In this document: positions 1 through 62,536 of the stretch, one piece after another
How the letters are laid out: each line of letters opens with the position of its first letter
Numbering within the stretch: position 1 is the stretch's first letter
Assembly: GCA_030682385.1 (NCBI GenBank)
Contig: JAUXOG010000024.1
Coordinates: 1-62,536 of the forward strand
Reading direction: 5' to 3'
DNA from: Bacteroidota bacterium
Lineage (GTDB): Bacteria; Bacteroidota; Ignavibacteria; UBA10030; BY39
DNA length: 62,536 nucleotides
Translations under genes and position numbers: made by a program
The notes under the pieces: generated by a model
What the model was told of the DNA's origin: nothing
Seen by the model: only the letters and a program-made list of their open reading frames with translations
Database searches by the model: none

Positions 1-90
1 GATAACGGCGGATTGGGAAGAATGTGGGAATTGTTTGGCGAAAAAACGGATGAGATTATTATTGAGATGAATGAGGCGTTAGTAGCGTAA
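1..90 (+). CDS. hsdR: Type I restriction enzyme R subunit, 3' end only (partial)
   Basis: An open frame enters from the left edge and ends at TAA 88-90. The last 29 residues include GGLGRMWELFGE and finish in MNEALVA, resembling the extreme C-terminus of HsdR motor/endonuclease subunits, where a short helix helps bind the M2S core. The stop lies 6 bp before the next start, and hsdS and hsdM follow, which supports the assignment. The helicase and nuclease domains lie outside the window, so activity cannot be judged. Confidence 0.6.
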   Translation, partial: DNGGLGRMWELFGEKTDEIIIEMNEALVA

Positions 91-96
91 ATAATT

Positions 97-1545
97 ATGA
101 GTAACGAAGATATAAAACTTTTTCTGAACCAATTGCTGAAACTCCCAAAAGAATCTGAATGGGTAGAATTCAAACATAATTATCATTCACTGGAGGAAGT
201 TGGAGAATTATTGTCGGCGTTATTAAATGGTGCGTGTCTGAATAATCAAAAGCACGGTTATCTGATATTCGGGATAGAAAATTCTACACATAGAATTCTT
301 GGAACTGATTTTAAACCTACTCAACACAAAAAAGGCAACGAAGAAATTATTCATTGGCTGGCTCAGCGACTAAATCCACGAGTTGATTTTTTTGTTCACG
401 AATTTGAAAAAGAAGGCAAATCGGTTGCTATTTTTGAAATTGAAGCAACACGAAATCAGCCGGTTGATTTTATGCACAAGGCATATATTAGATTAGGAAC
501 TATCACCCGTTTGCTCAGTGAGTTCCCCGAAAAGGAAAGAAAAATATGGAACAAAGAACCGCATATTCCATTTGAAAAGGAAATTGCTCTTTCCGGTGTT
601 ACGGCTGATGAAGTGATTGCACTTTTAGATACGCAGGCATTTTTTGAATTATTGAAACTTCCTTATCCGACATCCCGCAATGGAGTGTTGGAAAAACTTC
701 AATCCGAACAATTGATTGAACGGAATGTACAATATTCTATAGCAAACCTTGGCGGAATACTTTTTGCCAAAGACCTGACTAAGTTTTCTTCTCTTGCCCG
801 CAAAGCGCCGCGTGTTGTTGTCTATAAAAGTAACAACAAAATTGAAACACTCAAAGATCAAACCGGTGTAAAGGGATATGCGGTTGCATTTGAATTATTG
901 GTCAATTTTATAAACGATCAGTTGCCTACAAACGAAGCGATCAAATCTGCAATTAGAGAGACTGTTCGTGTGTATCCGGAAATTGCCGTTCGCGAATTGG
1001 TTGCCAATGCTTTAATCCATCAGGATTTCGGTATTGCCGGAACGGGACCAATGATTGAAATATTTTCCGACCGGATTGAAATTACTAATCCCGGACTTCC
1101 ACTTATTACTCCCATTCGTTTTATTGATGAATACCAAAGTCGTAACGAAGCGCTTGCCGCGTTTATGAGACGTATCGGTATCTGCGAAGAGAAGGGAAGC
1201 GGTATTGATAAGGTCATAGCGTATTCCGAGATATTCCAATTACCAGCACCCGATTTTATTATGTCGGAAAAACATACCAAAGCAGTGTTGTATGCACCGA
1301 AAGCATTAAATGCTATGGAGAAAAACGACCGTATTCGCGCATGCAACCAGCATTGCTGCCTCAAATATGTTTCAAACGAAAAAATGACGAATCAAAGTTT
1401 GCGTGATCGGTTTAAAATTGAAGTCCAGAATTCTGCCATAGCTTCCAGAATAATAAAAGAAACAATAGAAGAAGCACTGGTAAAGGACGATGACCCGAAT
1501 AGTAAATCAAGGAAGTATGCCAGTTATATACCATTTTGGGCGTAA
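97..1545 (+). CDS. AlbA_2 (Schlafen-like) domain protein with C-terminal ATPase-like domain
   Basis: 482 residues. The N-terminus carries an AlbA_2/Schlafen-type nucleic-acid-binding domain: WVEFK near residues 22-26, then a small-residue helix and GYLIFGIEN near 54-62. The C-terminal half has the HATPase_c_4 arrangement, VRELVANALIHQDF near 298-311 and GSGIDKVI near 367. Such proteins are annotated as ATP-dependent helicase-like or transcriptional-regulator proteins, and they recur beside type I restriction genes. Here the gene starts 6 bp after hsdR and precedes hsdS, so it is probably part of the same transcription unit. Its role (regulation, or an accessory defence effector) is inference. 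A second, diverged protein of the same architecture lies at 3861-5435. Confidence 0.8.
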   Translation: MSNEDIKLFLNQLLKLPKESEWVEFKHNYHSLEEVGELLSALLNGACLNNQKHGYLIFGIENSTHRILGTDFKPTQHKKGNEEIIHWLAQRLNPRVDFFVHEFEKEGKSVAIFEIEATRNQPVDFMHKAYIRLGTITRLLSEFPEKERKIWNKEPHIPFEKEIALSGVTADEVIALLDTQAFFELLKLPYPTSRNGVLEKLQSEQLIERNVQYSIANLGGILFAKDLTKFSSLARKAPRVVVYKSNNKIETLKDQTGVKGYAVAFELLVNFINDQLPTNEAIKSAIRETVRVYPEIAVRELVANALIHQDFGIAGTGPMIEIFSDRIEITNPGLPLITPIRFIDEYQSRNEALAAFMRRIGICEEKGSGIDKVIAYSEIFQLPAPDFIMSEKHTKAVLYAPKALNAMEKNDRIRACNQHCCLKYVSNEKMTNQSLRDRFKIEVQNSAIASRIIKETIEEALVKDDDPNSKSRKYASYIPFWA

Positions 1546-1546
1546 A

Positions 1547-1633
1547 ATCTTATTTGATGGTTATTTGATTTTGCGGGACTACATTGGCGAAATTGACCTT
1601 TATTCGCCAAATCTTAATTGATGGCTATTTGAT
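1547..1633. repeat. Pair of 23-bp direct repeats enclosing an inverted repeat
   Basis: Two near-identical 23-mers, both beginning ATCTTA and ending TATTTGAT, occupy 1547-1569 and 1611-1633 and differ at two positions. Between them an inverted repeat, TTGGCGAA at 1584-1591 with TTCGCCAA at 1603-1610, can form a hairpin just downstream of the stop codon at 1545. It may be a terminator or a trace of a small mobile element. There is no convincing T-run. Confidence 0.6.
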
Positions 1634-1650
1634 AACAATCGTGAATGAGC

Positions 1651-1808
1651 GATGCCGAAGGCATCGAATGTTTATAGAACAGAAATAACGAAAATCACGT
1701 GCGACCCCCGCCTACCATAGTCCTACAAAGCGGGACGGCGGGCAGGCCTGCGGGGCCGAACAACATAGATTGCCATTAGCTACAAACATACCATCCCGTT
1801 GGGATGAA
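1651..1808 (+). repeat. Compound triple-hairpin repeat, copy 1 (with a nested insertion)
   Basis: The element has three palindromes in fixed order: GATGCCGAAGGCATC, then a CGACCCC/GGGGTCG hairpin, then CATCCCgttgGGATG. They are joined by conserved linkers such as GCTACAAACATACCATCCC. Two further full copies lie at 3050-3165 and 3193-3309. In this copy the middle hairpin is split by 39 extra bases at 1709-1747, themselves palindromic (CCCGCC with GGCGGG). The element ends 3 bp before the annotated hsdS start at 1812, so it forms that gene's leader. Confidence 0.85.
1709..1747. repeat. Nested palindromic insert inside repeat copy 1
   Basis: These 39 bases interrupt the GACCCC-CTGCGGGG hairpin when copy 1 is aligned with copies 2 and 3. 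The insert runs from CGCCTACC to GGGCAGGC and carries its own CCCGCC/GGCGGG palindrome. It resembles a second, unrelated short palindromic repeat family that hopped into the first. Only one copy was noticed in this window. Confidence 0.6.
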
Positions 1809-1811
1809 TAA

Positions 1812-3044
1812 ATGACAAGAAAGAATAACATATCAAAAATAATGAATACTGAATTACCAAAAGATTGGAAACTTGTGAAGTTGGGGGAGGTGTGTGATAA
1901 AATATCTCTGAATAAAATCAAAATTAAACAGAAAGATTATCTTCTTGAAGGCAAATATCCCGTAGTAGATCAAGGGCAAGAATTAATTGGTGGATATTAT
2001 AATGATGAGAATCTAATTATTCCAGATGAACCACCGTTTATCATTTTTGGAGACCATACAAAAGTAAAGAAGTATATCAATTTTAAGTTTATTGCTGGTG
2101 CTGACGGAATTAAAGTATTAAAAACTAAAAAGGAAGTTATTCCTAAGTATTTTTACTTCTTGCTATTCACAATCAAAATTGAAGATAAAGGTTACGCAAG
2201 ACATTTCCAGTTTTTAGAAAAGGCTGCCTTTCCTCTGCCACCTCTTCCAGAGCAACACCGCATCGTTGCAAAATTAGAAGAACTCTTAAGCGAATTAGAA
2301 AAAGGGAAAGAGCAACTGCACACCGCGCTCGATCAGCTAAAAGTGTACCGCCAAGCCGTGCTGAAGTATGCGTTTGAAGGTAAGCTGACAAACAATGCAA
2401 AAGTCAAAAGTAAAAATTCAAAAGTGGAAAATGGTGAATTGCCCGAGGGCTGGAAGTGGGTGAAGTTGGGAGAGGTTTGTACAAGTGTGGAATATGGTTC
2501 TGCAGCAAAGTCAAAAGAAAAGGGTAAGATTCCGGTTCTAAGAATGGGTAATATTCAGAATGGAAGATTTGATTGGAGCGATTTGGTATACACAGACGAT
2601 GAGAATGAAATTAAGAAGTACCTTCTGAAAAAGAATGATGTTTTGTTTAATCGAACTAATAGTGCGGAATTGGTCGGAAAAACTGCGCTTTACAAAGGTG
2701 AACGAAAAGCAATATTTGCCGGCTATCTTATTCGCATCAATAGAATCGAATCTTTAATTGATGCCTATTATCTCACATATTATTTGAATACTCACGCAGC
2801 AAAAACATATGGTAACACCGTAAGAAGTTTTGGCGTTAATCAATCTAACATCAATGGAACAAAACTTAAAAGTTATCCTTTGCCACTACCATTGTTAGAA
2901 GAGCAACAACACGTCGTCGAAGAAATCGAAAGCCGCCTGAGCGTTGCCGATAAATTAGAAGAAACAATCACAGCCAGTCTGCAGCAAAGCGAAACACTGC
3001 GTCAAAGCATTTTTAAAAAAGCGTTTGAAGGGAAGTTGGTATGA
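1812..3044 (+). CDS. hsdS: Type I restriction-modification specificity subunit
   Basis: 410 residues with the duplicated HsdS plan. Target-recognition domain 1 begins LPKDWKLVKLGEVC and ends near residue 143. A central conserved region follows, LPEQHRIVAKLEELLSELEK and on to AFEGKLT. Target-recognition domain 2 begins LPEGWKWVKLGEVC near 211, and a second conserved region runs from LLEEQQHVV near 361 to AFEGKLV. Each recognition domain reads half of a bipartite DNA target, and the helical repeats set the spacing and bind HsdM and HsdR. The start at 1812 is the longest. ATG 1842 (MNTELPKDW) is equally likely, because family members usually begin just before LPxGW. The gene is bracketed by compound repeats (1651-1808 and 3050-3309). 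Confidence 0.93.
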   Translation: MTRKNNISKIMNTELPKDWKLVKLGEVCDKISLNKIKIKQKDYLLEGKYPVVDQGQELIGGYYNDENLIIPDEPPFIIFGDHTKVKKYINFKFIAGADGIKVLKTKKEVIPKYFYFLLFTIKIEDKGYARHFQFLEKAAFPLPPLPEQHRIVAKLEELLSELEKGKEQLHTALDQLKVYRQAVLKYAFEGKLTNNAKVKSKNSKVENGELPEGWKWVKLGEVCTSVEYGSAAKSKEKGKIPVLRMGNIQNGRFDWSDLVYTDDENEIKKYLLKKNDVLFNRTNSAELVGKTALYKGERKAIFAGYLIRINRIESLIDAYYLTYYLNTHAAKTYGNTVRSFGVNQSNINGTKLKSYPLPLPLLEEQQHVVEEIESRLSVADKLEETITASLQQSETLRQSIFKKAFEGKLV

Positions 3045-3049
3045 AAGAT

Positions 3050-3165
3050 GATGCCGAAGGCATCAAACATTTAAAGAAATACAACGAAAATATACGTACG
3101 ACCCCTAAGGGGTCGAACAACAATGATTGTTGTTAGCTATAAACATACCATCCCTTTGGGATGAA
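3050..3165 (+). repeat. Compound triple-hairpin repeat, copy 2
   Basis: It carries GATGCCGAAGGCATC, then CGACCCCTAAGGGGTCG, then CATCCCtttgGGATG, in the same order and orientation as copies 1 and 3. It begins 5 bp after the hsdS stop. The middle hairpin is intact here, which defines the uninterrupted form of about 116 bp. Confidence 0.88.
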
Positions 3166-3192
3166 TGAATAAGAATATATGTATATGTTCTT

Positions 3193-3309
3193 GATGCCGA
3201 AGGCATCAAATATTTGTAGATGTGAGAACAAGAAAATACATACGACCCCTGCGGGGTCGAACATCATTCATTGTTGCTAGCTATAAACATACCATCCCTT
3301 CGGGATGAA
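3193..3309 (+). repeat. Compound triple-hairpin repeat, copy 3
   Basis: This copy has the same three palindromes, GATGCCGAAGGCATC, CGACCCCTGCGGGGTCG and CATCCCttcgGGATG, and the linker GCTATAAACATACCATCCC. It is 27 bp from copy 2 and in the same direction. Paired palindromic units next to a RAYT gene are typical of REP/BIME systems. Confidence 0.88.
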
Positions 3310-3338
3310 TTAAAAAAAATCTAAATTGGGTTTTTTTC

Positions 3339-3367
3339 GATGTCGAAGATATCGTATATTTATAGCA
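3339..3367 (+). repeat. Degenerate partial fourth copy of the compound repeat
   Basis: GATGTCGAAGATATC at 3339-3353 aligns with GATGCCGAAGGCATC. The following bases match the linker ending in TTTATAG. The second and third hairpins are missing. It lies 33 bp upstream of the transposase start, where it may act as the RAYT leader structure. Confidence 0.6.
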
Positions 3368-3399
3368 TCGAATAAATAATTTAGGGGTAAAAAAAATAT

Positions 3400-3861
3400 A
3401 TGTCAACATATACACAAATATATATACACATTGTCTTTGCGGTGCAAGGAAGAAATAGCTTAATACGCCCCGCGTGGGAAGAACAATTATACAAATACAT
3501 CACGGGTATTGTTCAAAATAAAGAACAAAAAATGCTCGCTATCAATGGCGTGTCTAACCATATCCATTTTCTCATTGGAATGCAACCATCGTGTTGCCTT
3601 TCCGATTTGGTACGCGAAATAAAGAAATCATCCAACAAATTCATAAATGAAAATCATCTTTCAAAATTCAAATTCAACTGGCAAGAAGGCTTCGGCGCTT
3701 TTTCTTATAGCCATTCCCAATTAGGCGACGTTATTGGTTATATTCAAAAACAAAAAAAACATCATAAAAAGAAAACATTTAAAGAGGAATTCATCGACTT
3801 CCTTAAAAAATATAAAATTGAATACGAAGATAAATATTTATTCGAATGGATAGAAGAATAA
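3400..3861 (+). CDS. REP-associated tyrosine transposase (Y1 HUH, IS200-like)
   Basis: 153 residues of the Y1_Tnp fold. The HUH metal site is His54-Ile-His56 (NHIHFLIG), and the catalytic tyrosine is probably Tyr114 in GYIQKQ. Enzymes of this family nick and join single-stranded DNA hairpins. The stand-alone RAYT subgroup is thought to mobilise or maintain REP palindromes. Compound palindromic repeats at 1651-1808, 3050-3165 and 3193-3309 make this a plausible RAYT/REP pair rather than a conventional insertion sequence, since no IS200/IS605 ends with TnpB were seen. The stop codon TAA overlaps the next start as TAATG, so it sits tightly between hsdS and the second AlbA_2 gene. All catalytic residues appear intact. 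Confidence 0.88.
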   Translation: MSTYTQIYIHIVFAVQGRNSLIRPAWEEQLYKYITGIVQNKEQKMLAINGVSNHIHFLIGMQPSCCLSDLVREIKKSSNKFINENHLSKFKFNWQEGFGAFSYSHSQLGDVIGYIQKQKKHHKKKTFKEEFIDFLKKYKIEYEDKYLFEWIEE

Positions 3862-5435
3862 TGAGCATCGAACAAGTAAAACGATTATTAAAGCAAAAAG
3901 AAAACATCCGGCTGGAGTTTAAAGAAGCTCAACGTGCATTGCCTACATATTTATTTGATACAATATGTGCGATGCTCAACCGTGACGGTGGAGATATTTT
4001 GCTGGGAGTTACAGACAAAGGAGAAATCCAAGGAGTTGAACCAACAGCGGTCGAAAAAATTACGAGAGAAATTGTTACGCTATCCAATAATCCAAACAAA
4101 CTCGATCCGCCCCATATACTTTTTCCGCTGATTCATACTATCAATAAAAAAACACTTATCCACATTCAAGTTCCGGCAAGCTCACAATTACATAAATCAG
4201 CAAATGTAGTTTATGACCGCAGTGCTGATGGAGATTTCGTCGTAAAACAGCCGCAACAAATAGCTGAAATCTATAATCGCAAACGCACGCATTACACCGA
4301 AGGAATAATTTATCCAAAAATACGATTTACAGATTTTAAGGAAGTTCTATTCCCCAAAGTCCGTAATCTAATAAAGAGTAACGTTGCAAATCATCCCTGG
4401 CTTGCTTTAACTGATAAACAAATGTTGGAGAAAGCGGGATTGTGGAAAAAAGATTATCAATCCGGTAAAGAAGGATACACACTTGCAGCGGTGTTATTAT
4501 TTGGCAAAGATGAGGTGATACAACAAATACTTTTTCATTATAAAACCGATGCTATTCTCCGCGTAAAGAACGTCCATCGTTACGACGATCGCGAATATAT
4601 CCAAACCAACCTGATAGAATCGTATGAAAAGCTAATGGACTTTGTTGCCAAACATTTACCCGATAAATTCTATAAAGAAGGAAATCAACGCAAAAGTCTT
4701 CGAACGGATTTATTTCACGAAGTTGTTGCAAACATCCTCGTTCACCGGGAATACACCAACGCACATCCAGCGACATTTGTTATCCATCCCGACCGTGTTG
4801 AAACTGAAAATGCAAATAATCCAAACGGTCATGGTCCTATTATTCTTGGTAAGTTTACACCTTTTCCAAAAAATCCCACTATTGCAAAATTCTTTATACA
4901 ATTAGGTCTCGTTGAAGAATTAGGTTCAGGTTTCTTGAACGTCAATCGTTTTGTAAAAGAATACGGCGGTAAAGGATCGCCTGAATTTATTGAAGAAAAT
5001 ACTTTTAAGATGGTTATTCCCATCAGTGAAAAGATGATGGCAAAGAAGGTCGGCGGCGGCGGTGTAAGTGGCGGTGTAAATGGCGGTGTAAGTGGCGGTG
5101 TAAGTGGCGGTGTAAATGGCGGTGTAAATGGCGGTGTAAATGGCGGTGTAAATGATGCCGTAAATGATGCTGTAAATGATGCTGTAAGCGATGGGATAAT
5201 TGATGTTGTAAATGATGCTGTAAAAAAGGGATTGGTTGAAGTGGCTATTGTTGTGTTGGACAAAGGTGGAATGAAAGCAGAGGATATTTCTTCCGCAATT
5301 AATAAAGGAAAACGTACTACAGAAAGGTATTTAGAAATTTTAAGAAAGATAACTATTATAGAATTCCAAGGTGCGCCCAAAACTGGTGGGTATTATTTAA
5401 CTGAAACTATGAAAAAGAAATTAAAACAACAATGA
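3861..5435 (+). CDS. AlbA_2 domain ATPase-like protein with GGVN repeat tract and winged-helix tail
   Basis: 524 residues from the ATG at 3861 (MSIEQV). An ATG at 3846 adds MDRRI but overlaps the transposase more. The N-terminal AlbA_2 domain shows RLEFKEAQ near 17-24 and GGDILLGVTDKGEIQGVE near 43-60. The ATPase-like part contains HEVVANILVHREY and EELGSGFLNVNRFV. After it comes a low-complexity tract of fourteen four-residue units (GGVS/GGVN, then DAVN-like), then a short helix-turn-helix-like segment. The architecture parallels 97-1545, but with little close identity by eye. The gene ends in an ATGA overlap with hsdM, implying translational coupling and a functional link to DNA modification, though the precise role is unknown. 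The repeat tract looks prone to length change without loss of frame. Confidence 0.8.
   Translation: MSIEQVKRLLKQKENIRLEFKEAQRALPTYLFDTICAMLNRDGGDILLGVTDKGEIQGVEPTAVEKITREIVTLSNNPNKLDPPHILFPLIHTINKKTLIHIQVPASSQLHKSANVVYDRSADGDFVVKQPQQIAEIYNRKRTHYTEGIIYPKIRFTDFKEVLFPKVRNLIKSNVANHPWLALTDKQMLEKAGLWKKDYQSGKEGYTLAAVLLFGKDEVIQQILFHYKTDAILRVKNVHRYDDREYIQTNLIESYEKLMDFVAKHLPDKFYKEGNQRKSLRTDLFHEVVANILVHREYTNAHPATFVIHPDRVETENANNPNGHGPIILGKFTPFPKNPTIAKFFIQLGLVEELGSGFLNVNRFVKEYGGKGSPEFIEENTFKMVIPISEKMMAKKVGGGGVSGGVNGGVSGGVSGGVNGGVNGGVNGGVNDAVNDAVNDAVSDGIIDVVNDAVKKGLVEVAIVVLDKGGMKAEDISSAINKGKRTTERYLEILRKITIIEFQGAPKTGGYYLTETMKKKLKQQ
5058..5225 (+). repeat. In-frame 12-bp minisatellite encoding GGVN/GGVS/DAVN units
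   Basis: Eight units of GGCGGTGTA plus AGT or AAT fill 5058-5153. Six diverged units based on GATGCTGTAAAT continue to 5225. The unit length is a multiple of three, so slippage would change linker length without frameshifting. The tract joins the ATPase-like domain to the C-terminal helical region of the 3861-5435 protein. Confidence 0.9.
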
Positions 5436-6922
5436 GCAACGGAAACACATCAAGCATAATCCAAAAAGTCTGGTCATTCTGTAACACACTCCGCGATGAC
5501 GGCGTTGGGTACGGAGATTACTTAGAACAACTCACTTATCTGCTTTTTCTTAAAATGGCAGATGAGTACAGCAAGCCGCCGTATAACAGAAAATTACCAA
5601 TCCCTAAAGAATACACGTGGGATACATTAACAACGCCCAAAGGTGCGGCGTTAGAAACACATTACAACAATTTGCTTCGCAATCTTGCCAAAGAAAAAAA
5701 TATTCTCGGTCAGATATTTACCAAGAGCCAAAATAAAATCCAGGATCCAGCAAAACTCTCCCGCCTTATTGATCTTATAGACAAAGAGCAATGGAGTACA
5801 ATGGCGGCAGATGTAAAAGGGGAAATCTACGAAGGGCTGCTAGAAAAAAACGCGGAAGATACAAAGAGCGGAGCCGGACAATATTTTACACCACGCGCGC
5901 TGATTAAAGCAATGGTGCAATGTGTTCGTCCTGAACCGAAAAAAACTATTGCCGATCCTGCATGCGGCACGGGCGGTTTCTTCCTTGCCGCGTATGATTT
6001 TCTCTCTGCTCAGGATTTAGATAAAGATCAAAGAAAGTTTTTGAAGTACAATACCTTCTACGGCAATGAAATCGTTGCCAGCACTCGCCGTCTTGCATTA
6101 ATGAACTTATTCCTGCACAACATTGGCGATATTGATAGCGAGAACTTTATCTCATCCGCCGATGCATTGGTTTCTTCTCCTTCCAAAACATTCGATTATG
6201 TACTGGCAAATCCGCCGTTTGGCAAGAAAAGCAGTATGACTTTTACGAACGAAGAAGGAGAGCAGGAAAAAGAGGAGCTTACTTACAATCGTCAGGATTT
6301 TTGGGTAACGACGAGCAACAAACAATTGAACTTTGTCCAGCACATCCGCACGATGTTAAAAACAGATGGTAAAGCAGCGGTCGTTGTACCGGATAATGTT
6401 TTGTTTGAAGGAGGCGCAGGTGAAACCGTCCGCAAGCAATTATTAGATAAGACCGATCTGCATACCATACTGCGTTTATCAACGGGAATATTTTATGCAA
6501 ACGGTGTTAAGGCAAACGTGCTGTTCTTCGACAACAAACCCGCCGCAAAAGAGCCGTGGACAAAAGAGGTGTGGATATTCGATTACCGCACTAATACACA
6601 CCACACACTCAAAAAGAACCGGATGCAGTTTGAAGACTTAAAAGAATTTATCGATTGCTATAATCCGAAGAATCGGAACAAGCGAAAAGCAACGTGGAGC
6701 GAATCGAACTCAGACGGACGCTGGCGGAAATTTACTTATGACGAAATTATCAACCGTGACAAAACAAGTCTCGATATTACCTGGATTAAAGACAAATCCT
6801 TAGCCGACCTTGATAATCTCCCCGATCCGGATGTACTTGCAATAGAGATAGTAGAGAATTTGGAAGCGGGGCTTGAGAACTTTCGAGAGATCATAGCTTC
6901 GATTAATGGTAAGAGGTCGTAA
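5432..6922 (+). CDS. hsdM: Type I restriction-modification DNA methyltransferase subunit
   Basis: 496 residues, typical for HsdM. The N-terminal HsdM_N helical domain (IIQKVWSFCNTLRDDGVGYG) is followed by the N6-adenine methyltransferase core. Motif I is DPACGTGGF (from residue 175), binding S-adenosylmethionine, and catalytic motif IV is NPPFGKK (260-266). With HsdS it methylates adenines in the bipartite site, and with HsdR it restricts unmodified DNA. The start codon overlaps the stop of the AlbA_2 gene (ATGA). Its position last in the locus, after hsdR and hsdS, is a rearranged order. The key motifs are intact, so modification activity is likely. Confidence 0.95.
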   Translation: MSNGNTSSIIQKVWSFCNTLRDDGVGYGDYLEQLTYLLFLKMADEYSKPPYNRKLPIPKEYTWDTLTTPKGAALETHYNNLLRNLAKEKNILGQIFTKSQNKIQDPAKLSRLIDLIDKEQWSTMAADVKGEIYEGLLEKNAEDTKSGAGQYFTPRALIKAMVQCVRPEPKKTIADPACGTGGFFLAAYDFLSAQDLDKDQRKFLKYNTFYGNEIVASTRRLALMNLFLHNIGDIDSENFISSADALVSSPSKTFDYVLANPPFGKKSSMTFTNEEGEQEKEELTYNRQDFWVTTSNKQLNFVQHIRTMLKTDGKAAVVVPDNVLFEGGAGETVRKQLLDKTDLHTILRLSTGIFYANGVKANVLFFDNKPAAKEPWTKEVWIFDYRTNTHHTLKKNRMQFEDLKEFIDCYNPKNRNKRKATWSESNSDGRWRKFTYDEIINRDKTSLDITWIKDKSLADLDNLPDPDVLAIEIVENLEAGLENFREIIASINGKRS

Positions 6923-6927
6923 CTTAA

Positions 6928-7095
6928 TTGGCAAAATCAAAAGAAGACAAACCACTTGTTGTCCGATGCCCGAACTGCAAACAAGTGCGTGAGCCAGACT
7001 ACAACGAAACCACACGGCGCCATGTATGTTCCATTTGTGCATCGCCGGTAGATGCGCAGGTTTTGATTGAGAAGAAGAAGCGAGGATTGGGATAG
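6928..7095 (+). CDS. Small zinc-ribbon protein (TTG start)
   Basis: A 55-residue frame begins at TTG 6928, with AGAGG at 6912-6916 as a possible ribosome binding site inside the end of hsdM. Four cysteines occur as CPNC (14-17) and CSIC (34-37), the spacing of a rubredoxin-like zinc ribbon. The C-terminus is basic (EKKKRGLG). It begins 5 bp after hsdM, so it could be the last gene of the restriction locus. The function is unknown. The intact cysteine pairs and the absence of stops argue that it is real. Confidence 0.6.
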   Translation: MAKSKEDKPLVVRCPNCKQVREPDYNETTRRHVCSICASPVDAQVLIEKKKRGLG

Positions 7096-7186
7096 TATCA
7101 CGAATCCAAACCTATTCCCCCTTTGCTAATTCCTCGAATTTTTCCTATTTTCATATAAATTTTTCATCAACAATCAAGCAAAAGAA

Positions 7187-8485
7187 ATGAACAACTTTAA
7201 CTCAAGCCAAATTCTTAAGCCGCAGCCACCTGCAGCATATCGTTGGATAGTCCTCGTTTTTATCAGTTTAGCAATGTTTGGCAACTATTATGTGTATGAC
7301 AGTATCGCTCCCATTGCCGATATGCTAAAATCTCAAATCGGATTCTCTGATGAAAATATCGGAACATTATATTCAATTTACAGCGTTGCCGCAATCGTAA
7401 TTTTACTTATCGGCGGCTATGTTATCGATCGGTTCGGGACCAAATTATCTGTAATGATTTTTGGGTTTATATGTTTTATAGCAGCCGGTGTTACTGCTCT
7501 CTCATCCGATTTTTATGTTATGATGTTGGGTAGATTACTACTCGGTTTAGGAGCGGAACCCTTAATAGTTGCAATCACAACGGCATTGGCAAAATGGTTC
7601 AAGGGAAAAGAACTCAGTTTTGCGTTCGGTATAAATTTAACTATTGCACGTTTGGGATCGGTAGCAGCCGACAATTCTCCAACTCTGTTCCAATCGTATT
7701 ATATTAATTGGCAGGATCCATTATTTATCGCAACGATAATTTCTGTGATGTGCATTATCGGCGCTGTCGGTTATTGGATTTTAGAAAATCGTGCTGAGAA
7801 AAAATATGAATTAGCTCAAGCCGGTGAAGTCGATCGCTTAGATATAAAGAATATGTTCAAGTTTAATAAATCGTTCTGGTTAATCGTAGCCCTGTGCATT
7901 ACTTTTTATTCTGCAATTTTCCCATTCAGGAGTTTTGCAATAAAATTCTTCATCGAAGCACACGGTACATCGCGTGAGTTCGGTGGTTTTTTAAATTCAA
8001 TCCTTCCGATGTCTGCTATGATCGCAACACCGCTGTTCGGATTGTTGGCTGATAAAATCGGAAACCGCGCTTTATTAATGACATTCGGTTCGCTTCTTTT
8101 AGTTCCCGTTTTTCTGATGATGGCTTATGGGGGAGTTTCTTTGTTCGTTCCTATAGCAATGATGGGAATTGCGTTTTCATTAATTCCCGCTGTGATGTGG
8201 CCCTCGGTTGCATACATTGTTCCTCAAAATCGATTAGGTACTGCTTATGCTTTGATGACTTTAATACAACAGGTCGGGTTAGCAGGAATGAATTGGTTGA
8301 TCGGTTACTCAAATGATCTATCGGGGGCGAGCGCTGCAAATCCGGATGGTTATAATTTAGGGATGTGGATTTTTTCCACTCTCGGCTTTTTCGGTTTGTT
8401 GTTCGCATTTTTGCTCCGCCGGACAGAAAAAGGCCCTACGGGGCACGGACTTGAATTACCTACTCCACATAAAATAGTTAATTAA
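7187..8485 (+). CDS. Major facilitator superfamily transporter, MFSD1-like
   Basis: 432 residues with about twelve hydrophobic segments and the MFS loop 2-3 signature as GGYVIDRFGTK (near residues 76-86). A second, weaker copy lies after helix 8 (LFGLLADKIGNRALL). The overall pattern resembles MFSD1-type transporters, whose animal member exports dipeptides from lysosomes. That link rests on my recognition of the family and was not tested by alignment. A possible M29-like aminopeptidase gene starts 36 bp downstream on the same strand, so an uptake-and-cleavage pair for small peptides is a reasonable hypothesis. The short C-terminus after helix 12 is cytoplasmic and polar. Confidence 0.8.
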   Translation: MNNFNSSQILKPQPPAAYRWIVLVFISLAMFGNYYVYDSIAPIADMLKSQIGFSDENIGTLYSIYSVAAIVILLIGGYVIDRFGTKLSVMIFGFICFIAAGVTALSSDFYVMMLGRLLLGLGAEPLIVAITTALAKWFKGKELSFAFGINLTIARLGSVAADNSPTLFQSYYINWQDPLFIATIISVMCIIGAVGYWILENRAEKKYELAQAGEVDRLDIKNMFKFNKSFWLIVALCITFYSAIFPFRSFAIKFFIEAHGTSREFGGFLNSILPMSAMIATPLFGLLADKIGNRALLMTFGSLLLVPVFLMMAYGGVSLFVPIAMMGIAFSLIPAVMWPSVAYIVPQNRLGTAYALMTLIQQVGLAGMNWLIGYSNDLSGASAANPDGYNLGMWIFSTLGFFGLLFAFLLRRTEKGPTGHGLELPTPHKIVN

Positions 8486-8521
8486 AATTAAACTTATTCA
8501 ATAAATAATTGTCGAAATTAT

Positions 8522-9481
8522 ATGAAAAACGAATTAGATAACGCTTCTGAAATCGCAATACGCGATTGTATGGGCTTGCAAAACGGCGAAACTGTACTCG
8601 TTGTTACCGATGAGCCACTCCGCAAAATTGGCTACTCGTTATGGCTGGCGGCTAAAAACTTAGGTGCTTCTGAATCAGTCATTATCGAGATGCAGCCGCG
8701 CAAAACTAACGGCGAAGAACCACCAAAGCAAATCGCTGAATTAATGAAGCAGTTCGATGTTGTTCTATGCCCGACTTCAAAATCATTAACGCATACCGAC
8801 TCACGCCGGCTTGCAACAACGCTTGGTGTTCGTATCGCAACATTGCCCGGTGTTACTGAAGAAATTATGATCCGTTGCATGAACGCCGACTATCATAAAA
8901 TTGCTGAGCGAACTTTTAAGCTGTGCGAGTTGATGGAAAAGACGAAAGTAATTCGTGTAACATCTCCAAGTGGAACTGATATCACGATGCCGATTGTAGG
9001 ACGCTCGGCTCACGCAAGTTCAGGACTGTTTCGTGAAAAAGGACAGTGGGGGAATTTACCGACCGGTGAAGCTTACCTCGCACCCGAAGAAGGCAAATCG
9101 AACGGCGTTGTTGTAGTTGACGGTTCGATGGCTGGCGTTGGAATGATCAAATCTCCGATTAAGATTGTTGTTAAAGATGGATACGCTGCTGAAATAACCG
9201 GTGGCGAAGAAGCCGAAAAATTAGTAAAACTTTTGGAACCGCACGGGCGTGATGGGCGCAATGTTGCGGAGTTTGGTATCGGCACAAACGACAAGGCAAT
9301 TTTGACAGGACTTATCTTGGAAGACGAAAAAGTTATGGGCACAATTCATATCGCTTTCGGCGACAACAAGTCGATGGGCGGCAGCGTTCGCGTTGCAAGC
9401 CATCTCGATGGATTAGTGAAAAATCCGGATGTGTGGTTCGACGAGAAATTAATTATGAAAGATGGAAAGTTTAGAACGTAG
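8522..9481 (+). CDS. M29-like leucyl aminopeptidase family metalloenzyme
   Basis: 319 residues. Candidate metal ligands follow the M29 and related NicX-type pattern: Glu183 in NLPTGEA, Glu250 in NVAEFGIGTN, His276 in HIAFGDN, and His294 with Asp296 in SHLDGL. M29 aminopeptidases remove N-terminal residues using two divalent metals. The catalytic Tyr of Thermus-type enzymes, seven residues after the third ligand, is not obvious here (Lys occupies about that place). A divergent substrate or a dioxygenase-like (NicX) chemistry therefore remains possible. There is no signal peptide, so it is cytoplasmic. It sits directly after the MFS gene and probably shares its transcript. The stop is followed at once by a long heptanucleotide array. 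Confidence 0.75.
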   Translation: MKNELDNASEIAIRDCMGLQNGETVLVVTDEPLRKIGYSLWLAAKNLGASESVIIEMQPRKTNGEEPPKQIAELMKQFDVVLCPTSKSLTHTDSRRLATTLGVRIATLPGVTEEIMIRCMNADYHKIAERTFKLCELMEKTKVIRVTSPSGTDITMPIVGRSAHASSGLFREKGQWGNLPTGEAYLAPEEGKSNGVVVVDGSMAGVGMIKSPIKIVVKDGYAAEITGGEEAEKLVKLLEPHGRDGRNVAEFGIGTNDKAILTGLILEDEKVMGTIHIAFGDNKSMGGSVRVASHLDGLVKNPDVWFDEKLIMKDGKFRT

Positions 9482-9672
9482 AGCGTAGAGCTAAGAGCGA
9501 TGAGCAATGAGCGTTGAGCTGTAAGCGTAGAGCAATGAGCGTTGAGCTGTGAGCATTGAGCAAAGAGCGATGAGCTTGGAGCAATTAGCTTTGAGTTAAG
9601 AGTGTAGAGCGTTGAGCGTTGAGCAATGAGCGTTGAGCTGTAAGCGTAGAGCTAAGAGCGTATAGCAAAGAG
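9481..9672. repeat. Imperfect 7-bp tandem array, GAGCNNN
   Basis: About 27 consecutive heptamers keep GAGC (rarely AAGC, TAGC, GAGT) in phase while the last three bases vary, for example GTA, TAA, GAT, AAT, GTT, TGT. Longer blocks such as GAGCAATGAGCGTTGAGCTG recur. The array starts at the last base of the aminopeptidase stop and ends about 85 bp before the MacA-like gene. The 7-bp period is not in coding phase, and no open frame spans it. Confidence 0.92.
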
Positions 9673-9756
9673 AAGTTGTGTGTCTACAGAAATTAAAAGT
9701 TTACAACTAGCAGAAAATATAAACCGTAATAAAAAATCTAAAATCTTAATTTTAAA

Positions 9757-11109
9757 ATGAAGAAAAAACTAATATACATATCAACTGCATTAATAATCAT
9801 AATCGCTGCTTTATACTATTTTGTCATTCGCAGTTCTGCTGAAGAAATTAAATATCGCACTGAAAAAGTCGGACGCGGCGATGTAATCGTGCAGGTGCGT
9901 GCAACAGGCACAGTAAATCCGGTAACTACTGTTCAGGTCGGGTCGCAAGTTAGCGAAACGCTTTCAAAAATATATGTCGATTTCAACAGTCAGGTTTATG
10001 CCGGACAAATAATTGCTCAAATTGATTCAACATTTTTAGCCGCTTCGGTAAAAGAATCGGAAGCGAATATGGAACGTGTTCAGGCACAGGTGAACGAAGC
10101 CCGCCGCGCTATGAAAAGAGTGCAGGAACTCTTCAACAAAAATTTAGTTTCGCAAGCCGAGATGGATGTAGCTCAAACTAATTACGAAACTTCACTCGCA
10201 CAACTTAAGCAGGCACAAGCTTCTCTTGATAGAGCAAAAGTCAACATCCGCTATTCAATAATCAGGTCGCCAATAAATGGCGTCGTAATATCCCGCGATG
10301 TTGATGTCGGTCAGACTGTTGCCGCAAGTTTGCAGGCGCCAAAACTATTTGTAATCGCCCACGACTTAAAAAAAATGCAGGTCGAAGCCAACGTTGACGA
10401 AGCCGATATCGGCAACATTGAGGTTGGGCAAGAGGTAACTTTTACTGTAGATGCTCATCCAAACCGCGAGTTTAAAGGTAAGGTAACGCAAGTACGACTT
10501 TCACCGCAAAACATACAAAATGTTGTTACATATACGGTTATCATCGAAGTACCAAATCCGGATATGAAACTTATGCCTGGAATGACTGCAACTGCTTCGA
10601 TATTAGTTAATGAGAAAACAGATGTTTTGCGAGTTCCGGCGCTTGCCCTGCGGTTCCAACCCCCTGCCGATGTAGTAGAAAAAATTGAAAAAGAAATAGC
10701 GGAGAAATTTAAATCAAGAGACACCACAAATAATAATGGTAAATCGCCGGACAGCGTCAACCACGGCAACGGTGAACACCGTATGCAATCTTTCGGTGGC
10801 GGCGGCGGTGGTTTTATGCCCGGCTCAGGAATGGGCGGTGGTTCCCCGCGCGGCGAAGGACGACGAGGTGGGATGCGGCAAATACAAAGAGTTTGGGTGT
10901 TGGACGAAAATAAAAATTTGAAACCAATGCCAGTTCGCACCGGAATCAGCGATAACCGTTTTGTTGAAGTTAAAGGTGGTCCTCTAAAAGAAGGCGACGA
11001 AATTATTGTCGGAATGGAAATGAGTGCGGCAGCTACAACGCAAGCTCAGCGAAATCCTTTCAGCCCGCAAAGTCCAACTGGCGGTGGCGGCAGGCGAACC
11101 GGTTTCTAA
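9757..11109 (+). CDS. MacA-like periplasmic adaptor of an ABC efflux system
   Basis: 450 residues. A single N-terminal membrane anchor (residues 5-25) precedes the HlyD/MacA plan: a first biotinyl-lipoyl half (VGSQVSETLSKIYVDFNSQV), a coiled-coil hairpin (about 85-165), a second lipoyl half (SIIRSPINGVVISRDVDVG) and a beta-barrel. An unusual Gly/Met/Pro-rich insertion (about 342-375) lies in the membrane-proximal region, before RVWVLDENKNLKP. Adaptors of this type link an inner-membrane MacB-like permease to an outer-membrane TolC. The permease gene begins 27 bp downstream. No ATPase gene is adjacent, so a partner must be encoded elsewhere. Confidence 0.88.
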   Translation: MKKKLIYISTALIIIIAALYYFVIRSSAEEIKYRTEKVGRGDVIVQVRATGTVNPVTTVQVGSQVSETLSKIYVDFNSQVYAGQIIAQIDSTFLAASVKESEANMERVQAQVNEARRAMKRVQELFNKNLVSQAEMDVAQTNYETSLAQLKQAQASLDRAKVNIRYSIIRSPINGVVISRDVDVGQTVAASLQAPKLFVIAHDLKKMQVEANVDEADIGNIEVGQEVTFTVDAHPNREFKGKVTQVRLSPQNIQNVVTYTVIIEVPNPDMKLMPGMTATASILVNEKTDVLRVPALALRFQPPADVVEKIEKEIAEKFKSRDTTNNNGKSPDSVNHGNGEHRMQSFGGGGGGFMPGSGMGGGSPRGEGRRGGMRQIQRVWVLDENKNLKPMPVRTGISDNRFVEVKGGPLKEGDEIIVGMEMSAAATTQAQRNPFSPQSPTGGGGRRTGF

Positions 11110-11136
11110 AAATATTTTAAAGAAAGTTATTTATAT

Positions 11137-12357
11137 ATGATGCGATGGTTAGAAATATTTAGAATTGCTTTTGATGCGCTGATACGAAATAAAATGCGTT
11201 CACTATTAACGATGCTTGGAATAATTATTGGCGTAGGTGCAGTTATTGCGATGATTGCCGTGGGGCAGGGCGCTTCTTTTTCTGTTGAATCGCAAATTGC
11301 AAGTTTAGGGCAAAATGTTTTGATGATTTTTCCGGGGGCAACTTCGCGCGGTGGTGTAAGTGGCGGCGCCGGAAGTGTTACAACTTTAACTATCGAAGAT
11401 GCTGAGGCAATCGTGGAACAATGTCCTTCAGTGTTATATATGAGTCCGATGCTGCGTGCACCGTCGCAAATTGTTGCAGGTAATTTGAATTGGAGTTCGT
11501 CGGTACAAGGCGGCTCAGTCGATTATTTTGCTATACGTGATTGGAAACTTGAAAGTGGCGAATTCTTTTCCGATGCCGACATCAAGGCAACTGCCAAAGT
11601 TTGTGTGTTGGGGAAAACTGTTGCCGATAATCTTTTTCAAGGTGCCGACCCAATCGGTCAGATGGTTCGCATTCGAAATGTTCCTTTTAAAGTTGTTGGA
11701 ACTATGAAACCAAAAGGGCAAAATGTTTCAGGTCAAGACCAAGATGATATTGTTGTGGCGCCTTATACTACAGTTCAAAAGCGTCTGCTTGGGATTAATT
11801 TTATTTGGGGAATAATGATTTCGGCAGTTAGTAAAGATAAAATATTCCAAGCTCAGGACGAGGTTACTAATTTGCTTCGTGTTCGCCATCGCCTTCAAAT
11901 GTGGGACGATAACGATTTTACTATCCGCAACCAAACTGATATCGCAGAAACAGCTACAGCAACCTCGAAAATTATGACGATACTATTGGGAAGCATCGCT
12001 TCTGTTTCGTTGATTGTTGGTGGGATTGGAATTATGAATATTATGTTAGTTTCTGTAACCGAGCGGACGCGTGAAATTGGAGTGCGAATGTCGATAGGTG
12101 CACGCCGAAGAGATATATTATCACAGTTCTTAATGGAAGCAATTGTGTTAAGTTTATTGGGTGGATTTATTGGAATTTTGTTAGGTGTCGGAGGTTCGAG
12201 TTTAATTTCAAAGTTTGCCGGTTGGCCCACATTCGTATCCGGTAGTTCGGTAGTTTTAGCTGTTTTCTTTTCGATGGCGGTTGGTGTATTCTTCGGCTTC
12301 TATCCCGCTCGCAAAGCTGCAAGCCTGAATCCGATTGATGCGTTAAGATACGAATAA
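11137..12357 (+). CDS. MacB/FtsX-type ABC transporter permease
   Basis: 406 residues. The layout is one N-terminal membrane helix (LLTMLGIIIGVGAVIAMIAV), a large extracytoplasmic MacB-type domain (about 50-275), then three C-terminal helices. The conserved coupling segment TERTREIGVRMSIGARRRDI and the terminal YPARKAASLNPIDALRYE are typical. MacB itself carries an N-terminal ATPase domain, but this protein does not, so it needs a separate LolD/MacB-type ATPase. It follows the adaptor in one transcription unit. A hairpin after the stop (12369-12384) may end the unit. Confidence 0.9.
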   Translation: MMRWLEIFRIAFDALIRNKMRSLLTMLGIIIGVGAVIAMIAVGQGASFSVESQIASLGQNVLMIFPGATSRGGVSGGAGSVTTLTIEDAEAIVEQCPSVLYMSPMLRAPSQIVAGNLNWSSSVQGGSVDYFAIRDWKLESGEFFSDADIKATAKVCVLGKTVADNLFQGADPIGQMVRIRNVPFKVVGTMKPKGQNVSGQDQDDIVVAPYTTVQKRLLGINFIWGIMISAVSKDKIFQAQDEVTNLLRVRHRLQMWDDNDFTIRNQTDIAETATATSKIMTILLGSIASVSLIVGGIGIMNIMLVSVTERTREIGVRMSIGARRRDILSQFLMEAIVLSLLGGFIGILLGVGGSSLISKFAGWPTFVSGSSVVLAVFFSMAVGVFFGFYPARKAASLNPIDALRYE

Positions 12358-12368
12358 GAAAAATTCAA

Positions 12369-12384
12369 TCCCGACCTGTCGGGA
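12369..12384. other. Short perfect hairpin after the MacB-like gene
   Basis: TCCCGAC and GTCGGGA are separated by two bases. The hairpin lies 12 bp past the stop codon, but no T-run follows on the plus strand. It may be a weak terminator, an mRNA-stabilising structure, or a small palindromic repeat. Confidence 0.5.
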
Positions 12385-12521
12385 CAAAAATCAAACGGAT
12401 ATTAATAAAAGATTCTAAACTCAGTCTTCAATACTAGATAATATTAATTTTAACATTTGATATTATTGTTTGTTTTTATGCAACTCATTTTGTATTATTC
12501 ATCACAGAAATAGGAGCAATT

Positions 12522-12740
12522 ATGACACAAACGATAGAAGCAATATATACTCATAAAATAATAAAACCTCTGAAACCGATTAGAGGACTTAAAGAATAGC
12601 AACGTGTAGAGATTACTATTTATATCCCTCCAAAAAAAGAAGGTATTAAAGAATTAGCTAATACGCTAAGTAAAAATGATGCGATCGAGATGAATAAAAT
12701 AATTGAAAAAGAATTTGAGAAGATAGATAATGGATGGTAG
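12522..12740 (+). pseudogene. DUF104 (AF2212-like) antitoxin with in-frame TAG
   Basis: A frame with a good ribosome binding site (TAGGAG at 12511) starts MTQTIEAIYTHKIIKPLKPI, matching the beta-hairpin opening of DUF104 antitoxins. Codon 26 is TAG (12597-12599), where the family usually has a small residue in LKEG-QRVEI. After it the same frame continues QRVEITIYIPP through an acidic helix to TAG 12738. This looks like one gene with a nonsense mutation. Its end overlaps the start of a PIN toxin remnant at 12730, the usual antitoxin-toxin order. Confidence 0.7.
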
Positions 12741-12893
12741 GTTTATTATTGACTGAAGTTACGCAGAACAGTCATTCTGAACGAAGTGAAGAATCTTAAA
12801 CCTCAATTTCAAGCTATTTTTAGATGTTTCGCTTCGCTCAACATGACAAAAAGTCGATTCTGAGTAACTTCAGTTATTGATATAAATTGGTGA
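12730..12893 (+). pseudogene. PIN-domain (VapC-like) toxin remnant split by a MITE
   Basis: ATG 12730 opens MDGRFIID, the start of a PIN nuclease up to its first catalytic Asp, and hits TGA at once inside the 123-bp element at 12752. Removing the element and one copy of the 5-bp duplication restores MDGRFIIDINW, the typical D-x-N start, before another stop at 12891. The rest of the toxin is gone, replaced by low-complexity DNA. The overlap with the antitoxin frame is as expected for a toxin-antitoxin pair. Confidence 0.65.
12752..12874. mobile_element. 123-bp MITE-like element, copy 1
   Basis: The terminal inverted repeats are ACTGAAGTTACGCAGAA at 12752-12768 and, read on the other strand, ACTGAAGTTACTCAGAA at 12874-12858 (16 of 17 identical). 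A 5-bp target duplication, TATTG, flanks it at 12747-12751 and 12875-12879. The interior is a second imperfect inverted repeat (CATTCTGAACGAAG against CTTCGCTCAACATG), so the whole element can fold. It has no coding capacity. A second copy begins at 62419. The mobilising transposase is not in the window. Confidence 0.88.
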
Positions 12894-12906
12894 AGGAGAT
12901 GAGTGG

Positions 12907-12965
12907 TGGAGTGTTGGGGCGATGGAATAATGGAGTATTGGAGTATTGGAGTGGTGAAGTGATGG
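12907..12965. repeat. Imperfect 8-bp tandem array, TGGAGTNT
   Basis: About seven octamers follow one another: TGGAGTGT, TGGGGCGA, TGGAATAA, TGGAGTAT twice, TGGAGTGG, TGAAGTGA. The array lies between the toxin remnant and the Myb-repeat gene and replaces the expected toxin body. It is similar in style to the 7-bp array at 9481, but with a different unit. Just after it, GACTC/GAGTC (12971-12984) forms a small hairpin. Confidence 0.75.
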
Positions 12966-13036
12966 TCAACGACTCAACCGAGTCTTTGACTCGTAGAGAG
13001 TTTTGGAATATTAACTTTATGTGTTAGAAAATAATT

Positions 13037-13906
13037 ATGACGAAGTTGTGGACTGAAGAAGAAATTAAAATATTGAAAGCGCATTACTCAAAACGCGGTT
13101 CAGTATATGTGGGTGAAAAAATTAACCGGGCTCCGGATTCCGTTATCGCTAAAGCAATTCAATTAGGAATTCGTTCAAAACGATTAAAAAAATGGGTGAC
13201 GTGGGAAGATAATTATTTGCTACGGCACTATAACGACCGCTCTAATGCGGCGATTGCCAGAACATTAAAAAGAACTATCCCATCAATATTGGTTCATGCA
13301 AAAAAACTTGGCTTAACTGAAAAAAGGCCCGCAAATTGGTCGGATGAAGAAATAAACCTGCTGAAGAGTTGCTATCACGACCGTAAGATTTCTTTGCACG
13401 AACTTTCTCAAAAAATTGGCCGCACACGATATAGTATTTTGCTAAAAGCTCAAACTTTGGGTTTAAGCCGACCATTACACGACCACGATTGGACAAAAGA
13501 AGAACGCCAGTACGTTAAAAAATATTATAATAAAAAGACTTATAGAGAAATTGCCGGTAAGCTTGGAGTTAGTATCAGTGCCGTTTCGCATTACGTAAAT
13601 CGATTGGGTATTCTTAAAAGACAGCCAGGTAAAAAATGGACTGAGGAGGATAAAGAATATTTAAGACAGAACTATAAAAATATACCCACAAAAGAAATCG
13701 CTTTAAAACTGAATCGTGGTTACGATAATGTGGTGAACTATGCAGGATTACTCGGTTTAAGTTCGGGTCCAAGTAAACCCTGGACAGTTGAAGAAAAAGA
13801 GTATCTGATGAATAATCATAAAAAAATATCTATTGAGGAGATAGGAAAAAATCTGAACAGGACAGTTAAAGCGATTTCATCTTATATTCGAAAGTATAAG
13901 CTCTGA
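13037..13906 (+). CDS. Protein of six tandem Myb/SANT-like helix-turn-helix repeats
   Basis: 289 residues made almost entirely of six units of 48-51 residues. Each opens with Trp and an acidic helix (WTEEE, WVTWED, WSDEE, WTKEE, WTEED, WTVEE). The leading Trp residues are at about 5, 53, 101, 152, 201 and 249. Each unit then has a Tyr or His, an E-I/L-A-x-x-L-x-R-T/S helix and an I-x-x-x-A/V-x-x-LGL recognition helix. The protein is strongly basic, so sequence-specific DNA binding is likely. There is no effector domain, signal peptide or membrane segment. It lies 50 bp before a histidine kinase gene on the same strand. Its function is unknown; a DNA-bridging or regulatory role is inference. 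Confidence 0.82.
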   Translation: MTKLWTEEEIKILKAHYSKRGSVYVGEKINRAPDSVIAKAIQLGIRSKRLKKWVTWEDNYLLRHYNDRSNAAIARTLKRTIPSILVHAKKLGLTEKRPANWSDEEINLLKSCYHDRKISLHELSQKIGRTRYSILLKAQTLGLSRPLHDHDWTKEERQYVKKYYNKKTYREIAGKLGVSISAVSHYVNRLGILKRQPGKKWTEEDKEYLRQNYKNIPTKEIALKLNRGYDNVVNYAGLLGLSSGPSKPWTVEEKEYLMNNHKKISIEEIGKNLNRTVKAISSYIRKYKL

Positions 13907-13955
13907 AAAATAAAATTAATGGCATTTTATAACTTTTCTATGTAAATTTTCAGCG

Positions 13956-16010
13956 ATGTTTAAAACTATCAAACTTAAATCTACGAAACTAATCCAACCG
14001 AGATATATAATTTCAGTTGCAGTTGTGATAGCTGCTTCAATGATTATTTCTGCGATTTGGGAGTTGACTCAAAGCAGAAAAGAGCTTTACCATTTAATGA
14101 CCGAGGAAGCAACACTGTTGATTGAAACAATAACGTTGAGCAGTGCCAACACGGTTTTATCGAATAACGAAGTAGAAGATTTAATCGCAGATAGATTATT
14201 AAGCGTGGCATATATGGTTTCAGAATTAGATAGTATAACTACTCTAAGTAATAAATACCTGAAAAGGATTGCCGATGATAATCAGGTTTATAGGATTAAT
14301 ATTTTTGACGTAATAGGGAATAAGGTCGCAAGCAGTTACACTCATGATTCCACACACGAGAGTTTAAAAGCCAAACATTCACCTTCCGATTTTATTCAAC
14401 CGATACTCAGAGGGGAAGTTAACGAATTGGTTATAGGATTGAAAGAAGCGCGATACGAAAACGGGAAAAGATTTGCAGTTGCGGTTCGCCGTAAATCAAA
14501 TAAACGCGGCGCTGTGGTTGTAAATATCGATGCAGCCTATCTACTTAGCTTTCGGGATAGAATCGGATTTGGGAAAATGCTTCAGGATATCGGCAAGAGT
14601 GGTGGAATAGAATACATAGTTTTACAAGACAGCGAAGGAATACTTGCGGCGAGTAAATCGGTTTCAGAAATAAATTCGATTGAGGGGGATGAGTTTTTGG
14701 AAAATGCAATGCAAAGAAAAACAGTCGAAACTCGCGTGTCTTCCTTTAATGAAAAAGATGTTTTCGAAGTAGTAAAACCACTTGTGATAAATAGTGAAAC
14801 CATCGGACTTCTGCGTTTAGGTCTTCCGATGGACGAAATACACGCACTCGAAGACAGGATGTCGCGTCGTACTGTAATTATATCTCTCGTATTGTTTGTG
14901 CTTGCCTCGCTCGTAATCGGAGTAATTAGCGTCAATCAAAATCTCAAATTCGTTTCTCGGGAATACGAAAAAATCCAAACCTACACCGGCAGCGTTCTTC
15001 AAAATATGGCTGACGCACTCATCACTACCGATGCCGAAGGACTTATAACAATCTTCAATAAACAAGCAGAGAACCTGTGCGCGACTGATTCAAAACATAT
15101 TATCGGGAAGCATATATCAAAAATATTTAGCAATCAACTGGTTGTTTTGGCGGAAAGTTTAAACACACGTAACCCGTTAAAAGATATTGAGTTAACTGTC
15201 GGCTGTCCCAATAAAGGCAGTCGAATTCTTTCTATCAGCACATCGTTTGTTTACGACGAGGGGGATGTGTTGAGTTCATTTACCGCCGCTTTGAAGGATG
15301 TTACTGAAACGCGTGCAATGGAGCGGCATATACAACAGCGCGAAAAATTAGTGGCAATGGGTGAGCTTGCATCGGGTGTCGCACACGAAATTCGCAACCC
15401 CTTGAATTCAGTAAATATGATTGCTCAGAGATACGAAAAAGAATTCGTTCCACAAGCAAACCAAGATGAATACTACGGACTTACAAAAATACTCCGTTCC
15501 GAAGTTCAACGCGTAAACAACATCGTTCAACAATTCCTTCGCTTTGCCCGTCCTCCCAAATTAAACATAACGAGCATTTCATCTTCAGAATTTTTAAGTG
15601 ATTTGAAAAATATATTTGAAGTCCAAATATCTTCAAAAAATATTGAATTGGAAATATCTTCGACAGAAGATTGCGTCCTCAACATCGACCGCGAGCAAAT
15701 GAAACAAGTGTTTTTAAATCTTTTACAGAACAGTATCGTTTCGATGCCGCAAGGTGGAAAAATATCCTTAAAACTTTTCTGCAATGAAGATAAAAGAATA
15801 TTTGAGTTCCAAGATACGGGAACAGGAATACCTGAGAAAAATTTAAGTAAAATATTTAACCTGTATTTTACAACGAGAACAGAAGGAACAGGTTTAGGAT
15901 TGAGTATCGTTCAACAAATAGTATCTCAGCACGATGGGCTTATTAATGTTGATAGCGAGCAAGGTACAGGAACAAAGTTCACAATCGAAATACCACTGAA
16001 AGTGAGTTAA
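13956..16010 (+). CDS. Membrane sensor histidine kinase (PAS, HisKA, HATPase)
   Basis: 684 residues. Membrane helix 1 (about 17-38) and helix 2 (about 307-330) bracket a periplasmic sensor domain of some 270 residues. Next come a PAS domain (about 345-450, QNMADALITTDAEGLITIFNKQ), the HisKA phosphoacceptor His477 in GVAHEIRNPLNS, and an HATPase domain with NLLQNSI, DTGTGIPE and GTGLGLSIV boxes. This is the NtrB/ZraS-type family that phosphorylates sigma-54 activators. The regulator gene begins 2 bp after its stop, so they are almost certainly cognate. The periplasmic domain suggests an envelope or extracellular signal; the ligand is unknown. Confidence 0.92.
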   Translation: MFKTIKLKSTKLIQPRYIISVAVVIAASMIISAIWELTQSRKELYHLMTEEATLLIETITLSSANTVLSNNEVEDLIADRLLSVAYMVSELDSITTLSNKYLKRIADDNQVYRINIFDVIGNKVASSYTHDSTHESLKAKHSPSDFIQPILRGEVNELVIGLKEARYENGKRFAVAVRRKSNKRGAVVVNIDAAYLLSFRDRIGFGKMLQDIGKSGGIEYIVLQDSEGILAASKSVSEINSIEGDEFLENAMQRKTVETRVSSFNEKDVFEVVKPLVINSETIGLLRLGLPMDEIHALEDRMSRRTVIISLVLFVLASLVIGVISVNQNLKFVSREYEKIQTYTGSVLQNMADALITTDAEGLITIFNKQAENLCATDSKHIIGKHISKIFSNQLVVLAESLNTRNPLKDIELTVGCPNKGSRILSISTSFVYDEGDVLSSFTAALKDVTETRAMERHIQQREKLVAMGELASGVAHEIRNPLNSVNMIAQRYEKEFVPQANQDEYYGLTKILRSEVQRVNNIVQQFLRFARPPKLNITSISSSEFLSDLKNIFEVQISSKNIELEISSTEDCVLNIDREQMKQVFLNLLQNSIVSMPQGGKISLKLFCNEDKRIFEFQDTGTGIPEKNLSKIFNLYFTTRTEGTGLGLSIVQQIVSQHDGLINVDSEQGTGTKFTIEIPLKVS

Positions 16011-16012
16011 AA

Positions 16013-17392
16013 ATGTTTAAACTTACAATTTTAGCAGTTGATGATGAAGCGAATCAGAGGAAAATACTCGCTGGATATTTAAAGAAGAAAGGTTACAATG
16101 TAATAGAAGCAAATTCTGCTGAACAAGGTATTGAATTAGCAAATAAAAATTTGGTTGATTTAATACTTACCGACTTTAAGATGCCCGGTAAAACGGGCGT
16201 AGACTTGCTTAAAGAAGTTCGGGCAAAAAATCCTGAAGCGGCGATTGTGATAATGACAGCATTCGGGACAATTGAAAGTGCTGTCGAAGCGATGCGTGCG
16301 GGTGCATACGATTACATAACAAAACCTATCGATTTCGATGAACTCGAATTGCTCATACAACGACTTGGCGAGAGGCAGCAGCTTATTTCGGAAAATATTT
16401 TACTAAAGGAACAGCTCGCTGAAAAATATAAGTTTACGGACATCATTGCACATTCACACAAAATGGAAGAAGTATTAAATCTTACAGGAAGGGTGGCAAA
16501 GAGCCGAGCATCGGTTCTGATAAGGGGTGAAAGTGGAACCGGAAAAGAGTTGATTGCCCGAGCTATTCATTTTGCAAGTCAACGCCACAATAAACCCTTT
16601 ATTGCGGTCAATTGTTCTGCGTTAAACGAGAACTTGCTTGAGAGTGAATTATTCGGGCACGAGAAGGGCGCCTATACCAGCGCCGATAAACAGCGGCTTG
16701 GTCGTTTTGAATTAGCCGATGGTGGAACTATCTTTTTAGATGAAATTGGTGATATACCACTATCGACTCAGGTTAAGCTCCTTCGTGTTTTGCAGGAACA
16801 AAATTTCGAACGAGTCGGCGGTTCTCAATCAATTCAAGTTGATGTCCGTGTTATTGCTGCGACTAATAGGAACCTTGAAGAGTTTATGAAAGAAGGCAAG
16901 TTTCGTGAAGATTTATTTTATCGACTCAATGTTGTTACCATCGAAATCCCTCCGCTGAATCAGAGGAAAGAAGATATTCTTCCGCTTGTAGAATATTTTA
17001 AAGATAAGTATTCAAAAGAAGTTAATAAAGACAAAGTAGAATTTTCAAAAGAAGCACTCGATACACTTTTAAAATATCATTATCCGGGAAACGTACGTGA
17101 ATTAGAAAATATTATCCATCGCGCAGTAGTGCTTGTTCGAGAAAATCTCATCACAACAAATGAACTGCCCATCAACCTGCGAAGTTTGCCAAGTGAGCAA
17201 CCATCCTCCACATCGACTCAATCACAAAATTTAGGTGAGCGGGTTGAAGAGTTAGAGAAGGAATTAATTTTCGAAGCGCTTCAAAAAACAGATGGTAACC
17301 AGTCGAAAGCAGCTTTGTTGTTAGGAATTTCCGAGAGGAACTTGCGATATAAATTAGAAAAGTTGGGTTTAAAAAAGTATTCGATGAAATAA
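16013..17392 (+). CDS. NtrC-family sigma-54 response regulator with atypical GAYTSA loop
   Basis: 459 residues. The receiver domain has phosphoacceptor Asp54 (LTDFKMPG), acidic pair Asp10-Asp11 and Lys of TKPID. The AAA+ domain has Walker A GESGTGKE, GG-T-IFLDEIGDI (Walker B) and the arginine-finger region. The C-terminus carries a Fis-type helix-turn-helix (QSKAALLLGISERNLRYKL). The sigma-54 contact loop, normally GAFTGA, reads GAYTSA at 219-224. Tyr for Phe is tolerated in some activators, but the Gly-to-Ser change is uncommon and may alter remodelling of the polymerase. It is paired with the kinase at 13956. Confidence 0.93.
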   Translation: MFKLTILAVDDEANQRKILAGYLKKKGYNVIEANSAEQGIELANKNLVDLILTDFKMPGKTGVDLLKEVRAKNPEAAIVIMTAFGTIESAVEAMRAGAYDYITKPIDFDELELLIQRLGERQQLISENILLKEQLAEKYKFTDIIAHSHKMEEVLNLTGRVAKSRASVLIRGESGTGKELIARAIHFASQRHNKPFIAVNCSALNENLLESELFGHEKGAYTSADKQRLGRFELADGGTIFLDEIGDIPLSTQVKLLRVLQEQNFERVGGSQSIQVDVRVIAATNRNLEEFMKEGKFREDLFYRLNVVTIEIPPLNQRKEDILPLVEYFKDKYSKEVNKDKVEFSKEALDTLLKYHYPGNVRELENIIHRAVVLVRENLITTNELPINLRSLPSEQPSSTSTQSQNLGERVEELEKELIFEALQKTDGNQSKAALLLGISERNLRYKLEKLGLKKYSMK

Positions 17393-17401
17393 TAAAATCA
17401 C

Positions 17402-19489
17402 ATGGTTTCATTTTATTCACTCCCCGCAATCGTTGCATTAGCGATTAACTTATCGCTTGCTGTTATTATTATTCTCGACAACCCGAAAGGTTACTCCAAT
17501 CGGTTGTTTGCTCTCCTCGTCCTTTGCTTTGCTTTGTGGAATGTAGCCGATGTTATCGTCGTAAACAGTTCAACGGTTGAACTTGCTTCGCTCGGAGGGG
17601 CTGTTATCGCAGCGGCAATGTTATTCGCCTCAGCATTTTTTCTCATACTTTCTTTTTCGTTTCCTACAAGTATTAATTCGAAATTAGATCGAATATCTAT
17701 CCGTCCGCTCTTTTTTGTTCTCCCCTTTGTATTTACAATTATAGCCGGTCTTCAAATCGCGCGCCCATTCGAACTGCGTAAAATTCTGGAAAAGAATATC
17801 TATATATACGTCGTAGATATTTTTACCGATGAGCTAAATGTTATTATCTACATTGTTCTCTTTTTATATTTAGGATGGGGGATGCGGAATCTTGTCATAC
17901 AGTTAAAGCAATCTCGCTCTAAAAAAGTGCGTTCACAAATCTTCTATTTCCTTTTAGCGATGATAGGTTTTAGCGTCTTAGTGATTATTCTCGATTTGTT
18001 AAAAGAGTATGAACAGCTACACATCTCTGTCTCACGAATCACCTATTTACTCATCAGCATATTTTTATCTTATGTCGTGCTAAGTGGAAAAATTCTTATT
18101 TTTCGTAAACGCGGAAAACAAGGATTGACATACGCAATAGTAACCGGCATAATGTTCGGTTTTTATATTTTTGTCATTAAAAATATTGCATCGTTAATAG
18201 AAGAAAGGTTTGCGATAGAGTCACTCTGGATTGAAGCTCTATTAATTGTGATTTTAGCATTCATCTTCAGACCCGTTGTTGCCCGTGTACAAACTCTTGT
18301 CGAGCACCTCTTCTATCAGGATATATTCCGTTACAGGCATAACTTCATACGCTTCACGCGGGAGGCGGTTTATTACACGAACTCAAAAGAACTGACAGAT
18401 GCGATTATACGATTTCTTCGGGAAACAATCTTTGTATCGATATCGGATGTTTTGTTGGAGGATGATTCAGAAAGTTTGTTCCGGGGCGTTGCAAATTCAG
18501 CTATTACACTGCCAATGGATGGATGTCTTTCAACAATAATCAGCAAAGAATATAAACCATGTGAAGTAGAAGAAATTTTGGAATCCTGTACGACTGATGA
18601 ACAAACAATTCTAAAAAACTATCGTGGCGGATACGTTATAGGACTCTATTCAAAAAAATCAATATCAGGACTTCTGCTCATTGGTCCAATGACGACGCGA
18701 AAACCATATTCCATCGATGAAGTTGAATTTTTCACTATCTTTGCAAATGAAATATCAATAATGATAGAACGAAATGTGTTAATGGAGAATATACGGGATG
18801 AGCAGGTTAAAGCAGCTCAATTGGAACGGCTTGCATCGCTCGGTCGGCTTACCGCGGGTATCGCACACGATTTACGGAATCCACTCGGTATAATTTCAAT
18901 GTCGGCACAAACTATTCAACGCAATCCCAAAGACGAAATGCTTCTTCTGAAGATGAGCAGCTTCATCGTTGAAGAAAGCAAACGACTGAATAAGAATGTA
19001 GATACTTTTTTACAATATGCTAAACCTCATAAACCTGTTTGGGAAAAAGCCAATCTTGAACAGCTTATCGATAAAACCATTCAGGCAATAAATATCAACG
19101 ATTCGGGTAGCAACGTTAAAATCAAAAAAGAATTTAGTGGAGAAATTCCGGAGTTGATAACATCGGTACAACATCTTGAACGGGTGCTGGCAAACTTAGG
19201 CACGAACGCTATTGAGGCGATGCCAAAAGGCGGCGAATTGAATTTTAAAGTGATTAATGAAGATAATTTTGTTGACATCACGGTTTCAGATACCGGCACA
19301 GGCATTCCAATGGATATTCAGTCGAAAATCTTTGATCCTTTTTTCACGACTAAATCAACCGGTACCGGTTTAGGTTTGTCTATCGTTCATTCGATGGTGC
19401 AGAGTATTAACGGTGATATATCTTTCACTTCAAACGAAAACGGTACAACATTTTGCATAAAACTTCCAATAGATGGATCACAAGTATGA
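17402..19489 (+). CDS. Multi-helix membrane histidine kinase with GAF-like domain
   Basis: 695 residues. The N-terminal third has about eight hydrophobic helices (residues 5 to 305), like 7TM/PrsK-type sensor kinases that sense within the membrane. A GAF-like domain follows (about 310-465), then HisKA with His489 in GIAHDLRNPLGI, then HATPase boxes NLGTNAIEAM, DTGTGIPM and GTGLGLSIV. It starts 10 bp after the first regulator and ends in an ATGA overlap with the second, so the four genes form one operon. The signal is unknown. In the related PrsK/PrsR pair, the kinase answers envelope or exopolysaccharide status. Confidence 0.9.
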   Translation: MVSFYSLPAIVALAINLSLAVIIILDNPKGYSNRLFALLVLCFALWNVADVIVVNSSTVELASLGGAVIAAAMLFASAFFLILSFSFPTSINSKLDRISIRPLFFVLPFVFTIIAGLQIARPFELRKILEKNIYIYVVDIFTDELNVIIYIVLFLYLGWGMRNLVIQLKQSRSKKVRSQIFYFLLAMIGFSVLVIILDLLKEYEQLHISVSRITYLLISIFLSYVVLSGKILIFRKRGKQGLTYAIVTGIMFGFYIFVIKNIASLIEERFAIESLWIEALLIVILAFIFRPVVARVQTLVEHLFYQDIFRYRHNFIRFTREAVYYTNSKELTDAIIRFLRETIFVSISDVLLEDDSESLFRGVANSAITLPMDGCLSTIISKEYKPCEVEEILESCTTDEQTILKNYRGGYVIGLYSKKSISGLLLIGPMTTRKPYSIDEVEFFTIFANEISIMIERNVLMENIRDEQVKAAQLERLASLGRLTAGIAHDLRNPLGIISMSAQTIQRNPKDEMLLLKMSSFIVEESKRLNKNVDTFLQYAKPHKPVWEKANLEQLIDKTIQAININDSGSNVKIKKEFSGEIPELITSVQHLERVLANLGTNAIEAMPKGGELNFKVINEDNFVDITVSDTGTGIPMDIQSKIFDPFFTTKSTGTGLGLSIVHSMVQSINGDISFTSNENGTTFCIKLPIDGSQV

Positions 19490-20889
19490 ACAAACTCAAT
19501 CTTTTAATAATTGATGACGAAGAAAAGACAAGACAAGTTTTAGAAATCAATCTTCAATCTGCCCATAATGTTATTCTTGCAAAAAATGGTCGTGAGGCAT
19601 TGTCGCTCCTGCAAAGTGAACCAATTGATGTCGTACTCACAGATCTGAAAATGCCGGAAGTAGATGGACAGACAGTTATGAAAGAAGTGAAAAAGATGGA
19701 GCGGAGTATTCCGGTTATTATTATGACCGCGTTCGGCACAATTGAGAACGCTGTTGCGATGATGAAGGAAGGAGCGTTTGATTATTTGACGAAACCGATT
19801 GATCTTGATCAGCTTGATCTGGTGCTTACTCGCGCAATGAATCATGTGAAGTTGATTAGAGAGAACGAAGAGTTGCGTAACCAATTGCGTTCGATAGGAA
19901 ATCTCAGCAATATTGTAACAGGAAGTCCGAAGATGCAAGATGTTTTAAAAACGGTTCAACAAATTGCTTCAACAAATTTCACTGTGCTTATTGAAGGTGA
20001 AACCGGAACAGGAAAAGAATTAATCGCACGAGCGATACATTCTTCAAGTCAACGCGCGGCTAAAACATTCGTTGCAATAAATTGCGGAGCAATTCCAAGG
20101 GAGTTATTGGAAAGTGAATTTTTCGGCAGCGAGAAAGGCGCTTTCACAGGAGCAACCAGCAGGCGCATCGGCAAATTTGAACAAGCGAGCGGCGGAACGT
20201 TGTTCCTTGATGAAATCGGCGAGTTACCTATCGAACTACAGGTAAAACTTCTCCGTGCAATTGAAGAGCAGGCGATTGTGCGTGTCGGAGGAAATGAGAA
20301 AATATCGTTAGACCTTCGCATTGTAGCGGCAACTAATCGTAAATTGAAGATTGAAGTTGAAACCGGGCGATTCCGCAGCGATTTATATTATCGGCTCAAC
20401 GTTGTCAATATCGCTCTTCCACCGCTTCGTGAACGCGCGGAGGACGTTCCGCTTCTCGCTCAACATTTCTTATTGAAGCATAAACAAAATGTTGGCAAAG
20501 ATATTAAAGGATTCGAGCCGACAGCTCTTATCTATTTAAAAGCATATCAATGGCGCGGTAATGTTCGTGAATTGGAAAATGCGGTGGTGAGATCGATGGT
20601 TGCGACGGTGGGAGAATATATCACAATCGATGATTTGCCCACCGACATTCACCTTACACGCGATGATATAGATGAAACGATTCCAACATCGTATCAAGAA
20701 TTTCTTACGTTGAAGAAGAAGCTGAAAGAAAAGCATCTCCATGAGTTCGAAAAAATTTTTATACTTGAGGCGCTTCGAAGTAATAGTTGGAATGTTTCCC
20801 AAACCGCAAAATCTCTCAATATGGATCGCCGACAACTCCAAAATATGATGAAAGAGCACGGACTGAAATCAAAAGAGAACGAGACTTGA
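19486..20889 (+). CDS. NtrC-family sigma-54 response regulator
   Basis: 467 residues from ATG 19486, which overlaps the kinase stop as ATGA. An upstream in-frame ATG at 19453 is inside the kinase gene and less likely. The receiver has Asp53 (LTDLKMPE). The AAA+ domain has GETGTGKE, an intact GAFTGA at 218-223, and the Walker B region GGTLFLDEIGEL. The C-terminus has a Fis-like helix-turn-helix (NVSQTAKSLNMDRRQLQNMM). It should activate sigma-54 promoters when phosphorylated by the kinase at 17402. Candidate sigma-54 promoters in this window are at 28115 and 60495. Confidence 0.94.
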   Translation: MNKLNLLIIDDEEKTRQVLEINLQSAHNVILAKNGREALSLLQSEPIDVVLTDLKMPEVDGQTVMKEVKKMERSIPVIIMTAFGTIENAVAMMKEGAFDYLTKPIDLDQLDLVLTRAMNHVKLIRENEELRNQLRSIGNLSNIVTGSPKMQDVLKTVQQIASTNFTVLIEGETGTGKELIARAIHSSSQRAAKTFVAINCGAIPRELLESEFFGSEKGAFTGATSRRIGKFEQASGGTLFLDEIGELPIELQVKLLRAIEEQAIVRVGGNEKISLDLRIVAATNRKLKIEVETGRFRSDLYYRLNVVNIALPPLRERAEDVPLLAQHFLLKHKQNVGKDIKGFEPTALIYLKAYQWRGNVRELENAVVRSMVATVGEYITIDDLPTDIHLTRDDIDETIPTSYQEFLTLKKKLKEKHLHEFEKIFILEALRSNSWNVSQTAKSLNMDRRQLQNMMKEHGLKSKENET

Positions 20890-20919
20890 ATTTATTCAAT
20901 AAATATTTCAGGAACAACC

Positions 20920-21465
20920 ATGAAACATTCGAAACTTATGAATTATGCAGCACTTATCTCAACAATTCTCACTTTTGCTTTCTTACATGAGACCCTTCAT
21001 GCGTTACCAGCCCTCTTTTATGGTGAGTATGGGTCATTTAGCGTTCATCCATATGGATTTGAAGTCATTTATAAGTCACCAATACAGGAACGTTTAGGTG
21101 TACACTGGGGTTTGATCTCCGGTCTACCGAATATTATCACATTGTCAATCGGTTACCTGTTGTTTGTATATCGACATCGAATCGCACTCCACAGAAATTC
21201 ATTCTTAGGCGTTATGGGTTACTGGATGATGTGCATATTCTTATTCGCCGATGCGCTCAACCTCTCGGTGAATCCTTTTATTTTTGGTGGAGATATTGGG
21301 GGAATAGTTGTCGGTTTTGGAATTCACCAATATATAATACAGATAACCTTTTTTATAATTGTGCTTGTTAACAGAGAGCTTATCGTTCAAAATCTCTTTC
21401 CCCTTTACGGAATCGAATCAAAAAGCATCCTTTGGAAACCAGGGATAAAATTTAGAAAGGAATAA
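20920..21465 (+). CDS. Small polytopic membrane protein with HExxH motif
   Basis: 181 residues with about five hydrophobic segments. In the first helix FLHETLHALPALFYG gives an HExxH zinc-site motif, as in membrane-embedded metalloproteases of the M50 type. A later acidic segment, GGDIGGI, could supply a third ligand. The classical M50 NxxPxxPLDG motif is absent, so assignment to a protease family is tentative. It follows the second NtrC regulator by 30 bp and may be co-transcribed, which would suit a regulated intramembrane function. The 3' end overlaps the convergent gene at 21418-21636 by 48 bp. Confidence 0.65.
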   Translation: MKHSKLMNYAALISTILTFAFLHETLHALPALFYGEYGSFSVHPYGFEVIYKSPIQERLGVHWGLISGLPNIITLSIGYLLFVYRHRIALHRNSFLGVMGYWMMCIFLFADALNLSVNPFIFGGDIGGIVVGFGIHQYIIQITFFIIVLVNRELIVQNLFPLYGIESKSILWKPGIKFRKE

Positions 21466-21636
21466 CACTTCTCCAAGTAAGACAAGTGAGAAAGTCAAAA
21501 CCATTTTGATCTCAACAGAAAATGATAGAAGAGGAACAAGAAGTAACCCGCAATACATAATCACTGAAAGTATCAAAAGGTAAATACCTAACCGCGGATT
21601 AAGATTTCTGAATTTTTGGATCACATTCACTTTCAT
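21418..21636 (-). CDS. Transporter-suffix-like small membrane protein
   Basis: 72 residues with two hydrophobic helices (LGIYLLILSVIMYCGLLLVP and a second ending in LLGEVLFLSKF). This resembles the small transporter suffix proteins that sit beside RND or MFS pumps. Its start is 1 bp after the stop of the RND pump gene on the minus strand, so it is probably the last gene of the efflux operon. The coding end overlaps the convergent HExxH gene. Its function is not established. Confidence 0.65.
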   Translation of the reverse strand: MKVNVIQKFRNLNPRLGIYLLILSVIMYCGLLLVPLLSFSVEIKMVLTFSLVLLGEVLFLSKFYPWFPKDAF

Positions 21637-21637
21637 T

Positions 21638-24600
21638 TTATGATTTCAGACTTTCATCAATATTTCTTTCAACGCTTCTCAACTTCAGCACTTTCCTTAC
21701 CCACATACTCAGATCATCTACTATCGAATAAACAACCGGTATAAATACAAGTGTGAGCAAAGATGAGCTTATCATTCCTCCCATAATTACAACTGCCATC
21801 CCCGAGCGCATTTCTGAGCCGGGTCCCAATTCCAACGCCAGGGGCGACATGCCAAATATAATTGCAAGCGTTGTCATTAGGATGGGACGGAGTCGTGTCT
21901 TTCCCGCTTCGATAAGTGCTTCGAGCCGAGCCATCCCGCGTTTTCTAAGTGTGTTCGTATAGTCCACCAATAAAATGGCATTATTCACCACCAACCCAAC
22001 AAGCATAACAACACCAATCATCGAAAAGATATTAAGTGTTTTGCCCGTTATCATTAATGCGAGAATGGCGCCTACAACCGTAATTGGTAAAGAAAACATT
22101 ACGATAAAAGGATAGAGAAAGGATTCAAAAAGAGAAGCCATCACCATATATACGAACAGGATAGAAAGCAGAAGAGCGATAGTTAGGTTAGTAAAAGTTT
22201 CATCCATTATTTCCACGTCTCCGGCTAGACCCACTTTTGAAATTGTACGCGGGAGATTCAATTTGTCGATTGCTTTAGTAACATCATTGCTTACATCGCC
22301 AAGAGGTCTGCCCACAACGTTGGCAGTAACAACAAATTGCCGGTTGTGGTTTTTACGCTGAATCTCAACAGGACCATAATCTTGATAAATGCGCGCTATC
22401 TGCCCTAATTCAATTATCTCGCCCGAAATGGATTTGACGTTCATTCTTGAAATATCTGCAGTGCTTTTCTTTTTTGATTCAGGAAGTGTGACCATCATAT
22501 CGTATTCACGGTCTCTTTCTTTATATTTGTTTGAGATATCGCCTTCAATACATGTGCGTAAAGTAGAACCTACAACCGCAGCAGGTATTCCCAACGCAGC
22601 ACATTTCATTCTATCGATTTCAGCTTTAATTTCCGGCGCGGCGGCTTTCCACGATGATGATACTTCCATAATACCCGGAATATTTTTTATTGCATCCATA
22701 ATCATTCTTGATGCAATGTTAAAATCCTTGATCTCTGTGCCGGCAACTTCAATCTGAATCGGAAGATTCCCGCCTCCTCCGCCCATAATATTAGGTGGAT
22801 AAACTCTCATTGTAATTCCGGGAATTTTCTTCTCCAATTCTCGTATGCTTTGTGCAACTTCCTGTGTTGAACGAAAATCTTTACCTTGATGGAGAAGAAG
22901 TTTTAGCTGTCCAACTTGACTGCTGCTCAAAGTAACATCATCAGTGGAAACTTTGCCGAGAGTAACAAATCGTGATTTCACCTCCGGTACAACAGCAAGT
23001 TTAGCTTCCAATATTCTTGTAACCGCATCAGTTTTTTCAAGAGAAGTCCCTGCGGGAGTTTCAATTTCCACCATTAACTCGCTCTTATCCGGCGGCGTGA
23101 ATAACTCTGTGCTCACTGCTCCTAAAGGAATAAGAGCAACACTTCCTAAAAATATTAATGTTGTAACGGCGAGAACAGTTTTTCTGTGTCCTAATGCCCA
23201 ACCGCTCAGTTTCCCATAATTACTCTTAAGAGTATCCATCGTTTTGTTTTTCTTTTCAGAAGAAATTTCTGCCGGCTTCTTCTTTAACCAGCGTGACGCT
23301 AACATCGGTGTAAGCGTGAATGAAACAAAGAGTGAAAAAAGTATTGCAATTGTTATCGTGAGACCAAATTGCGCAAAAAACTTTCCGACCATTCCGCCCA
23401 TAAAAGCAATCGGGATGAAGACGGCGACATTTGTGAGTGTGATAGCGATAGCGGCAAGTCCGATCTCGTTCCTTCCATCGAGCGCCGCTCGAAACGGATT
23501 CTTTCCCAAGCTCAAATGCCGATTGGTATTTTCAAGAACCACAATTGAATCGTCAACGAGAATACCAATTGAAGTTGCCAAACCCATCAGCGAAAGCATA
23601 TTAAATGTAAAACCGGCGTAATACATCAAAGAAAACGTGGCAATAAGCGAAGTAGGTATTGCCAAAAGAACGATGACGGTGTTACGAACGTTTCGCAGAA
23701 AGATAAAAATAATGAAACCGGTCAGCACAATTGCTTCGAGTAGATTGTCGCGTACTTCAGAAATAGAATCTTTTGTGAATGATGATTGGTCGTATGCAAT
23801 TGCGAATTCAATATCGGAAGGAAGCCGGGTTTTCAGTTGTTCCATTTCTTGCTTTACTAAATCAGCCACACGAACGCTGTTTGATCCGGACTGCGGTCGA
23901 ACTGCTATTCCTAAACTTGCAATGCCATCAATTCTATTAAGACTCTTCATTCTCTTAAACGAGTCATCTACATTTGCAATGTTTTGCAGGTAAATTTCTT
24001 GACCATTAGGTGTGACGATTGGCGCCTTTTTGATGGCGTCAACACTCTGGAATTTTCCTGCAACTCTAACGCCAAATTCTTTCGTACTTGTTTCGATCAA
24101 ACCAGCGGGCACATCAAGATTCTCCATCTTCAGAGAATTCACAACATCCAAAATTGACAGTTTGTATTGAGCTAATTTTCCCGGATCGACAGTTATATTT
24201 ATCTGTCTTTCCTTTTGTCCAGAAATCAAAACATCTGCAACTCCTTCCACTTGTTGAAATTTATTTTTCACTTGCTTATCTATAATGAGATACAATTCAT
24301 CAAGCGTTCGTGCTTTAGAATAGACAGCTATATTCAAAACCGGTATGGCAGCCGCATCCCATTTGGTAACTATTGGAATCTCGGCACCATCAGGAAGCGA
24401 GAACCGAATCTCATCAACTTTTTTCTGCACATCCAATCGAGCATTATTTCCATCAATACCTAAATTAAATTCCACAATTACTGTAGAAACACCTTCACGC
24501 GACCATGATCTAACGCTTTTAATGCCGTTTATTGTGCTGACCGCCTCTTCGATAGGTTTTGTAACTGAAGTTTCATTCTCTTCCGGGTTAGACCCCGGGT

Positions 24601-24751
24601 ATACTGTTGTAACTGTAATATATGGGAAGTCGGTTTCCGGAAACATTGAAGATCCCATTCGCGAAAGCGAAATAAGTCCGAAAACAGCTATGGCGCCAAA
24701 GATCATTAAAAGAAAAACGGGGCGGCGGATGGATATTTCTGTTATAGTCAT
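21638..24751 (-). CDS. RND efflux pump inner-membrane transporter (AcrB/MMPL family)
   Basis: 1037 residues, the normal length for hydrophobe/amphiphile-type RND pumps. Twelve helices are arranged as two repeats with large periplasmic loops after helices 1 and 7. The family start is ISIRRPVF, and the proton-relay region LVDDSIVVLENTNR lies in helix 4. The second repeat has VGLVVNNAILLVDYTN and LRPILMTTLAIIFGMSPLAL. It exports lipophilic compounds from the periplasm with an adaptor and TolC, both encoded just upstream on the same strand. The start overlaps the adaptor stop (ATGA at 24748-24751). The operon is probably repressed by the TetR at 27123. The substrate cannot be told from sequence. 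Confidence 0.95.
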   Translation of the reverse strand: MTITEISIRRPVFLLMIFGAIAVFGLISLSRMGSSMFPETDFPYITVTTVYPGSNPEENETSVTKPIEEAVSTINGIKSVRSWSREGVSTVIVEFNLGIDGNNARLDVQKKVDEIRFSLPDGAEIPIVTKWDAAAIPVLNIAVYSKARTLDELYLIIDKQVKNKFQQVEGVADVLISGQKERQINITVDPGKLAQYKLSILDVVNSLKMENLDVPAGLIETSTKEFGVRVAGKFQSVDAIKKAPIVTPNGQEIYLQNIANVDDSFKRMKSLNRIDGIASLGIAVRPQSGSNSVRVADLVKQEMEQLKTRLPSDIEFAIAYDQSSFTKDSISEVRDNLLEAIVLTGFIIFIFLRNVRNTVIVLLAIPTSLIATFSLMYYAGFTFNMLSLMGLATSIGILVDDSIVVLENTNRHLSLGKNPFRAALDGRNEIGLAAIAITLTNVAVFIPIAFMGGMVGKFFAQFGLTITIAILFSLFVSFTLTPMLASRWLKKKPAEISSEKKNKTMDTLKSNYGKLSGWALGHRKTVLAVTTLIFLGSVALIPLGAVSTELFTPPDKSELMVEIETPAGTSLEKTDAVTRILEAKLAVVPEVKSRFVTLGKVSTDDVTLSSSQVGQLKLLLHQGKDFRSTQEVAQSIRELEKKIPGITMRVYPPNIMGGGGGNLPIQIEVAGTEIKDFNIASRMIMDAIKNIPGIMEVSSSWKAAAPEIKAEIDRMKCAALGIPAAVVGSTLRTCIEGDISNKYKERDREYDMMVTLPESKKKSTADISRMNVKSISGEIIELGQIARIYQDYGPVEIQRKNHNRQFVVTANVVGRPLGDVSNDVTKAIDKLNLPRTISKVGLAGDVEIMDETFTNLTIALLLSILFVYMVMASLFESFLYPFIVMFSLPITVVGAILALMITGKTLNIFSMIGVVMLVGLVVNNAILLVDYTNTLRKRGMARLEALIEAGKTRLRPILMTTLAIIFGMSPLALELGPGSEMRSGMAVVIMGGMISSSLLTLVFIPVVYSIVDDLSMWVRKVLKLRSVERNIDESLKS

Positions 24752-25644
24752 TGCTGGTTTCCTCCAACAATTTTCACACGCGAGCCGTCTTTTAATTCAT
24801 CCGAAGAGAATGTAATAACAGTATCTCCGGCGCTGATACCTTTTTTAATTTCTACTGCATCAGGTTTCTGCAAGCCAAGTTCAACAAAAGTCAATTTGGC
24901 AATTCCATCTTTTACAATAAACACAGCGCGATTTCCGTTTATCCTCTTTATTGCATCGGGAACAATTGCTAATGCCGGCTTTCTATTGATGATGATACTT
25001 GCCCGCCCGAACATTCCCGATAGGATTTCCGGATAATTTTTATCGAATGTAATCTCCACTTCGCCCTTGCCGCTTTGAGAATTAAGATTTGACTTAATCA
25101 AGCTCACCTTGCCGGTGAATTCACGATCCGGCAGAGCATCAAGAGTAATAATAACTTTCAAACCCTCACGGACTTTTGCAAGATCAGTTTCAAAAAGTTT
25201 AACTATTAGCTTCAAATCTTCATGCTTGGAGATTGAGAGAATCGGATTAGCGTCCGAAACGCGAGCGCCTTCCTTTAGAAACAGCGACTCAACTTTTCCG
25301 GCGACTGTAGATTTCACTTCAACCGGTTTGAATGATAAGCCAACTTCATCCCGCTCGACTATTGCAATAACTTCATCGTTTTTTACTTTTTGTCCTTCTA
25401 TCACAAGTAGACGAACTAACGTTCCCGGCATTTTGGGAAAAATTTCTACTATGTCCGGCATCTTTACAGAACCGTAAGTAGAAACATCTTCAACCCATTC
25501 CGTTTGTTTTACTATGCTTACCTCTATAGGCAGCGGATGGTTAGCAAGTTCTTCGGCTTTTTTATTTCTCGCCGCATCTTGTTTATCACAGCTATTAACA
25601 GCGAGCAGTGATGATAGAATGATAAAGGAAAGAATTCTTTTCAT
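24748..25644 (-). CDS. RND efflux periplasmic adaptor lipoprotein
   Basis: 298 residues from the ATG at 25644 (MKRILSF), chosen because TGGAGC precedes it and the product then opens with a lipoprotein signal ending at VNSC. A longer frame from 25680 would add twelve residues before the signal. The adaptor order is a lipoyl half (LVIEGQKVKNDEVIAIVE), almost no coiled-coil hairpin, a second lipoyl half (AGKVESLFLKEGARV), then beta-barrel and membrane-proximal domains. It bridges the RND pump (overlap 24748-24751) and the TolC encoded upstream. The very short hairpin is as in metal- or small-molecule-type adaptors. Confidence 0.92.
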   Translation of the reverse strand: MKRILSFIILSSLLAVNSCDKQDAARNKKAEELANHPLPIEVSIVKQTEWVEDVSTYGSVKMPDIVEIFPKMPGTLVRLLVIEGQKVKNDEVIAIVERDEVGLSFKPVEVKSTVAGKVESLFLKEGARVSDANPILSISKHEDLKLIVKLFETDLAKVREGLKVIITLDALPDREFTGKVSLIKSNLNSQSGKGEVEITFDKNYPEILSGMFGRASIIINRKPALAIVPDAIKRINGNRAVFIVKDGIAKLTFVELGLQKPDAVEIKKGISAGDTVITFSSDELKDGSRVKIVGGNQQ

Positions 25645-25683
25645 ATTTATAGCTCCATTAAATTTTCTTATGATATTCATTTC

Positions 25684-27012
25684 TTAAAACACTTTACGTC
25701 CGACCGATTTCTGTAAATTGTATTTGCTGAGCATATAGCTGCCCACAGCTTGCACGTAATTAAGTTTTGCCGTTTGCAAGGACTGCTGAACTTCAAGCAG
25801 ATCTAAAGTGCTTACCAAACCGCGATGATATCTTTCTTCGGCAGTGGTGAGCGCTTGTTTTGCCAGCTCTGTTTTCTTTTTTTCAATTTCACTTTGTTTT
25901 TCTTCTGTTTGCAAATCGAGTAACACATGTTTTATTTCAATTGCTATTTCTTCTTTAGTATCGTCATATTGCATTTGAGTTGTTTTTAGCAATACCTCTG
26001 CCTGCTGAACCTGGGAGCTCGTTCTAAAACCATCAAATAATGGAAGAGAAAAAGAAAGCCCGGCATTCCAACCCCCTTTGAAGATATCTACATTAGGTAG
26101 GTATCCATTCCGAATGTCCCAATTGAAGAAAATATCAACATTTGGTCTGTTCATCGTTGAAGAAATACCTATTTGCAGCGATGCCTGTTTTTCTCTCTCT
26201 TGTAACTGCTTGAGTTCAATTCTGTTGGCGAATGCTTCATGAAGCAATATTTTTGCATCCATAGAAATCGGAATGAATGTCAGTGCATCTTGCAGCTGCA
26301 CGATAGTATCTGGCGAACGACCAATGATTTTATTGAACTGCATCTTTAATTTTTTAAGACTTGTTTCAGCGTTCACTATCTCACCATTAACTGAACTAAT
26401 TTGAACTTCCATTGAGAGAATATCAAAGGAAGACGTTTCCCCGGCTTCGTATTTTTTCTGCATCATATAAAGCCGCTGTTCAAGAAGTAAGAGGTTTTCA
26501 TTTATTACCTTAATTGCTTCATTCATCATCAGTATCTGGTAGTAAAACTGTACTGTCATGTAAGTTACTTCTTGTTCTGTGAAAGCTGCATTGTGTTTTG
26601 CTTGCGATAATTCAATTTCGCCCAGTTCAACCATTTTGCCGTTTCTTCCCCAATTGAAAAGCGATTGGTTGAGAGCCACTTGCGCATTATAGTTGTCTTG
26701 TGTTCCAAGCTTAAATTCTTCAGCCGGCAAACCCGGAATTTCGAACTTGAATGTAGAGAAAGTATTTAGCCGCGTGTAGTTGCCATCTAAGCGAAGCTGT
26801 GGAAAATATGCGCTGCGGGATTCAGCTATCTTTGCTTCGGCTCCACCAATTGATTCTCTAACTTGCAGTATCCGATTATTGTTTTCCAATGCAAGTTTGA
26901 TGCTCTCTGCAAGCGTAAGTCGATTCTCTTTACTAACTACCTGGGCATCGATTTGCATAGCGGGAAATACGAGAAGCCACCAGGATAGAAAGAATATTTT
27001 CTTAGACAACAT
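25684..27012 (-). CDS. TolC-family outer-membrane efflux protein
   Basis: 442 residues with an N-terminal signal peptide (hydrophobic 5-20, cut near AMQIDA). Two OEP repeats follow, each with long helices and short beta strands: LTLAESIKLALENNNRILQV near 32 and NRIELKQLQEREKQASLQI in the second half. It forms the trimeric outer-membrane tunnel for the adaptor and RND pump encoded downstream. It is the first gene of the efflux operon. Its promoter region contains a palindrome (27053-27066) identical, apart from one base, to one before the divergently or separately controlled tetR. Confidence 0.93.
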   Translation of the reverse strand: MLSKKIFFLSWWLLVFPAMQIDAQVVSKENRLTLAESIKLALENNNRILQVRESIGGAEAKIAESRSAYFPQLRLDGNYTRLNTFSTFKFEIPGLPAEEFKLGTQDNYNAQVALNQSLFNWGRNGKMVELGEIELSQAKHNAAFTEQEVTYMTVQFYYQILMMNEAIKVINENLLLLEQRLYMMQKKYEAGETSSFDILSMEVQISSVNGEIVNAETSLKKLKMQFNKIIGRSPDTIVQLQDALTFIPISMDAKILLHEAFANRIELKQLQEREKQASLQIGISSTMNRPNVDIFFNWDIRNGYLPNVDIFKGGWNAGLSFSLPLFDGFRTSSQVQQAEVLLKTTQMQYDDTKEEIAIEIKHVLLDLQTEEKQSEIEKKKTELAKQALTTAEERYHRGLVSTLDLLEVQQSLQTAKLNYVQAVGSYMLSKYNLQKSVGRKVF

Positions 27013-27052
27013 AAAGTTTATTCCTTATCTGTATTATTAATCTTTCTTATTA

Positions 27053-27066
27053 ATTGAGTGCTCAAT
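27053..27066. promoter_or_regulatory. TetR operator candidate before the efflux operon
   Basis: ATTGAGTGCTCAAT is a palindrome apart from its centre, and is followed by CAAT. An 18-base block is shared, with one difference, with 27743-27760 upstream of tetR. It lies about 40 bp upstream of the TolC start, where repressor binding would block transcription. Confidence 0.8.
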
Positions 27067-27078
27067 CAATCATTAACT

Positions 27079-27113
27079 AAAAAAAATTGCAGACATAAAA
27101 TGCTATGCCTGCA
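27079..27113 (-). terminator. Rho-independent terminator of the tetR gene
   Basis: On the minus strand, after the tetR stop at 27123, TGCAGGCATA pairs with TATGTCTGCA (9 of 10), followed by a run of eight T. It separates tetR from the efflux operon, which therefore needs its own promoter next to the operator at 27053. Confidence 0.85.
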
Positions 27114-27122
27114 TAAAGCTTC

Positions 27123-27716
27123 TTAAATGGTAGTCTTAGCTATTCCACGTAAAAAAATATCCACAACTTGCTTTGAAGTTTCTTCCAGTGAAAAATTTTC
27201 CCCGAATAACAACCAATTCATAACATTATAATCCATCATACCGAATATGCAGGTAGCAGCAACCTCAGGGCTGATTTTCCGTATCACACCCTGCTGAATA
27301 CCTTCTTTAACTATTTCTCCTATTATTCTAAAAGCTTCCATCATACCGTATTTATTTATCTTTTCGAGATCCAGCCCAGACCCCGTAGTTTGCATTATCA
27401 GCATCTCGAAGAATTTTTTGTCTTTTTGGACCAGATGAACATAAGTTAACAAGGCTATTTCTATCTTTCTTAAAGCATTTTGTTCGTTGCCAACCTTCTT
27501 TCTAAATTCTACCATAAAGAAATTACATTTTTCTTTCAATAATGAAAAAAACAAATCTTCTTTATTTTTAAAATGGTGGAAGATAATTCCTTGTGATACA
27601 CCAGCTTCTTTGGCAATTAAAGCTGTTGTTGCGCCATGATAACCCTTTTCAGAGAAAAGCTTAATAGCCGCATCAATGATTCGTTCCTTTTTATCTGTTG
27701 GATCTTTTACATTCAT
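27123..27716 (-). CDS. TetR/AcrR-family transcriptional repressor
   Basis: 197 residues. The N-terminal helix-turn-helix has the standard pattern IIDAAIKLFSEKGYHGATTALIAKEAGVSQGIIFHHFKNKEDLF (residues 13 to about 56, quoted in parts: SEKGYHGATT, AGVSQGIIFHHF). The C-terminal ligand domain has a TetR_C-like helix bundle with many hydrophobic residues. It precedes the RND efflux operon on the same strand but has its own terminator. Matching palindromes before this gene (27743) and before the operon (27053) indicate autoregulation and repression of the pump, relieved by a substrate or envelope ligand. The inducer is unknown. Confidence 0.93.
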   Translation of the reverse strand: MNVKDPTDKKERIIDAAIKLFSEKGYHGATTALIAKEAGVSQGIIFHHFKNKEDLFFSLLKEKCNFFMVEFRKKVGNEQNALRKIEIALLTYVHLVQKDKKFFEMLIMQTTGSGLDLEKINKYGMMEAFRIIGEIVKEGIQQGVIRKISPEVAATCIFGMMDYNVMNWLLFGENFSLEETSKQVVDIFLRGIAKTTI

Positions 27717-27742
27717 ATTTTAACAACCTTTCCAATAAGCTA

Positions 27743-27756
27743 ATTGAGTACTCAAT
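27743..27756. promoter_or_regulatory. TetR autoregulatory operator candidate
   Basis: ATTGAGTACTCAAT is a perfect 14-bp palindrome 27 bp upstream of the tetR start codon. It matches the site before the efflux operon at 13 of 14 positions and shares its CAAT extension. The pairing of two such sites around one TetR gene makes an operator role very likely. Confidence 0.83.
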
Positions 27757-27760
27757 CAAT

Positions 27761-28045
27761 ATACAACACACAATATTTAAAGTCAAGTATTTTTTTCATT
27801 TGGCTATATTGATCCTAACACTTCCATCCTATAACTGGATTTACTTGGAAAGCTATTATAGCATTCTGGAATAAGAGTATTCAGATTAGTAAGTTTAGAG
27901 TAAACTCAAAAAAGAAACCAGCCCTATATTCGCTCGGCAAGGTATTCTTAATCCTTCTTAATCCTTCTCTCCCAACTGCGTACCTCTCCTCCGCACCCGC
28001 AACTTCTTATATTCTAACAAGTTAGCTCTCATTCAATATTTCCGC
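27761..28045. other. Non-coding stretch upstream of the ABC exporter operon
   Basis: No credible gene was seen on either strand. It contains a tandem AATCCTTCTT duplication near 27947-27966, and otherwise mixed A+T-rich and pyrimidine-rich sequence. It probably holds the tetR promoter at its left end. Confidence 0.5.
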
Positions 28046-28064
28046 TGCGAACTAATCCTTCGCA
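28046..28064. promoter_or_regulatory. Inverted repeat, possible enhancer site for a sigma-54 activator
   Basis: TGCGAA and TTCGCA are separated by seven bases. The repeat lies about 50-70 bp upstream of the -24 element at 28115, a plausible position for an NtrC-type activator site. The assignment is inference from position and symmetry. Confidence 0.4.
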
Positions 28065-28114
28065 CTTGCACATCCTAAATGCTCATTTCTAAGTGATATT
28101 CAAAGATTTGTATA

Positions 28115-28129
28115 TGGCACGAATCTTGG
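28115..28129 (+). promoter_or_regulatory. Sigma-54-type -24/-12 promoter
   Basis: TGGCACGAATCTTGG fits the consensus TGGCACG-N4-TTGC with a G for the last C. It is 46 bp before the small membrane gene at 28175 and 182 bp before the adaptor gene. Two NtrC-type activators are encoded at 16013 and 19486 on the same strand. Confidence 0.6.
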
Positions 28130-28174
28130 GATAAACACAATCAAGTTTTAAAAATAATAATGAAAGAATAAATC

Positions 28175-28306
28175 ATGTGGCACACATTAATAATAATAAC
28201 GGTAGCTTTGCTCGCCGGCATCTTAATACTGACTTACACTTGGGTCGAGATTTCCTCTCGCAATCAAGAAAAGAAACGTCATTCAAACACAAATTATAAA
28301 GGATAA
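28175..28306 (+). CDS. Small single-helix membrane protein
   Basis: 43 residues: MWHTLIIITVALLAGILILT forms one hydrophobic helix, followed by a polar, basic tail (SRNQEKKRH). The stop lies 4 bp before the adaptor start. It is the first frame downstream of the sigma-54-like promoter, so it may be a small accessory subunit of the exporter. No clear Shine-Dalgarno was seen beyond GAAAG at 28162. No family is recognised. Confidence 0.5.
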   Translation: MWHTLIIITVALLAGILILTYTWVEISSRNQEKKRHSNTNYKG

Positions 28307-28310
28307 CATT

Positions 28311-29231
28311 ATGAAATATTTTATCACTCTTCTACTCACCCTCTTCTTGTTCGGTTGTTCTAATAACGACAAGAACGCCATTACCGCTTCGGGTACCATC
28401 GAAACAACGGAAGTTACTGTAACCGCAAAGGTTGGAGGCGAAATTACGAAACTTCTTGTGAACGAAGGTGCGAACGTTAATAAAGGCGATACGCTGGTTA
28501 CCATAGATAAAACGGATATCGAGATACAATACAGACAAGCATTGGCGAACGCCGCCGCCGCAGAGGCGCAATATAAACTCACGGTTCTTGGACCTCGCGA
28601 AGAAGATGTATTACAGGCGAAAGCGAATTTTGAAAACGCCAAATCAGATTTCAATCGTGCAGAAGAATTATTGAAACAAAAAACCGTAACACAGAAACAG
28701 TATGATGATACAATGATGAAATTCATTATGGCACAGCAGAATTATGAAAAGATGAAACGTGGCTCGCGCAAGGAGGAAATTGATATCGCACGCGCACGCC
28801 GAGACCAGGCAGTCGCTCAAGTCGATGCAGCACAGAAAAAACTGAACGATACTTACGTTACTGCAACAATGAATGGCGTCATAACTGAGAAAGCAATCGA
28901 AGAAGGCGATGTTGTTATGCCGAACGGATCTCTTCTCCGTATTTCACGCTTGGATAAAGTTTATATAATGATTTACGTTACTGAAGTTGAGCTTGCCCGT
29001 GTGAAGCTTGGGCAAGAAGCGAAGATTTACATAGATGCTTATCCGAATAAACCTTTCATCGGCAAAGTATCCTACATATCCGACGTTGCAGAGTTCACAC
29101 CGAAGAATGTTCAAACCAAAGAAGACCGCACAAAACTTGTATTCGGCGTAAAGATTGAAGTAGAAAATCCGGAACAACAATTAAAACCGGGAATGCCTGC
29201 TGATGCAACTATCGAAATCGGGTCTAATTAA
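28311..29231 (+). CDS. HlyD/YbhG-type periplasmic adaptor lipoprotein of an ABC-2 exporter
   Basis: 306 residues. A lipoprotein signal ends at LFGC (Cys near 16). The adaptor pattern follows: first lipoyl half (VGGEITKLLVNEGANVNKGD), a long coiled-coil hairpin (about 68-175), second lipoyl half (VTATMNGVITEKAIEEGDVV) and a beta-barrel (EVELARVKLGQEAKIYIDAY). It starts the core of an operon with two ABC ATPases, a TolC, a small barrel and two ABC-2 permeases, the layout of YbhGFSR-like drug or organic-solvent exporters. The next start is 1 bp after its stop. Confidence 0.92.
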   Translation: MKYFITLLLTLFLFGCSNNDKNAITASGTIETTEVTVTAKVGGEITKLLVNEGANVNKGDTLVTIDKTDIEIQYRQALANAAAAEAQYKLTVLGPREEDVLQAKANFENAKSDFNRAEELLKQKTVTQKQYDDTMMKFIMAQQNYEKMKRGSRKEEIDIARARRDQAVAQVDAAQKKLNDTYVTATMNGVITEKAIEEGDVVMPNGSLLRISRLDKVYIMIYVTEVELARVKLGQEAKIYIDAYPNKPFIGKVSYISDVAEFTPKNVQTKEDRTKLVFGVKIEVENPEQQLKPGMPADATIEIGSN

Positions 29232-29232
29232 A

Positions 29233-30207
29233 ATGAATACGAAGATACAGGAAACAGGTCATAACGTAAATACCCGAGAAGTAATAATGGAAAACGCGAT
29301 TGATATACGAGGATTGACTAAGAAATTCGACGACATTATTGCGGTCAACGATTTCAATCTGACGATCCAGCAAGGAGAGATGTTCGGTTTAGTTGGACCG
29401 GATGGCGCAGGAAAGACCACTCTATTCCGTATGCTCACAGGAATTCTTCTTCCAACATCGGGTGAAGCTGAATTGCTTGGATTCGATCTAATCAAACAAA
29501 CGAAGGAAATAAACAAAGAAATCGGATACCTCTCTCAGCGTTTCAGTCTTTATGGCGATTTGACTATCGACGAGAACATTGAGTTCTTTGCCGAGATAAA
29601 TGGAGTTGAGAATTATAAAGAACGGCGCGAGGAATTGCTCGAGTTTACCCGGCTTACTCCTTTTCGAAAAAGATTAGCCGATCAGCTTTCGGGCGGTATG
29701 AAGCAGAAGTTAGCGCTCGCCTGTACGCTAATTCACAAGCCAAAAATTATTTTCCTCGACGAACCCACTACCGGTGTTGATCCGGTATCGCGGAGAGATT
29801 TTTGGAAAATTCTATCGAGTCTGTTGGAATCAAATATCACAATCGTCATGAGCACACCTTATTTAGATGAAGCCGAGCGGTGCGGAAGAGTTGCGCTGAT
29901 GAATCAGGGTAAAGTTATGGTTGTCGATACGCCTCCAAATATTAAAAAATTGATGAAAGGCGATCTCATCGAAATCGTCTCCGATCAGATTCGGCGTGCG
30001 ACAACTTTATTGAAGGGGCACAAATCGGTGTTGGATGTTCAAGCATTCGGCGATCGTCTCAATGTTGTGCTTGAAAACAGCAAAAGGGATTACCCTGTAG
30101 TTGAAGAAACGCTTCGTAATGCAAATATCACGATTACCGAGCGACGGAATATTTCTCCATCGTTAGAGAATATTTTTATCTCACTAATGTCACGGCAAAA
30201 TAATTGA
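29233..30207 (+). CDS. ABC transporter ATPase, first of the exporter pair
   Basis: 324 residues from ATG 29233, the first start after the adaptor stop; ATG 29287 (MENAIDIRG) is also possible. Walker A is GPDGAGKTT, the Q-loop YLSQRFSLYG, the signature LSGGMKQK and Walker B KIIFLDEPTTGVD. It belongs to the DrrA/YbhF class that drives ABC-2 permeases. The usual His of the H-loop is replaced: the text reads STPYLDEAE where family members have STHYMDEA, so His is Pro. That should weaken hydrolysis and suggests a degenerate site working with the second ATPase at 32345. In Escherichia coli YbhF both halves are fused; here they are separate genes. Confidence 0.9.
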   Translation: MNTKIQETGHNVNTREVIMENAIDIRGLTKKFDDIIAVNDFNLTIQQGEMFGLVGPDGAGKTTLFRMLTGILLPTSGEAELLGFDLIKQTKEINKEIGYLSQRFSLYGDLTIDENIEFFAEINGVENYKERREELLEFTRLTPFRKRLADQLSGGMKQKLALACTLIHKPKIIFLDEPTTGVDPVSRRDFWKILSSLLESNITIVMSTPYLDEAERCGRVALMNQGKVMVVDTPPNIKKLMKGDLIEIVSDQIRRATTLLKGHKSVLDVQAFGDRLNVVLENSKRDYPVVEETLRNANITITERRNISPSLENIFISLMSRQNN

Positions 30208-30230
30208 AGAATAAAATTAAGGATATGACC

Positions 30231-31541
30231 ATGAAAAAATTATTATTACTCGCATTTATACCGACGTTTATTTTTTCGCAGGAAAAAAAATCGTTAAGTA
30301 TTGAAGAAGCAATCCAGATCGGTATAGATCAAAGCAAACAATTGCACATCTCTGAAATGAGAGCGGTCGCTTCTGATGCAAAGTCGAGCGAAGTCAATGC
30401 TAATCGACTTCCATCAGTAAAGGTACAGGCAAGTTATACGCGGCTGAGTGATGTCTACCCGTTTGCAGTTCAACTCCCATCGATGCTGCAACCGGTAGTA
30501 ATTTCACCGGTGGTTCTTGACCAATACACTACACGTTTGGCTCTTCAACAACCGTTGTTTACCGGGTTCAAGCTCTCTAAATCGGCTGAAGCCGCCGAAT
30601 ACTCTGCGAAGGCAGCGCATTTTGATTTCGAGAAGGATAGAACAGAAACGATTTTCAATATCAAAGCGGCATACTGGAATTTATATAGAGCAAATCAAGT
30701 GGAACAAGTTATTAACGAGAATGTATTGCAGATGAATGCACATCTTGTTGATGTAAAAAATATGTTAGAGCAAGGTTTGGTTACGAAGAACGAGGTTCTA
30801 AAAGTAGAACTGCAGCTATCAAACAGCGAGATCGCTCAGATCGATGCCGTGAACAATGTAAAACTGAGCATGATGAATTTGAACAACATAATTGGAATAC
30901 CATTGGATACCGAGGTACAGCTAAATTCGATGATAAAATTGCCGGGTGAAGAAGTTCAAACGATTGAGAATTTAAATCATATTGCACTTGGGGATCGTCC
31001 TGACCTAAAATCGGCAGAGAACCGTTTTCGAGCAGCAGATGCATCTGTAACAGCCGCAAACAGTGGATGGTATCCGCAAATAAATCTTTTCAGTAACTAT
31101 TACTACTCCAAACCGAATCTTCGATACCAGCCGACAAAGGATGAGTTTAAAGACACATGGGATGTTGGAGTAAGTCTATCGTGGGATATCTGGAATTGGG
31201 GAATGACAAAACATCAATCAGATCAGGCAAAAGCTCAACTGTCTCAGGCGAAGTATGCTGAGGATCAATTGAAAGATATGGTTGTGCTTGAAGTAAATCA
31301 GAGTTATCTCACACTCGCTCAATCGAAAAAAAAGGTGGATATAGCCCGGCAAAGTGTTGAGCAAGCCGAAGAAAATTATCGAATCACAAAGAGCAAATTC
31401 ACAAATGGTACAGCAACGAACACCGAACTGCTCGATGCCGAAGTAGCATTACTGCAATCGAAGCTGAACCATACTACTTCGCTGGTGGACAGTGAAATTG
31501 CATATGCGAAACTTTTAAAAGCTTTAGGAAAAGAAAATTAA
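30231..31541 (+). CDS. TolC-family outer-membrane exit duct
   Basis: 436 residues from ATG 30231, preceded by AAGGAT and followed by a signal peptide (MKKLLLLAFIPTFIFS). Two OEP repeats carry long helices: LSIEEAIQIGIDQSKQLHIS near 25 and LGDRPDLKSAENRFRAADAS in the second half. Its outer-membrane tunnel would receive cargo from the ABC-2 permeases through the adaptor at 28311. An alternative upstream start at 30204 overlaps the ATPase stop and would put charged residues ahead of the signal peptide, so it is less likely. Confidence 0.92.
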   Translation: MKKLLLLAFIPTFIFSQEKKSLSIEEAIQIGIDQSKQLHISEMRAVASDAKSSEVNANRLPSVKVQASYTRLSDVYPFAVQLPSMLQPVVISPVVLDQYTTRLALQQPLFTGFKLSKSAEAAEYSAKAAHFDFEKDRTETIFNIKAAYWNLYRANQVEQVINENVLQMNAHLVDVKNMLEQGLVTKNEVLKVELQLSNSEIAQIDAVNNVKLSMMNLNNIIGIPLDTEVQLNSMIKLPGEEVQTIENLNHIALGDRPDLKSAENRFRAADASVTAANSGWYPQINLFSNYYYSKPNLRYQPTKDEFKDTWDVGVSLSWDIWNWGMTKHQSDQAKAQLSQAKYAEDQLKDMVVLEVNQSYLTLAQSKKKVDIARQSVEQAEENYRITKSKFTNGTATNTELLDAEVALLQSKLNHTTSLVDSEIAYAKLLKALGKEN

Positions 31542-31595
31542 TCAACACTCAAATAATAAATAACAACATCAATAATAAGTAAAAGGATTTAATCA

Positions 31596-32207
31596 ATGAA
31601 AAACATAATCAACATATCACTAATGACGATTGCAATATTAGTATTTGCCGTATCGATAGGATCTGCGCAAATAGCAGAGAAAGATCAATTCGTAATCAGA
31701 GTTGGGGCAGAAGGAACGGTTCAAGTAGGAGATAGCAGTGATGATTCCGAAGTTGGACCATCATTCAATGTTAGCATCGGCTACGGCTTGGGTTATGGAG
31801 CCACGGTTTATTTAGAGACAGGTCTTGGTTGGTCAAATTACAGCGCTGACGAAGATTTAAGCTTAGCTCAATTTCCGATCCTGTTTGGAGTGAACTATAA
31901 CTTTGCGGAGTTGCTCAATACAAAGGATGTTCAACCGTACTTTGGCGTTGCAGCGGGTCTATATAATAATGTACTACGGCGTGATGGGGAAAGTGTCTAT
32001 ATAAATAACGAAGAACAATGCACATCCAATTTCGGTATGGAAGCGATTGCAGGTATTAATTTCAAAATTCCAGATTCAAATTTCGGAGTAGATTTACGTG
32101 CCAAGTATAATTATGTATTCTCGAATACGGATGGTATAGGGTTAGAAACGTATGACAGAAGCGCGATCAATTTCGGTCTCGGCATATCTTATGGCTTTAG
32201 TCTATAA
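31596..32207 (+). CDS. Outer-membrane beta-barrel protein
   Basis: 203 residues with a signal peptide cut near SIGSAQ (about 25). The mature part has alternating strands rich in Gly and aromatic residues (GYGLGYGATVYLETGLGWSN, YFGVAAGLYNN) and ends in a Phe/Leu strand (ISYGFSL), as in small OmpA/OmpX-like barrels. It sits inside the exporter operon between TolC and the second ATPase, an unusual place, and may help outer-membrane passage or be a surface reporter. A hairpin after it (32259-32293) could attenuate transcription of the downstream genes. Confidence 0.8.
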   Translation: MKNIINISLMTIAILVFAVSIGSAQIAEKDQFVIRVGAEGTVQVGDSSDDSEVGPSFNVSIGYGLGYGATVYLETGLGWSNYSADEDLSLAQFPILFGVNYNFAELLNTKDVQPYFGVAAGLYNNVLRRDGESVYINNEEQCTSNFGMEAIAGINFKIPDSNFGVDLRAKYNYVFSNTDGIGLETYDRSAINFGLGISYGFSL

Positions 32208-32258
32208 TTCATCGAACAAGATGTTACTCACAGATAACATAATAGTTGAAGAAAACAA

Positions 32259-32293
32259 TGGACGGTTTCCGTTTATTGAACCGAGACCGTCCA
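32259..32293. terminator. Hairpin after the barrel gene (terminator or attenuator)
   Basis: TGGACGGT pairs with ACCGTCCA around an imperfect inner stem, and AATAAAAT follows. The T-run is poor, so partial termination is more likely than a full stop between the barrel gene and the second ATPase gene. Confidence 0.5.
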
Positions 32294-32344
32294 ATAAAAT
32301 ACCTGTGAATAATCAATCTTATAATTCATAAAACGTAGTCAGAA

Positions 32345-33301
32345 ATGGAAAAGACAATGTCACAATTAGCGATAGAAGTAAACGAGATAACAAAAATGTT
32401 CGGCAACTTTACGGCGGTTGATAAGGTAAGCTTCGGTGTAAAGCAGGGCGAGATATTTGGCTTTCTCGGCGCCAACGGCGCGGGTAAATCAACCACCATA
32501 AGAATGCTTATCGGTTTATTGGAACCGACTTCAGGTCAAGCTAAAGTAGGCGGCTATGATGTGAAAACACAAACCGACCTTCTGAAAAAAAATATCGGAT
32601 ATATGTCGCAGAAGTTTTCGCTGTATGAAGACATGACAGTCGAAGAAAATATCCATTTCTACGGTGGTGTGTATGGCTTATCGAAGGAAAAGGTGAAAGA
32701 ACGGAAGAAATGGGTTCTTGAGATGGCTGGATTGCAAGGACGTGATAAAAGCTTAACAAAAACACTATCGGGCGGATGGAAACAACGACTGGCGCTTGGA
32801 TGTGCGATTCTTCATGAACCAAAAATATTATTTCTCGACGAACCAACCAGCGGTGTTGATCCTGTTTCTCGCAGAAATTTCTGGGACCTGATAAATGAGC
32901 TTTCCAGTCAGGGCGTTACAATTCTTGTAACGACTCATTATCTCGATGAAGCAGAGTATTGCAATAACATTATCCTGATCAATGCCGGTCGTTTAATTGC
33001 CCAGGGAAGTCCGAAGGAATTAAAAACAGAACATATCACTTTTCCCATCCTCGAAGTAGAAACCGACAATGTTGTAACAGCGCTTGAGCTTTTACGAACG
33101 CAACCGTGGGTAGTAGAAATATCAGTATTCGGGACATATCTTCATGTTGGTGTCTCTGAACTTGATTTAGGGAAAAATGCCATTCGTTTAACACTCGCTA
33201 CAAAAGGAATTCAGATTCAGCGTATCGAACAAATCGTCCCATCGTTGGAAGATGTCTTTTTGCATCTTCTTGAACAGGATATGAAAAAGGTGGCAGCATG
33301 A
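32345..33301 (+). CDS. ABC transporter ATPase, second of the exporter pair
   Basis: 318 residues (ATG 32357 is an alternative). Walker A is GANGAGKST, the Q-loop YMSQKFSLYE, the signature LSGGWKQR, Walker B KILFLDEPTSGVD, and the H-loop is an intact TTHYLDEAE. It therefore looks fully catalytic, unlike the first ATPase. Its stop overlaps the first permease start (ATGA at 33298-33301). It resembles the C-terminal half of YbhF and should pair with the permeases at 33298 and 34430. Confidence 0.92.
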   Translation: MEKTMSQLAIEVNEITKMFGNFTAVDKVSFGVKQGEIFGFLGANGAGKSTTIRMLIGLLEPTSGQAKVGGYDVKTQTDLLKKNIGYMSQKFSLYEDMTVEENIHFYGGVYGLSKEKVKERKKWVLEMAGLQGRDKSLTKTLSGGWKQRLALGCAILHEPKILFLDEPTSGVDPVSRRNFWDLINELSSQGVTILVTTHYLDEAEYCNNIILINAGRLIAQGSPKELKTEHITFPILEVETDNVVTALELLRTQPWVVEISVFGTYLHVGVSELDLGKNAIRLTLATKGIQIQRIEQIVPSLEDVFLHLLEQDMKKVAA

Positions 33302-34428
33302 ACATTAAAAGAGTTAAGCCAATTATCATTAAAGAATTTCGACAGATACGCCGCGACAAACGTTCGCTTGGCGTTCTGCTTGTGTTTCCCGCGTTCCTTG
33401 TTTTATTAATCGGTTACGCGCTCAATTTCGATGTAAAACATATCTCTGTGGCAGTATTCGATCAGGATAAAACGCAATCGAGTAGAGAATTTGTCCGCAG
33501 TTTTTCAAACTCCGAATATTTCGATTTTAACTACTCTGTCCAGAGCTACGAGGAGATTGATAAGTTGCTCGACGAAGGAAAAGTGCTTGTTGTTTTTGTG
33601 ATACCGACAAATTTCTCCAAAGAATTGCTCGCGGGGAGAGATGCAAAATTGCAGATTCTTGTCGATGGATCGAATTCAAACACAGCAACTACGGCAATCG
33701 GTTACAGTAATGCGATTGTACAAGCATACTCCATGCGGATAGCGCTTGAAACATTAGCTCGAAGCGGAAAAGAATTGTATGTACCTATCGATTTACATCC
33801 GAAGGTTTGGTACAATCCCGAACTCATTAGTGCGAAATTTTTAGTCCCCGGTCTCATCGGATTTATTCTCATGCTAAGCGCCGTCGTCTCCACTTCACTT
33901 TCAGTTGTAAGGGAGAAAGAACGTGGAACGATGGATCAAATGATGGTGTCGCCATTAAAGACCGGCGAAATTATTTTAGGGAAGACGATCTCATATCTTA
34001 TTATTGCGCTTGTTGCTTCCGTTCTTGTTCTTCTTATAGGATATTTCTTCTTCGATATTTCTATCCGGGGTAGTATTATTTGGCTGTATGTTGGTATTTT
34101 CATTTTCCTTCTTGCAGCGCTTGGGCAGGGACTGTTAATCTCAGCAATTTCACATACACAACAGGTGGCGTTTATCATCTCGGTCTTCTCAACGTTATTG
34201 CCGGCATTGATTTTATCAGGGTTTGTGTTTCCAATTCGCAGTATGCCAATCGCACTTCAGGTCATTTCTAATGTAACACCTCCAAAATTCTTCCTCATCG
34301 TTATCCGTGATGTTATACTCAAAGGTGTTGGACCTGCTGCGTTTTGGGAACAATTAGTTTATATGGGGATATTCGCAGCCGTAACACTTGGCTTGAGCAC
34401 ACGATTACTTTTAAAGAGGGCAAATTAA
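33298..34428 (+). CDS. ABC-2 type permease (YbhS-like)
   Basis: 376 residues: an N-terminal helix (SLGVLLVFPAFLVLLIGYAL), a large extracytoplasmic region of about 140 residues, then five C-terminal helices with the ABC-2 motif VREKERGTMDQMMVSPLK. The EFRQIRRDKR start is typical of YbhS/YbhR. It overlaps the ATPase gene by 4 bp and is followed 1 bp later by a paralogous permease, so the two form a heterodimer. Confidence 0.92.
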   Translation: MNIKRVKPIIIKEFRQIRRDKRSLGVLLVFPAFLVLLIGYALNFDVKHISVAVFDQDKTQSSREFVRSFSNSEYFDFNYSVQSYEEIDKLLDEGKVLVVFVIPTNFSKELLAGRDAKLQILVDGSNSNTATTAIGYSNAIVQAYSMRIALETLARSGKELYVPIDLHPKVWYNPELISAKFLVPGLIGFILMLSAVVSTSLSVVREKERGTMDQMMVSPLKTGEIILGKTISYLIIALVASVLVLLIGYFFFDISIRGSIIWLYVGIFIFLLAALGQGLLISAISHTQQVAFIISVFSTLLPALILSGFVFPIRSMPIALQVISNVTPPKFFLIVIRDVILKGVGPAAFWEQLVYMGIFAAVTLGLSTRLLLKRAN

Positions 34429-34429
34429 T

Positions 34430-35557
34430 ATGAAAACAATTTACCATATCATCGTAAAAGAGTTTATTCAATTTCGTCGCGACAAGCGCATGATGGCTCT
34501 TTCGTTCATGGCGCCAATTCTACAATTGATTTTGCTTGGTTATGCGGCTACAACGGATGTGAAAGATGTTCCGATGGCGGTTTATAATCAGGATAAATCT
34601 GTTGCAAGCCGTGAATTAATAGATCAATTCGTTCACTCAGGATATTTCATTATTCAGAAAGATGTAAATTCGCTCGATGAAATCGATCATGAGATAGAAT
34701 TCGGAAATGTTTGGATGGCTTTAGTTATCCCTCCCGATTTTTCAAGTAATCTGCTGGCACGTAAAACAGCTTCGATCCAGATTCTGACGGATGGGAGCGA
34801 TGCCAATTCGGCGAATATCAGTCTCGGTTATGCATCGCAAATTATCAACACGTATTCAGGTTCGATCATAGCCGACATCCAAAAGCGTGTTCCGCTAGTA
34901 ACCCGACCGGCTCAGTTGCAGCCGGAAGTCAGAGTATGGTATAACCCTGATTTGAAAAGCCGGAATTTTATGGTACCCGGTGTGCTTGCTACAGTGTTGA
35001 TGATCATAACTATGACTTTGACTTCACTCGGAATCGTTAAAGAAAAAGAGATCGGAACACTCGAACAGCTAATGGTAACTCCTATAAAACCATATCAACT
35101 CATCATCGGTAAATTATTGCCATTTGCCATCATCGGTATGATTGATGTTGTTCTCGTTCTAATTGTCACCCGCTTCTGGTTTGCAGTACCTCTTCAAGGC
35201 AGTGTAGTGCTTCTTTTCGCTTTGAGTGGTTTATTTATAATGACAACGCTTGGTTTAGGGCTTTTTATATCAACCATATCCAAAACGCAACAACAGGCAA
35301 TGATGACGGCGCAGTTTTTTATTTTCCTGCCGTTTATTTATCTGTCGGGATTTACATTCCCGGTTGAGAATATGCCGCAAGCTATTCAATATCTCACAGC
35401 CATAATTCCTCTGAAGTACTTCATCGTAATAATCCGGGGAATCTTTTTGAAGGGTACAGGCATAGCGGAGTTATGGCCCCAGGCGCTTGCACTCTGGATT
35501 TTTGGCATCGTAATTCTAACGCTCAGCGTCATGCGATTTAAAACAAAACTAAGTTAA
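34430..35557 (+). CDS. ABC-2 type permease (YbhR-like)
   Basis: 375 residues with the same plan as its neighbour: EFIQFRRDKRMM at the N-terminus, an extracytoplasmic domain (about 45-175) and five C-terminal helices with VKEKEIGTLEQLMVTPIK. It is clearly paralogous to 33298-34428 and pairs with it as the membrane channel of the exporter. It starts 1 bp after that gene. Confidence 0.92.
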   Translation: MKTIYHIIVKEFIQFRRDKRMMALSFMAPILQLILLGYAATTDVKDVPMAVYNQDKSVASRELIDQFVHSGYFIIQKDVNSLDEIDHEIEFGNVWMALVIPPDFSSNLLARKTASIQILTDGSDANSANISLGYASQIINTYSGSIIADIQKRVPLVTRPAQLQPEVRVWYNPDLKSRNFMVPGVLATVLMIITMTLTSLGIVKEKEIGTLEQLMVTPIKPYQLIIGKLLPFAIIGMIDVVLVLIVTRFWFAVPLQGSVVLLFALSGLFIMTTLGLGLFISTISKTQQQAMMTAQFFIFLPFIYLSGFTFPVENMPQAIQYLTAIIPLKYFIVIIRGIFLKGTGIAELWPQALALWIFGIVILTLSVMRFKTKLS

Positions 35558-35578
35558 TTAAAAAAGAAAGGTTCACAG

Positions 35579-35968
35579 ATGAAAAAAACATTGTTCAGAA
35601 AAATAGCAGCGGGTATTGCAGTTATTTTCAGCATACTCACTACGGTTGATGGATTTCAAGTGTTGTTGGGTATAAGTAAACCCGATTACATTGTATTACA
35701 GCCGTTGTTAATTTATAATGTGATCATGGGAGTTGTTGGAGTGATTGTTGGAGTGATGCTGTGGCTCAATCGAGAAAGGGCGCTAAAGCTCGCGGTCATA
35801 GTTACATCAATGCACCTGATTGTACTGGCTCTCGTCAGCATGATGCATCTCGCTGGTGGAGCTGTTGCGCTGCATAGTGTAAAAGCAATGGGTTTGCGCT
35901 CAATAGTTTGGTTGGGAATCGTTTGGTTAACATGGATGTCGAAAAAACATTCTACAAATGTCGGATGA
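35579..35968 (+). CDS. Small four-helix membrane protein
   Basis: 129 residues with four hydrophobic segments and few charged residues (MGVVGVIVGVMLWLNRERAL, LKLAVIVTSMHLIVLALVSM). It lies 21 bp after the second permease and probably belongs to the exporter operon. No named family is recognised with confidence. Small proteins of this kind often accompany efflux permeases. Confidence 0.7.
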   Translation: MKKTLFRKIAAGIAVIFSILTTVDGFQVLLGISKPDYIVLQPLLIYNVIMGVVGVIVGVMLWLNRERALKLAVIVTSMHLIVLALVSMMHLAGGAVALHSVKAMGLRSIVWLGIVWLTWMSKKHSTNVG

Positions 35969-36063
35969 AACCATATTTAATCAAAATACTTTTGTTTGTT
36001 ATAGGGGTGTTCACATTAGCAGAAGAGCTATTTATTGTCCCCGCTTTAGTGAACATTCGATAA
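35965..36063 (+). CDS. Tiny membrane peptide overlapping the preceding gene (ATGA)
   Basis: A 32-residue frame, MKPYLIKILLFVIGVFTLAE and on to LVNIR, starts in an ATGA overlap with the previous stop. It is almost entirely hydrophobic. It may be a translationally coupled small protein, or the stump of an MFS transporter, whose first helix can look like this. Evidence is limited to the overlap and composition. Confidence 0.3.
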   Translation: MKPYLIKILLFVIGVFTLAEELFIVPALVNIR

Positions 36064-36153
36064 TTTGATTCCTAATCATCTCATTAAAACTTACACCAGA
36101 TCATTCAAAGCCATTAAGCCATTGTTCTCTAACGATGCAAGTACTTATGTTTA

Positions 36154-36182
36154 TTGATATTTATTGAATAAATTAGTATAAT
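36154..36182 (+). promoter_or_regulatory. Promoter with palindromic operator for the radical SAM/ABC cluster
   Basis: TTGATA (36154-36159) and TATAAT (36177-36182) are separated by 17 bp, a near-consensus -35/-10 pair 31 bp before the ATG at 36214. The spacer contains the palindrome ATTTATTGAATAAAT (36159-36173), a likely repressor site. Caveat: Bacteroidota often use a different housekeeping promoter, and the region is A+T-rich. Confidence 0.5.
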
Positions 36183-36213
36183 CACATGTCCTATAATTCA
36201 TAAAGATTTACGC

Positions 36214-37641
36214 ATGACGAAAGTTCAACTTATTCATCCCGGGAATGATGTAAAATACAAACATTTAAAGACTGGGTATTCGAGTTATCCTCCACCAAGC
36301 GGTCTGGAAATTATTGCTTCCTATGTAGAAAGGTGTATACCAAAGATAAGATTCGAAATATTTGATGGAAATGTCACTTCTCACAATGAAATACTACAAA
36401 GATTGGATGCAGATGTTGTGGGTATTACTGATTGGTTTACAAGTCATTCAAATGCAATGGAGATTGCCCGGGTAGCTAAAATTAAGAATCCGAATTCAAA
36501 AATCGTCATAGGTGGGCCTAACGCATCTAATCTTGGCGAACGTATTCTGCTTAACAATCCCGAAGTTGATTTTGTTGCATTTGCAGACGGAGAAAGAACG
36601 TTAACACAAATTATTCAAAATGATTCATCTGCAGAAATCAGGAATGTTTGGTTTCGGGGATCGGATCGTAAGATACATTTCTCAAGTGGTCCCGATATCA
36701 ATATTAACGATTTAGGCCTTTTTGATTTTGAGCATTTGTATGAAACAGACATGCGAAAATATGACTCCAAAGAAAAGTCATATTTTGATGAAATTGATAT
36801 GACCCCAATCCCAATTTCTTCGATACGAGGGTGTATCAAAGCTGTGAAATATGGCTCATGTACGTACTGCACTATTCCGATGACTAATGGTGTTCGCGTG
36901 ATGCAACCTAATCTTGTGTGGAGACAAATTCGTCACCTTTATGAAAAATATGGCATTCGCAAGTTCTTTGAGACTGGCGATAGTTTCACAATCGGAAATT
37001 ATCCTGAAAAGTTGTTAGAAGCAAAACCAAAGGATTTAGATGTCTCATTCAGAATTTACGCAAATCCTGATACAATTAGCCTAAAAAATATTTCGATACT
37101 CAAATCATTGGGGGTACAAGAAATATTTATCGGTATCGAAACAGTCGACAAGGATATTCTACAGCTAGCAAACAAAAACTATGACACATCGTCAATTGAA
37201 AAGACTGTTCAATTATTAGAAGAATATCAAATTCGAGTTTTTCTTCCCTTTCTATTTGGACTTCCTGGGGAGACCTACAACTCTGTAAATGGAAATTATG
37301 ACTTCGCGCAATATCTAATTTCGAAATATAGCAATATAGACCGACTACTTATTTCTTTGGCAATACCACTTATTGGTTCAAAATGGTTTGATACGCTACT
37401 CAAAGATGATGATATCGTAACTTGTTATAATGAAGGTGGGTTACGATCGCTTGCGACTGATGATAATATCGAATACGAGAGATTGTTTCTTTTATCACTT
37501 CATAAATATTGTCATTTATCCTTTGGTGATATTTATACTATATTACAGAAACCTCTATCACAAAACCTTAAAGGGAGAATTGGTGGGTTTGGTTGTTTGG
37601 AAAAATATGTTGTTGAATTAGAAAATGAAATTCTTGTTTAA
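36214..37641 (+). CDS. B12-binding-domain radical SAM protein with atypical cysteine motif
   Basis: 475 residues. Residues 1-150 have the Rossmann-like cobalamin-binding fold of class B radical SAM enzymes (PPPSGLEIIASYVE near 27, DVVGITDWF, VIGGPNASNLGE, FVAFADGE). The radical SAM core follows. The cluster cysteines are Cys207, Cys216 and Cys219, a CX8CX2C spacing instead of the usual CX3CX2C. The motif is introduced by SSIRGC, as is normal. Downstream are FETGDSF and FIGIETVD segments typical of the barrel. Such proteins methylate unactivated carbon or rearrange rings using S-adenosylmethionine. The gene opens a co-directional cluster with an importer and a HydE-like enzyme. The substrate is unknown. 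Confidence 0.85.
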   Translation: MTKVQLIHPGNDVKYKHLKTGYSSYPPPSGLEIIASYVERCIPKIRFEIFDGNVTSHNEILQRLDADVVGITDWFTSHSNAMEIARVAKIKNPNSKIVIGGPNASNLGERILLNNPEVDFVAFADGERTLTQIIQNDSSAEIRNVWFRGSDRKIHFSSGPDININDLGLFDFEHLYETDMRKYDSKEKSYFDEIDMTPIPISSIRGCIKAVKYGSCTYCTIPMTNGVRVMQPNLVWRQIRHLYEKYGIRKFFETGDSFTIGNYPEKLLEAKPKDLDVSFRIYANPDTISLKNISILKSLGVQEIFIGIETVDKDILQLANKNYDTSSIEKTVQLLEEYQIRVFLPFLFGLPGETYNSVNGNYDFAQYLISKYSNIDRLLISLAIPLIGSKWFDTLLKDDDIVTCYNEGGLRSLATDDNIEYERLFLLSLHKYCHLSFGDIYTILQKPLSQNLKGRIGGFGCLEKYVVELENEILV

Positions 37642-37656
37642 AATAGGAGATAGCCA

Positions 37657-38601
37657 ATGAAAAAAATATTTATTCTTCTCGTCTTAATTCTTTCAATTTC
37701 ATACTGGCAATGTACTAAGCAATCCAGTGAAATGACCATGATTAAGCTGGGTTATGCCCCAATCGCAGATGCAGCACAAATTTATGTAGGAATTGAAAAG
37801 GGATATTTTGCAGAGAATAGATTAAAAATTCAATTTGAACAACTAGGCAGTGGTGCAAAGATCCTCGAAGCTGTTGGTGCGGGAAGCGTCCAGATCGGAT
37901 TATCTAGTTATGTTCCCCTAATTCTTGCACGGGCGGCGGGTGTAGATTTAGTTGCTATATCAGGTGGGGCAGTTGAAGATTCTACACATTGGGAACATGC
38001 GTATGTTGTTAAATCAGATTCTAAGATCACATCTATTAAGGACATTGAAGATAAAACTCTTGCATTGAATGGTCTTCGGAACATCGATCACCTGTTGTTC
38101 CAGGAATTAATGGAAAAATACAATATCGATCAGACGAAGATTAGGCTTGTTGAAATCCCTTTTCCTCGGATGGAATCGGTGCTTCAATCGGGTGAAGTAG
38201 ATATAATTGCAGCCATTGAACCCTTTGTGACCAGAGCAATTTCACGAGGTAATTATCGAGTTCTCACATATAATTATCTTGAATTATACAAAAAAGTTCC
38301 GGTTGCATGTTATGTGGCTAAAAATAAATGGATAGAAGAAAATAATGACGTACTGACAAGATTTATAAATGCATTTAATAAAGCAACTGAATTTTGTCTC
38401 GCACATCCCGATTCGTTACGGGAAATAATTGGCAAATATACAAAACTTAGTTCTGATGAACTTCAGAAAATTAGCCTACCAACTTTCAGTTTCGAGACTG
38501 ATAAGGTTGACCTCCAAGGCTTAATAGATAGAATGCAAAAAAGAAATATGTTATCAAGAAAAGTTTCAGCAGAAGAAATGATTCATCTTTACAACAAATG
38601 A
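37657..38601 (+). CDS. NMT1/TauA-type ABC substrate-binding lipoprotein
   Basis: 314 residues. A lipoprotein signal ends at YWQC (Cys near 19). The mature domain is the two-lobe fold of the NitT/TauT/ThiY family: IKLGYAPIADAAQIYVGIEKGYF at the start (quoted parts IKLGYAPIADAAQ and GIEKGYF), then VQIGLSSYVPLILARAAG and VDIIAAIEPFVTRA. Members bind sulfonates, nitrate, bicarbonate, pyrimidine precursors or aromatic acids. AGGAGA precedes the start. The ATPase and permease follow directly with overlaps. The flanking radical SAM genes suggest that the imported compound is a precursor or product of their chemistry. Confidence 0.9.
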   Translation: MKKIFILLVLILSISYWQCTKQSSEMTMIKLGYAPIADAAQIYVGIEKGYFAENRLKIQFEQLGSGAKILEAVGAGSVQIGLSSYVPLILARAAGVDLVAISGGAVEDSTHWEHAYVVKSDSKITSIKDIEDKTLALNGLRNIDHLLFQELMEKYNIDQTKIRLVEIPFPRMESVLQSGEVDIIAAIEPFVTRAISRGNYRVLTYNYLELYKKVPVACYVAKNKWIEENNDVLTRFINAFNKATEFCLAHPDSLREIIGKYTKLSSDELQKISLPTFSFETDKVDLQGLIDRMQKRNMLSRKVSAEEMIHLYNK

Positions 38602-39371
38602 ATACTGCTCTAGAAATTGCTTCTGTTGGAAAGACATTCAACGAAGATAGTCTTTCTCCAACTGTCGCCATCGGATCAATTACCTTTGACGTCCGAGAGG
38701 GGGAATTTATTTCTATCCTTGGCCCATCTGGTTGTGGAAAGACAACACTCCTTAGAATAATCGCTGGACTTATTCAACCAACGAGTGGTCAGGTGCATAT
38801 TAAAACCGATAGTACCGAACGAAATCTAATGTTGGTTTTTCAAGAGTATAATCGCTCATTATTTCCGTGGAGAACAGTTGCAAAGAACATATCATTTGGT
38901 CTTGAAGTAAGTGGTTCTTCCCCAAAGGAATTAGCGAAGAGAGTTGATGAATATATTAATCTGGTAGGCTTGAAGGGATTTGAAAATCATTATCCATGGG
39001 AATTGTCCGGTGGTATGCAACAGCGAACTGCGATTGCCAGAGCTCTCGCTTGCCATCCGAATTTACTCCTTATGGATGAACCATTTGGTTCGTTGGATGC
39101 TTTGAGCCGTAATGAATTAGAAGATGACTTATTAAGATTGTGGAAACAAGCAAGTATTACAATCTTATTCGTTACACATGACATTGATGAAGCAATATAT
39201 CTGTCTGACCGCATAATAGTTCTCTCCCAGCGTCCTTCGAAGGTCGAAGATATCATTTTAGTGGAGTTACCTCGCCCACGTCATCAGGTTGAGAGTAGAA
39301 GTTCCAACAAATTTATTGAATATCGATCTAAAATTAGTAGGCTTCTGGGGAGGGGAAAAGCACGTGAATAG
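38598..39371 (+). CDS. NitT/TauT-family ABC importer ATPase
   Basis: 257 residues. Walker A is GPSGCGKTT, the Q-loop VFQEYNRSLFPW, the signature LSGGMQQR, Walker B LLLMDEPFGSLD and the H-loop VTHDIDEA. This is the SsuB/TauB/ThiZ class that powers nutrient uptake. ATG overlaps the preceding stop (ATGA at 38598-38601), and the permease start lies inside its last codons, so the three genes are coupled. Confidence 0.93.
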   Translation: MNTALEIASVGKTFNEDSLSPTVAIGSITFDVREGEFISILGPSGCGKTTLLRIIAGLIQPTSGQVHIKTDSTERNLMLVFQEYNRSLFPWRTVAKNISFGLEVSGSSPKELAKRVDEYINLVGLKGFENHYPWELSGGMQQRTAIARALACHPNLLLMDEPFGSLDALSRNELEDDLLRLWKQASITILFVTHDIDEAIYLSDRIIVLSQRPSKVEDIILVELPRPRHQVESRSSNKFIEYRSKISRLLGRGKARE

Positions 39372-40140
39372 AATAGGAATTGGAAAACTTTCGGGCTTCG
39401 CTTTAATTATAGCTCTGTTACTTATATGGGAGTTACTTTCAAGATATTCATTCATAGATTCAGTATTCTTCCCGCCATTATCTACAGTTATTTATGCATT
39501 GATGACAGAAATAAATTCACAAAACATTTGGATTGACATAAGTTCAACATTGGCAAGGTGTTTTTCTGGGTACATTATTGCAATCACTATAGGAATTCCA
39601 GTTGGAATACTTATGGGTAGATCCCAAAGAATTTACAATTTATTTGAACCACTCGTTGAAATTCTTCGCCCAATTCCTTCAGCAGCTATCATACCGGTTG
39701 CGATTCTCTTTCTAGGTATTGAAGATAAGATGAAAATCTTTGTAATTGTTTTTGCCTGCATCTGGCCTATCTTAATAAATACTATCGATGGGGTTAAAAG
39801 TATCGATCGAATACTTATCGAAACCGGAAATACTTTCCGGCTTAATCGGAACCAGTTTTTATTGAGAATAGTTTTACCCGCTTCATCTCCCAACATCGTA
39901 ACGGGAATGAGAATCAGTCTTGCAATATCTTTAATATTAGCAATAACAGTTGAGATGATATCAGGTAACAACGGAATTGGGTTCTTTATTTTGGATGCTG
40001 AGAGAAGTTTCAAATTTCCGCAAATGTACTCAGGTATCATCATGATCGGTATGATAGGATATATAATTAATTGGGGATTTGTTAAACTCACGAACAGGGT
40101 AATGAAATGGCATCGCGGTTTTACGGCAACTCTTGTCTAA
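39364..40140 (+). CDS. NitT/TauT-family ABC importer permease
   Basis: 258 residues from GTG 39364, chosen because GGAGGGG stands just upstream and the product then begins at the usual short N-terminus. A longer ATG frame from 39289 would lie inside the ATPase gene. It has about six helices and the binding-protein-dependent permease EAA region (IETGNTFRLNRNQFLLRIVLP, with the second part SSPNIVTGMRISLAISLILA). It forms the membrane channel with the ATPase and receives substrate from the lipoprotein at 37657. Confidence 0.9.
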   Translation: MNRIGIGKLSGFALIIALLLIWELLSRYSFIDSVFFPPLSTVIYALMTEINSQNIWIDISSTLARCFSGYIIAITIGIPVGILMGRSQRIYNLFEPLVEILRPIPSAAIIPVAILFLGIEDKMKIFVIVFACIWPILINTIDGVKSIDRILIETGNTFRLNRNQFLLRIVLPASSPNIVTGMRISLAISLILAITVEMISGNNGIGFFILDAERSFKFPQMYSGIIMIGMIGYIINWGFVKLTNRVMKWHRGFTATLV

Positions 40141-40161
40141 TTTTCGATTAAAGGAGATATA

Positions 40162-41475
40162 ATGCGAAATTATCATAAACCATTTTTATTTGCTATCATA
40201 ATAACATTATTTATTCTTTTTATTGGAGCGATTATTGGGTTCATTTGTCCTTTCCTTTGCTTTGATTCTATCCCTCTGGGTATCATAGCATTAACAAGTG
40301 GTCTCGCTCTTGTAATCTATTGGTTTACAGTAATCTCTCTGTTTCGTCAAGATAGAAGTTGCGGGTTTAATACCGAGTTTTTTAATGGCTATCATTTGTA
40401 TTGGTTTTTCAAGATTCCTCTAATTGCTCGTTATAAGAACAAAAAATATATCGTTATGCTTTATTCTATAATGATGACTTGCATAATATTTTCGTTCTCA
40501 GTACTTACAACAGCTTGTATAATTGGATTGAAACAAATTGGCGAACCATCTCCACAGAATAATCCACTGAGTTTTCTTCACAGTCAGGGTGCCATTGTTT
40601 CCTTTATCGTCATTTGTATCACCATGTATTCCTTTATTAATACAATGATAATTCGAGCAACTTATGATCGGGAGATAGAATCATTGGAGGAGTTATTGTC
40701 TATCATGAAAGAAAAGTTAAATCTAAAAGAGAACTCTAAGAATTGGAATATGTTTGACAAATTATTCTATTACGTTTTTGATCATACAATTGCAACCGGC
40801 CATATTTCCAACCATGATCGATTTCTGGATTATGCTAAGGAACTCTATAGTTTCCTTCACTATTATCATAAAAAAATAGTGTTTATGGGTTTAGTCTATT
40901 CAGGGCAAAAGAATATAGAAACCTATAAATCTTTTGCAAAAGATAAAATCGAAGAAAGAATCAAATCAGAAACAGTGGGCAAAGTAGGTGATGAGAAAGA
41001 GAAAACCATTAAGAAAATTATAGAGGATGAAGCAACTAAAAAATTCTTACCCGCACATGATGAATTTGTGTATTTTCTGAATCATACTGACGTTAGGACA
41101 GTCAATCATTCTATGGTTGGAACAGAAAATAATGAAGTGTTTAAGATACTGTACAAACCATATAGAAAAGAAAATCATAAAATTATTGATCCTTTTTTCA
41201 AAGAGATCTTACATCTGAATGAGCTGCCCAAGCCGGGAGATTATGAAATTAACGATAACGAGTTGCCTGAGAAATCTAGTATTATCAGTACTGAAGAACT
41301 TGGATTAACTCGATTCATTGTAACAAATCTCTATGTCATACAGTTCATTGCAACAAAGAATAATGGCATGAAAAATGGCGAGAAAAACGTGCCAACGGGT
41401 TACATATCTGAAGACATTACAGTAATAGAGAGATACAAACGAGCGTTTGAGAATTACCGTGAAACCCATCGCTGA
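40162..41475 (+). CDS. Unrecognised membrane protein with large cytosolic domain
   Basis: 437 residues. Four hydrophobic helices occupy the first 160 residues (about 8-32, 36-60, 90-118 and 130-155). The remaining 275 residues are soluble and highly charged, with a Lys/Glu-rich helical stretch near 255-300 (IEERIKSETVGKVGDEKEKT). No domain family is recognised. AAAGGAG precedes the start. It lies between the importer and the HydE-like gene, all in one direction and with its end overlapping the next gene, so it is probably part of the same pathway, perhaps as a scaffold or signalling component. That role is inference. Confidence 0.75.
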   Translation: MRNYHKPFLFAIIITLFILFIGAIIGFICPFLCFDSIPLGIIALTSGLALVIYWFTVISLFRQDRSCGFNTEFFNGYHLYWFFKIPLIARYKNKKYIVMLYSIMMTCIIFSFSVLTTACIIGLKQIGEPSPQNNPLSFLHSQGAIVSFIVICITMYSFINTMIIRATYDREIESLEELLSIMKEKLNLKENSKNWNMFDKLFYYVFDHTIATGHISNHDRFLDYAKELYSFLHYYHKKIVFMGLVYSGQKNIETYKSFAKDKIEERIKSETVGKVGDEKEKTIKKIIEDEATKKFLPAHDEFVYFLNHTDVRTVNHSMVGTENNEVFKILYKPYRKENHKIIDPFFKEILHLNELPKPGDYEINDNELPEKSSIISTEELGLTRFIVTNLYVIQFIATKNNGMKNGEKNVPTGYISEDITVIERYKRAFENYRETHR

Positions 41476-42499
41476 AAACCCACTTCTCCATAGTATGCAA
41501 GCTTCGGAGATGTTTTTGCAGAAAATATCACCAGGCTCAAACCCAAATACTGAATTAGTCGTTTCTTCGGAAGGGGGTGTTAACCGGCAACTCTTTAAAT
41601 CGGCAGTCAATATCAGAACACAACATTTTGGCAATGAAGTCTATCCGCGGGGAGTCGTTGAAATTTCAAATTACTGCAATCTTAATTGTTTGTACTGTGG
41701 AATGCGGAAAGATAATCTTACCATAAACCGGTATCGATTGGGCCACAATGAAATAGTCCAAATCGCTTTATCAATGGAGCAACACGGTATCAAGAGTATT
41801 ATGCTTCAATCTGGAGATGATTACACATATCCGATTGCATCTCTCGTGAAAACCGTCCATGCAATAAGAAAGGAAACGGATTTGCGTGTGATTTTGTGTC
41901 TTGGTGAGCGAAAACGAGCTGATCTTGAGGCAATGCTAAAAGCAGGTGCAAATATGTATGTGTTAAAACTTGAAACCCCTAATCCAATCCTTTTTCAGAA
42001 ACTACGTCCATCTACAACTTTTGAACGGCGATTAAATCAACTGAAATTTATGAAAAAGATCGGTTACCAGATTAGCAGTGGATTCATTGTTGGTCTTCCA
42101 GAGCAAACCCATCATGAGATATTTGAGGGTCTAATGTTATTGAAGGATTTAAGGGTGGATGCTGCAAGTGTTAGCCCCTTTATTCCAAATGAGGGATCGC
42201 CTTTAAAGAATGAGCCATTTGGCAGTCTAGAGTTGTCTCTTTATTTCTTAGCTCAAATGAGAATTCATCTTCAAGGAGTTTATATCCCTGCTGTTTCCGC
42301 ATTCTCACTTTTACACAAAGACGGTCAAGCATTGGCAATGAATGCTGGTGCAAATGTAATAACCATCAACTTTACTCCTAAAACCAACGCAAAACAGTAT
42401 CTGATGTATAGCGAAAAAAGAAATCCTGTATCTTTGGAAAGGGCCAGAGAATTAATTTTATCGTTGGGAATGACAAGCAGTATCCTACAAATTAATTAG
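41459..42499 (+). CDS. HydE/BioB-family radical SAM enzyme
   Basis: 346 residues from GTG 41459 (a TTG at 41447 would add four). The cluster motif is CNLNCLYC (Cys73, Cys77, Cys80). The barrel then follows HydE closely: MLQSGDD, ILCLGERKRADLEAMLKAGA, KLETPNPILFQKLRPSTTFE, GFIVGLPEQT, SPFIPNEGSPL and NAGANVITINFTP. HydE acts in assembly of the [FeFe]-hydrogenase cofactor, and the related PylB and BioB rearrange or sulfurate small molecules. No hydF, hydG or hydrogenase gene is near, so hydrogenase maturation is not supported by context. With the B12 radical SAM and importer it suggests a small-molecule salvage or biosynthesis pathway. Confidence 0.87.
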   Translation: MKPIAENPLLHSMQASEMFLQKISPGSNPNTELVVSSEGGVNRQLFKSAVNIRTQHFGNEVYPRGVVEISNYCNLNCLYCGMRKDNLTINRYRLGHNEIVQIALSMEQHGIKSIMLQSGDDYTYPIASLVKTVHAIRKETDLRVILCLGERKRADLEAMLKAGANMYVLKLETPNPILFQKLRPSTTFERRLNQLKFMKKIGYQISSGFIVGLPEQTHHEIFEGLMLLKDLRVDAASVSPFIPNEGSPLKNEPFGSLELSLYFLAQMRIHLQGVYIPAVSAFSLLHKDGQALAMNAGANVITINFTPKTNAKQYLMYSEKRNPVSLERARELILSLGMTSSILQIN

Positions 42500-42753
42500 C
42501 CATATCATATCAAATGGGGAGCTTTCATTCAAAGCAATGAGATGGCAACAAGCACGAAGGTTTACTGTAGTCAGTAAAAATATCAAATTATAATACTACT
42601 GATTTTGCTATTACTTATCCGGAACAACCGCCAATATGCGTTCGTGGTTGATCTGCTTCAATCGTTTATTTTTTTTTGTTTGCCCAATTGTTTGTTAATT
42701 GCCAATCATTAACAGTGTCTGTTATTACGAATTCGTTAGTTATTTATCATTTT
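42500..42753. other. Intergenic region between radical SAM cluster and oxidoreductase block
   Basis: About 250 A+T-rich bases lie between convergent genes. No gene, terminator hairpin with a T-run, or trace of the LamG gene interrupted at 46057 was found. ATTGTTTGTTAATTGCCAAT is a weak inverted pattern near 42689. Confidence 0.4.
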
Positions 42754-43707
42754 TTAATTTATTTTGATGCCTATTTTCCCGGCAATTTTTCCTGATTCCA
42801 TGTGCTTATGCGCTTGTGAAAGGTCTTTCCATGGGTATATTTTTTCTATTACAGGTTTTATTTTTCCCGACTGAATTAGTTTGCTCAAACCTTCTAGAAT
42901 TTTTCCTTCTGTCTTTACAATAAATGGAATAGTTTTTCTGGATGAAAAAAGATTTGACAATTTCATTAAGGGAAATTTCATGGGGTTATCGGCTATAACT
43001 ATGGATTTCCCACCGGGCTTGAGAAGTTTTTTCAATTGCCTAAACCCAATTCCTCTTACACAATTTAATATGACATCATACCTTTCAGTTGTATTCAAAA
43101 TATTCTGCTTCTTGTAATCAATTATCTTTTCTGCGCCTAATTGTTTTGCAAGGTCAATTCTCTCTGTACTGCAAACCGCTGTTACTTCGGCGCCAAAATA
43201 TTTTGCTACCTGTATGGCATAAGTACCTACACCGCCTGATGCTCCATTTATTAATACCAGCATTCCTTTCTTAACGGGGGCATGAACCGTGAATGCCTCA
43301 TAAACCGTCATACCGACACCGGGTACAGTTCCGGCTTCTGTGATATTCAAATTATCAGGGATTAGCGCTGCAAACGATTGGGGGATGGCAGCAAATTCAC
43401 CATACCCGCCATTGCGATGAATACCAAGGAAAGCATACACATTATCTCCAACTTTAAATCTGCTTACTGCTCTTCCGGTTTCAACAACTTTACCGCTTAC
43501 ATCCACACCAAGTACTGCGGGCAGCTTTAACCGCACAAAACTTTTCAGCAAACCCCGCCTGATGCCGGCATCCACCGGATTAACACTTGAACCGAAAACT
43601 TTTACAAGTATTTCATCACCTTTTATTTTTGGTGTTTCAATTTCTCCAAAATAAAATACATCAGGTGTTCCATATTGATTGATAAGTATTGCTTTCATAG
43701 TTTTCAT
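42754..43707 (-). CDS. Zinc-independent MDR oxidoreductase (quinone-reductase-like)
   Basis: 317 residues (MKAILINQYG at 43698 is an equally likely start). It has the medium-chain dehydrogenase/reductase plan: N-terminal GroES-like domain (GSSVNPVDAGIRRG, VLGVDVSGKVVETG), a nucleotide-binding Rossmann fold with NGASGGVGTYAIQVAKYFGA near 155, and a C-terminal cap. The cysteine and histidine ligands of catalytic zinc are absent, as in NADPH-dependent quinone reductases and enoyl reductases. It is last in a minus-strand group of three NAD(P)-dependent enzymes under an AraC regulator. Confidence 0.88.
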   Translation of the reverse strand: MKTMKAILINQYGTPDVFYFGEIETPKIKGDEILVKVFGSSVNPVDAGIRRGLLKSFVRLKLPAVLGVDVSGKVVETGRAVSRFKVGDNVYAFLGIHRNGGYGEFAAIPQSFAALIPDNLNITEAGTVPGVGMTVYEAFTVHAPVKKGMLVLINGASGGVGTYAIQVAKYFGAEVTAVCSTERIDLAKQLGAEKIIDYKKQNILNTTERYDVILNCVRGIGFRQLKKLLKPGGKSIVIADNPMKFPLMKLSNLFSSRKTIPFIVKTEGKILEGLSKLIQSGKIKPVIEKIYPWKDLSQAHKHMESGKIAGKIGIKIN

Positions 43708-43716
43708 TTTTTGCGT

Positions 43717-44412
43717 TCAACTTACTATTTTAAAATTGAAAGCTCCGTTTTGCGTAGCTCCCCAAATTCTTAACCAAACAGGCAATACAGCTTCAGTTCC
43801 TCTTGCCGAACTGATGTCGCCAAGGTCAAGAATGTTTTCATTCTTCCAGCCAAATTCGTTCATCAGGGATTTTACTTTTGCTTTTGCATCGGCATCATTG
43901 CCGCAGATAAATGCTGTATGGTTTCCACCGCCAATCATATTCGGGTTCACCATTAAACCACACCACATTGTATTCAGTGTTTTTACAACTTTTGCTTGCG
44001 GAAAAGTTTTTTGAATTTCTTCGCCCAACGAATTTGTGTTGGATAATTCAGGAACTAAACAAGGTGGCATTCCTTTAGTAAAATCCAAAGGATTGGCAAC
44101 ATCCATCAGAATTTTGCCATTCAGATTTTTTGCATCTGCCAATTTCAAAGCGTTGATTGAATTTGCACCTTGCGTAACATTCAAAACAATTTCTCCGAAA
44201 GCTGCTGCCTCTGCGAATGTTCCTAATTTTACATTTTTGTTTTGTGCATACCATTCATTGAATGGCGGATTGCCGTAGCCGTCTTTTGCGGCGCTGGCTA
44301 ATTTTTCCGACACATTTCGTGTGCCCATCATTACATCGTAACCAAGTGTAATGAGCTTGGAAGCGAAGGTCTGCCCAACGGTTCCTGTTCCGATAATTGC
44401 GATTTTTTTCAT
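43717..44412 (-). CDS. NADP/F420-type reductase-like NAD(P)-binding protein
   Basis: 231 residues. The dinucleotide fold IIGTGTVGQTFASKLITLGY starts at residue 5, and MGTRN follows, pointing to NADP. The fold matches the F420-dependent NADP oxidoreductase family (PF03807), with VANPLDFTKGMPP and TLNTMWCGLMVNP. Members in bacteria lacking F420 appear to be NADPH-dependent reductases of unknown substrate. The gene lies 9 bp upstream of the MDR gene, in the AraC-linked group. Confidence 0.85.
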   Translation of the reverse strand: MKKIAIIGTGTVGQTFASKLITLGYDVMMGTRNVSEKLASAAKDGYGNPPFNEWYAQNKNVKLGTFAEAAAFGEIVLNVTQGANSINALKLADAKNLNGKILMDVANPLDFTKGMPPCLVPELSNTNSLGEEIQKTFPQAKVVKTLNTMWCGLMVNPNMIGGGNHTAFICGNDADAKAKVKSLMNEFGWKNENILDLGDISSARGTEAVLPVWLRIWGATQNGAFNFKIVS

Positions 44413-44450
44413 TGTTGTTTTGCTTTCTTTTAATTATTAAATTCTCTTTT

Positions 44451-45080
44451 TCAATAAGTTAGCGTTGGCGTTTTCCTTAACCATTCATTTGAGTTTAATT
44501 GCTTTAGCATAAAATGTGCAAGGTCGGCTCTTGATATTTTTGAACCGCCTTTCGGTGCATACCGTGCAGATACCCTGTAAATTCCCGTAAGCGGTTTATC
44601 AATCAATTGTGAAGGACGAACAATAATCCAATCAATCTCACTTACTGATTGAAGATAGCTTTCCAATTTTTTCATATCGTTATATGGCTTGCGCAACAAG
44701 CGTTTGAAAATGAGTTTATAAATAAATTCAAACGAAGGGTCGTCATCTTCGACACCGCCAGAGGTGAGGCAGATGAATTTTTTTACACCACCTTTTCGCA
44801 TTGCTTCAATAATGTATTTTCCACTTTCTGAATAAAGAGAAGTGTCTTTAAAACTTTGCCCGATGCCCAATGCCGATAAAACGACATCGTGCCCCTTTAA
44901 ATTATTTTCAAAAGTTGATGGAACTAAAGCATCTGCTTTTATCACTGTTAAATCAGAATGCGATTGTGTAAAATTTTCAGGATTACGCACAAAGGCGGTT
45001 ACTTTATATCCTTTTTCTAATGCTTGCTGAACTACAAGTTTTCCTGTTGGTCCGCTTGCACCGAATACTGCGATTTTCAT
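44451..45080 (-). CDS. Atypical short-chain dehydrogenase (NAD(P)H-binding)
   Basis: 209 residues from ATG 45080. A longer ATG at 45122 adds fourteen residues before the Rossmann start and is less likely. The glycine motif is GASGPTGKLV, with FVRNPE and VLSALGIG following as in NAD(P)H-binding PF13460 proteins (biliverdin reductase B or NmrA-like). It lacks the Tyr-x-x-x-Lys catalytic pair of classic SDRs. It is first of the three oxidoreductase genes after the AraC gene. Confidence 0.85.
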   Translation of the reverse strand: MKIAVFGASGPTGKLVVQQALEKGYKVTAFVRNPENFTQSHSDLTVIKADALVPSTFENNLKGHDVVLSALGIGQSFKDTSLYSESGKYIIEAMRKGGVKKFICLTSGGVEDDDPSFEFIYKLIFKRLLRKPYNDMKKLESYLQSVSEIDWIIVRPSQLIDKPLTGIYRVSARYAPKGGSKISRADLAHFMLKQLNSNEWLRKTPTLTY

Positions 45081-45177
45081 CTTTATCTGTATTTTGTTGT
45101 TAATAAAATTTTGACGATACAAATATACAGAGACTACTACTATGGGTAAAGGTCAAAAACTTGGTTGTAATGGTAAA

Positions 45178-46056
45178 TTACTTTTTCCTTGCTTGTTTCC
45201 TGAACTCAAGGGGAGTAAGTTCAGCGTGTTTCTTGAAGAATTTCCCAAAGTTGGCAGGGTCTGAAAAATTCAGTCGATAAGCAATTTCAGCAATATCATA
45301 TTCGGTAAATTGAATAAGCGATTTTGCTTCGCTCATTAATCTTTCATTAATAAACGACAGAGCATTTTTATCTGATGCTGATTTTACTGATTGCGAAAGA
45401 TGATTGGGGGTAACAAAAAGCAATGCAGCGTATTCTTCAACGGTTCGTTTTTCTAGGTAGTAGTTATTGACAAGTTGGATGAATTTTTTTAATAATATTT
45501 GCTGCGGTGTTGTAAACCCTTCTTCCCACTGATTGAATGCGGTTGTAAATTCCTTTAACTGATAAAGGAGTGCAAGAAGTTTTACTGTCGCTATTTTGTG
45601 TTGATCGTCGGTTGAATTTTCATAAGCTGTAAAAACCTCCTCCAAAAAAGGAGCGAAGTTCTTGAATTTTGATTGATTTAGTTTGAAAAAATTGGTGTGT
45701 AGGATATTGAAAAACGGAAACTCTTTTTCAAAATCTGGTTTGAAAAAAGAAAGACATTCCTTTTTGAAATAAATCAGGTAACCATTTGCCGTATTATCCC
45801 TGTAAAAACTATACAATAGTCCGGGCGCTTGAAAAACCAAAAAAGAATTGAGATTGGTAACATTGGTGTTGTCGTATGTAATTTTTGTTTGACCCACATT
45901 ATTAACCAGAGCAATGAAATAAAAGTCTTTCCTAAAAGGCGGTTTGTAATTGTTAATTGAGCCTTCATTTGCTTTTAGTCTGAGGCAATAGAAATTCGGG
46001 TTTGAAGTCCGGTAGTCAGCGGAAATGGATGAAAGAAAATCATTGATTTCTTTCAA
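45178..46056 (-). CDS. AraC-family transcriptional regulator
   Basis: 292 residues. The C-terminal pair of helix-turn-helix motifs is clear: TVEEYAALLFVTPNHLSQSVKSA and then YDIAEIAYRLNFSDPANFGKFFKKH (quoted parts AALLFVTPNHLSQ and YDIAEIAYRLNFSD). The N-terminal half is a cupin-like ligand domain. It is on the same strand as three NAD(P)-dependent enzymes and probably controls them. Its ATG lies at 46056, and DNA immediately beyond is the broken end of a LamG gene, so no native promoter region is evident. This supports recent insertion or rearrangement. Confidence 0.88.
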   Translation of the reverse strand: MKEINDFLSSISADYRTSNPNFYCLRLKANEGSINNYKPPFRKDFYFIALVNNVGQTKITYDNTNVTNLNSFLVFQAPGLLYSFYRDNTANGYLIYFKKECLSFFKPDFEKEFPFFNILHTNFFKLNQSKFKNFAPFLEEVFTAYENSTDDQHKIATVKLLALLYQLKEFTTAFNQWEEGFTTPQQILLKKFIQLVNNYYLEKRTVEEYAALLFVTPNHLSQSVKSASDKNALSFINERLMSEAKSLIQFTEYDIAEIAYRLNFSDPANFGKFFKKHAELTPLEFRKQARKK

Positions 46057-46058
46057 AT

Positions 46059-46781
46059 CTTATTGGTCGCTGGTGTTTTAACGAAGGAACAGGCACAATT
46101 GTCAATGGCGGCGCAGGAACAACATTCGCGGGTACAATTATGGGTTCCGGTTCAAGTTGGACGACAGATCATCCTTTACCTGTACAGATTTCGTTATTCG
46201 AAGCAGATGTAGTTGACAACAACAGTGTGAAACTTAATTGGACAACAATTGCTGAAGTTAATAATTATGGTTTTTATGTAGAGCGCTGCAATGAGAATGA
46301 AATAAATTATACACTAATTCCAAATAGTTTTATTGCTGGTCATGGTAGTACTTTGGAGCCACATTCCTACACATTTACAGACAATACCATAACATCATCG
46401 GGTGTTTATTGTTACCGATTGCAGCAAATCGATAACGATGGTTTAATTCACTATTATGGACCGATTGTGGTATCATTCAACCCTATGGATGTTAAGGATG
46501 GTCTAACTGTACCAGCAGTATATAAGTTAAATCAAAATTATCCGAATCCATTTAATCCGACAACAAAGATCAGTTTCAGTCTTGAAAAATCAGGATACAC
46601 AACTTTAAAATTACACAACGTAATGGGACAGGAAATTGAAACATTGTTCAACAAGGAAGCTGAAGCAGGTAAGTTATATGTGATTAATCTGGATGCAAAT
46701 AAACTCAGCAGCGGAATATATTTCATTCGATTAACAAGTGGATCATTCAATGATTTCAGAAAAATTGTAATGATTAAATAG
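46059..46781 (+). pseudogene. T9SS LamG protein, 3' fragment (5' part lost)
   Basis: The frame is open from 46047 and recognisably homologous from 46059: LIGRWCFNEGTGTIVNGGAG aligns with the end of LamG domains in the next gene (LVGRWGLDEGTGTN). An ATG at 46140 is internal. The remaining part has a fibronectin-like region and the T9SS tail (YKLNQNYPNPFNPTTKISFS to the final IVMIK). No signal peptide or first LamG domain exists, and the AraC gene starts 3 bp away on the other strand. It is best read as a truncated gene. An AT-rich hairpin (46781-46798) follows the stop. Confidence 0.8.
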
Positions 46782-46846
46782 AAATTTGGTTAAATTTCTA
46801 TATAAAATAAGAAATTAAATATTAATAATTTGTAGATAGGAATTAT

Positions 46847-49621
46847 ATGAAAAGGTATGTTTTGATTTTAGTCTATATCATGTCATTGATCATAGCGACA
46901 AATTTTGTATTAGCTCAGACTGGGCTACAATTTGATGGAACAAACGATTACGTAACGTTCGGTTCGGCAACAAGCACGCTGGGTGCCCAGAGGTTCACAC
47001 TTGAGTGTTGGTTCAAGTGGACTGGGGGAGGAGCCACCACATCAACGGGGACCGGAGGTCTTTCGACCGTGATCCCTCTTGTCACTAAAGGGCGAGGAGA
47101 AGCAGATGGCAGCAATGTAGATATGAATTATTTTTTAGGTATTCAGGGCGGTAAGTTAGCAGCAGATTTTGAAGATATAGATGCAGCTGCAATCGATGGG
47201 GATCTTGCTGGACAGAACCAACCAATCCTAGGAACAATTACAATTACTACCAACGTTTGGCATCATGCTGCTGCAACCTTTGACGGAACTAATTGGAGAT
47301 TATACCTTGATGGTGTATTAGATAATAGCTTGGATGTTACTAATCCAGGATATACACCACCAAGACCACAATTTAACAGTATTCAACACGCAGGGCTTGG
47401 TACTGCTATGACATCAGCCCCCGCTGCGGGTGGTTACTTTGCGGGAGTATTAGACGAAGCACGCATCTGGAATTACGCACGTACTCAACAACAAATTCAG
47501 GATAGTATGAATGTTGAAATCACTTCATCAATGGGTGGCTTGTTAGGTCGTTGGGGTTTGAATGATGGAACTGGAACCTCTGCCGGTAATACTATTTCTG
47601 GTAGTCCTGCGGGCACACTAACAAATGGACCAACATGGGTAGCAGGCAATCCCGGTTTTCCCCCTCCTCCACCTCCAGCCGCACCGAGTGGATTAGCTGC
47701 AACAGCAGTGTTACATACACAAATCAATTTATCTTGGACTGATAATTCCAGTAATGAAACCACGTTCGAATTAGAACGATCAACGACTGGATCGAGTGGG
47801 CCTTTCTCGTTAATTGCAACTCTAAGTCCAAATACGATTTCTTATAATAATACCGGTTTAACAGCACTTACTGAATATTGGTACCGTGTTAGAGCTGTAA
47901 ACCCGGGAGGGAACTCCGCTTATAGTAATGTAGCTAATGATACAACCCCTGATGGATCTTCAACAGAGTATGCGCTGGATTTTGGTGGAACGAATTCTTA
48001 CGTTACATTTGGTACAGCATCAAGCGTAGGAGTAGCTAATTTCACGATCGAGTGTTGGTTTAAGAAAAAAGGTACAGGAAGAACAACTTATACCGGCACA
48101 GGCGGAATAACTGCCGTGCCTCTTGTGTCCAAAGGACGCTTTGAAACAGATGGAAGCACCGTCGATATGAATTATTTCTTTGGGCTCGATGGCGCGACCA
48201 ATGTCTTAGCCGCTGATTTCGAGGAAGGAACTGGCTCGACTACTCCAGGCTTGAACCATCCATTCTTTGGTTCAACACCAATCACTAACGACGTTTGGTA
48301 TCATGCAGCGGTAACTTATGATACAACACTAAAAAGATGGCAGCTCTACTTAAATGGAGTTTTAGAGAACGAGGAATTTGTTACTTCGGGTTCAAGGTTT
48401 CCACAATTTAACAGCATACAACATGCTGCACTCGGGACTGCAATGAATTCAAGTGGTGTTGATTCTGGGAAATTTTATGGTACATTGGACGAAGTACGTA
48501 TCTGGAATTATGCTCGTACAGTAGATCAAATCCTTAACGATATCAACACACAAATAAATACTCCACGAACCGGACTTGTTGGGAGATGGGGGTTGGACGA
48601 AGGCACGGGCACAAATGTCTATGGAGGAGCTGGGACTACCGTTAATGGAACAATTCAAGGCACGAACTACTCGTGGGTAGGCGGTGCACCGTTCAATTTA
48701 CCAAACCCACCGGCAATTCCTCCTGCCGCACCAACAAATCTCGTTTCAGGAGGAGTCTCCAGTAATTCAGTGTTAGTAAGCTGGACGGATAATTCGAATA
48801 ATGAAACTAATTTTCAAGTTGAACGCTCAACAACCGGTAGTAGCGGTCCTTTCACATTGATTGGGACTGTAGGCGTCAACAGAAATTATTATACTGATAC
48901 TGATGTTTCTGCAGAAACACATTATTATTATAGAGTCCGTGCGACTAACACATATGGGAACTCAATTTACAGTAATGTGCTTCACGTACTTACACCCTCT
49001 TTTCAAAACAATGCCGTTAATTTTGATGCCAGTAGCTGCTACGTTACCTTCGGAACAGGGACTGCGTTGAATACACCGACATTTACTGTGGAGACTTGGT
49101 TTAAAAGAACCGGGGCTGGAGTTTCTGTAACAACTGGCACCGGAGGAGTACCGGATGCTATTCCTTTGATAGCAAAAGGAACTTCCGAAACTGAGGATGT
49201 TACTAAAGACATAAATTATTTTCTCGCAATAAAATCAGCGACTAATACCTTGTGTGCAGATTTTGAAGAAGGCAGCACAGGAAGTTCTCCGAGTCTAAAC
49301 CATCCCGTTATTGGTGTAACACCAATTTCTCTTAACAAGTGGTACCATGCTGCGGTTACTTATGACGGCTCTACATGGCGATTGTATTTAAACGGTAAGT
49401 TAGAAACCGAACTTTTTGTTGGACAACCTACTGGTTCGGCTACAACATCTCCCGTTTCACTCGCGACATCCATTCAATCCAACGGAACAACAGCTCAGGG
49501 ATATTTCTACGGTGTAATGGATGAAGCCCGGATATGGAATTATGCCCGAACACAATCGCAAATCCTATCTACAATAAACTCACAAATTAGCACTGCGCAA
49601 AGCGGTTTAATTGCGTGTTGA
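46847..49621 (+). CDS. T9SS LamG/FN3 surface protein, N-terminal part ending at a premature TGA
   Basis: 924 residues. The signal peptide is cut near VLAQTG (about 26). Three concanavalin-like LamG domains (about 27-255, 375-610 and 720-924) alternate with two fibronectin type III domains. Each LamG ends in a GxxGRWGLN/DxGTG motif. In the third domain the motif reads IAC then TGA (49619-49621), where homologues have R-W-G, so Trp became stop and the preceding Arg became Cys. The frame continues without shift as the 49625 gene, which supplies the phosphoesterase and sorting domains. Without read-through the protein lacks its T9SS signal and would not be anchored. Confidence 0.82.
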   Translation: MKRYVLILVYIMSLIIATNFVLAQTGLQFDGTNDYVTFGSATSTLGAQRFTLECWFKWTGGGATTSTGTGGLSTVIPLVTKGRGEADGSNVDMNYFLGIQGGKLAADFEDIDAAAIDGDLAGQNQPILGTITITTNVWHHAAATFDGTNWRLYLDGVLDNSLDVTNPGYTPPRPQFNSIQHAGLGTAMTSAPAAGGYFAGVLDEARIWNYARTQQQIQDSMNVEITSSMGGLLGRWGLNDGTGTSAGNTISGSPAGTLTNGPTWVAGNPGFPPPPPPAAPSGLAATAVLHTQINLSWTDNSSNETTFELERSTTGSSGPFSLIATLSPNTISYNNTGLTALTEYWYRVRAVNPGGNSAYSNVANDTTPDGSSTEYALDFGGTNSYVTFGTASSVGVANFTIECWFKKKGTGRTTYTGTGGITAVPLVSKGRFETDGSTVDMNYFFGLDGATNVLAADFEEGTGSTTPGLNHPFFGSTPITNDVWYHAAVTYDTTLKRWQLYLNGVLENEEFVTSGSRFPQFNSIQHAALGTAMNSSGVDSGKFYGTLDEVRIWNYARTVDQILNDINTQINTPRTGLVGRWGLDEGTGTNVYGGAGTTVNGTIQGTNYSWVGGAPFNLPNPPAIPPAAPTNLVSGGVSSNSVLVSWTDNSNNETNFQVERSTTGSSGPFTLIGTVGVNRNYYTDTDVSAETHYYYRVRATNTYGNSIYSNVLHVLTPSFQNNAVNFDASSCYVTFGTGTALNTPTFTVETWFKRTGAGVSVTTGTGGVPDAIPLIAKGTSETEDVTKDINYFLAIKSATNTLCADFEEGSTGSSPSLNHPVIGVTPISLNKWYHAAVTYDGSTWRLYLNGKLETELFVGQPTGSATTSPVSLATSIQSNGTTAQGYFYGVMDEARIWNYARTQSQILSTINSQISTAQSGLIAC

Positions 49622-49624
49622 GGA

Positions 49625-51493
49625 ATGAATGAGGGGACAGGGTCAACTGTTTATGATTCATCGGGTTCTGCGGTTAATGGAACTATTTCTGGTACCGGCT
49701 GGAACTGGACTGTTGGAAGTCCTTTTAATGTAAATTTTTCTCCCTCAACCCCTACATTAATTTCTCCATCGAACGGGGCTTCTGACGTAACTACAACACC
49801 GACATTAAGTTTATCCGTTTCAGATCCGAATCAAGATGATCTTACTGTAAAATTTTATGGACGGGCATTGCCAGGTACACTCACCCCAACACCTTTCACT
49901 ATCGTTGTTCTTCCCGATGCACAGTACTATACCTCGCATAAGAACGGGGGAACTAACGCACTATTCAAAGCGCAAACACAATGGATTGTTAATAATAAGG
50001 TAGATAAAAATATTGTTTATGTTTCTCACGTGGGGGACGTTGTGGAAGATGGAGATACATATATTATACAATGGCAGCGTGCAGATACTACAATGAGTAT
50101 TCTCGAAAATCCTACTCCCGGAATTCCGTATGGCATTGCGATTGGGAATCATGACCAGATCGGTGGTACGACGTTCTATAATCAATACTTCGGTGTTTCA
50201 CGTTTTGCCGGTCGCCCATACTTCGGTGGTAATTACGGCTCCAATAATAATAATAATTTTCAAGTATTCTCAGCGAGTGGTATGAGCTTTATTGCAATTA
50301 ACTTGGAATACAATCGCAGTGCGGCGGCTTTGCGTTGGGCAGATAGTTTGCTCAAGTCAGACATTACTCGGCGGGGGATTGTAATAAGCCACGATATTCT
50401 CGGTACGGGTAATCCGGGCGCTTTTTCAAGCCAAGGACAGGTTACGTACGATTCATTGAAAGATAATCCCAATCTGTTTTTATTGCTCTGCGGACACGTG
50501 CCCGGCGAAGGTAGAAGGATGGATGTATATAACGGCGATACTGTATTTACAGTGTTGGCGGATTACCAGAATCTCACGAACGGTGGTAACGGTTGGTTAC
50601 GAATAATGGAATTTTCTCCTGCTAGTAATCAAATACAAATTAAAACTTATTCTCCTACCCTCGACCAGTATAACACTGCTTCAAGCAGCCAGTTTAATTT
50701 GACATACAGTATGCAAGATACAAATTATCATTTAATTGATACTAAAAGTAGTATTCTTTCCGGGTCTTCTGTTTCAACAACTTGGACTGGTCTCGAAAGA
50801 TTAACTCAGTATCAGTGGTATGTTACAATTAATGATGGAGACTCAACTACTACGGGACCTGTATGGAGTTTTATTACAGAGGATATTCCAGTTCCAATAC
50901 AACTAGCTTCATTGACTGCTTCCATAGAGCAAAATAGTAACGATGTGCTGATTCAATGGTCAACTATAAGCGAAATAAATAATTATGGTTTCTACGTTCA
51001 AAGACGCAGCGACAATCAGCCATCGTTTACGGATGTCGAAAACAGTTTCACTCAGGGAAATGGTACAACACTCGAACCTCAATCATATACGTTCAAGGAT
51101 AATACTGTTGTAACTCCCGGAATTTATCATTATCGTTTGCGTCAGCTTGATAACGATGGATTAGAACATTTTACTTTTAGTGTTAGCATTAATGTCTCAA
51201 TGTTATCCGTTTCTGAAACCGTTCCGTTAGAATTTCGGTTATACCAGAACTATCCAAACCCGTTTAACCCGGTAACAAAATTGAATTTCAGTCTTGAAAA
51301 ATCCGGTTACACGACTCTCAAAGTATATAACATACTCGGTCAGGCGGTAAGGACATTATTTGAAGCAAACGCTGAAGCCGGAAAATTGTACGTTGTTAAC
51401 TTCGATGCCTCTAACCTACCGAGTGGTTTATATTTTTATAAATTGCAAAGTGGAAATAATGTTGAAATTAAAAAAATGGTTCTCATGAAATAA
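49625..51493 (+). CDS. T9SS metallophosphoesterase, C-terminal part of the split LamG protein
   Basis: 622 residues in the same frame as the gene ending at 49621, so the two were very probably one protein of 1548 residues. After the end of the LamG domain and a linker comes a calcineurin-like phosphoesterase: VLPDAQYY, HVGDVVEDG, GNHDQIGG, SHDILG and CGHVPGEG carry the Asp, Asn and His metal ligands. Then come an FN3-like region and the sorting tail (LYQNYPNPFNPVTKLNFS to the final VLMK). It has no signal peptide of its own, so as a separate product it would stay in the cytoplasm. Confidence 0.85.
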   Translation: MNEGTGSTVYDSSGSAVNGTISGTGWNWTVGSPFNVNFSPSTPTLISPSNGASDVTTTPTLSLSVSDPNQDDLTVKFYGRALPGTLTPTPFTIVVLPDAQYYTSHKNGGTNALFKAQTQWIVNNKVDKNIVYVSHVGDVVEDGDTYIIQWQRADTTMSILENPTPGIPYGIAIGNHDQIGGTTFYNQYFGVSRFAGRPYFGGNYGSNNNNNFQVFSASGMSFIAINLEYNRSAAALRWADSLLKSDITRRGIVISHDILGTGNPGAFSSQGQVTYDSLKDNPNLFLLLCGHVPGEGRRMDVYNGDTVFTVLADYQNLTNGGNGWLRIMEFSPASNQIQIKTYSPTLDQYNTASSSQFNLTYSMQDTNYHLIDTKSSILSGSSVSTTWTGLERLTQYQWYVTINDGDSTTTGPVWSFITEDIPVPIQLASLTASIEQNSNDVLIQWSTISEINNYGFYVQRRSDNQPSFTDVENSFTQGNGTTLEPQSYTFKDNTVVTPGIYHYRLRQLDNDGLEHFTFSVSINVSMLSVSETVPLEFRLYQNYPNPFNPVTKLNFSLEKSGYTTLKVYNILGQAVRTLFEANAEAGKLYVVNFDASNLPSGLYFYKLQSGNNVEIKKMVLMK

Positions 51494-51500
51494 ATAAAAA

Positions 51501-51571
51501 TGTAAGGGGTTGCTCTTTAATAAAAATAAATAGTGAATAGTATCATAACAACTCCTAAACAACCTCTTACA
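51501..51571. repeat. Long-loop inverted repeat after the phosphoesterase gene
   Basis: TGTAAGGGGTTG (51501-51512) and CAACCTCTTACA (51560-51571) match at 11 of 12 positions with a 47-bp loop. It starts 8 bp after the stop. It may be a terminator-like structure or the remnant of a small element. Confidence 0.5.
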
Positions 51572-51693
51572 ATATTTAAGATAATTCGTAACCTGTACAA
51601 ACTATATAAAATAAATTTTTGTGGATTGACAGAATCTTTAAATAAACTAATTAACAAACATAATCAAAAACTAATTTAAAAAGGAGTTACAAA

Positions 51694-53088
51694 ATGAAAA
51701 AATTATTTACTTTAACAATTTTACTTTTAGTTTTTGCAGGATTAATTCTTGCTCAAACTAATACTTGGAAAAGTGCCACAACGAATCCAAACAGAGGCAA
51801 ATGGAATACAGCAACCAATTGGTCATTAAATGTGGTTCCAACGAGTTCACATGATGTTGTCATTCCCACAATTCCGGTAAATCAAGTTTTCTTTCCTACA
51901 CTTAATGGCTCAAATGCGGTTTGCAAGACGCTTACAATTCAAAGTGGGGCAAGTGTAACGGGTGCAGAGGCATTATCTTTAACTGTTAGTGGTGACGGCA
52001 GTGTAGTCGGGACATTAAATGCTTCAAGTAGTCCAATCAATGTTAGCGGTAATGTAACTATAGATGGTTCAATTTCTTACACAGCAGGAAGAATGAATGT
52101 AACAGGTACATTAACTCGCAACAATCTTTCTGGCACTGGGAGAAAAGTTTTATTCTCTGCTGATAATTATATTGATATTACAACTTCGGGTATTACAGCA
52201 ATTACAATTCAAGCATTTGCTAGCACCGCTCCACCAAACACACCTCCCGAATACGACCCTACAAAAGGTGTTAATAGGTATTATTCAATTTCTAACGTTG
52301 TTGGAACCGGTGAAGCAAGACCGCGTTTCGACTATTTGGCAGGCGAAATGGGAGGTTCTTTTACACCTTCGAATGCAAATGTTTGGCAACAAAAAATTGA
52401 TGCACCTTGGGTGAATTATGGTGTACTAAATGCTGCAGCATATTATGCCGAGCCGCTTTTACCACTTCATGAATCTGATTTATTAGGCGATTATTCTATT
52501 GCCGACCCTGAAGCCGCTCTGCCCGTTCAACTCGCGTCATTCGTCGCTAACTTTGTCGGTGACAATGTTATTTTAGAATGGCAGACTGTCAGTGAAGTTA
52601 ACAACTTTGGTTTTAACGTCCAACGCTATAACAGTAATGCAAAGACATACGACAATGTCGGGTTTGTAGCCGGCAAAGGCGTACCATACACATATACTTT
52701 TTTAGATGAGAATGTTAACGGAAGTGTTGAGTATCGTCTCGAGCAGATCGATAACAACGGCTTAAAGAATTACTACGGACCGATAATGCTGAATCCAAAC
52801 GGTGTAAATGAAGATGCAGTACCGGCAGTATTCAAATTAAATCAAAACTATCCGAATCCGTTTAATCCCGAAACAATTATCAATTACCAATTACCAATTG
52901 ACAATTGGGTAACGATAAAAGTTTACGATGTACTTGGTCGTGAAGTAGCAGCGCTTGTTGATGAGTTTAAAGAAGCGGGGTATTACAGTGTTGAGTTCAA
53001 TGGTTCAAGTTTATCGAGCGGTGTGTATTTCTACAAGCTTGTTTCTGGAAATTATACGGCCGTGAAGAAACTTTTGATTACGAAGTAA
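51694..53088 (+). CDS. T9SS-secreted protein with beta-rich N-terminal domain
   Basis: 464 residues with a signal peptide cut near LILAQTN (about 21) and a good AAGGAG site before the start. Residues 22-270 are Thr/Ser/Asn-rich and beta-helix-like, opening with TWKSATTNPNRGKWNTATNW, a pattern seen in G8-like or pectin-lyase-like surface proteins. An FN3-like segment follows (about 280-370), then the type A sorting domain FKLNQNYPNPFNPETIINY to the final LLITK. It is exported through the outer membrane by T9SS and probably attached to the surface. Its ligand is unknown. A strong terminator follows. Confidence 0.85.
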   Translation: MKKLFTLTILLLVFAGLILAQTNTWKSATTNPNRGKWNTATNWSLNVVPTSSHDVVIPTIPVNQVFFPTLNGSNAVCKTLTIQSGASVTGAEALSLTVSGDGSVVGTLNASSSPINVSGNVTIDGSISYTAGRMNVTGTLTRNNLSGTGRKVLFSADNYIDITTSGITAITIQAFASTAPPNTPPEYDPTKGVNRYYSISNVVGTGEARPRFDYLAGEMGGSFTPSNANVWQQKIDAPWVNYGVLNAAAYYAEPLLPLHESDLLGDYSIADPEAALPVQLASFVANFVGDNVILEWQTVSEVNNFGFNVQRYNSNAKTYDNVGFVAGKGVPYTYTFLDENVNGSVEYRLEQIDNNGLKNYYGPIMLNPNGVNEDAVPAVFKLNQNYPNPFNPETIINYQLPIDNWVTIKVYDVLGREVAALVDEFKEAGYYSVEFNGSSLSSGVYFYKLVSGNYTAVKKLLITK

Positions 53089-53108
53089 GATTTCATTAAC
53101 ATAATTCT

Positions 53109-53146
53109 CAACCCCGCTTCTTGTCAGCCAGGAGTGGGGTTTTTGT
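53109..53146 (+). terminator. Rho-independent terminator
   Basis: ACCCCGCTTCT pairs with AGGAGTGGGGT, with minor mismatch, and TTTTTGTTT follows. It ends transcription of the T9SS gene at 51694 and lies between convergent genes. Confidence 0.85.
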
Positions 53147-53155
53147 TTAAGTATC

Positions 53156-53977
53156 TTATTTCGTCTTCATCACAAACACGCCGTCCCAATCGTCGGGTGG
53201 AGGAGTTTTTATGAACGCTTGTGACCTTTCTATGTAAAGCTTCGAAGGATAGTCGTCGGGTTTTATTTTAAGCGCATCTTCGAAATTTTTAATTGCTTTC
53301 TCCCAATTTCTTTGACGGTATAAAACCAAAGCTTCTGAAAATTTTTCTATTAAACTGAAATATTCAGGCGCGATTTTGTCGCCAACAAGTCCGAATAGTT
53401 CATAAATTTTCAACGGTTTATTTTTTCCTACTACTGTTATCAAATCCAATTCTCTGGCAACGACCTGGCCCGCAATCGGCTGGAATGTATTATCGCTAAT
53501 CAGAGTTTTAGTTTTGTATTGTTTATTCGCGCCTTCTAAACGAGCGCTAAGGTTTACAGAATCGCCGATTATAATTTTATCTGCAATCATTGATATTTCG
53601 GTTAAGAGTTTTACTCGTTCATCTACATTTACTTCGTGAATAACATAAGTTAAAACTGCATAATCATAATGAGAGTTGTTTTCTGCGATTACATCGTTAA
53701 TGTTTTTATGCTGAAAAGAAATTTTATTATTTGGATATTTTGAAAGTGTCAGATTAGCTCTGTCAATATTTCTACTTGATAAATCTACTCCTAAAACATA
53801 CTTACATTTATCAGTAACAGAAAAAGAGAATCGTCCAGTCCCGCAGCCGACATCGATAACCTTTGAGTTTGGTTCGATAAGATTTTTTATCTGTTCAAAT
53901 AATTTATCCTGGCTTGGAGCTATGAACTTATCGTAAAACCAGCCGTCGTACCAGTGATCTTTGTTTCCGTTAATCAT
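53156..53977 (-). CDS. Chimeric ORF: methyltransferase fused to the C-terminal half of a class III adenylate cyclase
   Basis: 273 residues. Residues 1 to about 137 are a class I SAM-dependent methyltransferase (VIDVGCGTGRF at 40-50, LGVDLSS, AVLTYVIHEV, KIII). From about 138 the sequence becomes the end of a class III nucleotide cyclase: GDSVNLSARLEGANKQY, RELDLITVVGKNKPLKIYEL, a helical tail like a TPR, and the terminal PPPDDWDGVFVMKTK found in CHASE2-type cyclases. The first half of the cyclase domain, with its metal-binding Asp residues, is missing. Neither domain is complete, so it probably arose by deletion fusing two genes and may be non-functional or newly purposed. Confidence 0.8.
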   Translation of the reverse strand: MINGNKDHWYDGWFYDKFIAPSQDKLFEQIKNLIEPNSKVIDVGCGTGRFSFSVTDKCKYVLGVDLSSRNIDRANLTLSKYPNNKISFQHKNINDVIAENNSHYDYAVLTYVIHEVNVDERVKLLTEISMIADKIIIGDSVNLSARLEGANKQYKTKTLISDNTFQPIAGQVVARELDLITVVGKNKPLKIYELFGLVGDKIAPEYFSLIEKFSEALVLYRQRNWEKAIKNFEDALKIKPDDYPSKLYIERSQAFIKTPPPDDWDGVFVMKTK

Positions 53978-54005
53978 TTGTCCTTTTTTGGTTTAAACAT
54001 TATTC

Positions 54006-55265
54006 TTAAAAATACGCCCGCATCCACAACTCAACTTTTTGCTCAACCTGACGCGAACCAAATTCACTCGCCTCTTTGCCAAACATCGATGTGTACCAAA
54101 TAATAAATTCAAGATTTGTTTCAGGTTTATAAGTAAAGTTAGTGGAGAGCAAAAAACTGTTGTCTTGCAGATTGTAAATGGTGTAAACTGATGGGGTAAA
54201 ATAAAGCAAGTCAAAAGGTTCCGGCTGAGTTAGCTTAACGTAGAGATAATCTTGCATTGACGTGTTGCTTTTGAAATAAGTTTGGCTTATACCAAGCGTT
54301 TGTTGAATTGCGACAGGTGTTCCAATAGCAAGACCGTTTATAAGATAATTATAATACGATTCGTACTCTGTTTTACTCAGACCAAACCCGTTCCGATAAT
54401 ATTCTGCAATCACGGTCGTATTCCATATGCTTAGATATCTAATCCCAACGAGATAACTGTAAACATCGCCATGCTCTCGGCTTAAAACTCCATCGTCAAT
54501 GAAATATCTGTCCGCATTTCGTGTCAAACCGAATTCGGTGTGGAATTCTAAATTCTCCATTATGTTCTTCGAAACATCAAACCCATATCGCTTAGGATTC
54601 CGGCTGCCCTGATAAATCATTAAATCAATATCAGTATCCAAAAATAAAAAATAAAGTTTTGCCGCAACATCTGTATATTTTGCTTCACCGAAACGATTGT
54701 TTATTGTATTGATTGCTGGAATGATCAACGCTTGAGCTGCGAACGTTTGTAGTGAACTAGATGAAAAACTTTTTATATACTCAACATTTGCCGAAAGAAT
54801 TCCCGCCTGAGCAAGTTCCGGGTTCTCGGGATCCTTCAGCGGATTTACATATCCCACCGGATTAAAAGCATACCCTTTTCCCCAGTTGTATATGCTTTTG
54901 CCTATTTGCAGAGAAGTGTTCAATGTCGGACTGTACCTTGCGTATGCTTCGAACAAATCAACAGTCGCTTCTTCATCGCTAAAATATGTTGCGTGCGTTT
55001 TCATAAAAAATCCCACACTGCCCGATTTATATTCGGCATTCAGATACGGTTCGATGCGATACTGCGATAGATAGCGCGATATATCTTTCGAACTATAGAA
55101 TTGAAGTCGATATGCCGGTGAAGTTTGAGACATCTGTAAAAGAGAATACTTCACATCGAGGTTGCCGTTCCATTCTAATTTTTTCTCATTCGGTGAAGAA
55201 TCGAAATCTTCTTGTGAAAACGCAAGCAGAGGAACTATTAAAAGATATGCGAGCCAAAACTTCAT
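54006..55265 (-). CDS. Putative outer-membrane beta-barrel (porin-like), last of the Lol-type operon
   Basis: 419 residues with a signal peptide (MKFWLAYLLIVPLLAFSQE). The mature part is rich in aromatic, Asn and Ser residues in alternating strands and ends in Phe (WMRAYF), the usual closing residue of outer-membrane barrels. Segments such as SIYNWGKGYAFNPVGYVNP occur in DUF1302-like and alginate-type porins. It overlaps the LolA-like gene (ATGA at 55262-55265), and a role in lipid or lipoprotein export is inferred from that operon. Confidence 0.78.
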   Translation of the reverse strand: MKFWLAYLLIVPLLAFSQEDFDSSPNEKKLEWNGNLDVKYSLLQMSQTSPAYRLQFYSSKDISRYLSQYRIEPYLNAEYKSGSVGFFMKTHATYFSDEEATVDLFEAYARYSPTLNTSLQIGKSIYNWGKGYAFNPVGYVNPLKDPENPELAQAGILSANVEYIKSFSSSSLQTFAAQALIIPAINTINNRFGEAKYTDVAAKLYFLFLDTDIDLMIYQGSRNPKRYGFDVSKNIMENLEFHTEFGLTRNADRYFIDDGVLSREHGDVYSYLVGIRYLSIWNTTVIAEYYRNGFGLSKTEYESYYNYLINGLAIGTPVAIQQTLGISQTYFKSNTSMQDYLYVKLTQPEPFDLLYFTPSVYTIYNLQDNSFLLSTNFTYKPETNLEFIIWYTSMFGKEASEFGSRQVEQKVELWMRAYF

Positions 55266-55990
55266 CTCAGGTCACCTAACCGACCCATGTAACTCAGCGT
55301 AAACACCTCGTCAGGAAACTGCCGTTTTTTGATGGACTGATAAATCATCAACGAACGGTAACCTTTGTAGAGCGGGCTGGTTGTTTCGATAACCGATGGA
55401 CGGATAAGTCCGCCGCCAAAATTTTTGTCCTCTTTAAATTCCAGCGTTTTGATTAACATGTTGGACGCTGAGTATGCCTCAACTTTGCGGAGATATTTTT
55501 TGTCTTTAGTAATCCACATTTTCAGTTTGTCGTAGGTAACAGTTTTATTCTTTGCTTTCAAGTCGAGGATATACTCCTTCTCGGTTCCTTCAGCATACGA
55601 AGCGTCGTACTCGGCTGCATACTCCAACTGCATGAGGTCGGCATTGTTAAACACACCGCCAATAACCGATTGTAAACTTGTGATACGAACCGGTTTGTTT
55701 ATATTGGGAACATACAACCACATATTTTCGCCCAATCGAAGTGTAGCGCGTCCCTTCTCACTCGCCGGTGTAATGTACAGCATCGCAATTTTATCTTTTC
55801 CTTTTTTTACCGTGTAGAAGGTATATTCCTTCTTTGAACCACTGGGTTCTTCATTAATAATTTTGCGTATTGCTTCGTACGAATCAGGCATGAGATTCTC
55901 ATCAACCGTTTTTAGTAAAACATTGGCATCTTGTGCCTGAAGAATTATGCTAAATAAAAATATTAGAATGAATAACATCTTGGTTTTCAT
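55262..55990 (-). CDS. LolA-like outer-membrane lipoprotein-sorting protein
   Basis: 242 residues from ATG 55990, preceded by AAGGAA and followed by a signal peptide cut near LQAQDA. A longer frame from 56011 overlaps the permease stop. The mature chain has the LolA/LolB-like half-barrel pattern of PF17131: YTFYTVKKGKDKIAMLYITP, LRLGENMWLYVPNINKP, YDKLKMWITKDKKYLRKVEA. Such periplasmic proteins carry lipid-modified or hydrophobic cargo to the outer membrane. The permease, ATPase and porin-like genes beside it support a dedicated export route. Confidence 0.88.
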   Translation of the reverse strand: MKTKMLFILIFLFSIILQAQDANVLLKTVDENLMPDSYEAIRKIINEEPSGSKKEYTFYTVKKGKDKIAMLYITPASEKGRATLRLGENMWLYVPNINKPVRITSLQSVIGGVFNNADLMQLEYAAEYDASYAEGTEKEYILDLKAKNKTVTYDKLKMWITKDKKYLRKVEAYSASNMLIKTLEFKEDKNFGGGLIRPSVIETTSPLYKGYRSLMIYQSIKKRQFPDEVFTLSYMGRLGDLR

Positions 55991-56003
55991 ATTCTTTTCC
56001 TTT

Positions 56004-57236
56004 TTATACATGTCCTAATGCATCTACAGGTTCCATTCTGGATGCCTTATATGCCGGCTGTAAGCTTGCAAATATCGAAACAAGCATGACTATTACTGTT
56101 GTTAATAAAATCTCACTGTAGGGAATATCCGGAGCGAGTGTAACATTCATCTGTCCGAATGTAAAATTGATGCTTGTTGTATCCATCAACAAAAGAACTC
56201 CTACTCCAACCAATACTCCGATAAAGTTACTCAACAAGCCCATAGTAAAACCCTCCATTAAAAACATCGTAAGAATTCGACTTGGGCGCGTGCCTATGGC
56301 GGCTATTGTACCTATTTCGCTGATACGCTCATATACAGACATAGTCATGATGTTTAAGACACTGACTAAAACAATTGATATTAATATAAACTTCACGACA
56401 AGGATTAACAAATCCACAATCCGCGCTATGCTTGCGAAAGGAGAAAGCTGTTCCCACGTGTGAACTTCTTTCTGTGTTGGCTGTTGGCTGAGAGCTTTTT
56501 TCAAATTTTCATGCACTTTGCCAAGTTGATCGAATTGTTTGAGCTTGATAGCAACTTCGATGATTTCAGGTTTTTCCATTCTCAATAAACTCATAGCATC
56601 GGCAATATGGATGTAGCCGTCTTTACCCGATGGTCCGAGAACATTCTCCATCATCGCTGCAATGCGAACCGGAATTCCATTAACCGATCCGTCTTTATTT
56701 GTTGCGATAAGAACTATTTCATCGCCGACCTTAAGCGAAAGTCCTTTCATCAAATTTTCCGGCACTAATATTTCACCCTGTTTCAGAAAATTTTTCTTAT
56801 CCCCAATATCGCTTTTGATTCTTTTAATAAGATCGGGTAGAGTATTACTTTCTAACTCCGGGTAAATTGCGGTTAGCCGTATGTTCGAGGTCTGTACGTA
56901 ATTGCTTATCATCGCTCCGAACTTAATCCGTGGGCTGTAAGCTGCGATTTCCGGCATAGCTTTCAATGAGCGTTCCACATCTGCATACTCGGAATCGGAA
57001 AGACTTATATTAAGTGGAAGATTATCGATTGATTCAACGTATCCCTTTTTGTGAACCTGCAAATCTCCGAGGGCGGTGTTTGTAATTACACCGACCATTT
57101 GTGTTTTAAATGAAATAGCCAAGCCGCCAAAAACTATTACCAACACAACACCGAAAGCAATGAGAGATGAAGTTAAAATTGTCCGGCGTTTATATCGGAA
57201 AAGATTGCGAACGGCTATTTTAATAAGATTAATCAT
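56004..57236 (-). CDS. LolC/LolE-type ABC permease (FtsX superfamily)
   Basis: 410 residues: an N-terminal helix (TSSLIAFGVVLVIVFGGLAI), a large periplasmic domain (about 50-265) and three C-terminal helices. The coupling segment ERISEIGTIAAIGTRPSRIL and the ending LQPAYKASRMEPVDALGHV are typical of MacB/LolC permeases. The ATPase gene lies 7 bp upstream and the LolA-like gene overlaps downstream, so it forms the inner-membrane part of a lipid or lipoprotein extractor. Confidence 0.92.
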   Translation of the reverse strand: MINLIKIAVRNLFRYKRRTILTSSLIAFGVVLVIVFGGLAISFKTQMVGVITNTALGDLQVHKKGYVESIDNLPLNISLSDSEYADVERSLKAMPEIAAYSPRIKFGAMISNYVQTSNIRLTAIYPELESNTLPDLIKRIKSDIGDKKNFLKQGEILVPENLMKGLSLKVGDEIVLIATNKDGSVNGIPVRIAAMMENVLGPSGKDGYIHIADAMSLLRMEKPEIIEVAIKLKQFDQLGKVHENLKKALSQQPTQKEVHTWEQLSPFASIARIVDLLILVVKFILISIVLVSVLNIMTMSVYERISEIGTIAAIGTRPSRILTMFLMEGFTMGLLSNFIGVLVGVGVLLLMDTTSINFTFGQMNVTLAPDIPYSEILLTTVIVMLVSIFASLQPAYKASRMEPVDALGHV

Positions 57237-57243
57237 GGATGCC

Positions 57244-57939
57244 TCAACCTTTCTGTTTAATTTCTTGATTCACGATTGCGCCGTCTTCGAGCGTGTAAAT
57301 AATTTCAGCTTCACCAACTATTTTAGGGTCGTGCGTGGAGAATATAAAAGTTGTGCCGAATGTTTTCTGCATCTCGTGCATGATAGTAATTACTTTAAAA
57401 GCAGTTTTATGGTCGAGGTTAGCTGTCGGTTCATCGGCAAGAACAATCTTTGGATTTGTTACCAACGCACGTGCAATTGCTACGCGCTGTTTCTGTCCGC
57501 CCGATATTTGATTCGGATATTTATTTCTATAATCAATCATGCCAACCTTTTCGAGGAGCGAATGGATTCGTTCACGCCGTTCAGAAACGGGAATCTGCTT
57601 TATCAATAATAGCGGATATTCAACATTTTCATAAACCGACAGAACGGGAATCAAATTAAAGTTTTGGAATACGAAACCGATCGTACTACCTCGAAACATC
57701 GCGGCATTCGAACGGTCGAGCGTTGCCACATTTACATTATCAACAATAACATTGCCGCTGGTAGGTTTGTCTAACGAGCCGATTAGATTCAGAATTGTGG
57801 ATTTACCACTGCCCGACGGTCCAATGAACGAGACAAAAGTTTGACGCTCGATAGTGAATGATATTTCATTCAAAGCTGTAACAGGAATTTCACCTGTTTG
57901 ATAGATTTTTTTTACATTCTCAAGTTTAATTAAACTCAT
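57244..57939 (-). CDS. LolD-type ABC transporter ATPase
   Basis: 231 residues, the usual LolD/MacB length. Walker A is GPSGSGKST, the Q-loop [11 protein letters not shown], the signature ISGGQKQR, Walker [14 protein letters not shown], and the H-loop STHDPKIV. It powers the permease encoded 7 bp downstream. It is the only LolD-like ATPase in the window and might also serve the orphan MacAB-like pair at 9757-12357, though that is speculation. A TonB receptor gene precedes it by 15 bp. Confidence 0.93.
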
Positions 57940-57954
57940 TTCTTTACCCTTTCT

Positions 57955-60228
57955 TTAAAATTGCGCCGTCAATCCAATGATCGGTAATATTCCAAAATCG
58001 AGCCGCGGTGTTTCTGTAATGATACCGTTAGAACCGACTTTGTATGAATAATCTAAAATATTTTCTCGGTTGTAAACATTCCAAAGGTCGAGATATGCGG
58101 TTAAAGTCCATGCGTTAAAAACAAACTTCTTATCGACGCGGACATCGAGTTTGTGATAATCTGGAAGCCGGGCTGAGTTGTAAGCGCCGTCGACCACATA
58201 AAAAGTACCGTTCTTTTCTGCTATACCTACAACCGGTGTATAAGGATTGCCGGATGAATATTGGAATTTTGCTCCAAGCTGCCAACCCTCACCAAGCTCG
58301 ATGCCTGCAATCAGATTCAGAATATGCGGTCTGTCGAACTCGAAATAATACTCGGCAAGTCCATTAGCATCACGCCGCTTCGATTCTGAATATGAATACG
58401 AAGCCGTGCCAACAAATCCATCGGTAAACTTTTTCTGGAGAGAAAATTCAATTCCTCTCGCGTAACCACTTCCAGTATTATATAAAATATCCGTTGTGTC
58501 GTTCTCTACAATAACATTAGATAGATCTTTATGATACACTTCAACGGTAGCTCTGATATCATCGCGAAGGAGTTGTTCTACACCCAAAATATAATGAGTT
58601 GCGTTGCTGCTTCGGAGCTGCTGGTTGATTGGGTCGAGAGCAATTTGATACGAAGCGGGTGTTTGATAAAATTTTCCATACGCCATATTAAATGCTGTTT
58701 TTTCTGTGAGATGATACGATGCTGAAACTCGCGGACTAAAAGTTGCTTCTTTTGTGAACGAAAAATAATCATAACGTGCGCCGGTAGTTAAAGATAGCTG
58801 CACCCAAGGGCTCCATGTGCTTTGCAAAAATACCGAGGGTTTATTGCTGACTTCAGGAAGAAAAGAAATTGACGATGCAGAAATGATTTGCCCAAGCCGG
58901 GTAGTGTCGGCTGGTTTCCATGTATTATGCTTCGATTCTATAAAACGCATCTGAGCGCCGCCTTTAATGTCAATCTTAGGATTTATCTGATACGTGATTT
59001 CATTCTTCAACGTATAGCTGTTCTCAAGAATATCTTCGCCAATTAAATCTCTTTCAGTCTCAGTACCTCGAAGAGTATTCCAGCCATTACCCGAAAAAGA
59101 TAAAGTGGTTAAACTGTATGCAGCTGGAGACAATAAATACCGCCAGTTAACACCTAAAGCCGATCCATAGTCATCGCGGGTTAAATAATTATACTTACCG
59201 GTGTCGGTTGAACTTTTCATCCTGACTGTCCCTTCACGCTCTATCTGGTCGAGATAATAAAACCCGACGAGGCTTAATCGATTCTTTGCGTCAAGGTCGT
59301 ATGTAATTTTTCCAACTGCATCATAATAGCTCGGAGCTGCCGGGCGATTCAGCACAGAAGTAAGCAGGTCAAATAATCCACGCCGTGCAGAAAAGACCAT
59401 TGTACCGTTATCCATCACCGGTCCATCTACCATAACTCCAAAGCCTGCAACATTCGCATTAACATCGATGTTGTGCATTTCCTTATTTCCATCTATCATA
59501 TTCATATCAAACACCGACGACATTTTATCACCATACTTAGCCGGAAAGCCGCCAGTCATAAAATTTACATCTTTGAGTAACGACGGATTCACAATGCTAA
59601 TAATTCCCATTGATTCTCCTGTGCGTGCAAAATGTATTGGATTATATATTTCTATGTTATCAAGCAGCGTTAGATTTTCATCTGGACTTCCACCTCGAAC
59701 AATTAACTGGGCGCTTTTACCGCCTGCTGTTGCAACACCCGGCAACGATTGCATTACACGGAATATATCTTCTGCCGAACCGGGAGAGCGACGAATCTCC
59801 TGAGATGAAAGTGTTCGGTAGCTAACCGTATTTTCCACCGACTTCTGGAAATATCCTCCAGTTACTACTACCTCATCAACTTCAACCTGACTTGGAATAA
59901 GCTCAACTTGGGTATTTGTGTTCCGGTTTAATACAACTTGAATATCATCATTGATGAAATTGTTGTATCCGATAAATGATACCTTTAATTGATAAACACC
60001 GATAGGAATATTTTTTATAACAAAGTATCCTTTTTCGTTAGTTGATGCACCGGATTTAGTTCCCACAACTGCAACATTCGCAGACGGTAATGGCTGTTTA
60101 GTTACCGCGTCGCGCACTTCACCGGAAATACTTCCGGCTTTCTCTTCTGAGTATGCAGTGTGAACACTCGTAACAATTATAATGAGAGATAAAATATAAA
60201 TTAAGTTTTGTTGAAATATTTTTTGCAT
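57955..60228 (-). CDS. TonB-dependent outer-membrane receptor with carboxypeptidase-like domain
   Basis: 757 residues. A signal peptide (about 1-27) is followed by a CarboxypepD_reg-like domain (GSISGEVRDAVTKQPLPSAN to NFI, residues 32-115). The plug domain (about 130-235) holds VDEVVVTGGYF, QSLPGVATAGG and LIVRGGSPDEN. The 22-stranded barrel ends in Phe (GILPIIGLTAQF). It imports a scarce nutrient or, in this context, may work with the Lol-type genes downstream in one minus-strand operon. The ligand cannot be inferred. The promoter must lie in 60229-60411. Confidence 0.92.
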   Translation of the reverse strand: MQKIFQQNLIYILSLIIIVTSVHTAYSEEKAGSISGEVRDAVTKQPLPSANVAVVGTKSGASTNEKGYFVIKNIPIGVYQLKVSFIGYNNFINDDIQVVLNRNTNTQVELIPSQVEVDEVVVTGGYFQKSVENTVSYRTLSSQEIRRSPGSAEDIFRVMQSLPGVATAGGKSAQLIVRGGSPDENLTLLDNIEIYNPIHFARTGESMGIISIVNPSLLKDVNFMTGGFPAKYGDKMSSVFDMNMIDGNKEMHNIDVNANVAGFGVMVDGPVMDNGTMVFSARRGLFDLLTSVLNRPAAPSYYDAVGKITYDLDAKNRLSLVGFYYLDQIEREGTVRMKSSTDTGKYNYLTRDDYGSALGVNWRYLLSPAAYSLTTLSFSGNGWNTLRGTETERDLIGEDILENSYTLKNEITYQINPKIDIKGGAQMRFIESKHNTWKPADTTRLGQIISASSISFLPEVSNKPSVFLQSTWSPWVQLSLTTGARYDYFSFTKEATFSPRVSASYHLTEKTAFNMAYGKFYQTPASYQIALDPINQQLRSSNATHYILGVEQLLRDDIRATVEVYHKDLSNVIVENDTTDILYNTGSGYARGIEFSLQKKFTDGFVGTASYSYSESKRRDANGLAEYYFEFDRPHILNLIAGIELGEGWQLGAKFQYSSGNPYTPVVGIAEKNGTFYVVDGAYNSARLPDYHKLDVRVDKKFVFNAWTLTAYLDLWNVYNRENILDYSYKVGSNGIITETPRLDFGILPIIGLTAQF

Positions 60229-60411
60229 GAAAATTATCCGATCCGATATTAAATGAAGTTTATGTTTATTTGTTAGATGATTCTAAACGTGAAAAGATAC
60301 AAACAGCTTCAATATTGGTTCAATACACGTGCCAATATATAATTTGTGGTTTCCTGCTATATAATGTTTGTATTGTAGAGCCGCATTGAGATTTATCGAC
60401 AATTCTGCCGA
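60229..60411. other. Divergent promoter region between TonB receptor and calcium-repeat gene
   Basis: No coding sequence was recognised. The region is A+T-rich near the receptor start. The symmetric sites and the sigma-54-type promoter lie further right, at 60412-60510, and face the plus-strand gene. Confidence 0.45.
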
Positions 60412-60437
60412 ATGGTTTCGACAAAGATGTCGAACCA
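60412..60437. promoter_or_regulatory. Inverted repeat, possible activator site
   Basis: TGGTTTCGACA and TGTCGAACCA flank AAAGA-like central bases and form an almost perfect palindrome. It lies about 60-80 bp upstream of the -24 element at 60495, a common place for an NtrC-type enhancer site. It could also fold as a hairpin. Confidence 0.45.
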
Positions 60438-60453
60438 CTCCCAAACGCTTTTT

Positions 60454-60470
60454 CATTTTCATTGAAAATG
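60454..60470. promoter_or_regulatory. 17-bp palindrome upstream of the sigma-54 promoter
   Basis: CATTTTCATTGAAAATG is symmetric around its central base. It lies 25 bp before the -24 element at 60495. It may be a second protein-binding site, for example for an activator or a bending protein. Confidence 0.4.
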
Positions 60471-60494
60471 AGAAGAATTAAGCGAATATTCTTT

Positions 60495-60510
60495 TGGCAC
60501 GATGGTTGAA
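60495..60510 (+). promoter_or_regulatory. Sigma-54-type -24/-12 promoter
   Basis: TGGCACGATGGTTGAA matches TGGCACG-N4-TTGC apart from the final C. It lies 84 bp before the start at 60594 and shares the exact TGGCACG block with the site at 28115. This is the best sigma-54 match noticed in the window. Confidence 0.65.
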
Positions 60511-60593
60511 ACTAATGTAATCACAGTTTAACTAATTACATAATTCAACAACAATAAAATAAAGAACGTAAAACGTTCTAAAGGATTAAAAAA

Positions 60594-60995
60594 ATGAAAA
60601 ACTTAAAATTCACAGCAGCAATAGTCGCATTGTTCGCACTATTCATGTTCGTAGCATCCTCAGATGCTTATTCACAAACAAAAGGTAAAGGTAACGGCGT
60701 AAAAGGATTTGTCGATCTCAACGGCGACGGAATCAACGACCACGCACTCGATGCCGACGGTGATGGAATTCCGAACGGAAAAGATCCCGATTTCGTAAAG
60801 CCACAAGATGGAACCGGCCGAAAAATGATGAACGGTAAAACTGCAAAATCAGGTAAAGGCGGTTTCGGTCCTGGCGACGGTACAGGTAACAAAGGTGTAG
60901 GACCACGCGACGGAAGTGGTAATGGCCCCGGCACAGGCACAGGTGATTGTGACGGCACAGGCGCCAAAGGCAACTTAGGGCGCAGAGGTAAATAA
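60594..60995 (+). CDS. Secreted Gly-rich protein with calcium-binding-type Asp repeats
   Basis: 133 residues. A signal peptide is cut near DAYSQT (about 28). Next come DLNGDGINDHALDADGDGIP, two DxDxDG loops like EF-hand or thrombospondin type 3 repeats that bind calcium. The rest is Gly/Lys/Asp-rich low complexity (GPGDGTGNKGVGPRDGSGNG). AAAGGA precedes the start. It is the first gene after a sigma-54-type promoter. Similar small secreted proteins often appear in stress or metal regulons, but no function is established. A terminator follows. Confidence 0.8.
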   Translation: MKNLKFTAAIVALFALFMFVASSDAYSQTKGKGNGVKGFVDLNGDGINDHALDADGDGIPNGKDPDFVKPQDGTGRKMMNGKTAKSGKGGFGPGDGTGNKGVGPRDGSGNGPGTGTGDCDGTGAKGNLGRRGK

Positions 60996-61011
60996 TTAAC
61001 CCATAACTCCT

Positions 61012-61042
61012 GAAGGCGGTGGGCGAATGCTTGCCGCCTTTT
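61012..61042 (+). terminator. Terminator-like hairpin after the calcium-repeat gene
   Basis: AAGGCGG pairs with CCGCCTT across a 14-bp loop, and TTTAATATTTTT follows. The preceding bases TAACTCCT are also found before the hairpin at 62383, so the two may be related. Confidence 0.75.
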
Positions 61043-61076
61043 AATATTTTTAATAAACAGATTCAAAAAATAAAAT

Positions 61077-61913
61077 ATGACTACTTCAAATAGAAAAAAA
61101 TTTAGCTTCCGGGCTTTTATTAGTTTATACGTTGTTATCTCATTCATAGTAATTAGCATCTCAGGAATTATTTTATTCATCACACCCCCGGGAAGGATTG
61201 CCAACTGGAGTAACTGGACTTTCCTTTTCCTTACTAAACACGAATGGCAAGGAGTGCATACAATATTTACATTTCTTTTTGTAACGGCTGCAGCATTCCA
61301 TATTTATTTCAACTGGAAACCAATCATCGCTTATTTGTCTTCAAAATTTACTTCGGGCATTAAAATTCGAAAAGAATTATTGGCATCATTCATTATCAGC
61401 GTAATCATACTTGTCGCAACGCTCGGCAACGTTCCACCATTCAGCACAGTAATGGATTTTGGCGATGACATTTCAAATTCGTGGGGGAAAAATCTTTCCG
61501 AACCACCCATCCCGCACGCAGAATTATTAACATTGAAGGAATATTCCGAGAAAACAAATATCCCGTATGAAGAAATAATCTCGAATTTAAAAAATGCAAA
61601 CATAGAGGTGAATGACAGCGAAACAACTTTGGAAACAATTGCATCGCAGAACAATTTAACACCTGCCCAATTATCAAAAATAATGTTGGCAGAAAAGAAG
61701 CCTAAGGTTGCGATCAGCGAAGGTGGCGGTTATGGCAGGAAGACAGTGCAAGATGTATGTGAACAGTTGGATATTCCATTGGAGATTGGAATTGAGAGAT
61801 TACAAAAGAACGGAATCACCGCCGATAGTAACAGCAAGCTAAAGGATTTAGCGAACGAAAAAAATGTTGCTCCTATTCAAATAGTTAAACTAATTTCAGA
61901 AACAATAAATTAA
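61077..61913 (+). CDS. DUF4405-like membrane protein with cytosolic or periplasmic helical tail
   Basis: 278 residues. Three or four helices occupy about 13-38, 60-80 and 100-122. His55, His61 and His75 (TKHEWQGVH and FHIYFNW) fit the DUF4405 pattern, which resembles heme-binding cytochrome b helices, so heme ligation is possible. The C-terminal half (150-278) contains two related helical repeats with YEEIISNLKNANIEVND and LEIGIERLQKNGITADS, reminiscent of small DNA- or cofactor-binding helical units. The next gene starts 18 bp downstream. The function is unknown. Confidence 0.75.
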   Translation: MTTSNRKKFSFRAFISLYVVISFIVISISGIILFITPPGRIANWSNWTFLFLTKHEWQGVHTIFTFLFVTAAAFHIYFNWKPIIAYLSSKFTSGIKIRKELLASFIISVIILVATLGNVPPFSTVMDFGDDISNSWGKNLSEPPIPHAELLTLKEYSEKTNIPYEEIISNLKNANIEVNDSETTLETIASQNNLTPAQLSKIMLAEKKPKVAISEGGGYGRKTVQDVCEQLDIPLEIGIERLQKNGITADSNSKLKDLANEKNVAPIQIVKLISETIN

Positions 61914-61930
61914 AAACAAGAGGTGAGAAA

Positions 61931-62368
61931 ATGAAAACAAGAATAATTTTAGTAGCAATGGTAATTTCACTTTTGCTGCCCAGTTTAGTTTATGTACAGA
62001 CCGAAGGCAGAGCCACACAAGGTTCTGAGAAAAGAGATGTTGATGATGTTAAAACATTAAAAGGAACAATCACAGAAGTAAAACATCCTTATGCTACATT
62101 CAAATCTGAAGACGGCAAAGAATACCGTGTTCACATGGGACCGCAGTGGTACTGGGAACGCGAAAAATATCAACTGAAGCATAATGTAAAAGCCCAGATA
62201 AAAGGCGAAGTAAAACAAGTTGAAGGCAAGTTCGAATTTTATCCGTGGGAAATTGTACAAGATGGAAAATCAATGAATTTCGCCGATGAAACAGGAAAAC
62301 CCAAATGGTCTTCCGAACGCGGTAAAGGTATGCGTGGTAAAAGTAAGTCCGGAAGCGGACGGCGTTAA
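61931..62368 (+). CDS. Secreted OB-like small protein
   Basis: 145 residues with a signal peptide cut near LVYVQTE (about 24) and AGAGGTG before the start. The central part (43-110) has a five-strand pattern, VKTLKGTITEVKHPYATFKS, YRVHMGPQWYW, VKAQIKGEVKQVEGKFEFYP, like an OB fold. The tail is basic and Gly-rich (RGKGMRGKSKSGSGRR). It follows the DUF4405-like gene by 18 bp. Secreted or periplasmic binding of an anionic ligand is plausible but unproven. Confidence 0.75.
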   Translation: MKTRIILVAMVISLLLPSLVYVQTEGRATQGSEKRDVDDVKTLKGTITEVKHPYATFKSEDGKEYRVHMGPQWYWEREKYQLKHNVKAQIKGEVKQVEGKFEFYPWEIVQDGKSMNFADETGKPKWSSERGKGMRGKSKSGSGRR

Positions 62369-62372
62369 AATA

Positions 62373-62405
62373 ACTCCTTGGGCGGTACAGGCATGTGCCG
62401 CCTAA
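62373..62405 (+). terminator. Terminator-like hairpin after the OB-like gene
   Basis: GGCGGTACA and TGTGCCGCC pair with one mismatch, and TAATTTTATT follows. TAACTCCT just before it is shared with the hairpin region at 61000-61042. Confidence 0.7.
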
Positions 62406-62418
62406 TTTTATTATATTA

Positions 62419-62536
62419 ACTGAAGTTACGCAAAAGAGTCATTCTGAACGAAGTGAAGAATCTTAAACCTCAAATTCGAGCTATTTTTAGATGTTTCGCT
62501 TCGCTCAACATGACAAAAAGTCAATTCTGCGTAACT
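62419..62536. mobile_element. MITE-like element, copy 2 (cut by the window edge)
   Basis: 118 bases align along their whole length with the 123-bp element at 12752-12874, starting ACTGAAGTTACGCA and ending at TAACT, five bases short of the expected end. The flank on the left is TATTA, so a TATTA duplication should follow just outside the window. It confirms that the element is a repeated, mobile unit of this genome. Confidence 0.88.

Follow-up and report, generated by a model that had tools for sequence, protein, structure and literature searches.

Two radical SAM enzymes, a NitT/TauT-type importer and an orphan membrane protein in a six-gene cluster of an Ignavibacteria genome

Gene content and layout of the cluster

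The window, i.e. the whole 62,536-nucleotide stretch of Bacteroidota (Ignavibacteria) DNA that was analysed, contains a cluster of six genes on the plus strand at positions 36214-42499, encoding a B12-binding radical SAM protein, the components of a NitT/TauT-type importer, an orphan membrane protein and a HydE-like radical SAM protein (Table 1). Consecutive genes are spaced by 15, -4, -8, 21 and -29 bases, with the permease start taken as GTG 39364, which is most likely the true start rather than an upstream TTG. The HydE-like gene is read from a TTG codon, with GTG at 41459 as a possible alternative. The place, the strand and the dense packing of the six co-directional genes, with overlaps or short gaps, were all confirmed as described in the original prediction.

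Table 1. Features of the cluster and its upstream region, in window coordinates.
Feature	Position	Strand	Remarks
Promoter-like site TTGATA-17-TATAAT	36154..36182	+	6+1+6 A/T palindrome in spacer
B12-binding radical SAM protein, 475 aa	36214..37641	+	Pfam/NCBIfam domains; CX8CX2C motif
NitT/TauT-type (NMT1/SsuA-like) substrate-binding protein, 314 aa	37657..38601	+	Pfam/NCBIfam; signal peptide
NitT/TauT-type ABC ATPase, 257 aa	38598..39371	+	Pfam/NCBIfam; 4-base overlap with binding-protein gene
ABC permease, 258 aa	39364..40140	+	Pfam/NCBIfam; GTG start; 8-base overlap with ATPase gene
Orphan protein, 437 aa	40162..41475	+	Pfam/NCBIfam: zero matches
HydE-fold radical SAM protein, 350 aa	41447..42499	+	Non-canonical HydE group; 29-base overlap with orphan gene

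One promoter with a palindromic spacer had been proposed in front of the genes. The site at 36154 has 11 of 12 promoter matches and the top score of the region, but promoter-like sites as a class were not enriched over shuffled sequence (26 vs 29.0 ± 5.9 in shuffles). The palindrome in its spacer exists, but is simply TTTATT-G-AATAAA, entirely A/T. An Rfam scan of positions 35500-43000 returned no RNA families, riboswitches included.

Alignment with a same-genus genome (G001) gave 90-93% identity up to window position 35960 and a weak match to 36017, after which the gene order of G001 resumes at window position 53960; the intervening 18 kb are not at that place in G001. The cluster starts about 130 bases past the synteny break at 36017, and its genes have a GC3 of 0.28-0.35 vs 0.39 ± 0.03 in resident genes. 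On the basis of the break and the lower GC3 the cluster looks acquired, and horizontal transfer is the likely explanation, the alternative being a loss in G001.

The importer, the orphan protein and the B12-binding radical SAM protein

The substrate-binding protein matches NMT1 with 105.7 bits (cut-off 20.5), the permease carries a BPD_transp_1 domain and the neighbouring gene encodes an ABC ATPase, which together make up the gene complement of a NitT/TauT-type importer. With SsuA_fam the binding protein reached 124.2 bits, below the 163.5 of an aliphatic sulfonate (SsuABC) importer; since it is SsuA-like yet under the family cut-off, sulfonate is not claimed as the substrate. The top named models for the ATPase and the permease were those of the Sao transporter (SaoA and SaoP, NCBIfam), but the window proteins fall far under the respective cut-offs (239.5/360 and 158.9/295), and no Sao selenoproteins were seen in the cluster. 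The binding protein had been described as a lipoprotein; the signal peptide is present, but its cysteine lies within SYWQC, a sequence that departs from the standard lipobox, and lipoprotein status is thus uncertain.

The orphan protein has about four hydrophobic helices, as read from its sequence, followed by a soluble domain. No relatives were found in plasmids, 355 genomes of the phylum, Pfam, NCBIfam or PDB sequences, and the structure model (pLDDT 42) was of no use.

The B12-binding radical SAM protein contains PF02310 (43.9 bits, cut-off 32.1) and PF04055 (64 bits, cut-off 29.5), i.e. the B12-binding plus Radical_SAM domain content of cobalamin-dependent radical SAM enzymes, a class in which methylation is the commonest reaction. 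Its cluster motif is of the CX8CX2C type (CIKAVKYGSCTYC). The protein matched no named equivalog; the top named model, TIGR03975 (RiPP maturation C-methyltransferase), gave 94.7 bits against a cut-off of 281.85 and was rejected as an assignment. Solved structures returned weak matches at most.

The CX8CX2C motif is common to the window protein and the four relatives found. The closest of these, L186 in a genome of the same class (G1230; 168 bits, 29-30% identity), is likewise encoded within an ABC importer operon and has the same cluster spacing. The G1230 operon comprises LivG, LivF, a Peripla_BP_6 binding protein, the B12 protein, an AAA+ protein, LivH and LivM, and it differs from the window locus in its Liv-type importer, in the RtcR-like AAA+ partner adjoining L186 on what is probably a mobile element, and in having no HydE-like gene. 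The CX8CX2C subgroup was thus met twice in operons of unrelated ABC importers, two loci being few. Two relatives from Verrucomicrobia (L162 and L163) adjoin a FeeM-like N-acyl amino acid synthase, a methyltransferase and a hybrid kinase, and L187 follows a type I restriction locus at the end of its contig. Rhizobial and other plasmid-borne B12-type matches were rejected as counterparts because their gene contexts differ. Pattern scans of genome and viral contigs, which depend on short exact peptides, returned no relatives of the B12 protein, and no orthologous clusters came from searches of 395 members of the phylum, 361 of the class (these two draws overlap), 349 genomes of Pseudomonadota and 241 of Verrucomicrobiota.

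The HydE-like protein and its relatives

The top named model for the last protein of the cluster was HydE (TIGR03956), with a score of 246.3 bits that falls short of the 254.6 cut-off. To our knowledge, hydrogenase maturation is the only process from which HydE has been described; its target there is an organometallic iron-cysteine complex. The window protein is 38% identical to Thermotoga maritima HydE, and its structure model (pLDDT 87.5, residues 1-43 of low confidence) matches that enzyme with Z 44.9 and an rmsd of 1.6-2.1 over 311-324 residues, the superposition on 3ciw being 1.6 Å over 311 residues. PylB (methylornithine synthase) and BioB belong to the same HydE/BioB/PylB fold group and gave Z 36.7 and about 34, respectively; both were rejected as identities, with 157 bits under the PylB cut-off of 348.2 and 93.8 bits under the BioB cut-off of 225. 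The CX3CX2C radical SAM motif and the lid motif YxxY (YLMY) of HydE are retained. In contrast, the RHET/KHET, ATTA and MPN segments of canonical HydE read LKLET, AVSA and TIN in the window protein, so that the canonical signature ([RK]HET, TTA, MPN) is replaced by KLET, VSA and TIN. The fold is thus that of HydE, and the substrate pocket is probably altered, the signature residues being those that would line it.

The host genome, 99.7% complete, has no HydG or HydF match above cut-off, and the same search found both in the same-class control genomes G274 and G285. Among 197 class members, HydE-family proteins were at most 40% identical to the window protein, and the best one adjoins HydG; sixty close relatives had remote radical SAM matches only. 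A maximum-likelihood tree built from 105 proteins sets 87 canonical HydE sequences on one side of a branch with 100/98 support and the window protein on the opposite side, the exact neighbour of the latter being unsure because its branch is long. An Ignavibacteriales SURF_24 protein (L087) was rejected as an orthologue, as it falls within the canonical clade. Published phylogenetic profiling is consistent with this picture, the canonical HydE family tracking HydF nearly perfectly, in 189 of 189 genomes at best depth (PMC3226654). The missing HydG and HydF, the position outside the canonical clade and the different signature residues place the window protein outside hydrogenase maturation. On this point the original prediction is supported: hydrogenase maturation is disfavoured, and the protein does not group with true HydE.

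Two groups of relatives, B and C, share the tree side of the window protein, and HydG or HydF is nearby in none of their 17 loci. Together with the window locus the count of adjacent HydG or HydF is 0/18, vs 51/87 for canonical loci, with flank lengths that vary among loci. Group B and C relatives likewise score slightly under the HydE cut-off (208.8-253.7). Group B consists of Verrucomicrobia and a betaproteobacterium, with ketosynthase, AMP-ligase and lipid-type genes as neighbours. Group C includes cyanobacteria, Methylococcaceae, Chromatiaceae, Methanothrix and Bradyrhizobium, the last placed there by its neighbours, since its own branch is too long for tree placement. A HemN-like radical SAM protein accompanies the HydE-like protein in all seven group C loci, a methyltransferase-like protein in six and a CpxP/LTXXQ-like protein in five. 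Group C thus resembles the window in its signature residues and in the pairing with a second radical SAM enzyme, whereas the partner is HemN-like in place of B12-type, and methyltransferase-like and CpxP/LTXXQ-like neighbours stand where the window has the NitT importer.

Four positions separate the window protein and groups B and C from canonical HydE. Ser 284 and Thr 306 are present in 18/18 sequences, vs canonical Thr and Met in 83/87 each, and position 283 is Val or Ile in 17/18, vs Thr in 78/87. The His of [RK]HET at position 175, Leu in the window protein, is missing in 17/18 sequences and present in 74 of the 87 canonical ones. The most useful result of the analysis is this set of HydE-fold proteins just under the HydE cut-off, which is distinct from maturase HydE and occurs without HydG.

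Co-occurrence and candidate pathway

Conserved co-occurrence of at least four genes in other genomes had been named as support for a single system. The complete six-gene set turned up in no further genome among those sampled in the limited searches (for the HydE scan, among the matches listed); co-occurrence at that level was consequently not observed, and the argument that all six genes are functionally linked is drawn from their layout in one genome. The query alignments A2 and A3 included artificial rows, which served solely to guide pattern choice. Both enzymes occur elsewhere with other partners. The original interpretation is supported in part, as the HydE-like kind is accompanied by another radical SAM enzyme throughout group C and the B12 kind recurs in another importer operon, but the partners differ.

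Uptake of a small molecule and its remodelling at low oxygen are what the combination of two radical enzymes and a NitT/TauT-type importer suggests, and our tentative preference, held at somewhat less than even confidence, is for a horizontally acquired import-and-remodel module. The importer would take up a small organic molecule, probably anionic, on which the two oxygen-sensitive enzymes would act when oxygen is low. The B12 protein would most likely methylate its substrate by cobalamin-dependent radical chemistry or catalyse a related radical reaction, and the HydE-like protein would carry out a 5'-deoxyadenosyl-radical reaction within a HydE/PylB-type barrel with signature residues unlike those of the maturase. 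The membrane protein, which has no relatives, might anchor, sense or regulate, this being a guess. Salvage or biosynthesis involving an imported molecule and two radical reactions, as originally proposed, is plausible; we infer, rather than observe, that the six genes serve one pathway, together with the direction of transport and the types and order of the reactions. It speaks against the module that NitT-type importers often adjoin unrelated genes. A comparable combination is found in R. capsulatus, in which anaerobic isethionate use requires both the SsuABC importer and the radical SAM-dependent IsrBHDK (PMC11423573), so that an importer of NitT/TauT type works in one anaerobic assimilation pathway with a radical SAM protein. 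That system differs in its nitrogenase-like HDK proteins and in IsrB, which resembles BciD, and contains neither a HydE-like nor a B12 protein.

Alternatively, the two radical enzymes could build a cofactor, signal or natural product, with the importer supplying a precursor or retrieving the product. The biosynthetic surroundings of group B, the HemN-like and methyltransferase-like partners of group C and the N-acyl amino acid synthase and methyltransferase beside L162 and L163 speak for such a biosynthetic cluster, which we nevertheless regard as rather unlikely, as genes for a ligase, a synthase, an exporter or a carrier protein are missing from the six-gene set. Another possibility is that two or three unrelated modules (importer, B12 enzyme and HydE-like enzyme) ended up side by side by chance in a variable region. 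This would agree with the location of the cluster within the approximately 18-kb region missing from the syntenic place of G001, and with the different partners of each enzyme elsewhere and the lack of a conserved set among the genomes searched; we consider it unlikely, because all six genes are joined, either by short gaps (15 and 21 bases) or by overlaps (4, 8 and 29 bases), and analogous pairings of the enzyme kinds are seen elsewhere.

A role of the radical SAM enzymes in a module for anti-phage defence or stress is brought to mind by L187 behind its restriction locus and by L186 next to the RtcR-like protein on a probable mobile element. Such a role appears very improbable, since an importer with metabolic enzymes fits defence poorly and the only PADLOC models matched were a generic ATPase and, weakly, radical SAM ones. 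That the HydE-like protein is a HydE left over from, or varied from, [FeFe]-hydrogenase maturation was already disfavoured and is hardly credible: the identity to T. maritima HydE, the near-identical fold and the score close to the cut-off are outweighed by the almost complete genome devoid of HydG and HydF, the non-canonical clade position and the altered signature.

Turning back to the import-and-remodel reading, the HydE-fold enzymes independent of HydG and HydF could well constitute a separate family, although we hold this with reserve; it would span at least three lineages, usually together with other specialised enzymes, and the window operon would represent an undescribed pathway in which one member is coupled to a dedicated importer and a B12-dependent radical SAM enzyme. 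No description of such HydG-less HydE-like proteins was found in the open-access literature, and they may be described elsewhere. As the group lives without HydG and HydF, it must act on something other than the iron-cysteine complex of the maturase. Its hosts include aerobic, phototrophic and anaerobic organisms, and naming the substrate would show how the barrel was reused, while automatic annotation around the HydE cut-off would gain a correction. The window operon in turn offers a handle on the group, since its binding protein can be directly screened for ligands.

HydE-like genes of other genomes

The pairing of a HydE-like with a HemN-like radical SAM gene was seen in all seven loci of one group of HydG-less relatives of the operon's HydE-fold protein (L062, L071, L072, L077, L088, L091 and L102), which belong to cyanobacteria, alpha- and gammaproteobacteria, and one archaeon bin. 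A methyltransferase-like gene accompanied the pair in six of these, a gene for a CpxP/LTXXQ-like periplasmic protein in five, and a DMT transporter gene in at least two. The cluster is conserved across these groups. Verrucomicrobia and a betaproteobacterium have their HydE-like genes (loci L078, L082, L086, L093, L109, L116, L120, L122, L137 and L148) in another setting, with genes for ketosynthases, AMP-ligases, glycosyltransferases and lipid-type functions around them, which resembles a lipid cluster or one of aryl-polyene-like type.

Relatives of the B12-radical SAM protein

In L186, from a genome of the same class, a Liv-type ABC importer operon has two further genes between those for the binding protein and the permeases, one for a CX8CX2C B12-radical SAM protein and the other for an RtcR-like AAA+ protein; conjugation-type and antirestriction-type genes were located upstream. 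The verrucomicrobial gene sets of L162 and L163 look like a signal-molecule system; in L163, the FeeM-like acyl transferase and the B12-radical SAM protein were fused into one.

Variable region and other window genes

At the place syntenic to the variable region, the same-genus genome G001 carried other genes (patatin-like and others). Its 4.3-kb insert (L174) was arranged as if by insertion with duplication.

The two LamG-repeat frames probably represent a single gene broken by a stop or frameshift, and the AlbA-type gene had portions of a type I restriction locus on both sides.

Coordinates of the features described
Sequence	Position	Feature
Window	3846-5435	AlbA-type protein; GGVNGGVS-like repeat run close to C-terminal part
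Window	35863-35960	End of 129-aa gene
Window	36018-53959	Variable region (~18 kb), not at the corresponding place in G001
Window	46847-51493	LamG-repeat protein; stops at 49621, next frame starts at 49625 with repeat sequence continuing
L162	8019-10886	FeeM-like acyl transferase, methyltransferase, large hybrid histidine kinase
L163	5302-8165	As L162
L174	1920-2017, 6312-6466	Direct copies of the 129-aa gene end, flanking the insert
L186	6288-14319	Liv-type ABC importer operon
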